From Amia ocellicauda (taxonomy: Eukaryota > Chordata > Actinopteri > Amiiformes > Amiidae): a stretch of 64,000 bases of DNA. The DNA is taken from NCBI RefSeq assembly GCF_036373705.1, contig NC_089858.1:33878249-33942248 (forward strand), read 5' to 3'. A program made the translations under genes and the position numbers. The notes beneath the pieces were generated by a model. It made no database searches and was not told the DNA's origin. It saw nothing but the letters and a program-made list of their open reading frames with translations. Of this stretch, positions 1 through 64,000 are shown one piece after another. Each line of letters starts with the position of its first letter. Position 1 is the stretch's first letter.

Positions 1-1340
1 ATGGTTTTTCATCCTCCTCCCTTTGCTTCAGAGCAAGAGAGTCGGCTTCACCTACTTTGCCCTGTGTGGGTCCTCAGGTGCTATTTGGAACGCATTGAGG
101 ACATTCGGCGCTCAGACCAATTGTTTGTGTGTTATGGAGTGCGGACACAGGGCCAGGCGCTTTCAAAGCAGCACCTCTCGCATTGGATTGTAGACACCAT
201 TACCATTACCTCATCATGTGCCCTTTTTCAAAGCACCCCCTTGGCCGACATTTGTGCGGTTGCTGCCTCGCCGCTTTGTCCGGTTCTACAGGTTGGACAT
301 GATGGGACCAATCCTTTCCATTGGGAACATGGTGTTGGCTGCAGTCAAGCTCCAGTAGCCTACAGGCTCTGGCTTCTGATTTCCTCCCAGTCTGCCCCTG
401 TTAAGTTCATTCTGATGGAGCTATTGAACCATTTCTTTCCCTTCCACTGGACTTGGACTATGCCTTCCAGTCGAGCACTCACGCAAGCTGCTCCTGGACT
501 TGCTGACTTGTGTTCCCAGGGTCTGTCATGCGGCCTACAGGTACGTTGCCTTATGAGGCCTCCCTGTATATAGTTTGTTCATTATTACATTGTGTTGCGG
601 TGGTGCATGTGTCTGTCCTGTACCCCGTTATATATAGCATGTGTAGACAGCAGGACTATTGCTCCGTTCTAGCTTGTGTAGACTGGAACTCACTGACGCT
701 GTTCCCAGCTGATGGTGCTCAAGCTGTCCTTGCTGCCTCACTGTGTACATAGTTCCTTGGTCAGCAGGTCTGTGGCCCACTCTGGCTGTGTGCCATAGGG
801 CAAGAGACCACTGCTGCTGCCCTCAGCGGTAAGCACTTGAGCTGGTCTAATCAGCAGGTGTCAACTGCTCCTGTGTTACGCGGGTGGCACATGAGTTGGT
901 TCCTGCGCCCCATGGTGCATATAGTTAGTTTGTATGATATTTAAGTTGTAAGCACAGTGGAGCTCTCCACTCTGTACTGTTAAGTTGAGTCGGATGCTCC
1001 TGTGCTGTGCAGAGGCAGCATGAATGTTCCTGTTGCCACACGATATATAGCCAGCCTTGCTATTGTGAGTGGAGGGCGTTAGAGTTGACCTCTGTAGCCC
1101 GGCTTTGGGTTTGCTGATTACAGGGTTGCAAGGTTGCGTGGGAGTACTGCTCCTGGCAAAAGAGGACGAACCTGCACTGACGTCATGTTTTATAGAACAG
1201 GAAGTGGGAAGGGACCTGTTCTGAGTGACTGGGGCCAATGGCAGCTTTGATAGAGTGACGTTTTCAATCAGGTTCCTACGGGAGAGCCCCCTTGGGCAGT
1301 GCTTCCTTTTTCAGATAACTGGGGTTGCATTTGCAACCTA
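1..1340 (+). mobile_element. DIRS-like retrotransposon remnant (tyrosine recombinase C-terminal part and 3' region)
   Basis: The opening reading frame (1-573) contains ESRLHLLCPV, a CYLER segment, RRSDQLFVCYG and LSKQHLSHWIVD. This string is typical of the tyrosine recombinase of DIRS-type retrotransposons in fish. A degraded match to the later helix (PLADICAVAA) follows at about residues 80-90, so the frame is no longer faithful. Downstream non-coding DNA continues to a segment near 1260-1345 (GGGAGAGCCCC, TTGGGCAGTGC, GGGGTTGCATTTGCAACC) that looks like the 3' terminal part of such elements. The element runs off the left edge. It lies directly upstream of the surviving exons of receptor copy A and may have replaced its ectodomain exons. 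The family call rests on recognised motifs; the right boundary is approximate. Confidence 0.6.
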
Positions 1341-1439
1341 TCATTTTTGGTTTTGGCTCTTGTAGGTAGTTTGAAATATTGGCGATTCTAGTGTTCTAGT
1401 GTATAATCGCCAGTCACTATAATTAAACAAATTATAATC

Positions 1440-1530
1440 TGCTCAATTAAATGAAGAAAATATTGACCGTTGATCAATTATTTAGTTGATTAACTGACCA
1501 GATTAATCAATTATTCGAGGCAGCCCTAAT
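1440..1530. repeat. possible hAT-type MITE end
   Basis: The stretch is rich in ATTAATCAATTATT motifs and ends in GGCAGCCCTA. Read on the other strand this starts TAGGGCTGCC, a terminus often seen in fish hAT-derived MITEs. The opposite end was not found, so this is a weak call. Confidence 0.3.
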
Positions 1531-1604
1531 GTATATTATAGTGGGTTCTGGTATGTAGTTTTGGTTTCCATTTAATTATTTCTGTCCATATTTTTCTTCC
1601 CCAG

Positions 1605-2433
1605 GTCAGTTTCCTCAGCGTGTTATCATCTGGGTTGCTGCTGGAGAACTACTCAGTCTGATGGCAACAGCACTTCTGAGTTTCCTGTATTTCAAACCCA
1701 GTGCGTTGGTCTTTATAACACCTATAATTTTACATACATTTTACTTTTAATTTAAATGGGTAAATCATCTTTATTTAAAGCAACACAAAACAGTATTCTC
1801 TGTCTTGTGTAAAAATATGTATCCAAATGATTGATCTGTTTCTCTATTCCAGAGAGAAATGCCTGTGACAGTGAAAGGTGAGGAATCGTTGGGACTAAAG
1901 CATTGACTGTTAAAATCACTCCTAATGTATTGGCTGTTAAAGTCACTCCTACTCAACAAGGTTAAACACATGATTCCTCTACACATTCACAAGAGTGAGA
2001 ATTTTACTTCTAATACATCCTTACATAGAATGAACCTGTACATCTTATTTTATAAACGTCTTTCTTTCCCAGGGATCTGCAGGATGGAAACAACAGTTCT
2101 GATAACTGTGTGTGTAAGTACATGTGAACTTTTCAGACTTTTCTGGAAAAGGTCAGAATATAATTGTACCTGTTTTTATCATTTTAACATGCATCAATGT
2201 TCTAGGGACTTTTGAAAACTTTTCTGTGTTTTGTTTGTTGATTTGTTATAACAGATGAAAGTGCAGAGGATACTGTCCAGCAGGTGTAACTGCAAAAGCC
2301 CAGATCCCTTCCTCTCAGTCCTCAATCTGTGTTCGCTGCCATGGAGGAGCAGGGCCGATACAGAGAGCAGAGCAGTGCCCTGTACACCGCTCTTCACATT
2401 AGAGATTTGGACACTGTCTGTACTCCTCTGTAA
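1605..2433 (+). pseudogene. Receptor copy A: membrane segment and cytoplasmic tail exons, tail broken by a stop
   Basis: Four exons can be joined in frame by comparison with copies C and D: 1605-1700 (membrane segment, VIIWVAAGELLSLMATALLS), 1853-1877, 2073-2113 and 2255-2433. Exon sizes (96, 25 and 41 nt) and phases match the homologous exons of copy D (87, 25, 41). The last exon is one frame, but TAA at 2287-2289 interrupts it after VYESAEDTVQQV. Beyond it the same frame stays open for 47 codons and contains SALYTALHIRDLD, an ITIM-like motif, before TAA at 2431-2433. The membrane segment has an unusual acidic residue (Glu). No Ig-like exon is present here; a DIRS remnant lies immediately upstream. 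It may be a 3' relic, or a receptor with a truncated tail whose 5' part lies outside the window. Confidence 0.62.
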
Positions 2434-2576
2434 CTGTGTTCTTGCATGGAGGGGTTAACTATTCCACTTGTTTCACTCTGCTCCTCTACTGGAGAGAATT
2501 TTACTTTTTAATTCCTTTTCATTATTTCCTACATGTGTATTTCTGGATGGACACAGGGAGAGAATTTGTGTTTAAT

Positions 2577-2582
2577 AATAAA
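2577..2582 (+). promoter_or_regulatory. AATAAA polyadenylation signal, receptor copy A
   Basis: A canonical AATAAA lies about 145 bases after the last stop of copy A, at the expected place for a 3' end. Confidence 0.5.
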
Positions 2583-2676
2583 ATATTAATACAAGCATGT
2601 ACTACTTCATTTCAAAAAGCAGGAATAATAAGATTGATGGTTTTGTGAATCTTTTGCAGATTTTTAAAATGCTAGT

Positions 2677-3674
2677 CAGGCCCGGTGGCAGGATGAACTC
2701 GGCAGGGGTTCATCAGAAATGACTAAGGGGTCATTTCATAGGTCTTTGATGACCAGGGGGTGGGGGCACACAGAATCTTTTGGGGGAAATGCATGAGATT
2801 TTAGAAACAATGCATGAGGTGGAGCCTCGATGATAACAATCGATAGTACAATTACACACACTGTATTTGCAGCCACGCACGGCTGTCTTGTCATAAGAAT
2901 ACAGGCTACCGTAGCACTTTACAACATGGACAATAATAATAATTATAAACGGCTGAAAAATAATTACCAAATTACCAATTACCAAAATAACACTTCCCCA
3001 TGCCAATATAATGCATTTCCAATCGCGCAAAGCCAAACAATAGTGTACAAAGCACTAGCACGACTTATCGGTACAAATACTGCAGCTCGGACGCAGCTAC
3101 ACATGCTCTTTCAAATCACTACTCACTTCTCTTTGCTGTTTGCTTTTGAGTGGTCCTTGCATTTCTCCCATAATGCATAAACTCACTGTCACATTGCAGT
3201 ATTTTCATGCAGTTGTGTGCACTGCTAAACTATTCACTTTGCCTACTAATTATTCATTTTAATGTAAACAATTTTGATGCAGCTGCATGGTGAAACTTTT
3301 TTGCTGTGGGCATGTGTAACTGTGAAAGTAAACCTACATGTTCAAATTGACCCCTCCCTTCTACTGTGTGAAGGCTAATCAAAATGAGATTTTATGCAAT
3401 TGATAAAATGTTTGTGATTATGAATGAATGGAGGGAGTTGCATGAATTAAATATATAGACAGTTTAATATTCATATTAATGAGCTACCAGAAGTGAGCTG
3501 TGTGCCCTGAAAACTTTAGGTTTTATGCTATTGTATGCTGCTACACAGCGCAAACATCAACGCAACTAATCCAGTGGGCATGATAGAGAGGGCAAATTGT
3601 AGGACAGAATAGGGATGTAAAACTGAAGGGCCACAAAATTGTCCCCTTTTGCACCCCCCGTGGCGCCGGGCCTG
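2677..3674. mobile_element. Non-autonomous hAT-like element (998 bp) with 8-bp target duplication
   Basis: The ends are imperfect terminal inverted repeats beginning CAGGCCCGGTGGCA at the left and, read inward from the right, CAGGCCCGGCGCCA. The element is flanked by a direct repeat ATGCTAGT at 2669-2676 and 3675-3682. An 8-bp duplication is the hallmark of the hAT superfamily. No transposase reading frame is present inside, so it would have needed enzyme from elsewhere. It sits just downstream of receptor copy A. Confidence 0.78.
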
Positions 3675-3716
3675 ATGCTAGTACTGTAAAATATCAGAAA
3701 ATATCTTTGCTATTAA

Positions 3717-3743
3717 AGTGTGTGTGTGTGTGGGGGGGGGGGG
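3717..3743. repeat. (TG)n followed by G run
   Basis: Short dinucleotide tract running into a homopolymer of G. Confidence 0.9.
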
Positions 3744-3967
3744 TTGTTTCATTGTTTGCATCTCTTTTTTCAGGTTCGTTTATATGGTTTGATATATATG
3801 TTAATAATGTGTTAATTGTTTTTTGCATCTGTTAAATAAAGTTTATTTTAAAACCTAAACCTATCTCTCTTGTGCTGGAAGAAAGGTTTGGAGTCAGCAG
3901 TTCTGAACAGAGTGTATTACGTGCACGGGAAAAACAGCAAAACCCAAAAGTATTAAGCAAGTATAAT

Positions 3968-4234
3968 ATCCATCCATCCATTTTAAAAACTGCTTATCCT
4001 GGCAAGGGTTGCAGGGAAGCTGGAGCCAATCCCAGCGGGCATAGGCAGGAGTACACCCAGGACAGGATGCCAGGCCATCACTGGGCAACACACACAAACA
4101 GACACACACACACTCAGGGCAATTTAGAGAGACCAATCAACCTAACCAGCATGTCTTTGGACAGTGGGAGGAAAGCAGCATGCCCGGAGCTGTGAGGCAA
4201 CAGCACTAAACACCGAGCCACCGTGCTGCCGCTG
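3968..4234 (-). repeat. Dispersed fish SINE/L2-like repeat
   Basis: The plus strand shows the familiar order CCATCCATCCATTTT, AACTGCTTATCCTGGC, GGGTTGCAGGGAAGCTGGAGCC and GTGGGAGGAAAGCA, ending in GAGCCACCGTGCTGCC. In the opposite orientation it begins GGCAGCACGGTGGCTC. This is a repeat dispersed through many fish genomes. It contains no gene; a reading frame across it is chance. Confidence 0.7.
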
Positions 4235-5223
4235 CAAGTATAATATTGTTTTTCAATCTTCTCAAGAAAATACATAGCATATATTGCCATTCTGGGTCAT
4301 ACCCTCAAGGGGCTTTACATTTTACAAATAGTGTCTATACTATACTAATAGTATATTATTCCTCCTCTACATTAGATTCTTGGATGAGTACCAGCAGCCA
4401 ACAAGTGACCCGAATTGCCTCCTCTCAGGTGTTACCTTTCTAATGTTCACCTGTATCTGAATCCATAATCATAGGTTTAGCGGGGGACAGGGGGAGTCCC
4501 CCCCAATGTTGAGAACACGTTTAATAGTACCCCCCAATACTGTGTGCCCGGGTCCATATTCGTAATGGATGCATCCCCTTCAATTCATAAACCAAACTTA
4601 CGCCACTGTCTGTATCTGTATATATACCTCTATTTCAAACTTGCCATTGATCTGTTGCAAGTTCAATTCTGTCTGAAGAGAGAACTCACTGGCCAATCAC
4701 TACTCTCCGCTCATGGGAAACAATGTTTCCACACTGAACTGTTCCTGATGCCACAGTTTATTTATGTATATTTCAGACTTTGGTGACTGACAGAGAGACA
4801 TTTCTCTGTCTATATAGTGTGTAAAGCTGTGGCGTGTTCAGGTCTTGTCAAAGAAGATGCAGGACAACCCCTTCAGTGTCATCACAGAGCTGTTCTGCAT
4901 AATTTCATTCTTCATGTTTCTTTGACAGCTGGCAGTTTCACATTTTAATCTACAATCTCTCTGAGGTCATAAAATCATTAGTTCTGATCCTACAGAATCA
5001 CAATGATTTTCTTGTCTTTTCTCACCCTGAGTAAGTACCTTATAATTATATCGATACTACAATGTTGTATAAAACCTGTCAGATCTCCGTGTTTGGGATG
5101 GAACTGCTGGAAGACCGAGCTCTTCAGGACAGAGCCGAGGTGTTGGTGAGCTGTGCTATTGAACTGATTGAGGACGGACACAATATTACCTCTCAGAGCG
5201 AGGGCCAAAAGATAGAGGTGAAT

Positions 5224-6310
5224 GGATAGAAAGAATGCACTGTGAGCTCAGGAACCCCAAAAGGCCCGGAAGACCACGGAAAACAACTGTGGTGGATGAC
5301 AGAATAATTATTTCCCTGGTGAAGAAAAACCTCTTCACAACAGATGGCCAGATCAAGAACACCCTCCAGGAGGTAGTCTTCAAGAGAAGACTTCACCAGA
5401 GTAAATACAGAAGGTTTACCACAAGATGTAAACAGGAAGACCAGATTAGAGTTTGCCAAAAAACATCGAAAAAGAACCCTGTACAGTTCTGGAACAACAT
5501 CCTATGGACAGATGAGACAAAGATCAACTTGTACCAGAATGATGGGAAGAGAAGAGTATGGAGAAGGGAAGGAACTGCTCATGATCCGAAGCAGACCACC
5601 TCAACTGTGAAGCATGTTATGGCATGGGCATGTATGGCTGCCCAGGGAACTTGTTCCCTTGTATTTATTGATGATGTGACTGCTGACAAAAGCAGCAGGA
5701 TGAATTCTGAAGTGCTTAGGGCTATATTATTATCTGCTCAGATTCAGCCAAATGCTTCAAAACTGGATGGCGCTTCACAGTGCAGATGGACAATGACCCG
5801 AAGCATACTGTAAAAGCAACCCAAGACTTTTTTAAGGTGAAGAAGTGTAATGTTCTGCAATGGCCAAGTCAATCACCTGACCTGAATCCAATTGAGCAGC
5901 ATTTCACTTGCTCAAGGCAAAACTGAAGGCAAAGCAAGAAGAACAATAAGGAACTAAAGACAGCTCCATTGCAGGCCTGGCAGAGCATCACCAGGGAAGA
6001 AAAACAGCATCTGGTGATGTCTATGGGTTCCAGACTTCAGGCAGTCATTGAAACTCACAATTTAATTCATGATTATGTTAGTTTGTCCAATTACTTTTGA
6101 GCCCCTAAAATTGGGGGGACCACATATAAAAATGGGTGTAATTCCTACACCGTTCACCCAATTTGGATGTAACTACCCTCAAATTAAAGGTGAAAGTCTA
6201 CACTTAAAGGACTTACATCTTGTTTATTTCCTTTCAAATCCATTGTGGTGGCATACAGAGCCAAACTGATGACAATTGTGTCACTGTCCAAATAGTTATG
6301 GATCTAACTG
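5224..6310 (+). mobile_element. Tc1-like transposon relic
   Basis: Transposase fragments can be read on the plus strand from 5235: RNPKRPGRPRKT, then FWNNILWTDETKINLYQNDGKRRVWRR, and later (after frame breaks) [13 protein letters not shown]. These are the hinge and the DDE core of Tc1 transposases. The right end (AATAGTTATGGATCTAACTG followed by TA) matches a Tc1 terminal repeat. The left terminal repeat is missing: the relic begins directly after the half Ig-like exon of receptor copy B. Frameshifts make it inactive. Confidence 0.8.
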
Positions 6311-6969
6311 TACAATTCCGAATGAGCATCTTATTAATGATACAAATCACCCCCCATATTTTTAGTCCACCACTTCCCTCCTAGATGAGATCTGACAATA
6401 CAGAATACAGGCTGGGGCATCGAGATTTATGTGAGAATCACTAATACTCTCATCCACAGGTGGGAATAAAGAAGAGGAGGCTAAACTGTCCACTATCACT
6501 AGTAAGTAATACTGTGAAACTGAAAGCATATCTATTTATCTGGAACAACAATCCTGTGTTCAATAATACAATTGCACCCGTGCATTATTCTCACATCCTA
6601 GAGGAGCTTTTCTTTCTCTCAAAGAGTCAGAGTAAATAAATTACACAATTTGTTTCAATGTAAATTATGGTCTTCATATATTACAATAACATGTTACTTT
6701 CACAAACATAATAGGTTCTCTTGTTCCAGGTGTTACTGAGCCACAGTTATCTACACCTGAGACAGGTGAGTATCAGTCTGGGGTCAGCGAGTGTGCAGTG
6801 AGCTGCAGTGAGAGTTTTACAAATAGTTCAGATATGCTTATGTACTGCTGTACTGATGAATTGTTTTCTTTATTTATCTATCTTCCCAACCAGGGCATAC
6901 TCATAGATCTTCCTGGTGACTGTCGCTGGACTGCTCCTGACACCTTGCTTAGATCTCTCCCAGATAGCA

Positions 6970-8237
6970 CAGCAGCGTTGGGCCAACGTTGGCCTGACTG
7001 ATCAAGAGTGGTCGGACCGATGTTGGAAGATGTCGGTCCACCCTTGTTTTGATCTGCAAATCCCCCAAATTATCCTTTGCTCTTATTCTGTATCCAGTGT
7101 TGCTCGTTGCTTCGCTGTCCTTGTCCTGTAGCCCTCAGTGTTTTCAGAGCCTGGTCTTGATCTTGTGGAAATATATTGCAGAAGAGCAGAACTGTAATCA
7201 CACTTTTTCAATGCTTGTTTTCTATCTCTGAGGTACGAATGCGGGAAGCTTGAGAGAGTATTTCTAAAATTTGTATGATCCAATGCACTCAGTTATTTAA
7301 AAAGGTGACGTATTACACATGTTCAACAGAACCAAGCCAAATTAAATAACACATTTAAAATTAAATAAGTAAATTTGCAGTAGCCAATTGGAGAATTACA
7401 GATCCACAGATCAAAACACAACAGTAAGACATGTATGATCGTATATTCAAATCATTCAGCCGAGGCATTATTTAGGAATAACAAGCAACAATTTTATTTA
7501 CAGATAGTTGATGAAACATTTAAACAAACAGACAAACATCTGATCTGGTTTCTGAATGACTGAGGTCCTGAACTGAACCACAAGAATCCTCTGGAAACGA
7601 CTTGGATCAATTCTAAACAGAAAAACAAAAAGTAACTGTAAACTACAAGGCATTCAATAAATACAAGCCGTATTAATTCTTATAACTGTAATGTTAATTA
7701 TCAGTATTGAGCACTTTTTAAATATTTATGACTTATAAATTCCCTTCTGTCCTGTAGCCATTAAGTTAAATTCGTGGCTAATTCAGTGTCTTCTTTGGAA
7801 TAATACAAACAAAAAAACTTGTTTCGTGGCATCTTCACACACTGCATATATATATAGAAATGAAACCGGCTCATTGAAGAATAGTACAATGTGAAGAAAA
7901 TGAACACTTCTGTTTTTCACTTCTGACAAATTAGTTTCAAATGTAAATACATTCACTACGTAAGACTTAACCCTTGTGTTGTCTTAAGGGTCAAAAATGA
8001 CACAACACTATGCTTAACAGCAGAGAAAACCCCCTAAATGATATTTTTTCATCTTGAAATTTGATGACTTTTCCTAGAGTGACCCCAAGATTAGAAAAAG
8101 TGAAACATCACCTTTGTTCATGTTTCCATGAAAGCTGTACACCACCAGGATACAAAGATTGTCATTTTAGACCCGGCAGTTATAAAATAATTTACACACC
8201 AGAAAAACCACAAACACACACACACACGCACACACAC

Positions 8238-8273
<36 letters not shown>

Positions 8274-8425
8274 ATAGTATGCCCATCAAGCCTGCAAAGT
8301 ATGGCATCAAGATATGGGTGGCCTGTGACACACAATCCAGCTACGCTTGGAAGATGTGAATCTACACAGGGAAGCCGACCAGGGAATGTGGGTTGTGCTT
8401 GTTGTGACAGATGGACTGAGGGGAC
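6970..8425. other. Insertion that separates the broken membrane exon of copy B from its downstream DNA
   Basis: Comparison with copy C shows that the DNA after the membrane exon (CAGTACTGGCAGCT at 19464) reappears in copy B only at about 8433. The 1.4 kb between has no counterpart in C. It has no convincing gene. It contains a piggyBac-like end and a CA tract (listed separately). The junctions were not resolved exactly. Confidence 0.5.
7967..8271. repeat. Possible piggyBac-type MITE left end with (CA)n
   Basis: TTAA at 7967-7970 is followed by CCCTTGTGTTGTCTTAAGGG and TCAAAAATGAC, a common start of TTAA-targeted fish MITEs. A (CA)n tract lies at 8212-8271. No matching right terminus was found. 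Confidence 0.4.
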
Positions 8426-9502
8426 ACAATGTCACAGTACTGGCAGCTTTTCCCGCTCTGTGCTGCAGTCACTGTCAAACTGAAACTGTTTCTCATAGAG
8501 ATGTTTCACCTCCTGTCTCTGAGACGGCAAATATACCCTGCTGTAATGTGTGAATACAGATCACTGTTCCCCTTTTATAAATGGTCATATGAATTGAGAG
8601 AAACTGTAATTTCTTCATGAATAGAAATTGTCCTCAAAAGAGCTTCCTTTATGCTACAGCACTGTTCGTCTCACTAAGCATGTTGGTTTTTCCTTTTCAG
8701 GGAGAAAAGCTAAAGTTTATGAAAGGTGAGGATCCACCTTCATTGCTTTCCACGATCACAAATCTCCATTAAAGAAATTAGAACAACAATCTGAACTTAC
8801 AAGACTGGTGAAAAGTCTTTAGGTCTTAATGTATTAAATCTCTTATCGAGGACTCAGATACATGGAAACAACACTTTGGAAGTCTGTAAGTGGCTGCAGA
8901 AAAGCTTTGAAAGACTTCCAAAAAGTGTCATTATGTGTCTCATGTGTGTTAAATAAGGTTAAATATAGGTTTAAATATGTCTCCACAGCAGATTTGCAAT
9001 CCTTGCTTTTATTGTTGTGTTTCAGACTGCACTATCTCTGCAGTATGACAGCAGTCTGGACTGGTAAGCAGTATCCTGAAACAATATCCTGAATCGGATT
9101 CAATGACAGAGATAGAAGATTTATTCATTGTCAGTTCCAGATCGCAATGAGAAATTCACACAAGCACCTAACAGCTGTTGCTAAACAGGTTACTTCCCTG
9201 CTGACAAACAAACAAGTAGCCCATCTGATGACATATTTCACTGACAGTGTATTTATACGTTAGCGTAGAGTTTCGATTGACACACTGGCCACAGGCAGGG
9301 CTGTTTTATAGCAGTGATCAAGTTCCTCTCAGACGCTCTGAGCCTCTGAGAAACATTTCAACGTCATTGCTCTCCTCAGTGTCCACAGGAGGTCAAGCCC
9401 GAAGTGTGTTACAAAGCCTTGAAATACAAAAAACACCCGAAGAGCACAGCCAGAGGGGTTCAGTTTCAAGAGCAATGTGAATACGCCACCGTGAAGTACT
9501 GA

Positions 9503-10744
9503 GGGGGAGTGACTCAGGGACGACCCCCAAGAGTTTTACAAAGACGGAATAAAGGATTTATTTTGGGGGGTGGGGGAGTGCACTGTTGCAGTTTCTCCAC
9601 ATGTCAAAGCCATGCATGTTGTTGAATGGCTCAGGCTCTGTCCCATCACATTCTGCCATGTGTTCCTGCTCTTCTGGACCATAGAAGTCATGTTCACTAA
9701 CGTATTCTCACACACGCGCACTCTGTTTGGAAGGATTTTCAGCCCAGATTACTGTAAAGGCACAGATAATAAAGATTATTTTTTCTGATCTACTTCTCCT
9801 TGATATAAACAGTATGGCAGATGTACGCCTTGACTGTTCTCTCTCAGCTACATTACAGAATGGACCTGCTGAGCATTCATCAGATTACTTCACATCAATA
9901 CTCTGAGACCTCTGAATGAACAATAAACTAATCAATATCAATGCTTTACTGTTTATATGACTCTGGACTTTCAACTGTGATGGGGTTGTGTGTGCGAGTG
10001 TGTGTCTGTGTGTGGGCGTGTGCGGGTGTGTGTGAAATGTAACACAAACCAGCTGGGGGAGGTTGGGAGCTGGAGTCAGTGATGTAAATATATTTTAATG
10101 GCACGAGAGTCAAAAGTGCTCCGGTTGAGACGTGTGTATTTGCTTTAATCATAAATCCACCAAAACTCATTGGCAAAATAGTGGAGCCAAAAACACTGGG
10201 CAAGAGGCCGGAGTGCTGTTGAGGTAGCCTCTGTGTGCACAAACATATTTTAAGTATTGTGAAAACATGTTGGAGGATAATGAAAACTGATAATTTCTGG
10301 TTATTGACCAATTCTCTTTGCACAAACATTCAAAGGGTTCAATTTGAAAGCAGTTTTAAGAAATCTGAATTCCATCTCTCAAAAGCTTTCCGATAATGTT
10401 GACTCATGAATGTTATGTTCTCTGCAGCTGAAGCAGCTCTGTATACAAGATCAAGGCTTGGTTAGGGTTTACAGTTCTCTGTTACATGAATACTAACATT
10501 ACTGTCACATGTGGTCCAATTCTTATTCAAGATGACGTGATCAGCTTCTCATAAGTGGCTTGGTTAGTTTTCATTTCTGAAAACTTTAAAGCAAGACCAC
10601 ATTGTCTCAAATTTATCCAGTGTGTTTTTATTTATTTTTTATTTTTTGTATAGGTTTCCTGTTCCTCTTCATGTGCTCGTCCACAGTTTTAGAGAAACAC
10701 TTGTCATTGCTTAGATCTTTGTTGACTTTCAGCCTCACAAAATC
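9503..10744. other. 3' flank of copy B and 5' flank of copy C
   Basis: No coding segment is seen. A GT-rich tract lies near 9983-10032. From about 10310 to 10744 the DNA is nearly identical to 25195-25621 upstream of copy D (for example GCACAAACATTCAAAGGGTT and GCTTTCCGATAATGTTGACT), so copies C and D share their presumed promoter and 5' UTR. Confidence 0.6.
9768..9773 (+). promoter_or_regulatory. AATAAA polyadenylation signal, receptor copy B
   Basis: Canonical signal about 265 bases after the tail stop of copy B. Confidence 0.45.
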
Positions 10745-13700
10745 ATGATCTTCCAATTGTATTTTCTAGTTCTGAGTGAGTATGTTTTCTTTTTTCATTG
10801 CCAGTATTATTTAAACAAGAATTAATGTTTTTACAAATGCTGTTGCTCTTAATTTTAATCGTATTATCTCACACTGTATGTCTTGCAATTATTAACTGAT
10901 ATTTACATTGACAATTACAGTTGGGGTTGAACTGGGACCAGTACATGCAGGTATGTTACGGTTATTATTATTTTACTGCTGTATTTACTCATTCGGTGTG
11001 ACTGAACCAGAGGCAGTATGTTCCTCCATGCTGCCCGAGACGTATACTTGTGCTGGATAGGATAGGATACATAGGATTTATAGCAATTGGAGCGTGCTGA
11101 AACTGTAACTGCACCGGTATTAATATAGTGACACAATCAGATAAAACAAAGAAATTCAATGCTTTTGTATCATTTTCATATGCTCTCTGTATCTGTTCTC
11201 TCCAGGGACAACATGCTCATTGGGATAGTGGAGCCTGTGAGGGTCTCATGCGATGTTGTAAAATTAAAAGCCCCAATATTTCAGTTCTTGCATCATCTTG
11301 TTCTAGAGTCAGTATGGATTGTTTATTGCTTCTCTCACAGATGCATCCATTTGTCAAACTTTGTCGTACTACAATATTTTATTATTATTAGTTGTAGCAG
11401 TAGTAGTAGAAGTAGTAATCTTATGAATTATTATCAATATTACTTCACTGTAAGTCAACACCACATGTAATTAACAGGCTTCCATGTGTTTGACCCACAG
11501 AATTGCGTACGACACTCTCTATTGAAGCAGTGCAAAAGCTCTTTAATATAGAAGACAGTGTTGTTTTTCGCTGTCAGTCTAACAAGGGATCACTCTGCCA
11601 TTTATACACCGATGGAAGCCAAGTCCCTTTCAGATCAGTGCCATTCAGGACAGAGTACCAGCACTGTCACCTCTCTGTGTCTGCGGAGGAGCTGCTGGAG
11701 GAGAGAGGCTCTCAGCTCCGCACTGAGGTCTCTGTGAGCTGCGCTGTGGAACTGACGATGGATGGAGAACCAAATATTGTTCACTACAGTGACACTGTGA
11801 CAGTAGAGATAGCTGGTGAGTCAGCTGCTTGTCACAATTTTAATGTCTGCAATTGTACGATATTATTATTTCAAATGTATTATGTTTTTTAGCAGACATG
11901 TCACTGTTAACTGAATTATATCATCACTTATTGTTTATATTTGAATAAAAAAAGCAGAGACGGATCTTCTGTTTGCATTTCCCACAGACAGGTTTAGCAA
12001 ATTTGGAAGACCTCGTGTTGAAGTGGATCCCCAGCTTGTCAACGAAGACGACCTCATCCGAGTGCTCTGTCTCGCTGGGACAGGAATGCGCTGCTTCTTC
12101 TACAATGGCAACAACAAAATGCCATTCAATGCAGTGGTGTTCAATGAGACGTCAAAGGCTTGCAGCCTGACTGTGCTGGGGAAGGATCTGCCGTCAGAGA
12201 GACACAGAGGGAACAGCTCTGAGACCCTGCTGAGCTGTGCTGTGGAGGCGAAGCTCGGGGAATCCACAGTGAAGTCACGACGCAGCGAGAGCGTCAAGGT
12301 AGAGGTGGTTGGCAAAGGTTAGTGACAACATAAGACTATTAATTCTCCCCTTTATTTTTTTTGTTCACCCCTTTTATCATTTTAAATACTCACTCCTGGA
12401 CTAAATCAATAATTAAACTTTGATCCATTCACCCTGCCAGTCCAGCCAAAGAAGAACATTTTGGAAAAAAAAATGTGCCGCATTTGCCAGGTTGGATTGG
12501 CAGACAGTTCAGAGTTCTGATTGAATCCGAGTCTCAGTTGAACATTTCAAACCACAGTCCAGATACTGTAGATTTGCTCTTGTGAACCGATCGCAGATTT
12601 CATTTAATGTGCAAATCATTCAGTGTTTTGTCTGGTCTGCAGGTCCGCGTGCAACTGAGGAGACTACAGTAGAAACTGGTGAGTTTACATTTGTCCTGTG
12701 TTAAAAAGGCAGGGCAATGAGATATTAACTCCATTGTAAGACTGCGGTGTTTGTGAGCTGTGCTGTTGATGTGAGAATGGAGGGACACAGTGTAAACTCA
12801 CCTGGAAGCCAGAACAGGAGAATAGAGGTTACCAGAGGGTCTTCATCATTTACAGTGGCTCTCAAAAGTATTCACAACCCTTGTGGACTTTTCCACATTT
12901 CATTGTTACAACATGAAATCAGAATGGATTTAATCAGGAGTTTCTGCCACTGATCAACACAGCAAATGTCCATAATGTCGAAGTGATACATATCATCTTG
13001 CAGACTTCCAGGATTTCTCTGTACTTTGCTGCATACATTTTGCCCTCTATCTTTACAAGGTTTCCAGGCCCTGATGCAGAGAAGCATCACCATAGCATGA
13101 TGCTGCACCACTGTGCTTCACCGTAGGGATGGTGTTCTCAGGATGGTGTGCGGTGTTAGGCTTGTGCCAAACGTAGTGCTTAGCGTTCAGGCCAAAAATC
13201 TTGATTTTGAGAAGGCTTCATCAGACCATACAATCTTCCTCCACTTGGTCTCAAAATCTCCCACATGACTTATGGTAAACTCTAGCTGAGATTTGATGTG
13301 AGTTTTTTTTCTCTCCCATATAGGCCACTTTTGTGAAGCACCTGGGCTATTGTTGCAATCTGCACAGTGTCTCCCAGCTAAGCTGTGGAAGACTGTAACT
13401 CCTTTAGAGTTGCCATAGGCCCCTTGGTGGCCTCCCTGACTAGTGTCCTTCTCACCCGGATACTCAGTATTTGAGGACGGCCTGATCTAGGCAGATTCAT
13501 AGTTGTGCCATATTCTCTCCATTTCTTAATAATGGACTTTACTGTGCTCTGGGGGATATTCAATGTCTTGGAAATGTTCTTATATCCTACCCCTGATTGA
13601 TTGTTGAAGAGCCTTATTCCGGATTTTCTTTGAATGATTTGGATTTTCATGATGTAGCTTTTGTTAGGAATTGTACTAACCAACTGTCAGACACCCCAGA

Positions 13701-16700
13701 GACAAATGTTTTCACCACAGCTCAATCAATTATGCATTCACGTATTTTCTGTTTTGTATTTGTAATTAATTTAGAACAATTAGCAGATTATATTTTTCAC
13801 TTTGACATTATGGACTTTTTCTATGTTGATCAGTGGCAATGAGTCCAAGGGGGGTGAATACTTTTGAAAGCCACTGTATGCTTCTGAACCTGTAAAAATA
13901 CATTGTTTTTGGTAGCACCACCAGAGGAGAATATATATATTGTTATAGATCTATATATATACACAGCATACACTGGATTCAGGTCATTTTAGGTCAGAAA
14001 GTTAGAAGTCAGAAAATCTGTTTGAATGACACTACAATCTTTCTCTGCAGCTCGCAAACAAATCAACAATTTCTTAAATTTTAATTTAAATTAATAAAAT
14101 GGCATTAATAATGGTGGGGTGGTGAGGGATGGAGGCTCAGAGACAGACTGCAGGTACTAAAACAAGACTTTTATTTATAAAACAAAGGAAACAGGCACGA
14201 GGGCTGAACAAAAGACACCCCAAAACCCAAACTAATAAACAATACAAAAGACACACACAGCTGGTCAATGGACTTCACTCTGCCAAGAAACCCCCAAAAC
14301 ATCAAGCCCAAACAAAACAGCACAAGCAACACTGTGCTGACTCCCACACCCAACCCAACTCCACACCAACACTCACCCTCCTAAGGAGCTCCTGGGAGCT
14401 CATCAGGGTCAGGCAGGGACTGCAATTTTGGTGTCTGTGAGCTGTGCCGTGGAGCTGGTTATAGAGGGAAAAATAATACCCTCCCAGCACAGCAACAAGA
14501 TCACAATAGAGGTGGAGGGTAAGGACACAGGGCTCTGTCTTCATTTCCTTTTCATAAATCTTTCACATTTTCAGTACATGTATATGAATAGTCTTAGCAG
14601 TGTAAACTGTCTCTGTGTTCTTGTGCTCTTCTAAAGTAATGACATCTTTATTTTCTATATAAAACTGCTGCTGCTTTTTTAGTGTATCACTTCCCTCCTA
14701 GATTAGACTTGACAATACATATTACAGGCTGGGGGTTCAAGATTTATGTGAGAATCACTAAATACTAAACTGCTCACTACTACTGATAAGAATACAGTGA
14801 AACTGAACACATATCTATTTATCTTGAACGATAATCCTGTGTTCAATAATACAATTGCACCAGTGCTTTACTCTCATAGCCTAGATGAGCTTTTGTTTTG
14901 TTACAACTCTTGAAGAATCAGACTTCTGGATGTTTCAGGTTAAATTAATAAAATGGTTTGTTTCAATATAAATGATTGTCTTCATAGACTGTAGAAAAAA
15001 GATTAAACACATGTACATTTCAATATCATAGAAGGTGCTGGGTATCGAAAAAGATCATACAATAAAAAGAAAGAAATACCTGCACACTTACTACAGCTCC
15101 AAAAAATAAAAAATATTTATTCAGCCCATGCTTCACGGGTTTTTAGTAACGTTTTGATCTACCAGAGATCTTCATCAGGATATGAAACACATTTGCAAAC
15201 CGTCTGGTTAAATACACAGGTGATTAAAAACACAAATTATTAAATCTCATTAATGAGAGTTAATACACATCATCTTGACACAATTCCATCAAAATACCTG
15301 CTAACATAGTTTCTTTAATAATCATTTTAAGTTGATAAATACCACAAGACACCAGTGGCGGCTGGTGGGGCAATTTTCTGAGGAGGCTGAGGTGTAAATT
15401 GAAATTGATCATTAGCTATGACAAAACAATATTAGACTATCACCTTTTTTGTGATAATTAGGCTCCTATATGCAGATATTATATAAAGATTTGATAACTA
15501 ACAACACATGAGCGAAGCCTAGTTCAGGCCTGGCACTCGGGCAGCGCGTCATCTCGCTCATCATTGTGTAGCTGCTCAGCCCATAGGTTCATGTACGATA
15601 AGGTGGCAGTATAGAAGTTGCACAGATACAGTGAGGGAAAAAAGTATTTGATCCCCTGCTGATTTTGTACGTTTGCCCTCTGACAAAGAAATGATCAGTC
15701 TATAATTTTAATGGTAGGTGTATTTTAACAGTGAGAGAAAGAATAACAACAAGAACATCCAGAAAAACGCATTTCAAAAAGTTATGCATTGATTTGCACG
15801 TTAATAATTGAAATAAGTATTTGATCCCCTATTAATCAGCAAGATTTCTGGCTCCCAGGTGTCTTTTATACAGGTAACGAGCTGAGATTAGGAGCACTCT
15901 CTTAAAGGGAGTGCTCCTAATCTCAGCTCGTTACCTGTATAAAAGACACCTGTCCACAGAAGCAATCAATCAATCAGATTCCAAACTCTCCACCATGGCC
16001 AAGACCAAAGAGCTGTCCAAGGATGTCAGGGACAAGATTGTAGACCTACACAAGGCTGGAATGGGCTACAAGACCATCGCCAAGCAGATTGGTGAGAAGG
16101 TGACAACAGTTGGTGCGATTTTTCGCAAATGGAAGAAACACAAAATAACTGTCAGTCTCCCTCGGTCTGGGGCTCAATGCAAGATCTCACCTCGTGGAGT
16201 TTCAATGATCATGAGAACAGTGAGGAATCAGCCCAGATCTACACGGGAGGATCCTGTTAATGATCTCAAGGCAGCTGGGACCATAGTCACCAAGAAAACA
16301 ATTGGTAACACACTACGCCATAAAGGACTGAAATCCTGCAGCGCCCGCAAGGTCCTGCTGCTCAAGAAAGCACATGTACAGGCCCATCTGAAGTTTGCCA
16401 ATGAACATCTGAATGATTCAGAGGAGAAGTGGGTGAAAGTGTTGTGGTCAGATGAGACCAACATCGAGCTCTTTGGCATCAACTCAACTCGCCGTGTTTG
16501 GAGGAGGAGGAATGACCCCAAGAACACCATCCCCACCGTCAATCATGGAGGTGGAAACATTATGCTTTGAGGGTGTTTTTCTGCTAAGGGGACAGGACAA
16601 CTGCACCACATCAAAGGGACGATGGACGGGGCCATGTACCGTCAAATCTTGGGTGAGAACCTCCTTCCCTCAGCCAGGGCATTGAAAATGGGTCGTGGAT

Positions 16701-19700
16701 GGGTATTCCAGCATGACAATGACCCAAAACATACAGCCAAGGCAACAAAGGAGTGGCTCGAGAAGAAGCACATTAAGGTCCTGGAGTGGCCTAGCCAGTC
16801 TCCAGACCTTAATCCTATAGAAAATCTGTGGAGGGAGCTGAAGGTTTGAGTTGCCAAACGTCAGCCTCGAAACCTTAATGACTTGGAGAGGATCTGCAAA
16901 GAGGAGTGGGACAAAATCCCTCCTGAGATGTGTGCAAATCTGGTGACCAACTACAAGAAACGTCTGACCTGTGTGATTGCCAACAAGGGTTTTGCCACCA
17001 AGTACTAAGTCGAAGGGGTCAAATACTTATTTCCCTCATTAACATGCAAATCAATTTATAACTTTTTTGAAATGCGTTTTTTTTCGGGATTTTTTTGTTG
17101 TTATTCTGTCTCTCACTGTTAAAATACACCTACCATTAAAATTATAGACTGATCATTTCTTTGTCAGTGGGCAAACGTACAAAATCAGCAGGGGATCAAA
17201 TACTTTTTTCCCTCACTGTACGCGTACACTCACCATCCCTTGCTGTATTATTCTGTGCTTCTGCCACCCTCCACCATCCCCATCTCCTCCGTGTTGTCTG
17301 TATGTTGCTATCAATCAGGGGGATTTTTACTCTATTTGCTTCCTGTCTCATTTTCTATGTATGTGCTCGCTAATGCTAGAGGCAGGGAGTGCTTCATCTG
17401 TGTACATCCAGTCTGCCAAAGTCCAACCTATTTCCATGTCTATCGTATCAATAAATGGTCAAATCAAGACGTGAGTTTCTTGACTGAACTTAAATCTTGC
17501 CCATCACCAACACTTGTCAAAGTAGAAAATTATTAGAACAAATCACAGTGTTGTCTATAGACTATTATCAATCCAATACAATAATTTATTAAAGTGTGAA
17601 TGGAGGGCCCCATTCGGTCTAACATTTCTACTCCCCTATTTGTAGATGAACTCCATCCTCCGCTCCTTCATTATCACAAATTTATAAATTAAAGTTCTAC
17701 AAAAACTGCTCCGTCCTCCCTGTTATAGTGTAATACTAAGTTCTGGAGTTGGTCACCCAGCATTTTTTATTTCTAATTGCTGATCAAATGGTAGCTTTCC
17801 AAAATTATTTTGTAACAAATAATCCACACTAGCAATTACAGCCATGTTGGCTAAAGTGAGGTTTTGCCGCTCTCTCTCCCAACCACTGGCAGGCTTGTTT
17901 CAATGTTATAATGGAAGCTAATTGGTTTAGGAATGGGAGATCAATGCTTATTGGTTATTTATGCTGAAGGAGGCACAATTCAATTTGCCTCCCTTCTGCC
18001 TTTTCTGAAAGCGTTTTTGATGGAAACAAATGACGTTGCAATATTTGAACATCCATTCTAATTGGTCAATTTAGTAACGACAGGAGCCATTATGCTTTCA
18101 GCCTCCTCTGGCCTGCGTGCAATACGATCAATGAATATGGGCGTACGATATCGCCTGCGTATCTTGGAAAATGTAAAAGAGAAAAAATCTCTATATATAT
18201 TATGGTCATCGTCATCAAGGTATGAACAATTTTGTAAGAAATTTTATTGCTTTAATTACGATCATTTCTGAGTAATTTTTAAGGAGGCTCAGCCTCCCTT
18301 GCCTCCTCTGACCAGCTGCCACTGCAAGACACAGGTTTAAATCATTAAGTCATGGCACAAGAAATCACACATTAATAAATACACAAGATACATGCAATTT
18401 AATTTAAACCAGTTAAACATCAGCAAGGGTTATTTTCTTGTATTTTTAAAGATTAATCATATCCCTAATAAAATCCATACAAGTTTACAAATATATTTTC
18501 CCACACAAAAAAGGTTTTAAATCAAATTCTTCATTAAGTCCTTTGGGAGACATTGTATTTAAATAGTAAATCCAAAATGTCTCTCAGCATAACAGAAATC
18601 AATGTCCCCCCCTTCTTGATGTCTTATGGCATTCAATCCCTATATATTTTAAGGATGCAATAGGGATGTTTTCTCTGTAAAAAATGTAGTGCCACTGCAT
18701 TCAATAAGTCTTGTCTATGTATGCTGCTTCTGTGTTCGCTGATCCTAGTCTTAAGACTCCTTTTTCTTTTACCAATGTATGCTAGACCACAGGGACATTT
18801 AATCATATAAATAACATTTTGTGTATTATGAGTGATAATGCCTTTAATTGCAATATTTGTTACCAGATACAGGATGACAAAATGAGGAACATTTGTAGGT
18901 AAAGTTACATTGTGTACAGTGTCAACACTTATAATTACCATCAGGGATATCGCTAAATGCAGGGGCGGTCCTTGAAAATCTCTTTAAAAGAAGGGTCAGA
19001 ATTTATGATGTGCTAGTGTTGTCTAATAACCTTCTTAGAATTGAGTCCTAAATATGAATATTTTTTAATACATTGTACTGGTTGAACATGTTCCATCTTT
19101 TCTTTAGGTTGTAAATTATCTGTGAGATAGAAATAAATTTATGAGTTGCCGCGTCTATACAGTCTTCATAGATCAACATGTTACATTCACAAACATAATA
19201 GGTTCTCGTGTTCCAGGTGTTACTGAGTCACAGTTCTCTACACCTGAGAGAGGTGAGTATCTGTCCGGGGTCAGAGAGTGTGCAGTGAGCTGCAGTGAGA
19301 GTTTTATACTGATGAATTGTATTCTTTATTTATCTATCTTGCACCTCAGGGCAAATTGCTGCATCTCTGTGGTGGGGGGCTGGCGCTGGACTGCTCCTGA
19401 TGACTGCAGCAGTTCTGATCCCCTGTGTTCTCAGACACTGTGCGTAGATCTCCATCACTCTGACAGTACTGGCAGCTCTTCCCGCTCTGTGCAGCAGTCA
19501 CTGTCAAACTGAAACTGTTTCTCATAGAGACGTTTCACTTCATATTCCCTGCTGTAATGTGTGAATACAAATCACTGTTCCCCATATGAAAATGCTCATT
19601 CTTCATTAATGGAAAGAAACCTTAAAAGAAACACAAGAGCTTCCTTTATGCTACAACACTTGTTGTTTTCTCTTTTTCAGGGAGAAAAGCTCAAGCTAGT

Positions 19701-20748
19701 GAAAGGTGAGGATCCACTTCTAGAATTCCTATAAACCTTGATAACAAACAGAATCAGTGATTTTCTAAATGAATCCTTGACAAAGGATTCCTTTCCATAA
19801 CAGAAATCTCCATTAAAGAAATACATATTTTTATATTAATGGGTTATTTCCTTAAAACATGTATGGATCTATTTATTCATATTTAATTTCCCTTGCCTTA
19901 AAAGTACTATTTGATTTTCCATTTTGTCACCTGTTTAAAGACATACATGATTGTATATATATTTGCAAAAGTAAAAACATCACCAGACCCATTATATTAT
20001 ATTTAAACATATACATATATGTATTATATTTAAATATAATGGGTCTGGTGATGTTTTTACTTTTGCAAATTACAGAACAGAAGTTGATTAGTCTGTAGGT
20101 CTTACTCTATTAAATGTCTTCTTCAGCAGGATTCAGGGAAATGGATACACTTTGGATGTCTGTGAATGTAAGTAGTTGCAGAAAAGCCTTGACAGACTCC
20201 CGAAAAGTGTCATTCTGTGCATCGTGTGTTAAATATGCAGATTTGCAATCCTTGCTTTTATTGTTGTGTTTCAGATGCCACTATCACTGCAGTACAACAA
20301 CAGCCTGAACCGGTAAGCAGATGCTTGAAAACATTTCTGAATTGGATATAATGAAAGATAATTATTTTATTGTCAGTTCCAACTGACGATGAGAAATTCA
20401 CATGAACACCAAACAGCTGTTGCTAAACAGGTTACTTCCCTGCTGACAAACAAACAATTAGCCCATTTGAAGTCATATTTCACTGACAGTGTATTTATAG
20501 GTTAGCGCAACAGTCTTGGTTCATACACTCACTGGCTACAGGCAGGGTTTTTTATAGCAGTGGTTAAGTTGCTCTCAGATGCACTCAGCCTCTAAGAAAC
20601 GTTTCCCCTTCATTGGTCTCCTCAGTGTCTACAGGAGGTCAACACCGAAGTGTTGTACAGCACTGTGCAATACAAAAAACACCCGAAGAACGTATCCAGA
20701 GAGATTCAGTTTCAAGAGCAATCTGAATACGCCACCACAATGTACTGA
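10745..20748 (+). CDS. Receptor copy C: two-domain Ig-like transmembrane receptor with ITIM-type tail
   Basis: Eleven exons join in frame with canonical GT-AG borders: 10745-10775, 10921-10950, 11501-11815, 11988-12317, 12643-12678, 19217-19252, 19350-19439, 19681-19705, 20130-20167, 20275-20312 and 20626-20748. They give 363 residues. Residues 1-20 are a signal peptide ([10 protein letters not shown]...). Ig-like domain 1 spans 21-125 and domain 2 spans 126-235, each with four cysteines. The stalk is 236-259. The membrane segment (260-289) contains [18 protein letters not shown]. The tail (290-363) carries CEYATI (Y311), a strict ITIM VLYSTV (Y334) and SEYATTMY (Y358, Y363). ITIMs recruit SH2 phosphatases, so an inhibitory leukocyte receptor is the natural reading. 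The 6.5-kb intron before 19217 is filled with transposons, and a stalk exon present in copy B has been deleted from it. The ligand and orthology are unknown. Confidence 0.74.
12738..12836 (+). pseudogene. Half Ig-like domain fragment in copy C intron
   Basis: The frame reads [17 protein letters not shown] and ends NRRIEV, matching only the last two strands of the family's Ig-like domain. No acceptor and no first half are present. It abuts a Tc1 relic that begins at 12853. Confidence 0.6.
12853..13876 (-). mobile_element. Tc1-like transposon relic (1,024 bp)
   Basis: TA dinucleotides flank inverted ends CAGTGGCTCTCAAAAGTATT and, on the right, AATACTTTTGAAAGCCACTG. On the minus strand 13683-13378 reads [20 protein letters not shown] and [11 protein letters not shown], the paired DNA-binding domain and GRPR-like hook of Tc1 transposases. 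The catalytic part is shortened and full of frame breaks, so it is inactive. Confidence 0.85.
14125..14425. other. Unidentified insertion before the second half Ig-like fragment
   Basis: This A- and C-rich block (ACAAGACTTTTATTTATAAA, then CACACCCAACCC) has no counterpart in the other receptor copies and no coding signal. Its class was not recognised. Confidence 0.35.
14426..14518 (+). pseudogene. Second half Ig-like domain fragment in copy C intron
   Basis: The frame reads [18 protein letters not shown] and ends ITIEVEG, followed by a GT donor context. It corresponds to the last strands of the receptor's Ig-like domain; the first half is replaced by unrelated DNA. Copy C therefore once had more Ig-like exons than the two it retains. 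Confidence 0.62.
15857..15951. repeat. Perfect 43-bp inverted repeat upstream of the Tc1 transposase
   Basis: Arms 15857-15899 and 15909-15951 are exact reverse complements separated by 9 bases. Each arm contains a TATA-box-like TATAAAAGACACC or its complement, so the transposase leader is mirrored. Confidence 0.9.
15938..15944 (+). promoter_or_regulatory. TATA box of the Tc1 transposase gene
   Basis: TATAAAA lies 51 bases before the transposase ATG, in the right arm of the inverted repeat. Confidence 0.55.
15995..17008 (+). pseudogene. Tc1 transposase with two in-frame stops
   Basis: From ATG at 15995 (in the context CCACCATGG) the frame is continuous to TAA at 17006-17008 over 337 codons, except for TGA at 16568-16570 (replacing the Trp of the MLWGCF motif) and TGA at 16847-16849 (a CGA-to-TGA type change). 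Paired-type helix-turn-helix segments lie at residues 1-110 ([12 protein letters not shown]). The catalytic core includes VLWSDETN (first Asp), HDNDPKHTA (second Asp) and [11 protein letters not shown] (Glu). The product cuts and rejoins element ends. The two stops make it inactive. Confidence 0.92.
18633..18941 (-). pseudogene. GIY-YIG endonuclease domain of a Penelope-like element
   Basis: About 100 residues remain, with the VIY and AYIG strands, the [11 protein letters not shown] helix with Arg, and a terminal [13 protein letters not shown] segment. This domain cuts target DNA during retroposition. The upstream reverse transcriptase part is gone, so this is a relic rather than a host gene. 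Confidence 0.72.
19961..20070. repeat. 110-bp hairpin (38-bp perfect arms)
   Basis: Arms 19961-19998 and 20033-20070 are exact reverse complements beginning ATTTGCAAAAGTAAAAACAT, with a 34-base AT-rich loop. It lies in an intron of receptor copy C, about 60 bases before the 38-nt tail exon at 20130. It is probably a small palindromic MITE. Confidence 0.88.
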
Positions 20749-22582
20749 GGGAAAGTGAGTCAGAGACGACCCCCAAGAAGTGCGCCCCATGATCCAAGCA
20801 AGGAATAACGTTTTTTTTTTGGGGGGGGGGTGTGTGCACTGCAGCAATTTGCATGTTGTTGAATGGCTCAGCTCCTGTCCAGTCACATTCTGCAATGTGT
20901 TCCTGTTCTTCTGGACCATAGAAGTTGTGTGTTTAACATATCATCAGACTTGTAGTCGAGTCACCATAGTTTGGGTCCAAGTCCAAGTCCTTGACTTCCA
21001 AGACTCAAATCTGAAGTTGAATTTCACTTATGAACACTTATTATTAAGAGATAGCCCAAATTACAAAGATTAAAGCTTAGTTGTACTGTTTCTCCATTGG
21101 GACTTTATTGTTTATTTATGTTCCTAACATTATCAACATGAAAAAAATAAATCTAAACTGTGTAAGAGACCATTTCCACTGTACATTGTCCTAATGATAT
21201 ACTTAACTCTAGTTAATACAAGTAATCAAAAGAAAATGTTCTATACAAATACAAAATTGTTGTAGTCACCCTGCACAATGTTATATATTATTATACAATT
21301 ATATAATGCTATTATATATAAAATTGTATTTATGACCTTGAAAACCTGTATGCCTTACACTTAAAAGAAAAAACAAATAATAATTTAACCCCAGTCTGCT
21401 ACTTGCCCTAAACCAGACACAAACCTGTGGAATTAGCCCACTGACTCGTTAAACAGCAACAGATCCCGGGTGTAGCACTGAGGTGGTGAAATCCGACACA
21501 AATCCCATATATGATTTGACTAACAAAATATTGAGTCCCCACTCTGAGCAATATGCACACTAGTCAAACATGCAGGTCAGTGCAATACTTATGTAATAAT
21601 TATGACACTGACAACAGGCACATAACATAATCAAACTTGCAGTTCAAAATAGCGACAGTCCCAAAACTATTTCTGATCGATTTGTATGCATAAATTAAAA
21701 TAGGGGCAACCTAAGGACCACCTAAGAGACAGGACAAGCCCAAGAAAAAGGGAGTAACATTGATCCACAAATCAAAAAAAGATGCACTAAACCAATACTA
21801 GTGAAGCATAACCCGATTCCAAGATTGTTTTTTGCAACAATTGGCAAGGTTAAATTATAATGCTGATGGGCACTGAACCACAACTACTACATATGTACTA
21901 TATTACTATATCCGTGTCTTTGAAGATTGTTGAAATGTGTAATTTAAGTTGGGGTAGATGTTATTTCAGCCTGTTTCTTGTTAAAGTTTTGCAATATTTG
22001 AGGGAAAAAATACAAACATTGGAATAACTAACATTTGTTTTCCCATATGAAACTCTGGTGTACCTGTGTCTGCAGTATTGGTCTTGTATACATACACTTT
22101 TTCCCCAAAGTACTTTACCATTGTATGAAGTGTAAGTTGTTCTCTGTTCAACTATACATGACAATACTATGTCTTTCAAGTGTGGTGAACACCTAACATT
22201 GTTTCTAACAGAGGAGGTGGACACGTCCAAGAACAACTCTATACATATAACATATTGTTGTCATTACCTTTTCAACCCCCCACAACTGAACAGCAGAAAG
22301 GAGGGAAAAGTGCAGCTATTTCTACAGGATTGGAAAGTGAGGGTCTTCTTCAGTCATTTGGGAAGGCAACTCCAGTACCTCACAGGAAGGGGGAAAAACA
22401 TCTAAATTGCATTATGAAACCATAGACCTATACTGTAATGAGGTACTAAAGAATAAAACAAAACTTTTATTTTTGGCCGACACAATAAACACGTCATATA
22501 TGAAATAACATATGGGACAACATGGCCAACAAAATAAATGACCATGGAGCATGTACAAGAAGAACACGTGACAGAAAAAATA

Positions 22583-22849
22583 TCATAAACAAAAAAGTTT
22601 CCTTGTTTTGTTCTGCCTTTGCTGTTTGACCGCCCGTCTCCCTAAAGCTCCTGTCACTTGATGAAGCACGAGTGACACTGTTGACTGGCTCACCCCATGC
22701 TGATCCCTTCCTGGTCTCTGGAACGATCCAGAGTATCTAGGGCAAATTCCCAGTCCCATTTGAACTTTAATATGGACTGGTATGACAGGAGATCTGGTTG
22801 TCCTCTGAATCTTTTTAATCTCATCATTGGGCGAGTTAAGGAAAGACAT
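22583..22849 (-). pseudogene. PIF/Harbinger-type transposase fragment
   Basis: A minus-strand frame of 88 residues includes YSGSFQR, GRDQHGVSQSTVSLVLHQVT and GALGRRA. The GxxxGVSQSTVSxxLHxVT pattern is the helix-turn-helix region of Harbinger transposases and of HARBI1. The catalytic domain is absent. It is a relic with no sign of host use. Confidence 0.68.
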
Positions 22850-24599
22850 TCTTAAAGATTCTTGGATTTGCCTTTGCTGACCCTCATTATGCTGTTGTAA
22901 TATGCTGTTGGAGGATAATTTGTGCCAAAATAAACAGATAAAAAAATAAATATAATGAATGGAAATTTTCCTTAAAAAGCTAATTAATTAAATAAACATA
23001 ATTAAAAAGACAAAATAAAAATGGAATCTAAATGTATCTAATTATGTATCTATTTTATGTATTTTGTATTTATCTATTTTTAAATTTTGTGACAAATTAT
23101 CTTCCATAGTTATACAGCAGCCTTTATAAGTTAATATGCTGTGAGAGAAAATGCATTTACACCCCCATTTACTGCCAACACCACAGCCCCGTCCAGGATT
23201 TGTTCGAGTTAAGAACAGCTACAACGGGGTGTAAAACTAGGACAGAAAAACAGTCCTTCTTCGCACCTGAAATGTTTGATGAATCACTCCCTTTTCCCTA
23301 CTTAGATAGGCAATGCTATGCAAATAAGGAAATTGTCTTTTTTTTGGATTTCTCAGATCGTGGAAAACAGCACGTATCCTCTTCAGAGTCCTCAGCGTCC
23401 TTTCAAATCTGTATATTACAGTAAGCAGCCCCAGTGTTCATACACGAGCTCACAGAGGATACAGTTTTGTTCCTGTCAGCAAACACTACTTTTAAAAGTA
23501 ATTTGCTTTCGCTATCAATACAGGTAAAAATTGAGGAAATTGTACTTCGAAGGCCTGTAGGAATTTTCAAAATCTTTCCCCTCTTACTTGCTGGCTCCAG
23601 TTCTCTAACCCGCTCCCACACGGTAAAATTTTGCTGTGCTCTCTAACTCCTCCCCCACCTGCTCATCTGCCTGGAGCTCTGAAGGTGCTGGCAAAATATG
23701 TATTCAGCACTTGATTTTAACAACGCTACATTTGTGGTAAAATGAGTAAACCAATAAACCAGCAAAGCACTCTACGTCATTTCGTGGTTGAAATCAAGAT
23801 GCGACGTGGATCAACAAGAATACAATTTCTATTCAACGTTTTTGGCAACAATTCATCAGTCGAAATGTACATTGCTTTCAGGTTGTTGTGAAAAGTGTAG
23901 ATAACAACACAATATCTTCTCATGTACTTCCCCAAACCCAAGCTTTTTTCATGTGTGTATTTTCAGTGACATGCAGGAAATGCACAAACCCTTAAAGAGA
24001 AAAAGTTAAATAAAGCAGTTTATAAGAGTGTATGTATGAGTGTTTATATATAGTAGCATTGTAGGCTTTTTGCTATGTGAATTCACCAACCAAAACAACT
24101 AGGAAGGATTAAGAGGTAAAGCAACAGATTCATTCTGGAGTACTTCAGCTACATCAACACAGCTGAGCTGATGAATCCGAGGCGTATCAGGAAGGGTTTT
24201 CAGCTAATCAGCCAATCAGATGTGAGACAATAATTATTATTTGGTATAGTTAACCAAATGTTAAGGTTACTGTGCAGTGTATTTAGCCTGCTACTTTCAA
24301 TAGTACACTGAACACCAGGATAAATTCATCAACGGTTTTACACCTATTTGCTATTTCAAACACTTTCCGTATTGAATAAAATACAACTTAAAATTAACAT
24401 GCATGTCACCGCACATACAGTTTATTATTATTTATTAAGTGCTTTTACTGGAAGGTTTACATGTTTCATGCAAGTAAAATCATCATAAACCGTGTACTTA
24501 ATACGTAATAAATAAATAAAAACATGATTACCATTTAATTTTTTTAAATTGATTACCTGTAAAAAAAAAAAAGGATTTTCATTCAAATCTATACACTAG

Positions 24600-24715
24600 T
24601 AGCTAATGTGACGTCATCTGTAAATTATGCAAATTAGCACCAACGAAACTTTGAACCTTCGGTAATGTGTCCCAAGCCTTTGAAGGTAAAAATGTACCCT
24701 TCAGGACAGCCCTAC
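24600..24715. repeat. hAT-type MITE terminus
   Basis: Read on the minus strand it starts TAGGGCTGTCCTGAAGGGTA and continues with CTTCAAAGGCTTGGG and ACCGAAGGTTCAAAGTTTCG, typical of non-autonomous hAT ends in fish. The other terminus was not located. Confidence 0.45.
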
Positions 24716-25621
24716 AAAGCATAGTGATTGTCCACACAACATCTTTCTGATCTTGATAGTGTTTGTTATTTATTTATCCTCATACTTTGTAAATAAATAA
24801 TAGCATATGTTAAATTAAGTAGTAATAAATGATAAAGACCTGGCTTTCAACTATGTTGGTTTAGAATTGTTCGTGTGTGTCTGTGTGTGTTTGAGCTTTT
24901 ACCACACATTTGATCGTATCATGTAAATGTAACATCAGAAAGCTGAGGGAGGGGGGGAGCTGGAGGCTGGAGTCAGTTAAGTTAATTCATTTTAACTGCA
25001 AGAGAGTTGAAAGTGCTCCAGTTGAGATGTGTACATTTGATTAATTATAAATCCACCAAAACTCATCAAGGGAAACAAAAACACTCTGCAAGAAGCAGAA
25101 TGCTGTTGACAATAATGTGTACAATAATATTTACAATGTTTGAAAACATGTTTGAAGACTCTGAGAACTGATTCTCATTCTGGTTATTGACCAATTCTCT
25201 TTGCACAAACATTCAAAGGGTTCAATTTGAAAGCAGTTTTAAGAAATCTGAATTCCATCTCTCAAAAGCTTTCCGATAATGTTGACTCATGAATGTTATG
25301 TTCTCTGCTGCTGAAGCAGCTCTGTATACAAGATCAAGGCTTGGTTAGGGTTTACACTTCTCTGTTACATGAATACAAAAATGACTGTCACATGTGGTCC
25401 AATTCTTATTCAAGATAATGTGATCAGCTTCACATAAGTGGCTTGGTTAGTTTTCATTTCTGAAAACTTTAAAGGAAGACCACATCGTCTCAACTTTATC
25501 CAGCGTGTCTTTAGTTTTTTTCTCTCTCAGGTTTCCTGTTCTTCTTTATATGCCGGTCCACAGTTTTAGAGAAACACTTTTCATTTCTTACATCATTATT
25601 AACTTCCAGCCTCCCAAAATC

Positions 25622-25738
25622 ATGATCCTCACAGTGTATTTTCTAGTTCTGAGTAAGTATGTTTTCTTTTTCTTTGCCATTATTATTTAAATATTAATTT
25701 ATATATAAATATATTCATACACATACACACACACACAC

Positions 25739-25803
<65 letters not shown>

Positions 25804-28323
25804 ATTATAATCATATTATCAATTGCAATGGTGAACTGACATAGACTCTTCTGTCACAATTACAGTTGGGGTTGAACTGGGACCAGTACATGCAGGTATG
25901 TTATATATATATATATTTATTTTTTTTGTTTGTTTTTGCTCATTCTGTGTGGACTGAACCAGAGGCAGTATGTTCCTCCATGCTGCCAGAACCATGTACT
26001 TGTGCTGGAGATTCAGTTTACATAGGATTTATACTAATTGGAGCGTGCTGAAAACTGTAACTGCACCGGTATTTATTATAGTGACACAATCAGAGCAAAC
26101 AAAGAAATGCAAAGCTTTTGTATAATTTTCAGATGCTCTCTGTATCTGTTTTTTCAAACATTTTCTTACTACAATATTGTATCATTATTAGCAGTAGTAA
26201 TTATTAATATTACCTCAATATAAGTCAACACCACATGTAATTAACAGGCCTCCATGTGTTTGACCCACAGAATTGCGTACGACACTCTCTATTGAAGCAG
26301 TGCAAAAGCTCTTTAATATAGAAGACAGTGTTGTTTTTCGCTGTCAGTCTAACAAGGGATCACTCTGCCATTTCTACACCGATGGAAGCCAAGTCCCTTT
26401 CAGATCAGTGCCATTCAGGACAGAGTACCAGCACTGTCACATCTCTGTGTCTGCGGAGGAGCTGCTGGGGGAGAGAGGCTCTCAGCTCCGCACTGAGGTC
26501 TCTGTGAGCTGCGCTGTGGAACTGACGATGGATGGAGAACCAAATATTGTTCACTACAGTGACACTGTGACAGTAGAGATAGCTGGTGAGTCAGCTGCTT
26601 GTCACAATTTTAATGTCTGCAAGTGTACGATATTATTATTTCAAATGTATTATGTTTTTTAGCAGACATGTCACTGTTATCTGAGTTATATCATCAGTTA
26701 TTGTTTATATTTTTGAAAAAAAAGAAGAGACGGATCTTCTTTTTTCATTTCCCACAGACAGGTTTAGCAAATTTGGAAGACCTCGTGTTGAAGTGGATCC
26801 CCAGCTTGTCAACGAAGACGACCTCATCCGAGTGCTCTGTCTCGCTGGGACGGGAATGCGCTGCTTCTTCTACAATGGCAACAACAAAATGCCATTCAAT
26901 GCAGTGGTGTTCAATGAGACGTCAAAGGCTTGCAGCCTGACTGTGCTGGGGAAGGATCTGCCGTCAGAGAGACACAGAGGGAACAGCTCGGAGACCCTGC
27001 TGAGCTGTGCTGTGGAGGCGAAGCTGGGGGAATCCACAGTGAAGTCACGACGCAGCGAGAGCGTCAAGGTAGAGGTGGTTGGCAAAGGTTAGTGACAGCA
27101 TAAGACTATTAATTCTCCCCTTTATCGTTATAAATTCTCACTCCTGGACTACATCAAGAATTAAACTTCATGCACCCTGCCAGTCCAGCCAAGGTAGAAA
27201 ATCTGGGCAAACAAAATGTGCCGCATTTGCCAGGTTGGATTGGTGGACGGGTCAGAGTTCTGATTGAATCCGAGCCTCAAACCAGAGTCCAGATACCGTG
27301 AATTTGCTCTTGTGAACCAATCTCAGATTTAATTTTATGTGCAAATAATTCAGTGTGTTGTCTTGTCTGCAGGTCCGCATACCACTAAGGAGAATGGAGT
27401 AGAACCGGGTGAGTTTAAGTACAAGGCAGGGCTATTATATTAACTCCATGAATCTATTAAAATTATAAAATGTATTGTTTTTCCAGGGTTATTATATATC
27501 GGCTGACCACAGAGCACACATAGTAAATAAACAAAAATGAAATTGTTCATGTTCGGTTAGTATTTTACATTCTTCTATTTTTTACATTTCTTTTAAAACA
27601 ACAAACCAATTCAATTGTATCTGAAATTCTTAAGCTCCAGGCGTTAGTCCCCCTTATGTAGCATTACATTTAATTCAGATAAAAAAATCATGTGTCTCAA
27701 TCGTTTTGTTCTTCTCCTGGGTTTCCTTTCCCTCAAAATTAGAGTCTACAACAGTAGCGTTAACAATAAATGTAAAATGTAAACTTTAGGTCCAGATTCT
27801 GTCCTTATTATTTGTGATATATTAGTTTGAGGGAAATTGGAAGTATCAGGATTTTAGGTTATTATATTGGTTTATGTAATTTACTTTATTAGCATTGGTT
27901 TTAAATAAATAATATAAATAAATAACAGGTATTCATTTTGTTTTTGCAGTAGTTAATACGTCCAGTAATTTCACCACCTCTGGAGTTAGTGAGTATCACG
28001 CCGTGCAGAAATTGTTGTTACAATATATTGCACAGTGAAACAACGTATTTTGGTCATGTCTTCAAATATTCATTAAATATATAATAGTAGTACTTTAAAG
28101 TACTACTGTGTAAGTTGTGGTCTTGAGAGCTGATGGTGTTTTTGGCTGTGTCCTCTGCTCTACCTGTCTACCTGCAGTGTTGTTTTCCAGGTCAGTCCTT
28201 TGCGGTTTCGATCGGGGCCGCTTCCGGGGTTTTCCTGTTCGTCCTTCTGGTTGTGCCCGTCAGCTGTCTCAAGCATAGTACGTCACTTCCTCCAGCCCTC
28301 CCAGTGTGCATCCCAGTGCCTAC

Positions 28324-28379
<56 letters not shown>

Positions 28380-28929
28380 GCATTCTGTCGGACTCTATTA
28401 TTTAACAAGATCACATTTGCTTTGTATTTCAGGGAGAAATAGACACAGACAGGACAGGTGAGTTTCATGTCCTATTGCATTGCATTGCATTTATTTAGCC
28501 TATTTGTTTATTTATTTCAACAAAGTCAAATGGGAAATACATAAATGAATGTTGAAATGAATAAATCAATGTAGAAATAATGTAATGAATAAATAAACGT
28601 TCAAATAAATACAGAAAAAAATAAATACATGTTGAAATATGGAAATAGATAAATGTCAATTAATTAATTAATTAAAACATATATTTATTCATGCATTTAT
28701 GTATTTATTTCAACATTTGTGTATTTATTAATTTATTATTTTCTTTGTGTATTTATTTAAAATTTTGACATGGATAGTCCTCCATATCCCTGAACCACAT
28801 TATTGAATAGCAGTTATAATTTGGAGAAGCTGTTTAAAAGCCTAATCACTTTATAATTGTTGTTCTACTCTGATACCATTTAACTTCAGTAAATTATATG
28901 TATATTATATATTATAGGTATATATTATA

Positions 28930-28982
<53 letters not shown>

Positions 28983-31900
28983 TCACCTAAAGGATTATTA
29001 GGAACACCATACTAATACTGTGTTTGACCCCCTTTCGCCTTCAGAACTGCCTTAATTCTATGTGGCATTGATTCAACAAGGTGCTGAAAGCATTCTTTAG
29101 AAATGTTGGCCCATATTGATAGGATAGCATCTTGCAGTTGATGGAGATTTGTGGGATGCACATCCAGGGCACGAAGCTCCCGTTCCACCACATCCCAAAG
29201 ATGCTCTATTGGGTTGAGATCTGGTGACTGTGGGGGCCAGTTTAGTACAGTGAACTCATTGTCATGTTCAAGAAACCAATTTGAAATGATTCGACCTTTG
29301 TGACATGGTGCATTATCCTGCTGGAAGTAGCCATCAGAGGATGGGTACATGGTGGTCATAAAGGGATGGACATGGTCAGAAACAATGCTCAGGTCTGCCG
29401 TGGCATTTAAATGATGCCCAATTGGCACTAAGGGGCCTAAAGTGTGCCAAGAAAACATCCCCCACACCATTACACCACCACCACCAGCCTGCACAGTGGT
29501 AACAAGGCATGATGGATCCATGTTCTCATTCTGTTTACGCCAAATTCTGACTCTACCATCTGAATGTCTCAACAGAAATCGAGACTCATCAGACCAGGCA
29601 ACATTTTTCCAGTCTTCAACTGTCCAATTTTGGTGAGCTTGTGCAAATTGTAGCCTCTTTTTCCTATTTGTAGTGGAGATGAGTGGTACCCGGTGGGGTC
29701 TTCTGCTGTTGTAGCCCATCCGCCTCAAGGTTGTACGTGTTGTGGCTTCACAAATGCTTTGCTGCATACCTCGGTTGTAACGAGTGGTTATTTCAGTCAA
29801 AGTTGCTCTTCTATCAGCTTGAATCAGTTGGCCCATTCTCCTCTGACCTCTAGCATCAACAAGGCATTTTCGCCCCCAGGACTGACGCATACTGGATGTT
29901 TTTCCCTTTTCACACCATTCTTTGTAAACCCTAGAAATGGTTGTGCATGAAAATCCCAGTAACTGAGCAGATGTGAAATACTCAGACTGGCCCGTCTGGC
30001 ACCAACAACCATGCCACGCTCAAAATTGCTTAAATCACCTTTCTTTCCCATTCAGACATTCAGTTTGAAGTTCAGGAGATTGTCTTGACCAGGACCACAC
30101 CCCTAAATGCATTGAAGCAACTGCCATGTGATTGGTTGGTTAGATAATTGCATTAATGAGAAATTGAACAGGTGTTCCTAATAATCCTTTAGGTGAGTGT
30201 ATATATATATATATATATTTATATATATACACCGATCAGCCATAACATTATGACCACCTTCCTAATATTGAGTAGGTCCCCTTTTTGCTGCTAAAACAGC
30301 CCTGACCCGTCGAGGCATGGACTCCACTAGACCTCTGAAGGTGTGCTGTGGTATCTGGCACCAAGACGTTAGCAGCAGATCTTTTAAGTCCTGTAAGTTG
30401 CGAGGTGGGGCCTCCATGGATCGGACTTGTTTGTCCAGCACATCCCACAGATGCTTGATTGGATTGAGATCTGGGGAATTTGGAGGCCAAGTCAACACCT
30501 TGAACTCATGATTCATCAGACCAGGCCACCTTCTTCCATTGCTCCGTGGTCCAGTTCTGATGCTCACGTGCCCATTGTAGGTGCTTTCGGCAGTGGACAG
30601 GGGTCAGCATGGGCACCCTGACTGGTCTGCAGCTATGCAGCCCCATATGCAACAAACTGCGATGCACTGTGTGTTCTGATACAGTCGTCTAGCCATCACA
30701 ATTTGGTCCTTGTCAAAGTCGCTCAGATCCTTAAGCTTGTCCATTTTTCCTGTTTCTAACACATCAACTTTGTGGACAAAATGTTCACTTGCTGCCTAAT
30801 ATATCCCACCCACTGACAGGTGCCATGATAGCAAGATTATCAGTGTTATTCACTTCACCTGTCAGTGGTCATAATGTTATGGCTGATCGCTGTATATGTA
30901 TGTGTATATATATATACATGCATAATAAATCAAAACTGCACATTAGCAATGGAACACACAATGCTGGGCTTGGCTTAAATTTGAAACCTGTTTTATCTAG
31001 CCAACAGCTGCCACAGCCAATTGTCCTGATTAGTTGTATATGACTGAATTATAGGAGTTAGTCTCAAATGAATGCATCGATTAAAAAAAAATATATATAA
31101 TAAATTATACAAATACCTATATATGTATATGTATGTGTGTTCTATGACTTTACAATTAGTTAATGCACTCATGGTTACAAATGCTCAAGTGGAGAGCGTA
31201 TGATGGGGATGAATTGTCACGGGGAGTAATTATCACCGAGATAAATTGTCAGGGACGAAATTGATGTGCTCCCCAGAAAATTACATTTCCATTCACTGAC
31301 AATAACTAAATACAAGATCTTCCCTTTGCAGAAACGAGGACCCAGACTCCAGCTGTTCAGAGGACCATGACTGTAAGTATATAGAGACCAGGCGGACACT
31401 TTGTCTGTGTGTATATGCTACTCAATCCTGCCTGCAAAGTGGTTATGGCTGCATTTCAATTTTACAGAATGTTTCATACTGTATAAACTGATAACTTTCC
31501 GCTTTGGACCGCTATGTGTTGTGTTGATGATTGTTTAATTTGTATTCAAACATAAGCCAAAATTATACCACATGAACCAGCCATAACCACCTTAAGTAGT
31601 TTGTGGCGCAGCCTCCAACAGCAGGTAAGCAAGGTCTCTGAGAGAATTTCAGAGAATTCATTTGTTTTCCAGATTGACCTGTTTCCCAGAGTAATCATTA
31701 GTATCTGTTCTTCATTTTGTTTCCACCAGATGTGAATGTCAGTCCAGATGGTGAGACAGTGGAAGAGCGATATATGAGATCCAAGGTATCACATTTTTAG
31801 CAAAAAATGACATATTTATCGAAAATACAATGGTTTTGGCTAATTTTAAATGGAAGTAAAACTTAAAACTTCAATTAATAACCTGTAATCTATTCAAAAA

Positions 31901-32288
31901 TATTACAGCGTCTGTCAGACATGTTGAATTAATAAAATATTCCTATACATGACATTCAGAAGATTCAGAATTGCTCTACACAGAATAATTTACAACAACA
32001 CTCGATTAACCAGCTTCACTGACCTGTAACCAGTCCGCTGTTGATTAGGTTTTGTTTAGGAAAATAAGCAGTTATTTATAAGATATATCGGTGCAATGAC
32101 TCTCTTGTGTTCTGCAGGAACACCAGGAGACTGGGATTAATAGGCATTACGACAATGTGACACTGCATCAGTCCAAAGAAGAAGACAATCTGCACATCTA
32201 CAATAATGCGGAGTACATGAGTGGCCGTGATCCTGGGCTGGGATCGGTAGAAGCTTCCATTTCTACAGGGAATCGATCTCCACAATGA
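25622..32288 (+). CDS. Receptor copy D: two-domain Ig-like transmembrane receptor with YxN-type tail
   Basis: Eleven exons join in frame with GT-AG borders: 25622-25652, 25866-25895, 26271-26585, 26758-27087, 27373-27408, 27950-27988, 28191-28277, 28433-28457, 31332-31372, 31730-31785 and 32118-32288. They give 386 residues. Signal peptide is 1-20. Ig-like domains are 21-125 (Cys 45, 53, 76, 101) and 126-235 (Cys 153, 161, 184, 209). The stalk is 236-260, with [10 protein letters not shown] glycosylation sites. The membrane segment lies in 261-289 ([12 protein letters not shown]), without charged residues. The tail 290-386 has Y312 (YVNV), Y326, Y341 (YDNV), Y358 (YNNA) and Y363. YxN is the docking form for Grb2-type SH2 adaptors; no strict ITIM is present. 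The ectodomain differs from copy C by three residues in domain 1 and none in domain 2. Intron 8 holds two Tc1 elements. Ligand unknown. Confidence 0.8.
25742..25800. repeat. (AT)n microsatellite in intron 1 of copy D
   Basis: Nearly pure AT dinucleotides. Copy C has no such tract at the homologous place. Confidence 0.95.
28322..28379. repeat. (TTA)n microsatellite
   Basis: Pure trinucleotide tract between the membrane exon and the 25-nt tail exon of copy D. Confidence 0.95.
28918..28979. repeat. AT and (AC)n microsatellite
   Basis: Alternating purine-pyrimidine tract abutting the left end of a Tc1-like element. Confidence 0.9.
28980..30199 (-). mobile_element. Tc1-like transposon (1,220 bp), nearly intact
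   Basis: TA sites flank at 28978-28979 and 30200-30201. The inverted ends are CACTCACCTAAAGGATTATT and AATAATCCTTTAGGTGAGTG. The minus-strand transposase is open apart from one frameshift. A close second copy lies at 39848-40922. Confidence 0.95.
29012..30051 (-). pseudogene. Tc1 transposase with a single frameshift
   Basis: The frame starts at ATG 30051 ([20 protein letters not shown]). It shifts by one base shortly after, around 29965-29990, and continues as one open frame to 29012. The downstream part has [20 protein letters not shown] (first Asp), FQQDNAPCH (second Asp), [17 protein letters not shown] (Glu) and the terminal KGGQTQY. Only the helix-turn-helix region is damaged. The product would move its own family of elements. 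Confidence 0.88.
30230..30892 (-). mobile_element. Tc1-like internally deleted element (663 bp)
   Basis: TA sites flank, and the ends are CACCGATCAGCCATAACATT and the complement AATGTTATGGCTGATCGCTG. On the minus strand it encodes [33 protein letters not shown] and a terminal RGPTQY. The middle of the transposase, with both catalytic Asp residues, is deleted. Only 30 bases of AT repeat separate it from the neighbouring Tc1. Confidence 0.88.
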
Positions 32289-32739
32289 TAAATCTCCAGC
32301 TGGTATGCTTGACTGGCTGACGAACACCCTGAGAAGAAAAGGTGAAAGGGTGGCCAAAGGAGCAAGGCTTCCCCTCTTCCCTTGCTGTTTTATTACATTG
32401 ACTATGCCTAATTTAAACTCTTGACACTCTTCCTACGTTGTACTAAATGTTGTGTGCTTGATTCTGCTCAAAAGACAGGCTCTTCCAGGCAAAGCCTCCT
32501 TGCTCTCTTTGCTGTGTTGATTTTGTAGCTCTGTAAACTGTAACTGCTGTTGTAAACTGCACAGTTTCCTTGCGGTTGGAAGATGAAGAATACCATGCTC
32601 AATGTCACTAATCTCTGGAAAAAGGAGGCTAAAGGGCCCGATGTGCAGAGAGGGCAGGGTGAGGGCCTTGTGTGTGAGGTCTGTGTGGTACATGTTTGTT
32701 CTGATAGTGTGATTCATACTTTTTTTGTGTCACACAGGC

Positions 32740-32745
32740 AATAAA
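32740..32745 (+). promoter_or_regulatory. AATAAA polyadenylation signal, receptor copy D
   Basis: It lies about 450 bases after the stop codon of copy D. The stretch between, 32289-32739, reads as 3' UTR with no other feature. Confidence 0.6.
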
Positions 32746-33128
32746 CTAAACTAACTCTATTTCTGGGATTTCTTTGAGTCATGATTTCTTGTGTCTTTAA
32801 TGATTGAATAGCTTATGTTTTTTTATTTCAATTCAACAACAAAAAAACTTAAATACAAAATACACAGACACTCCAAACAAATCCTCGCTCTGCATGCAGC
32901 TCTTGCTATCACTACAAGTGGCCCTGGCCCCTGGATCCTCACTACATAGGGTGAGGCTATCCCTGTACCCTGTGGGAAACAAAACAACAAATACTGTTTC
33001 CAAAATGACCTGTGCCATTTTCAAAATCTAATTTTCAGTCACAATTATTAATGGTATATTTCTTAGCAGACACCTGTATCGAGAGCAACTTGTCATATAT
33101 CACATATTGACATACAATTACCCATTTA

Positions 33129-33739
33129 CACCGATCAGCCATAACATTATGACCACTGACAGGTGAAGTGAATAACACTGATAATCTCATTATCATGGCA
33201 CCTGTCAGTGGGTGGGATATATTAAGCAGCAAGTGAACATTTTGTCCTCAAATTGCTGAAAAAGTGAATGCTGGTTCTGATAGAAAGGTGTCAGAACACA
33301 CAGAGCATCGCAGTTTGTTGCGTATGGGGCTGCGTAGCCGCAGACCAGTCAGGGTGCCCATGCTGACCCCTGTCCACTGCCGAAAGCGTCTACAATGGGC
33401 ACGTGAGCATCAGAACTGGACCACGGAGCAATGGAAGAACGTGGCCTGGTTGATGAATCACGAGTTCAAGGTATTGACTTGGACTCCAAACTCCCCAGAT
33501 CTCAATCCAATCGAGCATCTGTGGGATGTGCTGGACAAACAAGTCCGATCCACGGAGACCCCACCTCGCAACTTACAGGACTTAAAGGATCTGCTGCTAA
33601 CGTCTTGGTGCCAGATACCACAGCACATCTTCAGAGGTCTAGTGGAGTCCATGCCTCGACGGGTCAGGGCTGTTTTGGCAGCAAAAGGGGGACCTACACA
33701 ATATTAGGCAGGTGGTCATAATGTTATGGCTGATCGGTG
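33129..33739 (+). mobile_element. Tc1-like internally deleted element (611 bp), sister of 30230-30892
   Basis: The ends CACCGATCAGCCATAACATT and GGTCATAATGTTATGGCTGA mirror each other. The plus-strand frame 33264-33707 runs [29 protein letters not shown], then jumps directly to [11 protein letters not shown] and [14 protein letters not shown]. The jump is at the same point as in the 30230 element, so the deletion was inherited and not independent. Confidence 0.88.
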
Positions 33740-34580
33740 TGCATCTGGGTTTTTACTGGAGCATTCTAGGTATATGGTACCTTGTAAATGCCTTGTACAT
33801 TGCACACGGGTACAATAGCAGTACAATTCTCAACTCAGGAGTCCACAGCCCTGACTACTGACTGACTACTCCACACAACCAGTCTTTGTTCTTAATGAGG
33901 AACAAATGAGAGCACTGCTGTGCCCACGTTCCTTCATCTAAATTTTAAATAAACTAAAGTTCTTCAGGGAAAAAGCACCAAAAAAAGCTTTAAATTCTCG
34001 AAAACATTTATTTTAAATTCTGATAATGCACTGAAAAATAAAAAAAAAGAGTAGCAAACACAAACATGCAGTGTAGTGTCAGAAATCAAGCTGATAGAGT
34101 ATCTGAATGAACTCCCTGTGGAACAGATATCCAGCAAAAGAACAGACTTTGGTTGCAGTTACCAAAAGAAAAATACAGGTGTTTCAAAGATCCTCTTTAT
34201 TTTATAAGATATGTTTATAAGCTCATATTTGGTGATGAACTTTGTTAAAAACAACCATAGCAATCATCTGGGAAATGATGTCTGCCACTACATCAATTAA
34301 ACCCAATTACCAGCACCTTTTGAAAAAACTAAGACACGGGTGCCATCACAATACAAATGCAGTGCTATTTTCTAATTTAATCAGTAGTGGCGCATCAGAT
34401 GTATGATCAGTTTGGGTTCTCAATATAACCTAATACTAACATAATAATGTTTACAAAGGGCCAATATTGCAAACAAAGTTCGCCATATCGCTCTTTACTG
34501 TAAATTTAATGAGTGTAATGCCCATTGTGCATTGATAAGGCCAAATCCGTGCCTGTGTGAAAAAGATGTTGCAGAACACT

Positions 34581-34635
34581 GATATAGATAGATACATACA
34601 TACATACATACATACATACATACATACATACATAC

Positions 34636-34678
<43 letters not shown>
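34581..34678. repeat. (CATA)n/(GATA)n microsatellite
   Basis: Tetranucleotide repeats change from CATA to GATA units. Reading frames across it are low-complexity artefacts. Confidence 0.95.
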
Positions 34679-34679
<1 letters not shown>

Positions 34680-35336
34680 AGATATGCGTTATCCACACAT
34701 GTAATGTTTTTATATTATTTAAAGAGACACCCAATGGCTATTCTGAAATGCCAGCAGGCATGTAAAGGATGGGAGTTGATGTAAACAATATATTGGTAAT
34801 ATATTTGTCTTTGTATTTTTTTAAATATGTATTATTCTAAATAAAACAAGCGAAGTAGAAAGCAGTAAAACAGCAGCACAAACCCAATTAAGCCTCTGCA
34901 GTACAGACATGTTGTTAATCACCACAGTAAGAGTTGGTGTTATTTTCGTGCATGTACATGCATTCCTGCACACTGTCTGGATTCTTGAAATAGTTGATGT
35001 GCAATCGCCCCGTCCCACCACAATAACTGATCTAGGTAGTTCTGCTCGGCTGGGCTGCATGTTTCAAAATAGCAGCAGCTCTTGGTGTCTCGGTGTGGTG
35101 TGTCAGAGCAGTACAGGTCAGGAAGGAGCGTTCGCGCAGCTCGTGTACATCTTGGTTTCATTTCTACTTTACCAGGCTTCATATTTCAGCACCTCATCCT
35201 GTATCTCTCTCCACTGTATGATTCATGGCAATCTTAGGCTGTTTTTGTCAGTATGCTACCCCAGTCATCATGGCCAAAAGCCAAACAGACAATAACACTC
35301 GATTGCTGTGAGAGTGTATACGTATATCAAAAAGTG

Positions 35337-35575
35337 GAAATGTTAAAATGGCAATGGGCCGGACAACATTGAAGAAGAACAGATCAAAGATGGACAAAGG
35401 AAGATACTGAATGGATCCCAAGAGATGAAAAAAGACCCAAAACACGACCACATAAAAGATGGGAAGATATCCAGGCATGAGGCTGAAAAGAGAGGCTGTA
35501 GATCAAAGCAAGAGGAAATGTCTTGGGGAGGCCTTCATCCAGCAGTGGATCAATACTGGCTTATGATGAAATATA
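35337..35575 (+). mobile_element. Non-LTR retrotransposon 3' fragment (reverse transcriptase C-terminus)
   Basis: One frame reads KWQWAGQH, stop, RRTDQRWTKEDTEWIPRD, then KRPKTRPHKRWEDI. After a shift, GRPSSSSGSILAYDE and the alternative LGEAFIQQW-like stretch follow. The order GH..R..DxRW...EW.PRD..R..GRP..RW is the C-terminal signature of a common animal LINE reverse transcriptase group. Stops and shifts show it is dead. Confidence 0.62.
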
Positions 35576-36628
35576 TATAATGGCATATGCAGTATATAGT
35601 AATAGAATGGAGGCATGATTAAGACAATAATTGAATTTTTTACTATTCAAATATAGATAAAACATATTTTAAAAAGTATAGAGCATTTAACAGCGAACAA
35701 AAATAATAAATTATGTACACAATACAGTTATACAAATGCATATATGTCATCCCAGTTTACATCATCGTGGTACTTACAGTGTTACAGTGTTAACATCTAA
35801 ACTACAAGGATTTCCTTTTAGACATTATAATAGAAAAATATATAAAAGTACACAATAATCAGGTTGCCAGGGACTAAAATAAAATGCACAGGCAATGTCT
35901 GCTGCTGACTCTAGATTATACTGTGTGACCTGAGGTTTGCAGCTTGAACAATAGAACCAAACTCTTATTAAAACAAACAGCACTTTTCCTACCCGTACAC
36001 AAATGAATGAGAAGGTACCATTTTTATATATTTCTCTTGATACTTGATCCATACATATTAAGAGTTTCATCAATTTGTTTTCAAGGTTGAATTACATTTA
36101 CACAAGTATTTCTCCTGAGACAGTATACATTATTTTATTCATTACATTTTTCTAGATTTTTTGTTTATTCTAGTCTGACACCTGGAGGTCATTATTAGGT
36201 TTTTCAGCAGCAGATGAATTTGAATCCCCGGCCAATACAAAACAGAGTGTGTTAAATGTACAGTACTTTTTCATTTCTGTAGGGGGCAGCAGATATTTAA
36301 TAATGCCTAGTGCTCAGTGAACTGGAAATGAAAAAACTGCAGCAGACACACCAGCGTATGAAAGCTCACTTTGACGTGATGAGAAACATTATGAATGCCT
36401 TTTAACACAAAGACATCAGATTGCTTGACACGGAGAGAATACGATATACAACACAGTCAACATGATTGAATTAAGTTGAACTAACCCTCCTTCTTGGTAA
36501 TTAGGGTTCCAATCAATTCACTGTGAAGTGTACAAACATGTGCTGTCTGTTGCTTCAGTTTGACATGTTGTTTCTAATAGAATGCTTATAGAAGGGACTC
36601 CAGTCCTTGTAAATATCTCTTTCAGATA

Positions 36629-36918
36629 CACTATATTACCAGCAGTATTCGCACAAGCAGCCCCTCTGTGCGGTGCTGTGGAGAGCCTGAGGTTTATACG
36701 AAGGGCTCCCTGATAACCACTATGCTTTGGCATGTTTATATAACACAGTTTCTGCCAGCATTGGTGGGATTGTATGTTGAGGTCAGACTGGGTGAATATA
36801 ATGGTGGTGCCTTTTTCTCACGGCCCTGAGTGGAGGATATACACACTTTCCCACCTACAAACTCTTAAATGGATTGCCAATTTGATTTGGTGGTCCCAAT
36901 ACTTTTGGTAATATAGTG
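36629..36918. mobile_element. Small Tc1-type MITE (290 bp)
   Basis: TA sites flank at both ends. The inverted ends are CACTATATTACCAGCAGTAT and ATACTTTTGGTAATATAGTG. No coding content. Confidence 0.75.
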
Positions 36919-37281
36919 TATGTGAACACAAATGCGAATATATAGTATAGAAAACAGTAGATAAGTGCACAAATATATTGATATATACATATATACAAAT
37001 ATGGAAATTAGATCTCCTCAGACACAAACATGTTCTCTCCACTCTCTTCTGTAAACAGCAATCTGATGGCATTTGAACTTTCTATTTTTATGTCTTCCCA
37101 AACAGCAGAAAAGGAATATTGCACCATCCAGTCCAGTCCAGTCCTGTCATCCCACTCCAATTAGTAGCCTGTAGTTCTCCATCACCGGTAAGGGGTTAGC
37201 TTTACACGTACAGCATTGTAATTCCTGTGTCACCTCTCCCCCCCACGTCCCCCACCCACCAGAGTTGGCAGTCGGCTGCGC

Positions 37282-39450
37282 TCATACCGGGTACCCGTAC
37301 TTGCTGGAGTACTTTGCGGAGGGGACCCCGCTGACCACGCTGGGCTGGCTGTAAGAGGACGGTTGCCGTGCCATTTGGCCCTTCTTCTCTGTGTAGATGC
37401 TGCTGCGGACGGAGGACCCGGGCCGCGAATGCCGGCCGCCCACGAAGTTGTAGTTGAGGCCGGCGTGCGAGCGGTACCCGAGGACGGAGCGGAAGCTGGA
37501 GTTGGGCGTGACGGGGCGGCTCGCAGGGGGTGGGGCGTCCTCCCTGGTGTGCGAAGAGGGTTACAATGGTTGATTAAACAGCCAAACCGCTCAGGCATCA
37601 CCTTGATATTATTTATGTTTCATGTTTTTCTATCCTTCTGGGTCAAAATGTGATTTTCCTGGACCCCAATCCTGGAATTTTACATTCTGCACAGCCACAT
37701 TACTGTCCTAACTGATGTTGTAAACCTCTTGCTGCAAAACCCTTTTGTAAAGTTTACACTCTAGTAATGCATTGTGGATTTCGTAACTCTTTACAATTAG
37801 AGACAGTGATTCAGTATCTTCTGTTGTCCCTTGTGCTGTTTCCAAAATGATTTTGCTGTGCGACTGTGATTCGTGAAAACAACATGACAGAGATGCTAAA
37901 GGTTAATAGAAGGGCAAGGTCCTGGTAATATAATTCCAGGAAAAGCACCTACACAGTCATTGTCTATCAGTTTATTTCCCCCTTTGGCCTCCATCCCACA
38001 TACCTAATCTCATTCGCCATTTCCTTTTGGTAGCGCCGTTTGTTGCAGCAGCAAATCAGGAGCCAGATGAGCAGCAGGAGGAGGAGCAACAGGAGCAGAG
38101 CACCAATCACAGCACCTGCAATCATTCCAGCTCTGTTGACAGCTGGGGAGAGAGAGAGAGAGTATTTTACACACACTACATTATTCATTGTATTACTGTT
38201 TAAAACCATGTTTAACTTTTCAAAATCAACCTTTTTCCTTAGGGATGCACATATTTAATACAAGATTTACTGTGATATTAAGCTAACAGCTGTTGTAACT
38301 CCTTGACGTGGGAACGCTGAAAACTGTCACATGTATTATTCAGTCTGCTTATGTGTAAGTCCTTTAAGCCACTTACACATTTAATCAGGCTTCTAACACA
38401 TTTAGGTGAGTGAGTGTGGTTTCCCATTTTCTCAAAAAAGGGACATTTATTTTGTGGAAGAAATGTGTCACAGAGACAGTGATAATCCCCGTGGGTCCTG
38501 GAGAGCCACAGTAAGGGGTTGTTGTTTCACCAAAGCACATAGTGAGCAGTTATTGACTTAATCACTATACATTGCCACAATTTCCAGGCCTCCAGTCACT
38601 GGGGAATGTTCTTGTTTCACAATCTGTTCCATGTGGCTCTGTGGGACCAGGAGAGGGGGATAGGTGGGGATGCACACTCACGTGTGTAGGCCCGCAGTGT
38701 GTAGATGCACTGCTGCTTGCCCACCGCATTCGAGGCCTCACAGCGATAGTTGCCCACGTAACTCTGCGAGTGATTCTTGATCAGCATCTCGCCGGTCTGA
38801 GGATCTGAGAAGGAGAGGAAATAGGACTCAATCTGGGTTAATGGTTACGTTCTTGACCCCCAGTGAAGCTCTGAGTGTGTGTTTGTTTAATGATACTATT
38901 TTTATGTGGATTAGTGCACTAAAGGTTTATCTGTACATATGGTTACAGATCAGATATGACAAGGTGTTCCTTAGGAAGACCAAGAATCGACTGTGTCATT
39001 TTTTTAACAGCAACACCCATTTTTGGGTGCCCCAACCCAAAGCCAAGAAACACAATCACTCTTGGGAACAAAATGAATGATGATATCTTTTTGGAGTGGG
39101 GAACAAGTTAGGCAGGAATAAAAATAAATACATAATTGAAGAAAAAAGGTTAACATATCACAGGCAAGCACATGTGTATTATATGGTGGAATGCAGAAAG
39201 TGGACACATGTCTTCTAAGGTGCCGTAAATAGGAACCTGGGAACTGTAATTGTTCTGAGGCATCCTGTCGTGGTACTTACTTTGTACAGCAACAGGGGGA
39301 ATACTCCCCCCGCTCTCCCTGAACCAGCTGTAGCTGAGAGGGGTGGAGCCATAGTAAGACTTGCAGCGCATTGAGACGGGCGCCCCCTCCTCCTCCTTAC
39401 CCTCAACCCAGCACTTGGGCATGGAAGGGGGTGCTGATGTGAAAGAGAGA

Positions 39451-39497
<47 letters not shown>

Positions 39498-39814
39498 GGT
39501 TACAAAAAGGGAAGACAGCAGCAATGTGAGAGCAGTGGAAACTAGAATGGAGGAAGAGAGAGGGGGAGCTGGAATGAAAGAGATGTATGTATAATAAAAG
39601 GCAAGGTTGTTTGGCAACCCTTCCAGTTGTAAGTATGGTATTGACCCTACACCTACGTCAATACATTTTCTTGTGAGTCACTATCTGGAGAGGAACCTGT
39701 ACACATATTGGAATATATCTCGATGTGAAGAGAGGTAGGGACTTACAAAAATACATTAGAACAGTAAAGCTGGAAAGAAAGACAATGAGAGAAGGAAACA
39801 AAATTGTATGTATA

Positions 39815-39850
<36 letters not shown>

Positions 39851-40919
39851 TCACCTAAAGGATTATTAGGAACACCATACTAATACTGTGTTTGACCCCC
39901 TTTCGCCTTCAGAACTGCCTTAATTCTACGTGGCATTGATTCAACAAGGTGCTGAAAGCATTCTTTAGAAATGTTGGCCCATATTGATAGGATAGCATCT
40001 TGCAGTTGATGGAGATTTGTGGGATGCACATCCAGGGCACGAAGCTCCCGTTCCACCACATCCCAAAGATGCTCTATTGGGTTGAGATCTGGTGACTGTG
40101 GGGGCCAGTTTAGTACAGTGAACTCATTGTCATGTTCAAGAAACCAATTTGAAATGATTCGACCTTTGTGACATGGTGCATTATCCTGCTGGAAGTAGCC
40201 ATCAGAGGATGGGTACATGGTGGTCATAAAGGGATGGACATGGTCACAAACAATGCTCAGGTCGGCTGTGGCATTTAAATGATGCCCAATTGGCACTAAG
40301 GGGCCTAAAGTGTGCCAAGAAAACATCCCCCACACCATTACACCACCACCACCAGCCTGCACAGTGGTAACAAGGCATGATGGATCCATGTTCTCATTCT
40401 GTTTACGCCAAATTCTGACTCTACCATCTGAATGTCTCAACAGAAATCGAGACTCATCAGACCAGGCAACATTTTTCCAGTCTTCAACTGTCCAATTTTG
40501 GTGAGCTTGTGCAAATTGTAGCCTCTTTTTCCTATTTGTAGTGGAGATGAGTGGTACCCGGTGGGGTCTTCTGCTGTTGTAGCCCATCCGCCTCAAGGTT
40601 GTACGTGTTGTGGCTTCACAAATGCTTTGCTGCATACCTCGGTTGTAACGAGTGGTTATTTCAGTCAAAGTTGCTCTTCTATCAGCTTGAATCAGTCGGC
40701 CCATTCTCCTCTGACCTCTAGCATCAACAAGGCATTTTCGCCCACAGGACTGCCGCATACTGGATGTTTTTCCCTTTTAACACCATTCTTTGTAAACCCT
40801 AGAAATGGTTGTGCGTGAAAATCCTAGTAACTGAGCAGACCAACTGCCATGTGATTGGTTGGTTAGATAATTGCATTAATGAGAAATTGAACAGGTGTTC
40901 CTAATAATCCTTTAGGTGA

Positions 40920-40963
<44 letters not shown>

Positions 40964-43284
40964 CTATATATATATCGTATCAGTACAATTAGTACAGTGC
41001 AGTACAAAAGAGACCTGAGTCTGAGGAGGTGGGTAGCAGACCCTGACAACTCAGTGTCTCTCCAGTGTCAGTGTAATGTATGCATGCGTGGGGCAGACTG
41101 CTGTTTCTCACCCATCACCACCAGCGTGATTTTGCGCATGTCATTGCCGAGACCCTTCTTCACTTTGCACTGGTAGGTGCCGGTGTCCGAGGCCCCCAAG
41201 TTTGACAGGGTGATGGATGCATCGCCTTGGCTGGGGTCCCTGGCCGTGAAGACCAGCCTGTTCGCCAGACTTGGGATGGTGTAATTGGAGTTCTGGCCCT
41301 CAATGTAGGATAAGATCTGCCAAAGAGAGGTAGAGGAACCATTCAACCCATTCCTTACGCGCAAGGTCCCTCCCATCACAAACGCCATTGTTAAAACGTT
41401 AAAACGAGTTGTTCTTCACATATATATTTTAACAAGATGTTTCAGAAAAAAATATTAGTGATATTGAAAAGAAAACTTCAGATTCATTTGAAGATTTGGC
41501 CTCCTCATACGACTCCAACCCCCAACATCTATCCTAAGGGAAAGTCCTGCTCTGACTCCAGGCTGTGTCTCACCAGAGTGTCTTTCTGGGTCATGTCCGG
41601 GCTGAGGCTGAACCATTCAATATCCATCGGTCCCACATCTGAGGCGGCGGGGGTGTACGTGCATCCCAGCGTCACCTGCTCCCCCTGCGCCTTCTGAATG
41701 GTCTGAGGACCATAGGAAGTGATCTGCATTGCCACAGTGACACCTAAAGGCACGGAGGAACCAATGCAGAAAGAGTCAGGAAGTGCTTTTGTGCTACAGC
41801 AATGTTACTCTTGACGTTGACTCGCAGGAACTCCTCTTTCATAAAGAGATTCACTGGTCCCTGAGGAGAGAACAGAAGCCACAGCTGGGGGTGCTGGATT
41901 TTCTCTCCGAAGGGCCAGACGGAGAGAGCCAGACAAGATGTCTCACAACTATGATTTCTTAAATACGTATTTTCTAGGGGCCCAACAGTTATTTATACAT
42001 TTATCGGCAATATTTCCCTTATTGCACAAACACTCCTGCTTATTCTCAAGTGCCGACAAAAGTAGATTGAATCACAGAGGAACGATTAACCAACCCTGAG
42101 TACCGGACTGTGTCCACCGCTCAGAGTTGCGGTTCGGTTTCCCCTTACACAGGCACGGGTGAATGTTTGGCAGATACAGAGGTTTCCGTGGCTGAGAGGA
42201 ATTCAGAGAGGGAGGTGGTGGCAGATTTAGCTGCGTTGCCCTTTCTTCCTGAATTGTTTAACATCTGTTTGGTTGCTATACCGGTTATGGGCCTGAAGTT
42301 GGCAAGCGATTTAATAATGAGCCATGCCAGTACATATGTGTATAAGTTGTATTTTGACTAGTACTTTAAGGGACAATTGTAAAAAAATAGTAAGTTTACA
42401 TTGAATATCTTTTCATAAAATCCAAAAATGTCATAATTCATAATTATTCTATTATTCTTGGGAAAAAAGGTGGTAGTGTTGTAATATAGTGTGCCTAATC
42501 ATGATCAACAATGCAGAAACTGATTCTGTAGTTTCTATGCTTTAATTTGAGTGGTCCCACATGCTTTTTGTGAAGTAGTAGTGTAATATAGGTTGTCTAA
42601 TCAGGATCATCTATGTAGAATATTATAGTACAGGTTGTCTATTTTCATTTGATAGGTGTCACATGCCTGTACTGCTTATAAAGTCCATATTAAACACTTG
42701 CGGGTCTAAGAAGTTCCAGCCAGGTGAAAATGGGGCTGAGTGTAAAGTGATATGCCTATATTTTAAATGATCTTAATTTAAATAAATGTAAGAAATCATA
42801 TTCAAACTGTGGGTCTAACTCATGAGTTCGACTTTTACCAACTTTGGAAAAATCTTTTAACTTTACCAGCACATCCATCCTCTGCTATAAATCTTAAAAG
42901 CAGTGTCTGTAAATGTCAACCTTTCTGACATTTATAATGTGAAGGAAAACGCACTGAACTGCATTGAGCTGTAGGTGTGCTTCATTACATGAATGGCCTT
43001 TGCTCTGGAATACAGCTGGAATTCTAATATCTACCGGAATCCATAATGATATCCTCTATACCCAGAACAATACTGCAGGTAACAACTGTGCTCGGTCTCC
43101 TTACCATTTCTCGATGCATTTTGACAATAAGATCAATTTACAGTACAATGGGTTTCAGCTAATATATGCTGCTGAGCCTGTATACTCTTGTACACAATGT
43201 GAGTTTCTTCAAGTCATGCAGTAACCACACGCACACACACACACGCACACGCACGCACACACGCACGCGCACACACGCACGCAC

Positions 43285-43322
<38 letters not shown>

Positions 43323-43654
43323 GCACACACACCCATACGCACACACACACGCACACGCACACACACACACACACACACACAAACAGCTTCTTTAAGCTGA
43401 AACCTTGGCAGGGGGGTTAAATGAGGATGAGCTAGGAGGGAATCCCCCACCCCACCACAACAACACACACACTTTTCTATATTGGTGAATATGGGTATGT
43501 CTTTATGGGTCTATATGGGTATATATGGGCGTATCTTTAAGCCAACAGCGTGACAATCATTTTCATATTGTCAAAACACCCTCATCCCTTAAAAATTTCA
43601 AGTGTGTAGATATTATGTGTGTATTAGCCTTTTGTCTGTTTTCTTCTTCTTCTT

Positions 43655-43685
<31 letters not shown>

Positions 43686-43686
43686 A

Positions 43687-43720
<34 letters not shown>

Positions 43721-45768
43721 AATATATACTGTGTATTTGTTCTTTGGGGTGTTGTTTTAATATAAGCTGTTTTGCTTTTCCAATCTCACCTGCACTGTTT
43801 ATGCTGCTTTAATTTTCTTTTTACCTGTCTTATATTATTATAAATAAATAATTTGATCAAAAGAGACCTACATTTCATTACATTATTTGTCCCTGCACCT
43901 CTGATGCAGTGGTCCCATTGGTTTATACCTGAATAAATCAATCAATCAATCAGTCAATCAATCAATTAATAATTTGGGCATTGTTGTGGTTTCAGAGTCA
44001 CACCTTGTTCATCTCACGATCACAGGCCCCCACACAGAACCCGTACGATAAGGAAGAACACATAAACAGTGTGACTATGCTCTAGTATCCTGTATCTTCA
44101 CCCATAGTGTACTGAAGCTCACTGATCTGTACTTCTCCATTACAAGGGGCCTCAAGACGTACACGAACACCCCCGCTCCCTTCCTTCACAAGCCCTCTGG
44201 AGCGGCACCTAAAAGTCCTGTCATTCTATGCATGGTTGTCATCTGCAGCCACACGCCCACTCCCGCCGTCTCTCCCTCTGAGTCACGCTGTCTGTGTCTC
44301 AGTCACACCCTCTCTTCAGCTGTCACTCTGTGTGACTACCTCTCTCCCACTCTCTGTGCGTCGGTTTGTCCGCTCGCTCGTCGCCTGACAGCTGTGAGGC
44401 CCCAGGCCTTAAGGCAGGGTGTTTCACGCTGGCTGCGATTGTTTTAATTGTGCTGTCCCTCTTCAATCTTTTTCTTTTTTAATCTTCTTGTTAACTCGGT
44501 TTTGTGTTTGACATTTCTGTTCTTACATCCAAAATCTGGGAAGAAAGCTTGTGTGTTTTGTGTTTTTTCTTCTGTAAAAATGTCACATGCAATTACACAA
44601 GAGACCGCAGTATACTAAACAAACACAACCACGATGCCTTAAACAAGCAAGGATTATTTAATCAATAATTTGAGAGAGGGCGGTGTAGGACTGAGGGATC
44701 AGTCTGAATCATAGCAATTAAAAGACTAACGAGATGGCTAATAGAAAAGTCTAATAAATATAAAGGTTCAAACCTGTGGATTAGTTCTCTCTGAAACGAC
44801 ATAAAAAATTGCGTAAAAAAATACAACACCATTTCATTTTTTTTACATTTATATGATTTATGTATTGATTGATATTGCGTTACTGATACTTCAAACAATG
44901 TCAGATGTTATTCTATTCTTTTGAATGTGACAGTTATCATTGGAATGTATATGTATGTGGTTTGTTTGGTTTTGGTTTTGGGTGAGGAGGAGAAAACATC
45001 TTTGAAAGAAACACACCCTGGATCCTCAGCAGTCTGGTTTATCCAAACAGTAGTACTGTAGGAATGTAAGTTGTTTAAGGTAAGTCTGTGCCTTTGTTTC
45101 AACCATCCCTGTCTTACATTTGAAAACATGAAAACTTTTCAAACTGTCACCAACTCCAACTTCGGCTGTTACGTCCTAGGAAGAACAAAACAGAAACGAA
45201 CGATTTGAAGTCTAGCATATACTGATAAAATGTCAGTCACTGCCACAGACTCAGAACTGAGAATAGTGCTGCAGTAACGGAGGAATCTTTTGGATCACAC
45301 ACATGTAGACAAACGGCCCTGGCAGGTCAACATGACCACTCACCGATAAGTGTAAAGTTTTCTCGCAAACACATCTGCATGTTGGCTCCGAGTCATATGC
45401 ACCAGCAGCAGAATAACAAAAATAAACAGACTAGGCCCTATTATCTATGCTGGTAAAGTAGGTGTAGAGAACGAATTACTCATGCGGTTTGGGGAACGGT
45501 AATTCATTAGGATCCTATGAGAAATAGCTTGAGGACCTTGGATGCGTAGGTTGTTAACAGATGGGCCAAAGCCTGAAGGAACCAAACAGCTCTCCTTCTC
45601 AGCAGGAGGGTATCTGGGATGCATTCATACTCTACCTGCCCACAGCTACAACGAACCCTAGGGAGTTTAGCGTCTGAGCTTACCTGTGCTCAGGTAGACG
45701 GCGAAAAGCACCCCCAGCACTGTCCTGAAACACAGATGCGGGTTTCTTCTGTCCTGCGCTGCTGCCAT
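37282..45768 (-). CDS. vsig8: VSIG8-like membrane protein (V and C2 Ig domains, CTX/JAM type)
   Basis: Seven exons on the minus strand join in frame: 45768-45684, 41743-41574, 41316-41112, 39433-39281, 38804-38682, 38142-38004 and 37543-37282, giving 378 residues. The first exon is a signal peptide (VLGVLFAVYL). The V domain is split over two exons (VTLGCTY, IEWFSL, then DTGTYQCKVKK); the C2 domain over two (MPKCWVEG, MRCKSYYG, YRCEASNAVGKQQC). Half-domain exons and the extra C2 cysteine pair are typical of the CTX family. A membrane segment ([17 protein letters not shown]) is followed by three Cys, a possible palmitoylation site. The Ser/Tyr-rich tail ends KYGYPV, which could bind a PDZ domain. 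The residue pattern fits VSIG8 best. The mammalian protein is slightly longer and its function is poorly known; adhesion or immune-checkpoint roles are inference. The assignment could also be to a fish paralogue. Confidence 0.83.
39442..39495. repeat. (GA)n microsatellite beside the C2 exon of vsig8
   Basis: The purine tract lies in the intron, 9 bases from the 5' end of the C2 exon; on the transcribed strand it forms the pyrimidine tract of the acceptor. Confidence 0.92.
39848..40922 (-). mobile_element. Tc1-like transposon, second copy with 5' coding deletion (1,075 bp)
   Basis: It has the same inverted ends as the element at 28980-30199 and lies in the vsig8 intron between the V and C2 domains, flanked by AT repeats. 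A deletion of 145 bases removes the start codon and the first DNA-binding helices. The remaining frame 40758-39880 (292 residues) is intact, with all three catalytic acidic motifs, and almost identical to the first copy. Confidence 0.95.
39880..40758 (-). pseudogene. Tc1 transposase lacking its N-terminus
   Basis: An open 292-residue frame keeps [17 protein letters not shown] and [12 protein letters not shown] but lacks the start and first DNA-binding domain. It would retain the catalytic core without specific end binding, so it is presumed inactive. Confidence 0.85.
43228..43381. repeat. Long imperfect (CA)n microsatellite
   Basis: About 150 bases of CA units with interspersed CG steps. Confidence 0.95.
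43640..43720. repeat. Adjacent (TTC)n and (TTA)n microsatellites
   Basis: Two trinucleotide tracts abut without a spacer. Confidence 0.92.
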
Positions 45769-48615
45769 CCTGAAACACAGAGTGGACGACCGCCGTGAGA
45801 TGACTGCACACAAGTACTGGACACTTTTCTGCTATGAGGTCAAATCTATTTGCTGTGTTGAGAAGTATTGCTGTGAGTCAATTCGGATCTGCAGAGACAA
45901 CAACCACAAAAATAACAACTATCAATCCTGGTGTTTGGGAAATGTTCTAATGCCAAAGAATGGACACCCCTGCAGATAAATGTGTCAGTAGAACAACAAA
46001 AGAGAATAACACAGAGTCATGACAGTACTATACTGGTCAGAGTTAAAACAACAACAAACAATTAAACTGTTAATTTGCGAAAATGTGTTTTCTTTTTGTT
46101 GTTGTTAGAGAGATTGAAAGAGATAGGGAGGGATTAAAGAGAAACACACAACAACTTTTGAAATCCGGTACCAATCCAGATACAAATGGAAATAATAATG
46201 ACAAAAAAAAAAATATATATATATATATATATGTGTGTGTGAAATGGACAGGATACGTGGGGAATCATAAATGACAACACTAACTAATGTCAGTAATGTC
46301 ATCTCTTTTGAATTTGAACCTGTGGGGCCTGAAATCTCACCGCAGTGTAATCTGCAGATTTTTGGGACGCAGTGCATTTTTTAATTGCTCACTTGTACTA
46401 GGATGCGTGCTTTTTGTATATTGTATGTTGTACTGATTGTATTTTACTGCACTCTGTAAAGCTGTTAAATGTTTCTTGTGAAAAGTCACCCTGGTTAAAG
46501 ATGTCTGCTAATAAACAAATAAACAAACACTGAATAAACAAAGAAATAATAATAATATAATTAAAATGCCTACGTGGATTTTTAGCAATTTCACATTAAC
46601 ATCTGTAGCATCTTTGCCCCTGCCTGTGTCAATCGGCTGGCAATTTCTTCCAATGAAAACATCAATGTAGGCGTGCAAACACTTTAATAACAGTACATGT
46701 ATGTTACAGTTTTATGTCTGAAATAGAAGACAGATTTGTTTTTCTTAGTTACACTGACTGTGACACGTATGCTGTGTTTATACTGTCCATAGAGAAATAT
46801 TTCCATGCATTCCCATTACAGATCTATGTATCCTGTGAGAGAAATACTTTGTTCTTTGTGATATTAATATTATTATCTTGTTGTTTTGTTAAAACTTGTG
46901 TAAACATTGGCTATTCCCAGATCTCGCTTTGCATGTAATGTAATTACTCTAGACTCCTGTACAACCGCCTTTGTTTCCAGTATTTGGTTTAAAAACGTGC
47001 TGTTGGAAAATCAAACCATTTAACTATTGTTGTTATGAATGATCGTTGCCCTACTGTTGTCAATTTGTATGGTTTAGTTTTTGTTTGTTTAAGCTGTGCA
47101 CAGCTATGCTGAAGAACCGCCGATAAGATTGAGACAGAGGGCAGACAAAAGGGGGCAATACAATACAATAAAATACTGTTTATTGCACCTGCTAACTGGG
47201 TTCTCAGGGAGGTCAGCTGTATCTGTGACCTCAGATGTGGTTATGGTTAGTCTGATCACATCCCAGATAAATCACAGTTATAAGCAAGACAGACTGTTTA
47301 GCCCTTGAGCTGCCATTTCTACAGTATCTGACCTATTCTCCTCGTTTGAAGTCACATGTCCTCCACCTGCCTATACTGTTTCTGTTTACTTGCAGTACGT
47401 TTTTCCGTTTTTGTTACCAAGCATTTCTCACTCGAGCTTCTGAAATAGAGTTTCTGTCTAATTCCCCTTTTTTCATCAGGGCTGTAAGGCTGTAAATTAA
47501 AATCAAGAGAAAGAAAGAAAGTTTTTTTTTTTTTCTGTGAAACCAGTTGGTTTTGGTTTTAGAGCCGGGTCAGTTTCGAGGGAGAGATAAGGAAAGCACG
47601 GCGCATGCGAGAAATGTTGTGTTGCTCAGCAAATCTGAGAATGAAGTGACAACCCAGTCACTTCACAAGTCATTTCAACCCTCTGACAGGCCAGGATTAA
47701 TTTTCCTCCTCAATTTGTTAAAAATCTCCCCCAGGTATAATTGTGCTCTCTCATCGCCAGGTAGAGACGTTCTTTGTACGGACTTTTCTTTGACTCGGCA
47801 CAAACAAACCGCTGGCAATTCTCATTGTAACACATTCAAATTTTTGACCAGGTAAACAAGTGCAAAATGTACAGGGAACCGTGTTAAAGCAAATGTACTG
47901 TGATAATTCCTGATAAGGGATTCTTTTCACAGTTCCTAGTTCTGGTAATCTACACAGCTGTACACACACAGACCATTGTTGCTATTCATAACCTTTCTGT
48001 GTGTGAAAAATCCTGCAGGCTGGTATTACCAGTGACTCAATGTTGTGGTGTAAAGTAGAAATCCCCATAAGATACCTGAAATGTGCTCAAGAGAAAGCAT
48101 ATACTGATCCCCTTGAATGCAGACCAATAATTAAATACAATTCAACACAGCTTTTTAGAGTCAGAATCCACAGAACAATGTATCGTTCATAAATATGAAA
48201 AGCAGAAAGCAGGAAAACAACACTCTGTATGTAAATTCGAGTCTGAACAGCAAGTTTGAGGTGTCAAGGAAAAGTAAATCCATGCATTTAGTCTTCCCCC
48301 TCAGACATCCACTCTGAACGCTGAGGAGCACTAATTCTAGGGCAACAGGAGTGTGCTGTTGGAAGAGCTATACTAGCCCCCTCTTAAAATCCCAGGAATA
48401 GATGAATACATACATTGACATATGCATTCAAAGTATACAACACTTCTGTGGATCTGGCCGATTTGAAGTTAGTGGGGAGACAATGTTTTTTTGCGCAGCG
48501 CTCCCTATTACTTTAACTCGGACCCTATTTGGCTCTTTTGACGCTGCCCCCTGTAAAGCAGTGCCGACAAGCAGATCACACGGATTAGCTGGTGGAGATT
48601 ACAGCTGGGACTCAC

Positions 48616-48708
48616 CTGACGAAGGGCCAGGGGAAGTATCCCGAGAGGAAAGCCGTGCAGCTGACAGTTGAATGACTGCAGTGACAAGTGCTGTACTCCA
48701 CACTCCCA

Positions 48709-48710
<2 letters not shown>
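48616..48710 (-). other. Possible 5' UTR exon of vsig8
   Basis: On the minus strand a GC-moderate segment ends CCCTTCGTCAG followed by GTGAGT, a strong donor, at 48616. The first vsig8 coding exon begins after TTTCAG immediately before its ATG, as if an upstream leader exon is spliced to it. Only transcripts could confirm this. Confidence 0.3.
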
Positions 48711-48742
<32 letters not shown>

Positions 48743-49769
48743 CTTGTGCAGACCTGGAGCAGGTGCGTGACTGAAGGACACACCCACACTCCCTACCTTT
48801 CTCCCCTTCCTTCTCTCACTCTCACTTTTCTTTCCTTTTGATGTCTTTTCCACTTTATGAGAGCAGAATAATAGTATTTTTCCTAATATAGCATCCTCTC
48901 CCCCTGCCCTGTCCCCCGCCCCGTCCCCATACACATACACACATAAACAAGACACAGACACCACCCGTCTCCCACCCTCCCCACACACAGCTACACACAC
49001 AAACAAGACACAGACTCCACCGTCTCTCTCACGGTCTGCATCTGCCCCTTCTTTCTTTTGCCCTTACTGTTCAATCATCTATTTGCACACTTTCTCCACC
49101 ATTACCCTTTTAACCCGAGTTGTTCACTGTATTTTGTGCTAGACTGACAGGGGTATAGCACAGGTGTGAGTGGGAATACCTAATTCACCCAAAGGAACAT
49201 AACCAAGGGAAAGTGGGACAGTAGCCTGGCAGCAGTTTCAAAGTGTGAAACTCCAAAGGTCAGATATAAACTGTTAATTATTGTAGAAACTTCACAAGCG
49301 GGCGTTACGTGAATAGAGACAAGAGCTGGGAGCTTGTTATTTGCTGTTGGGGAAGATGAGAATGATTACATGTTTTTGTTGCCGTTGCTGTTTGTTTATT
49401 GTGTTTTTGCTGCCAATGTAAAACAGAACAGGAAGAAAGGCAATGGTTCCCTTTTCCAAATCTTTTTTTTAAAGCCCTCGTTTTAGAAATAAATGCATCC
49501 ATTCAGGAGAAAGTCCCAGTTTGGGATTGCAGCTGCATTCTGTGCTTTTTTCAACAGGTGATTCGAATGCCGTGTTGCCTCCAATCCCCCCTGTACTCTT
49601 GCTAGGCCGGGTTTCTATGGCTGGAATGTTACAGCACGGTGGTTTCCCAGGAAACCAGACTCAGGGCATGAGGGCGGCACCATCATTAGCCGGGCTGTGG
49701 GCGAGGTCATCCAGACTGAACAAACAGGTAGGGTAACTGCACCAGGCCACAGAGAAGTGAACCTGACAG

Positions 49770-49883
<114 letters not shown>

Positions 49884-50151
49884 TGGGAGTGGGAGTGAGA
49901 CAAGCATGAAAGGGACCCTAGGCAGTTGGGCAGGAAGTGAAAGGTGAAGAGAGCAGAGGGAAATTGAAAGATAAGACATGTTAATGGAAAAGATGGGGGG
50001 GGGGCTGTTTTTCTTACATGCAAACTGCTAATTAACATGTCACAAGCATGAACTGTAGCCTAAACAATAGAGGACTCGTTGTTATTAACCTTTTCATATC
50101 TTGATAATCCAGTTGACTAACCTTTGCATTCGATGAATTATGAATATTTTG

Positions 50152-50152
<1 letters not shown>

Positions 50153-50211
<59 letters not shown>
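50153..50211. repeat. (TTA)n microsatellite
   Basis: Pure trinucleotide tract; frames through it are poly-Ile or poly-Asn artefacts. Confidence 0.95.
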
Positions 50212-50954
50212 CATTAATACTATTACAAATAATAATAATATTAAAAAGATGAATGTCAGTGCAGTACAACAGAACAATAAGCTTACGTAACGAAACACAG
50301 GTTAGTTCTGTAAGTTTCTGCCCCATGGCTGTGTGACACAAATGCATGTCAACACGGTGAGCTTACCAGTTCTGCATGTAGTGTGAGAGAGAGAGAGAGA
50401 GAGAGACCGAGACCGAGACCGAGACCACACAACATAAATATTTATCTAAGCCACAACACATTGCAAAGGTGCCTCTGTATATAGAAGAGACCTCAATTTG
50501 GCACTAATTGTGTTGGGTATGATGTGGTAATTTATGTTTTTTTTTTTTTTTTTAAGGCTCCTGAACAATAAAAAGACACATTATTGTAACATACTGTAAA
50601 ATAAATGCTGTGGTATTTGAATGTATTGATATGGACTACTGTGTTTTAAAAAATGACATTCTTTTATTATTAATTTTGATTAATAAATACTTATCAATGA
50701 TATATTTTCTGATTTTGTTGAGAACTGATTAAAGAAAGAATAAGAATAGTACATTAGGCTACCTTGATTTTAAGGGACTAGTTTATGTTTGTAAACCACA
50801 CAAAACACAAACACAAAATTCAAACCCAGTGTTGTGATAATGTCCTGGATTAACCAATAAATAAATAAATAAATAATGTGGTTATTGTAGCGGTCGTAAC
50901 TGACAGTGGACAAACAATGTGTTTAGCTCGCACGTCTAAGGGCATTTTATACAC

Positions 50955-51272
50955 ATAAGAACATAAGAACATAAGAAAGTTTACAATCGAGAGGAGGCCA
51001 TTCGACCCATCGTGCTCGTTTGGTGTCCATTAATAACTAAGTGATCCAAGGATCCTATCCAGTCTATTTTTGAATGTTCCCAAATTTTCAGCTTCTACCA
51101 CATTGCTGGGGAGTTTGTTCCAGATTGTGATGCCTCTCTGTGTGAAGAAGTGTCTCCTGTTTTCTGTCTTTAATGCCTTGAAGCCCAATTTCCATTTGTG
51201 TCCCCGGGTGCGTGTGTCCCTGCTGATCTGGAAAAGCTCCTCTGGTTTGATGTGCTCGATTATGTTATTCAC
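50955..51272 (-). mobile_element. LINE (CR1/L2-like) 3' fragment
   Basis: The minus-strand frame 51272-51030 reads GFKALKTENRRHFFTQRGIT, IWNKLPSNVVEAENLGTFKN and RLDRILG, the C-terminal end of reverse transcriptases of the CR1/L2 group. Directly 3' on the same strand is a short tandem tail based on TTCTTATG. The 5' part is missing, as usual for these elements. Confidence 0.72.
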
Positions 51273-52854
51273 ACATTATACACACACCAAACCAAAAGTG
51301 TACTGCTTTATCGCACTGAATTTTGATGACGTCTTTTTTAGTTCCTATACAAAAATGAAAGTGCACTTTATATTGGTAAATTCTGGGGCCAACAAAATGG
51401 AGAATGGAAATGTTATGTTTGGCAAATAATTGCAGTCGCTACAGTGTGTTCAGAAATAAATGTCCAAGAAATGTATCTAATTTTAAATTTTCATTTGCAT
51501 GAGTGAGAATAATAAAATATGCTTTTGTATTTTCCCTTTGTATAGCTGGATGTGTTATTTTTATTTGTTTATGGATGTATTATCTGATTTCTGTCAGATG
51601 CAATGCATTTTGCGCCTTTTTATATTCTGAACAATTATACTAAAATTGTGGAAAACAAGGCTATATATTTCACATTTCAGCATAGTTGGGATCTTTTAAA
51701 ATCCCCCGTTTAAGTAAGTGTTATTGACGGGTTGAGACTTGCTAAGTGAGGCTGAGTTTGTAAGGGCACCCTATCGATACTGTAATTAAGATTAGAGTAT
51801 CTTAGACAAATAGGACAAACTACCCTGTTAAAAGATATGTAGCAAAACACACACACACACACACACAACACACTTATGCAATGTATACAACAAAATACAA
51901 AGAATTTAGCAATCTGTGAAAATATTTATCTCAGTCATTTTTACATTTCAATTACGCAAGGTCTTTTCAGATTTCCAAATTCAATGGCTTTAAAATGCAA
52001 AATCCACCCTCACCCATGTCCAGTCAGAGTAATATCGCCCCCTGGTGTCATTTAAAAAAAAACAATTGTTCAGTGGAAATACGAATTTCACCAATTCATT
52101 ACATTAGTATTTCTTAATGCAATTTAATAAGCAGGTCTCTGCAAGACTAACCCCACCTCATACAAAAAAATAAATCAGTTTATGAAGTGCATTAAAATAA
52201 GCAATGCGATGGAAATACATGAAATGGATGCGTCACACAGTGCATTGAGGTCTAATGAAATCACACGCCCCGGTGCACATTATTGTTCCCAGCAAGAGCG
52301 TCTCTCCGCGGTTCTGATGCCGTGTTTAACCCTTTAGGTTGCCATGTTTAACTTTTGCATTGTTGATCGTTTATGATATGTTTTTCATTTAACAAACGCC
52401 ATGCATTTTAACAACAAAGGGAAGGAAATGCCTGAAGAAGAGCACGAATAAAAAAGGGCGATTGATTGTGCGTCGTAAGGGTCACTGGAAGAGCCGTCCT
52501 TGCTGTCAAAGCGCCACTGTGCACATGTCTAACTCCTATAGGGCGCACACTGAGCACATCAGGACACATCTCTGCCCTGTAGACGGGTTCAAAGCTCAGC
52601 TCATGTCGCAGTGTTGCATTGTGACGTCTGTCTCGCTGTTCTCGCTGTGTTGCACCTACTGTACCCGTGCAGTGAGTGAGAGGAGACTTTCCCTGAAACA
52701 GTGTCTTCCGGCTGTAAAGCACACCTGCAACCAAGTAGAGTCTAGTGCGAGTCTAGTCTACACTTCTCCTGCTTCACTTGAACGCAGTACATACACACAT
52801 AAGCAGTTTAACTGTATTATCATATCTGTCACTTATTACAGGCAGGCTGCTGTC

Positions 52855-55613
52855 ATGTGGGATGCGGTGATAGTCGGAGCCGGTCTGGCTGGGTTAACCG
52901 CGGCAGGCGAGCTGCTCAAGAGAAACCCTGATCTGAAGGTCCTAGTGCTGGAAGGAAAAGGTGAAGTAGCTTGTAGAGGACTTTAGTCTTTGTTGCTTGA
53001 TTTTATTTCATGGTTATTTATCCTGTAAGGTCTGGCTTACTTTCTCTAAACATGCTGCCACTGCTGCAGGGGTACATATGACGCATGCCTTTGAACGTGT
53101 TGCATCACACAGGAAACCGAAAACAAACAAATGTAACAGCAGGAAACTCATTGCAATAGTAATGGAAGGTGCATTTGTACATTAGAACAGTGCTGCCCCA
53201 CATAAGGACCTAATTGAGCTCTGCAAGGTCCATGCAGCTCCAGATATTCCCTGTAGAGTCCTGGACCACTGCAGGAAGGTTTTGGCCCCACGTGCTGTTG
53301 GAGTGATTCATGCGTTTGTTAGTTTGTTGATTGTAGGAATCAGAGAAGGTTTCCTGTGTGGGATGTGCACTTTTCAGCAGGGTCTGTGTGTAAACACTAT
53401 CGCCTGTGTTTAATTCAACCTCTCTAGTGCTGTTTTGGCTTCAATGCGATGCGTACCATGTGCTTCACTTGTGTCCCTCAGATCGAGTGGGCGGACGGAC
53501 AGTGACCCTCAGCCTGCCAGCAGCCCGGGGAGAGGATCGCTGGGACCTGGGGGGGCAGTGGGTGGGCAGGTACTGTAAGAGCTTTCACAAAACCTGGCAT
53601 CTTCCCAGCTAAGCAGAAAATATTTTGTGGCAACGCTGCGATAAACTGAGCCCAGAGCAAAGTGATGTTGTGGCAACAGAAATGTGTCGACCAGGGGGTG
53701 TGGTCAAAACACAATTATACTGTATATATACATGCATTTTCTTGGTGGGTACTGTACAGAGAGGAGACTGAGATATGTGCAGACATGAGAAATGTAAGTG
53801 TTAGGTTTCTGCAACATTTTTCTCACACTGTCTTTTTCAGCACCAAAATACAACCAAATTACAACTACTTTACAACTAATTTACCCATAAATTACAACCT
53901 CACACACCGTTGTCAGGGTGCAGATTGTCCCTCTTTCTCTGTAAACCAAAACTGGCTTGCGCTGCAGGACTCAGACCCATGTGCTGGAGCTCATCCAGGA
54001 GCTGGGCCTGGAGACCTACTCACAATACACCAGCGGCAAGAAAGTGTACCAGTTAGGTGGACCTCAGGCCAGCATCCGCACCTACACCTCCAGTATCCCC
54101 CCGCTGTCCTGGCTGGCACTGGTTGACATGCAGTTGCTGCTGTGGAAGGTGGGAGAGACTCGGAGACACACATGGGCGGTGCAGGGTTCATGGGGCTGGC
54201 ATAACAGAGGCATAACTACCAGTATGGGGAATGACCTAGGGCTTGTTAAAAAGAACTGATGTATCTATCTATCTATTTTATTTTTGTGTTTGTTTGCTAT
54301 CTTAATGTGTGCATGGCGGTTTATTTGTCAGCAATTTGGCCTGTGATTAATGGATACCGTCAACCTCATGTGCCCAGGATCATTGTGGCATTGCCGGTGT
54401 TCTGGAAAAAATGTTGGAGCAGCTGCAAGGAACTGAAATGCAGTCTTTGCGGCCTGTGCAGAAAATAATAATAAACCAAAGCAAACAAACAGCAGTCAAG
54501 CACAGATTCTCTTTTCATGCACAGTTAGTAAAATACTACCAACATCACCTGCAGACAAACAAAACACAGCAAAATGCCCGTGTCGGCCTCCACTTATGAG
54601 AACCATCTGCTGCTGTTTGCAGATTGAGAAGCTGAGTAAGACGGTTTCTGTGGACAACCCAGGCTCCGCCCCCAGGGCCGCAGAGTTTGACAGCATTACG
54701 CTATATTCCTATATCTCTGATCACACCTGGACACAAGGTGAGACTGACTGGATAGCTCTTATTTATTTATGATGAACAGTATATCTTGTATTCTTATTAT
54801 TCATAATCATTTTTGTTTTGTTTTGTTTATTTCACCCGTGCCTTTATCAACATCAACTTACAACGCATTATAAATACAGCTCTACATAGCAAAGGAGACA
54901 TCATACAAGTTAAAGATGTTTTGACGTGCCTTAGGCAGGCCTGGGTAGGATTCAGAATCTGGAACCCACTGAGGGGGCTGCAGGGCTCTTAAAAAGCAGG
55001 CGTCTGCTGTAACTTGTCCTTCTTCTGTGACCTCAGAGGTGCGCGACGCCATGGAGGTGTCCTGCAGGTCTGTGTTTGGGGTGGAGAGCTCCCAGCTGTC
55101 CTTCCTCTACTTCCTGATGTACGGGGCGGCTGCGGGGGGCTTCTTGCCCCTCCTGGAAGCTACGGCGGGCTCTGCTCAGGAGCTCAAGGTGAAGGTACAG
55201 TACCCTCAGCAGACAGTTGGGTAAGGCTTTATATTAACTGTCTGTTTGAGTCTCATTCTTGCTACATATTAGTTAGGCCTACAAGCTTACATCCACATCC
55301 ACATCCATTAGCAACTCAGCAGGTACTTTTATTTCTCCTGCTATTTATTAATAAAAAAAAGCATCTACAGCAACATGTAATTAATTAATTAGGCTTTCAA
55401 TTGAATTATTAAGAGGCCATTTGGGATCCAGCAAACACAGATGACTTTACAACCAGGTTTTGAAAGACTGTTACATAATGTGAAGCTTTGCTCAGAGTGT
55501 GATTCTGCTCTCCTGCCACAGGGGGGCACCCAGCAGCTGTCGGAGAGGCTGGCAGACCGAGTAGGAAGAGAGAACATCCGCCTGGCCTCCGCAGTGACTG
55601 CAGTAGAACAGGT

Positions 55614-55669
<56 letters not shown>

Positions 55670-58357
55670 CACTGAGAGCTGAGTTTGAAGCCACCAAGAG
55701 AGATATTCAGGAATGATCAGTCATTTCTTATTCTTCTTTTTAATTATCGGTTTTGTCTTTAGGCCTTTTTTATTATTGTTTTTTTAAGATTTAAGGTTGG
55801 TTTCATCAAAGAAAAGACATAAAAGAGAAAAGATATAGAAAAACAAAAACCCCATTTGTAAGCGCCACGGTCAGTGGGGGGGCAGCTATTGAATGGTGCG
55901 GTATCGCTCTGAAGCACGTGGCCGACTTCAAAACACCAGCCATCACTGGGATTAAAAAATGGGAATGCTAATAAGAAAAAAACAGCAGTCATTTTGAACA
56001 GCATCTCTGAAACTTGTTGAGTTGATGTATCCCTCTATTAAATGGAGCAGCAATCACGCCCCCCCACCCCTCCAACCCCATCTATATTATAACACAGTAC
56101 ATCACTCTTATATGTGTTTTGATTTGATCTACGTGGCAACCTGAGTGTCTCCATAGTGCAGCGCAGTCTTCAGACACCACGGACAGGAATGAGTTCTTAT
56201 ACCCTGTAAATAACGAATTGGTTCACAGTTTCAAGGGCCCCCTGGGGATCCTTGATGGACCTTTAATTGAGTAGCCTCTTCTTAAGTACTGCTGCAGAAT
56301 CACTTACAACCTCTGACCCGAGGAGACACTCAGAGGTGGCCGTACATGGCACAGAGCCAGGACTAGAGCCCCTTAGGAACGTGGCCCTGAGATTCCCCGC
56401 TGGGCTACCCCGTGAGCAGAGTGTGGCCGTGTCAGGAGGTAGCCACACAGTGCTATACAAACAGCTCAACAGGTAGAGTTTCATAATTCAACCGAAATGT
56501 CTGGCCTTCACACAAAGCTTGTAGAGTAAATGTACATGAAGGCACCAAATCCGCAAAGCATGCTGGGTATGTATTCAACAACAAAACAAAAAACACATCT
56601 GAGAAAAACAAAATGTATGGATAAAACAGAAATAGCTTTTTTCAGTTGTTCTTCTATTCGCAATTACAGGCTGATAAACCCAGTCCAGCCTCAACCTAAA
56701 GTTCCTGCTACTCATGTGGAAATTTCTCATATCGCTTCGGCCTCCCTGATAGTGCCAGCCAAGGGCGATGACATGTCCCAGCTGAGCCGTCCCCCACCTC
56801 CCCCAGAAACAACAGCAGTGACAGTGACTGAAAAATCCCAGTGACAACTAGTCCCTCTTAGCAGTCTCCGGATGACCTCTTATATAAAGCCCAGAGAGCT
56901 GTCAAAAAGGTAGTTCTCTTAGGACCAAAAAAAAAAGACAAGAACCTGTTCTTCGTCTGTGAAAAAAAAAAAAAAAGATAATGGCTTTCTCTGGTCTCTA
57001 AAATCACTGCTATCTCTTGCCACCCCTGCCCACAGGGCTCTGACAGCGTGGAAGTGAGGACTGTCTCTGGCACTTTCACTTGCAAGGCTGTGATTGTGAC
57101 CTGCCCACCTCATTTGGCGGGTAAGTTATCATTATTTTTATTTTTTTTCACTTTTTGCAAAAGCAATCAAATAAATAAAGTGTATGAAAGCAAGACTCCA
57201 TATGGTCTCCGGGGGCGGGGGGTGGCGTGTCTTATTGTCTGGGCTCGGGGGTGGAATCTTACCCCCTCCCATCCCGATTTGATCTTTTTATCACAGAAAC
57301 AGGACGTGTCTCTCTTCAACTCATATTAACTTCCCACTCAGAGCAGGTCACCGGTCTTAGGAATAAACATACAAGACTGTTCAACTCTGGTCAATGTAGG
57401 CCGCTGCACAACATTACCCAGGACCCCAGTCACGTGATGCTGGTGACACCCATAATCCCCTGCTGGACTGTGGATCCTCCAAGGCCGTGGCTGGCGGACC
57501 ACTGTCGTAGTTTTCCCTCTTGTGTGTTTTCTTGCCCGGCTGTAGAAGGTTGTCTGCAAATGCTCCCTCCTCTCCTTTTCACTATTCTCCTCCTGACAAG
57601 GGTTTGGGGACTTGGGAGATGCCAGCTGGACGCCATCACCGCCAAGCTGTCGGTTTGCATTCGCGCCGGGGCGGTGTCATACTCCGGGCACCTTTCACTC
57701 CCTCTCGTGTCTCGGGAAGCTGCCAGGCAGAGGCGGCTCCCTCCGGACCCCCCGGCAGGACAGGTCACGTCAGGTGGAAAGAACGGATGACAGGGGCAAA
57801 CTCTTAGTCACTTCCCCTCACGAGAAGCAAAATACATTAATTCAAGTTGGACTCTAGTAATAATTTAAATAAACAACTGTTAAAGCTACAGGAGAGCCCC
57901 CAAAAGCGCATTTTAGCTCCAGTGATTGAATTATCCTTTACATGCAGAGACCCCCACACAGAGGGGCAGCCAGATATGGGAGGGGTGTCAGTATCTGCTC
58001 CGGTATGTGTGTGTATTGTTAGTGTGACTTGCGAATTGCTCTCTCCCAGATGCACAACGCGCTCAGTTTCAGATCCCACTCTTCAACTCGTGTTTCCGTC
58101 ATAACAATAGCGATGTTTAAATCATCACTGCCATATTGTGTCTCGTGAGGTTTGCACAATCACACTGGGAAACGTGTCAGGGCAAATTACGCTGGGAAGC
58201 AAGATGGGAAAAAACAAAACAAAATCAACCTTATTAGTGTAACAGTGACCTCTTCTCATCCCAGTTGCCTCCAGAGCATGCTGTATTTAAACTCTGCGTT
58301 CCCGAATTTATCTAATTATTTGCTCAGTTTGACACGTTTACTATTTCTCTCGTCACT

Positions 58358-58424
<67 letters not shown>

Positions 58425-61400
58425 GCATTGGATTTGAGCTAAACAGCATTGCACACAGTGTCTTGAGGGAGACTTGAAATATAACCCTGTTAATTACACA
58501 ATTAGGCCACCCGGTAAAGTAGCTCGGGATTTGGGGAAAGGAGCTCAATACTCCAGAATGATCTTGGAGTCTGATGTTGAGACCTGGGGTTGGTGCTGCC
58601 GCTGCAACCACACACGAGTGATACAGACTGAGGACAGATAAATGGACCTGAGCCAAGAGTGCCGAGCTACTACTGGGGGCTTGACTTGTACAATATTGAT
58701 CCTCAGGAAGCTGCCAGGGCATTAAATCAGCGGAATAGGACAGTGTGGATGCTTAGAATCGATGGCCATAATTTAAGTGCATCCGTCTTTAAAGAGAAAG
58801 GGGGGGTAGTAAGTACATAAATACATACATACATACATACATACATACATACATACATAAATACAAACAATGACACATATCTGTGTTTGAAGTACCCCAC
58901 TTTTGAAATCCAGCTGCACTGCAATCTAACCCCAGGTTCGCCCGATTGCAAACACACAGGCCTACACAGATGGGTGAAAACACACTTCCCACACAGGCAC
59001 CGTGGATGCAGTGAGAGGCAAATTACTTGCTTTGACTCACCGTGTCAAACCCCCCCTTCCTTTAATTAACTGTCAAGGCACCTGTTAAGCCCATCTATCA
59101 TTCATAACGAGAGAGGGCGTCTGCTTGCGTGTGTAGTAACTGCAGCTCGGTTGGAGTGAGGAGAGCCAGTATGGAGTCGGTCCCTGTGCCCCTTTACAAG
59201 CTTGGACCTTGAATACGGGGGTTAGAAGTATTTGGGCCTCTCTGTCTGATGACTTGATCCAAGTTGACTTCCAATGCATTCCACTCCTACATTACAATAT
59301 GTCCAGTGCAAACGCTAACAGGTCAAGGGTAGCAAGGCAGAGAGGTGGACTGTGGGATTTGCAGGGACATTGTGAACTGGGTGAGTTTTCAGGGGGTGCT
59401 GGGAGGTAGTCAAGGATGGTGCAAATCTGACCCCTGAAGGGTAGATGGGACCCTGGGGCAGGCAGGGGGGGAAAGAGTGAGATGGAGGAAGAGCCAGCAA
59501 GAGACGAGGGGAGAAGGTAGAGAAGGGAGTGGAGACAGGAGGGGGTGGATGGACGGAGAGAGAGCAGTAGGCAAGGACAAGCATGCTAAAATATAATCAT
59601 TATTTTCTTTCAATGATTTATGAGGTATTTCGATATTTTTTCCCCATCTGCCATTAACTGAGCTTTTGTGGTTTTCCTCGCTGCTTTGGTGTGTGTGAGT
59701 GCCGCGTCATCAGAGACCTGGCAGAAAAGAAAGAGCTATGCGTGATTCTCCCTGAAACGCCGAGACAGGAGGCGGGGCATTCATATTTCATGTGCCAACA
59801 ACATTTTCTGTTTTTCTCGTACTACATTTTTTGTTGCACGATCTGCTTTCTTATTTTATAACAAACATATCTATACGGTCCATTTCTACACACGTGTATC
59901 TGTCTATATATCCATCTGTGGAAAACAGGACACTTTCACTGTCTTCATTCTAAAGCAGAACAGTTTTCATGTATTAATCTGAACACATTGCGCTCTTAAC
60001 TCCATTCCCTTCGTTAATCCTGACTTTTTATAATGAGCACGTGTCACCCTGAGCATTGAAATTGAATTGTAGACACTCTTGACATGTTTCCTTTGCAAAC
60101 TAGGCATCTGCTGGTGTGTCTTCTGCATGAACCACAAATCTCTCGCAATCCACTGTTTATCACGGTCTCCGGCGTGCTATAAATACATTACCCCGTTTCA
60201 ATGCCAGGCGCCTTAATCTCTCAAACGCATTTATAAACAGCGTTCTCCCAAGGAATGTCTCTGCGCTCTTACATAATTTGCGTCTTTGTAGCGCCCTGTT
60301 TCCACCAAAACATGAATGAGCTCCGCAGAAAGCTGGAACGCACCGCATTGGGAACAAAAACTTTCTCCATTGCTTTTGTGGATGTAAAGATAAAGTCATG
60401 TAATCTTGTAGCAGGTGACAGTTGATTTATTTTTATTTTCTTCTTGAAATTGTATGATTATGATCATTTTGCACGCCTCCTTTTTGCCCAGAAGTTGAGT
60501 GACATGTGAGCTTAGCACAACCTCTTGGATGGCTTAGGGCTTTAATGAGCACATCTTGTAAAAGTAATTGTACCTGGTGAGATAAAACCAACGAAACTGA
60601 GCCTGACTGCCTGCCAGGCGACCGTGTCCGCGAACGCGCCATTCATCTCCGACGTTTGGGGAATGGAGTTTTACGATGATGCCAGGTGGCGCCAAACAAA
60701 TATGCTTGACTGATGCCCAAAGTTCCAGAAAAAAAAGTGCAAGAAACATATAAATTGGAGGCAGTATGAAGCTTTAGTCTGCCAGCAAACGGATAAAACT
60801 TCAACAGGGGACTATGACTCACAGTGCGTCAAACACACTGAAGCACAGACGCCCGTATATTACTCCTTTTAAGGCAAAACCCACTGAGTCACTTTGACAG
60901 ACTGATAAAGAGCCTTGTAACCTAGTAAGAAGCTTTCAGGTATTTTTCTTTAATACAAATTTTCATGTGAGAATAACAAATAAAGAAATAAAGGATAAGA
61001 TTGGAGTACTCAACAGTTGTTATGAATTTTGTAAACCTGAAAATAGAAAAGAAAAAAATAACTGAAAAACATCATTTGTGGACTGAAGGGACCTTGTGTT
61101 GCTGTTTAGTGAAAGCCAGTCAGAGATTCAGTGTTATGGAGTCACTAATTAAACTAACTGTGTTGTGATTACATCTTGGTGAATTGTAACGGTAATGATT
61201 CTTGATTTTTACAATTCTCTGTAAGATACTTACAAACACTGCTGTAGCAGGAGTGCATGCCAATGTTTGAGGGGCAACTGGGGTCGGCACGGTTGGTGGG
61301 GACCTCATGGTTTTGAGAAGACTTGGGTCAGAACCCCGGTGTGCCAAATCCGTACTGTCATTTCACTGTCTGTGCACGTCTGTCTGCTCTCGTTTCTCCA

Positions 61401-63597
61401 GCCAAGATCCACTACCAGCCCCCCCTGCCCCTGGAGAGGGAGCATCTCACTCAGTACATGCCAGTGGCTCACATGATGAAGTTCATCGTCACCTACCCCA
61501 CGGTGAGTGGACTCCACAGGATCCCACCCCTCCCAGGCTTCTCCTGCACCATCTGTTGCTTTCGCTGTGCACAACTCCAGGCAATTCCTTGAAGGCATGG
61601 GGGAGGAGCTCGCGGATCCATCTCGCCTGGCTATTTCAGAAACCACACGGATTAAAGATGAAGCAGGCGTGTGAATCCAGGAACAGCTTGGCCAGGTTGC
61701 ACATGGGCGGCTTAGTTTTTTTCTTACTTTAAGGAGCACATCTTGTGTGTAGGTATCTGTGGTGTACCAGTAAAGATGGCTGCATCCACCCAGGAAATAC
61801 ATACATGAGACAAAAAAATTAGCCCGCCGCTCTGAGTATTGCTCTGCAGTCTAGTTCAGACCTCGTCAGCCAATTAAGTCATTTTCCTGGAGAGCAAAGG
61901 AAATAAATTGTACCGCAGTCATAGGAATAGACATTTTCTATCTTATTTACCTATAATACAAAACCAGAACATGAAATCATTAGTGAAATAAACTATTACA
62001 CTCCTCATGTAAAGCAAATGTTAGACTTATGTCTTCATTGGCCGCATGATCATGCTCATTAGCTACAATTAAGAAGGATGTATTTATTAAATCTCTTGAA
62101 TATTGCACCAAGAATAAATCATTTGAGGTAAGTGTTGCACAGGCACAGGCTTGTAACTCTTCAGATTAAGTTGAGTTGCACGTCGATGTGACAATGAGCT
62201 GTCCTCTCTGCCACAGGCCTTCTGGCGTGAGAAGGGATACTCAGGCGAGGTTGTGACTCAGCCCAGCTCGGACTGCCCCTTCAGCGTGACCTTTGATGCT
62301 ACAAGCCCCTCTGGGAACCCGGCGCTGGTGGGATTTGTCGCTGGTGTACAGGCTACTGACTGGAGCAACAGACCAGTGAGGAAGACTCTCGCTCTACACA
62401 CAACACTCTGCTCATCTTTTGCAATTTTGTTTTCCCATTTTCTGTTTGTGTGTTTGTCTTTAAGCTGATTTCGAGCTGACATGGTGTCTTAATCAGAGCA
62501 TGAAACACAGCCATTAATTACCATCCTGTTTAGCTGCTTCCACCATGTGCGTTGAATGAGCCAGCTTAGTGGGGGCGAAGAACAGAGACTTCAAGCGCTC
62601 TGAGTCTGGCACTAACAAGGCCGCCGTACCGGTTGCCATCAAAGCCATCCGTGAATTTGCTGAGGTTCTTAATGGGTTACCCCTGTTCATTTCCAAAAGT
62701 TTTCTTCATTTGATTTGTGAAGAAAGCTGCATGCATTTTTAAATGTTATCTATTTGCGCAGCCACTGCTGGTTTCTGGGTAAATTCCACTATGTTGGCTC
62801 ATGTGGTTATTTTCATACGTGTCCTTAAATGTTAAACTTATGCAAAATCGCTTCCCACCAGGCCCCTCTCAAGCCTTTAAATATTTTATCGATGGTCTGA
62901 CGAAGTGGCAGGGTTTCGAAGGTTAACGCTCTCGTGTGATTACTGTAGCTGCTCAACCGCACGCAGCCAGAAACGACAAAAAATGGCACCATTTCTCAGC
63001 CTCAGCTATCATTCATGTACCACTCCACACAACACGGCTGCATGATACACACCACTGCCATTTCATTGGCTTGGCTTCGGTATTTAAAAATTCAGTTTGT
63101 TATGCATATTTAAAAGGATAGCTGTAGGCTAGTGAATGCATTAAGGTTCACACAGTTCTTGACATTAGACTGGCAATGTGTTGTACCCCAGAACCCTCGA
63201 CAAAACAAGGTTACAGATGTCAGAACCCACCAGTTTGGTCTTGATTGCTGTGATCTATTTTATATTGAAAGCAATAACATCTCGGGTTCTAATTGTTTTA
63301 TTTGTACTATTATTATGTTATATATACAATACCTGCTCTCTAAAATTGATATTGAGCTTGCTTTCATATTTACAAGAAATTGCTATTTTACAGCTAAATT
63401 AAACTAGCAGTTATTTTTAATCACTCACTAATTAATACCATATGTGTCTGGCAGTTTATTCTGCCTCCAACTGACTGGTCTATGGGTCTGATTGAGCCTT
63501 TCATTCCCAGTTTGAGCAGAGGAGAGATGCTGTGGTCCAGAGTCTCTCCAGGTTCCTGGGTCCAGAGGCTTCCAACTACATCCACTATGCTGAGAAG
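52855..63597 (+). CDS. Flavin-containing monoamine oxidase-like protein, first ten coding exons (3' end outside window)
   Basis: Exons 52855-52960, 53482-53569, 53968-54148, 54623-54737, 55037-55194, 55522-55611, 57036-57120, 61402-61502, 62217-62375 and 63511-63597 join in frame to 390 residues. The start is MWDAVIVGAGLAGLTAAGEL, where GAGLAG (residues 8-13) is the FAD dinucleotide-binding turn. The flavin motif RVGGRT lies at 38-43, followed by WDLGGQWVG and THVLELIQELGLETY. LKVKGGTQQLSERLADRVG matches the conserved oxidase core. HMMKFIV holds Lys301, at the site of the catalytic lysine near the flavin N5 in MAO enzymes, and AFWREKGYSG follows. The reaction would be oxidative deamination of amines with release of H2O2. 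The C-terminal part with the flavin-linking cysteine and any membrane anchor is not in the window. It differs enough from MAO-A/B that an AofH-like fish oxidase is possible. Confidence 0.87.
55612..55670. repeat. (GA)n microsatellite at a splice donor
   Basis: The tract begins within a few bases of the donor of the sixth oxidase exon (CAG then GTGGGAGAGAGA), so repeat length might affect splicing there. Confidence 0.92.
58361..58422. repeat. (GA)n microsatellite
   Basis: Pure dinucleotide tract in the amine oxidase intron. Confidence 0.95.
58821..58865. repeat. (CATA)n microsatellite
   Basis: Tetranucleotide tract in the amine oxidase intron. Confidence 0.92.
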
Positions 63598-64000
63598 GTA
63601 AGGGGTGTGTGTGGGGGGGTGATAACATTAGGATCAGGAGAAGTTGCACCTAGATTTGTGCTTAATTTAGCAGCACTCTGATTCAGTCAAGATATGCCTA
63701 AGCCAAATCAACTGGCCCTGACCAGTAGTCTCTCTTAGAGGTCCATATCTAAATATTCTCATAATTGAATCCACTTATTGTGAGTGAAATCTTTGTTTGA
63801 GATGTTCAAAGCCCCTAGATGGGCCAGAAATACGGTAGTCTCATTGTTGGTTACATCTTTTCATTACATCATCATTACATCATTATATTCTCTGGCTTTT
63901 TGGACAAGGCAGGGAGCAGCCTGTCTAAAACCTTTAATCATTTATATATATTGGCCAGGGTTTCTACTCAGAGACTTCTTCACATCAAGGTATTCTCCCA
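63598..64000. other. Amine oxidase intron 10 running out of the window
   Basis: After the donor at 63598 no further exon is visible; the remaining coding part must lie beyond 64000. Confidence 0.6.

Follow-up and report, generated by a model that had tools for sequence, protein, structure and literature searches.

Two linked Ig-like receptor genes of Amia ocellicauda with near-identical ectodomains and different tails: candidate paired receptors

Do two neighbouring genes of Amia ocellicauda, which carry nearly the same Ig-like ectodomain on different cytoplasmic tails, encode paired receptors, and how did their ectodomains come to be so alike? The genes, here called C and D, lie in a stretch of 64,000 nucleotides (the window), which corresponds to positions 33878249-33942248 of contig NC_089858.1 (C9, for which we use contig numbering) within a 988-Mb genome; all other positions are those of the window. 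A sequence-only reading of this DNA had proposed C and D as candidate paired receptors with opposite-looking tails. We lean towards the view that C and D are intact-looking type I receptor genes from a KIR/LILR/FcR-like Ig family of fish and would work as a linked pair, and ‘paired receptors’ is the best reading of their sequences.

Gene models, cluster and fold

We rebuilt both gene models from splice sites and exon phase. Gene C spans positions 10745-20748 of the forward strand in 11 exons that, spliced on paper, give one open frame of 364 amino acids with no internal stop. Exon 1 (10745..10775) holds the start codon and the beginning of the signal peptide, which is completed by exon 2 (10921..10950). 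The two Ig-like domains are encoded by exons 3 (11501..11815) and 4 (11988..12317), placed by splice sites and phase and supported by fold models, and are followed by two stalk exons (exon 5, 12643..12678; exon 6, 19217..19252, the latter also aligned to a relative). Exon 7 (19350..19439) encodes an uncharged membrane segment that is identical to a relative at C9 33839928 at 87 of 87 compared nucleotides, and exon 8 (19681..19705) a basic juxtamembrane segment. Exon 9 (20127..20167), which has a tandem CAGCAG acceptor, was found through a paralogue at C9 33725.7-33727.2 kb whose exons follow the same order and whose tail has an ITIM. A YATI motif straddles its junction with exon 10 (20275..20312), and exon 11 (20626..20748), placed by tblastn, the gene model and a splice search, carries the ITIM VLYSTV, a SEYATT motif and the stop codon. 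Joining exon 8 directly to exon 10 was rejected, as a stop is then met, which exon 9 resolves. A second acceptor of exon 11, at 20635, would make the tail three residues shorter and keep the ITIM. In a free splice search, two other endings scored 40.9 and 40.8 against 40.3 (acceptor 20635) and 38.8 (acceptor 20626) for the ITIM exon, so this exon of C rests on homology. The donor of the membrane exon is weak (GTGCGT, score -0.5), which counts against the pair.

Gene D spans 25622-32288 on the same strand, likewise in 11 exons, with one open frame of 386 amino acids and no internal stop when spliced on paper. Its exons encode the start codon and signal peptide (exon 1, 25622..25652; exon 2, 25866..25895), Ig-like domains 1 (exon 3, 26271..26585) and 2 (exon 4, 26758..27087), a stalk (exon 5, 27373..27408; exon 6, 27950..27988), an uncharged membrane segment (exon 7, 28191..28277), an Arg-rich juxtamembrane segment (exon 8, 28433..28457) and the tail (exon 9, 31332..31372; exon 10, 31730..31785; and exon 11, 32118..32288, with the stop codon), where a YVNV motif straddles the junction of exons 9 and 10. 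Exons 9 to 11 were also placed by the free splice search, in which exons 8-11 formed the top of 81 chains (score 36.1). In an antisense control, none of 150 starts reached 36, but 138 of them yielded no chain at all. Two weak donors, of the membrane exon (GTACGT, 0.3) and of exon 10 (GTATCA, 0.3), again weigh against the pair. The layout is common to both genes, with two exons each for the signal, the Ig domains and the stalk, one for the membrane segment, a basic exon of 25 nt, one of 41 nt, one of phase 1-0 and a last exon of phase 0, and the exon phases are the same throughout (0-1, 1-1 six times, 1-2, 2-1, 1-0 and 0-stop).

The domain-1 exons of C and D are 14.8 kb apart within one cluster. 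An exon match search placed domain 2 of C at no fewer than 41 genomic sites (itself counted) and domain 1 at no fewer than 42, and among the matches listed all are on the plus strand of C9 at about 33.60-33.91 Mb (about 300 kb), which puts C and D at the right-hand edge of a single large cluster. When Ig exons were extracted from 288,771 of 362,248 bases, 32 of 39 intervals yielded an open exon, some few of these being truncated or out of phase, and the other seven yielded none. Two neighbouring copies are damaged: in copy B an Ig exon is truncated, the membrane exon is garbled and exon 10 contains a stop, and in copy E the domain-1 exon lacks 5 nt and is no longer in phase. Transposons and their fragments are abundant in the cluster, and transposases of the Tc1/Tc3 and Sleeping Beauty types occur in the sequence.

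By sequence, the Ig domains match no standard family. Pfam returned no match to domains 1 and 2 searched singly and, with 18 domains of the family, no Ig family at E<=5 under HMMER filters that lose weak matches; all that appeared were three unrelated families and weak Sushi matches (best E 0.08). Sequence searches of the PDB gave no match to domain 1 singly and no sequence at E<=10 with a profile of the 18 domains. A standard Ig family by sequence was rejected on these results. None of the 18 domains matched the Pfam V-set at E<=5; antibody V domains are nonetheless within the Foldseek list. The structure model of domain 1 is nearest to KIR, LILR, PIR-B and OSCAR, and the predicted Ig fold is C2-like and of KIR/LILR type; no other fold family stands at the top of the fold-model lists for domains 1 and 2, an outcome that excludes nothing. 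In the open-access literature, searched without a family name as query, we recognised no paper on this Ig family.

Ectodomain likeness and probable gene conversion

The rebuilt models agree with the sequence-only reading that the ectodomains of C and D differ by three residues in domain 1 (L/F, L/I and E/G) and by none in domain 2. At the nucleotide level the aligned domain exons differ by 1.0% (domain 1) and 0.9% (domain 2), and elsewhere the difference is 12.5% in the 5′ flank, 13.9% in intron 2, 6.4% in intron 3, 10.5% in intron 4 and 25% in the stalk exon. The 5′ flank also holds an identical block of 133 bp.

The likeness could simply reflect recent tandem duplication in a birth-and-death cluster, with C and D as diverging or decaying paralogues that have no pairing role. 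The damaged neighbours B and E and the wealth of transposons and fragments are in keeping with such a history, as is the last exon of C, where about 20 of the changes relative to B are non-synonymous and 2 are synonymous (dN 0.243, dS 0.085, from few sites). This comparison shows no visible purifying constraint on the tail outside the ITIM, which also counts against the pair. After a simple recent duplication, however, exons and introns should have diverged equally, whereas the divergence of the 5′ flank and introns 2 and 4 is more than 10 times that of the ectodomain exons, the synonymous sites go with the exons, and both frames are open across 11 exons. We consider duplication without pairing unlikely.

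Synonymous sites also bear on whether purifying selection on the binding face, instead of conversion, keeps the domains alike. Selection would fit domain 2, where C and D show three synonymous and no non-synonymous differences. Against it, synonymous sites are themselves nearly identical, with differences at 3 of about 149 sites in the two domain exons and at 0 of 72 in domain 1 alone, and the non-coding comparison (5′ flank together with introns 2 and 4) gave 171 differences in 1,330 positions (Fisher p = 1.1e-5). Intron 1 was excluded from this count because its alignment is gapped (34% different), and its inclusion would strengthen the contrast; intron 3 was excluded because it lies inside the near-identical tract. 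With intron 3 as the sole reference, the contrast at synonymous sites weakens to p = 0.06, which we counted against the pair. Selection alone as the cause seems to us improbable.

The shared ectodomain is instead best explained by gene conversion, to judge from the alignment and the synonymous test, over a putative tract at ~11451..12327 (forward strand) that covers domains 1 and 2 and has an AT-rich divergent stretch at 11910-11975 in its middle. Copy E (C9 33863178) helps to order the events. It differs from C by 2.0% in the 5′ flank and 0.3% in intron 4, and C and E share a recent duplication. Intron 2 of E differs less from that of D (7.8%) than from that of C (10.8%), so the three copies are mosaic. 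The domain exons of C differ from those of D by 1.0 and 0.9% and from those of E by 2.6 and 2.1% (6 of 645 against 15 of 640 nucleotides, raw counts that carry no significance test). The simplest account would be conversion between C and D, limited to the binding domains, after C and E had duplicated. The sequence-only reading contained neither this account of the identity nor the chimeric look of C described below. Ectodomains homogenised by conversion are frequent in paired receptors but not obligatory, and C and D appear to have them.

Tails and predicted signalling

The tail of C contains a single strict ITIM, VLYSTV, as had been claimed, and thus has an inhibitory signature at the level of motifs. 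Its tyrosine is Y335 in the rebuilt model and had been numbered Y334, a value consistent with the tandem CAGCAG acceptor at exon 9, through which one residue can be lost. Both further EYAT motifs are likewise present, as CEYATI (Y312) and SEYATT (Y359), the latter without a hydrophobic residue at +3. Because at least one strict ITIM arose in 18,527 of 100,000 shuffles of the C tail, a frequency that counts against the pair, the ITIM leans on homology. Six copies of the last exon, C included, were found by tblastn over 288,771 of the 362,248 bases, and by eye all six fit V-x-Y-x-x-[VL]; two of them show no difference over 120 nt. Searched genome-wide, the 40 residues encoded by the last exon of C matched four places, all within the cluster, and the alignment of the C tail with that of the paralogue at C9 33725.7-33727.2 kb beat all 2,000 shuffles.

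The D tail carries three YxN sites, YVNV (Y312), YDNV (Y341) and YNNA (Y358), and two tyrosines followed by Met. A motif scan found no strict ITIM, ITAM or YxxM in it, in agreement with the three YxN sites and absence of an ITIM reported before. At least three YxN sites occurred in 483 of 100,000 shuffles. By eye, the membrane segments of both genes are free of charged residues, so D would not be expected to use a DAP12-type partner, as the sequence-only reading had also held. YxN tails dock Grb2-like adaptors but by themselves are no activating code. We take YVNV to resemble the sites at which LAT and SHC dock Grb2/Gads, and the set of docking sites in D to be LAT-like. The sequence of the D tail points to docking of the Grb2/Gads type in preference to an ITAM or DAP12 route. 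As a candidate activating partner, D thus offers three YxN sites, with no ITAM, YxxM or charged membrane residue.

The origin of the D tail was approached by alignment and by search. That it is a mutated C tail was rejected, as 1,400 of 2,000 shuffles reached the same score; its scores against two paralogue tails were reached by 923 and 1,162 of 2,000 shuffles. The C and D tails agree just in their exon phases and in the lengths of exons 8 and 9 (25 and 41 nt), and common descent is possible. A search of the genome with the D tail DNA found no place besides D, exon 11 included, and tblastn over 288,771 of the 362,248 bases found no relative at E<=0.5. The D tail is thus without a detected relative by which to show constraint, which again counts against the pair.

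In the proposed working of the pair, C and D would bind the same ligand on leukocytes. Phosphorylated VLYSTV, and perhaps YATI, of C would then recruit SHP-type phosphatases and damp the cell, and phosphorylated YVNV, YDNV and YNNA of D would recruit Grb2/Gads-type adaptors to its own tail without an ITAM partner. Through their like binding faces, an inhibitory and an activating or adaptor arm could read one target, such as a pathogen that imitates what the inhibitory form binds. The opposite signs are read from motifs, and the sign of D is the weakest step. D could instead regulate with the same sign as C, or serve as a scaffold or endocytic receptor, since YVNV and YDNV, which are Yxx[ILV] (hydrophobic +3) as well as YxN, could bind several SH2 proteins. 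The available text on catfish IpLITR 1.1b, a receptor with ITIMs and a YxN site, describes both inhibition and stimulation (PMC4810170), and, judged by the portions drawn on here, the three Grb2-type sites of D may be activating, scaffolding or modulatory (PMC4810170, PMC7247439). No tyrosine of D lies in a strict ITIM, however, and three YxN sites are rare by chance, as the shuffles indicate; we regard a same-sign or scaffold role as possible but doubtful. For C and D as paired receptors, the near-identical ectodomains, different tails, linkage and signature of conversion stand, and opposite signalling would be a prediction from motifs.

Origin of C and comparison with known pairs

An intron of C and its tail region align, in order, with a relative at C9 33838339-33841094. 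Within C, 12746-12801 corresponds to part of the end of the relative's first Ig exon, 14394-14986 to the latter half of the second Ig exon with the intron that follows, 19162-19717 to its stalk, membrane segment and exon 8, and 20090-20949 to its exons 9 to 11. The intron of C thus holds two apparent fossils on the forward strand, the 3′ end of an Ig exon at 12738..12830 (colinear with the first Ig exon, C9 33838339) and the 3′ part of another at 14383..14517 (colinear with the second, C9 33838908). C looks chimeric, as if a two-domain cassette had been set upstream of a 33838339-type gene, and the fossils would be the Ig exons of that gene; the cassette in C uses the membrane segment and ITIM tail of that family member. 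No such make-up is seen in D: past the stalk exon, comparison of the window with itself matched D to the tail region of C in transposon pieces only, and tblastn with the membrane and tail exons of C did not match D. Cassette relatives at C9 33729739 and 33750316 each have at least one Ig exon that is not intact, and the tail of the former, of which the start was read, begins in a non-ITIM manner (VYDEIS).

D may therefore represent the older arrangement and the ITIM partner C the derived one, a direction that we infer; the cassette would have moved onto the ITIM tail of a member whose Ig exons now lie wrecked in the intron. Such a history would run opposite to that of KIR and Ly49. A fuller account, which we hold tentatively, is of an unnamed, lineage-expanded fish family of KIR/LILR fold with a true conversion-kept pair, in which the ITIM partner is derived and D signals through its own Grb2/Gads sites.

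Siglec-16 depends on a charged membrane residue and DAP12. In primates, as far as the cited account goes, the ligand-binding exons of the inhibitory and activating pair Siglec-11 and Siglec-16 are homogenised by repeated gene conversion (PMC5701461), and conversion would likewise keep the binding exons of C and D alike; D differs in its own YxN tail and uncharged membrane segment, and the Ig family is another. CEACAM1, CEACAM3 and their ITAM-bearing relatives resemble C and D in that the non-inhibitory partner uses its own tail and that conversion and recombination maintain the likeness, according to the passages cited of PMC2832619, but CEACAM3 has an ITAM-like motif and D has YxN sites and no ITAM. 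CD300b and CD300f, in the description drawn from PMC7247439, combine Grb2-docking tail tyrosines and (CD300f) ITIMs within one family, but have an IgV-like domain and belong to another family.

Among fishes, catfish IpLITR have similar Ig domains on different tails and are discussed as an analogue of paired receptors (PMC7404264), with a logic of ITIM and Grb2-type YxN sites (PMC4810170); compared by description, and within the excerpts of these two papers, a pair with near-identical ectodomains was not found there. Salmonid NILT, as partly described in PMC3022915, are clustered Ig receptors with phase 0 ITIM exons, comparable with exon 11 here, but are of V type with CX3C, CX6C or CX7C, whereas none of the 18 domains here matched the Pfam V-set. 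Xenopus XFL (FcR-like), also compared by a partial description, are paired FcR/KIR-related families shaped by domain shuffling, in another vertebrate class. We recognised no fish pair with near-identical ectodomains in the open-access literature.

Conversion-kept paired receptors are thus already known, and C and D are a putative new fish example; their evolutionary signature is that of Siglec-11/16 (PMC5701461) and the CEACAMs (PMC2832619), as these sources describe it in the parts consulted. The Ig family to which they belong was not recognised by sequence in Pfam or the PDB in our searches. C would be a direct genomic record of how a pair forms, with a cassette joined to a different tail and the wreck of the displaced ectodomain left in the intron. 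If both genes are expressed, C and D would be a clear fish case of a pair maintained by conversion, as are primate Siglecs and mammalian CEACAMs.

The damaged copy B and transposons around the receptor genes

Upstream of C, one of the two Ig-like receptor gene models with near-identical ectodomains and different tails (the other being D), lies copy B (window 4972–9510). This copy is damaged, with a truncated Ig exon, a garbled membrane exon and a stop in exon 10. Across 120 nt, its last exon exactly matches a last exon located upstream of E, a sister copy at contig position 33863178.

Transposases of the Tc1/Tc3 and Sleeping Beauty type are present within or near the receptor genes, at window 15878–16567, 29015–30019 and 33237–33704, and a fourth transposase (39880–40776) was assigned by its likeness to the copy at 29015–30019. 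On either side of exons 9–11 of D stands one arm of an inverted repeat, and a transposase of this type lies within one of these arms.

An identical block in the 5′ flanks of C and D

The 5′ flanks of C and D share an identical 133-bp block, at window 10293–10426 on the C side and with its counterpart near 25178 on the D side, around which most of the flanking sequence is ∼12% divergent. The block may be a control element common to both genes, another conversion tract besides that inferred for the ectodomains, or a repeat.

Neighbouring genes and paralogues in the cluster

A separate Ig gene on the minus strand (window 37200–41804), comprising V-set and I-set domains, is perhaps CXADR-like, as judged by eye. 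On the plus strand, the exons at window 52800–61500 encode a FAD-binding enzyme that, also by eye, appears amine-oxidase-like; of two pieces scanned, the first returned FAD/NAD-binding family matches and the second had no family match.

Among the receptor paralogues of the cluster, several carry a glutamate inside the membrane, within the motif GELL, SELL or AELL of a predicted membrane exon (window 1605–1700; contig positions 33737108, 33757524, 33821113 and 33849193). Paralogues at the cluster's far end (contig positions 33637499 and 33685362) have a different first-domain type, GMDSSVELRCDAPHSLSGVQCRFYTE, preceding the common one.
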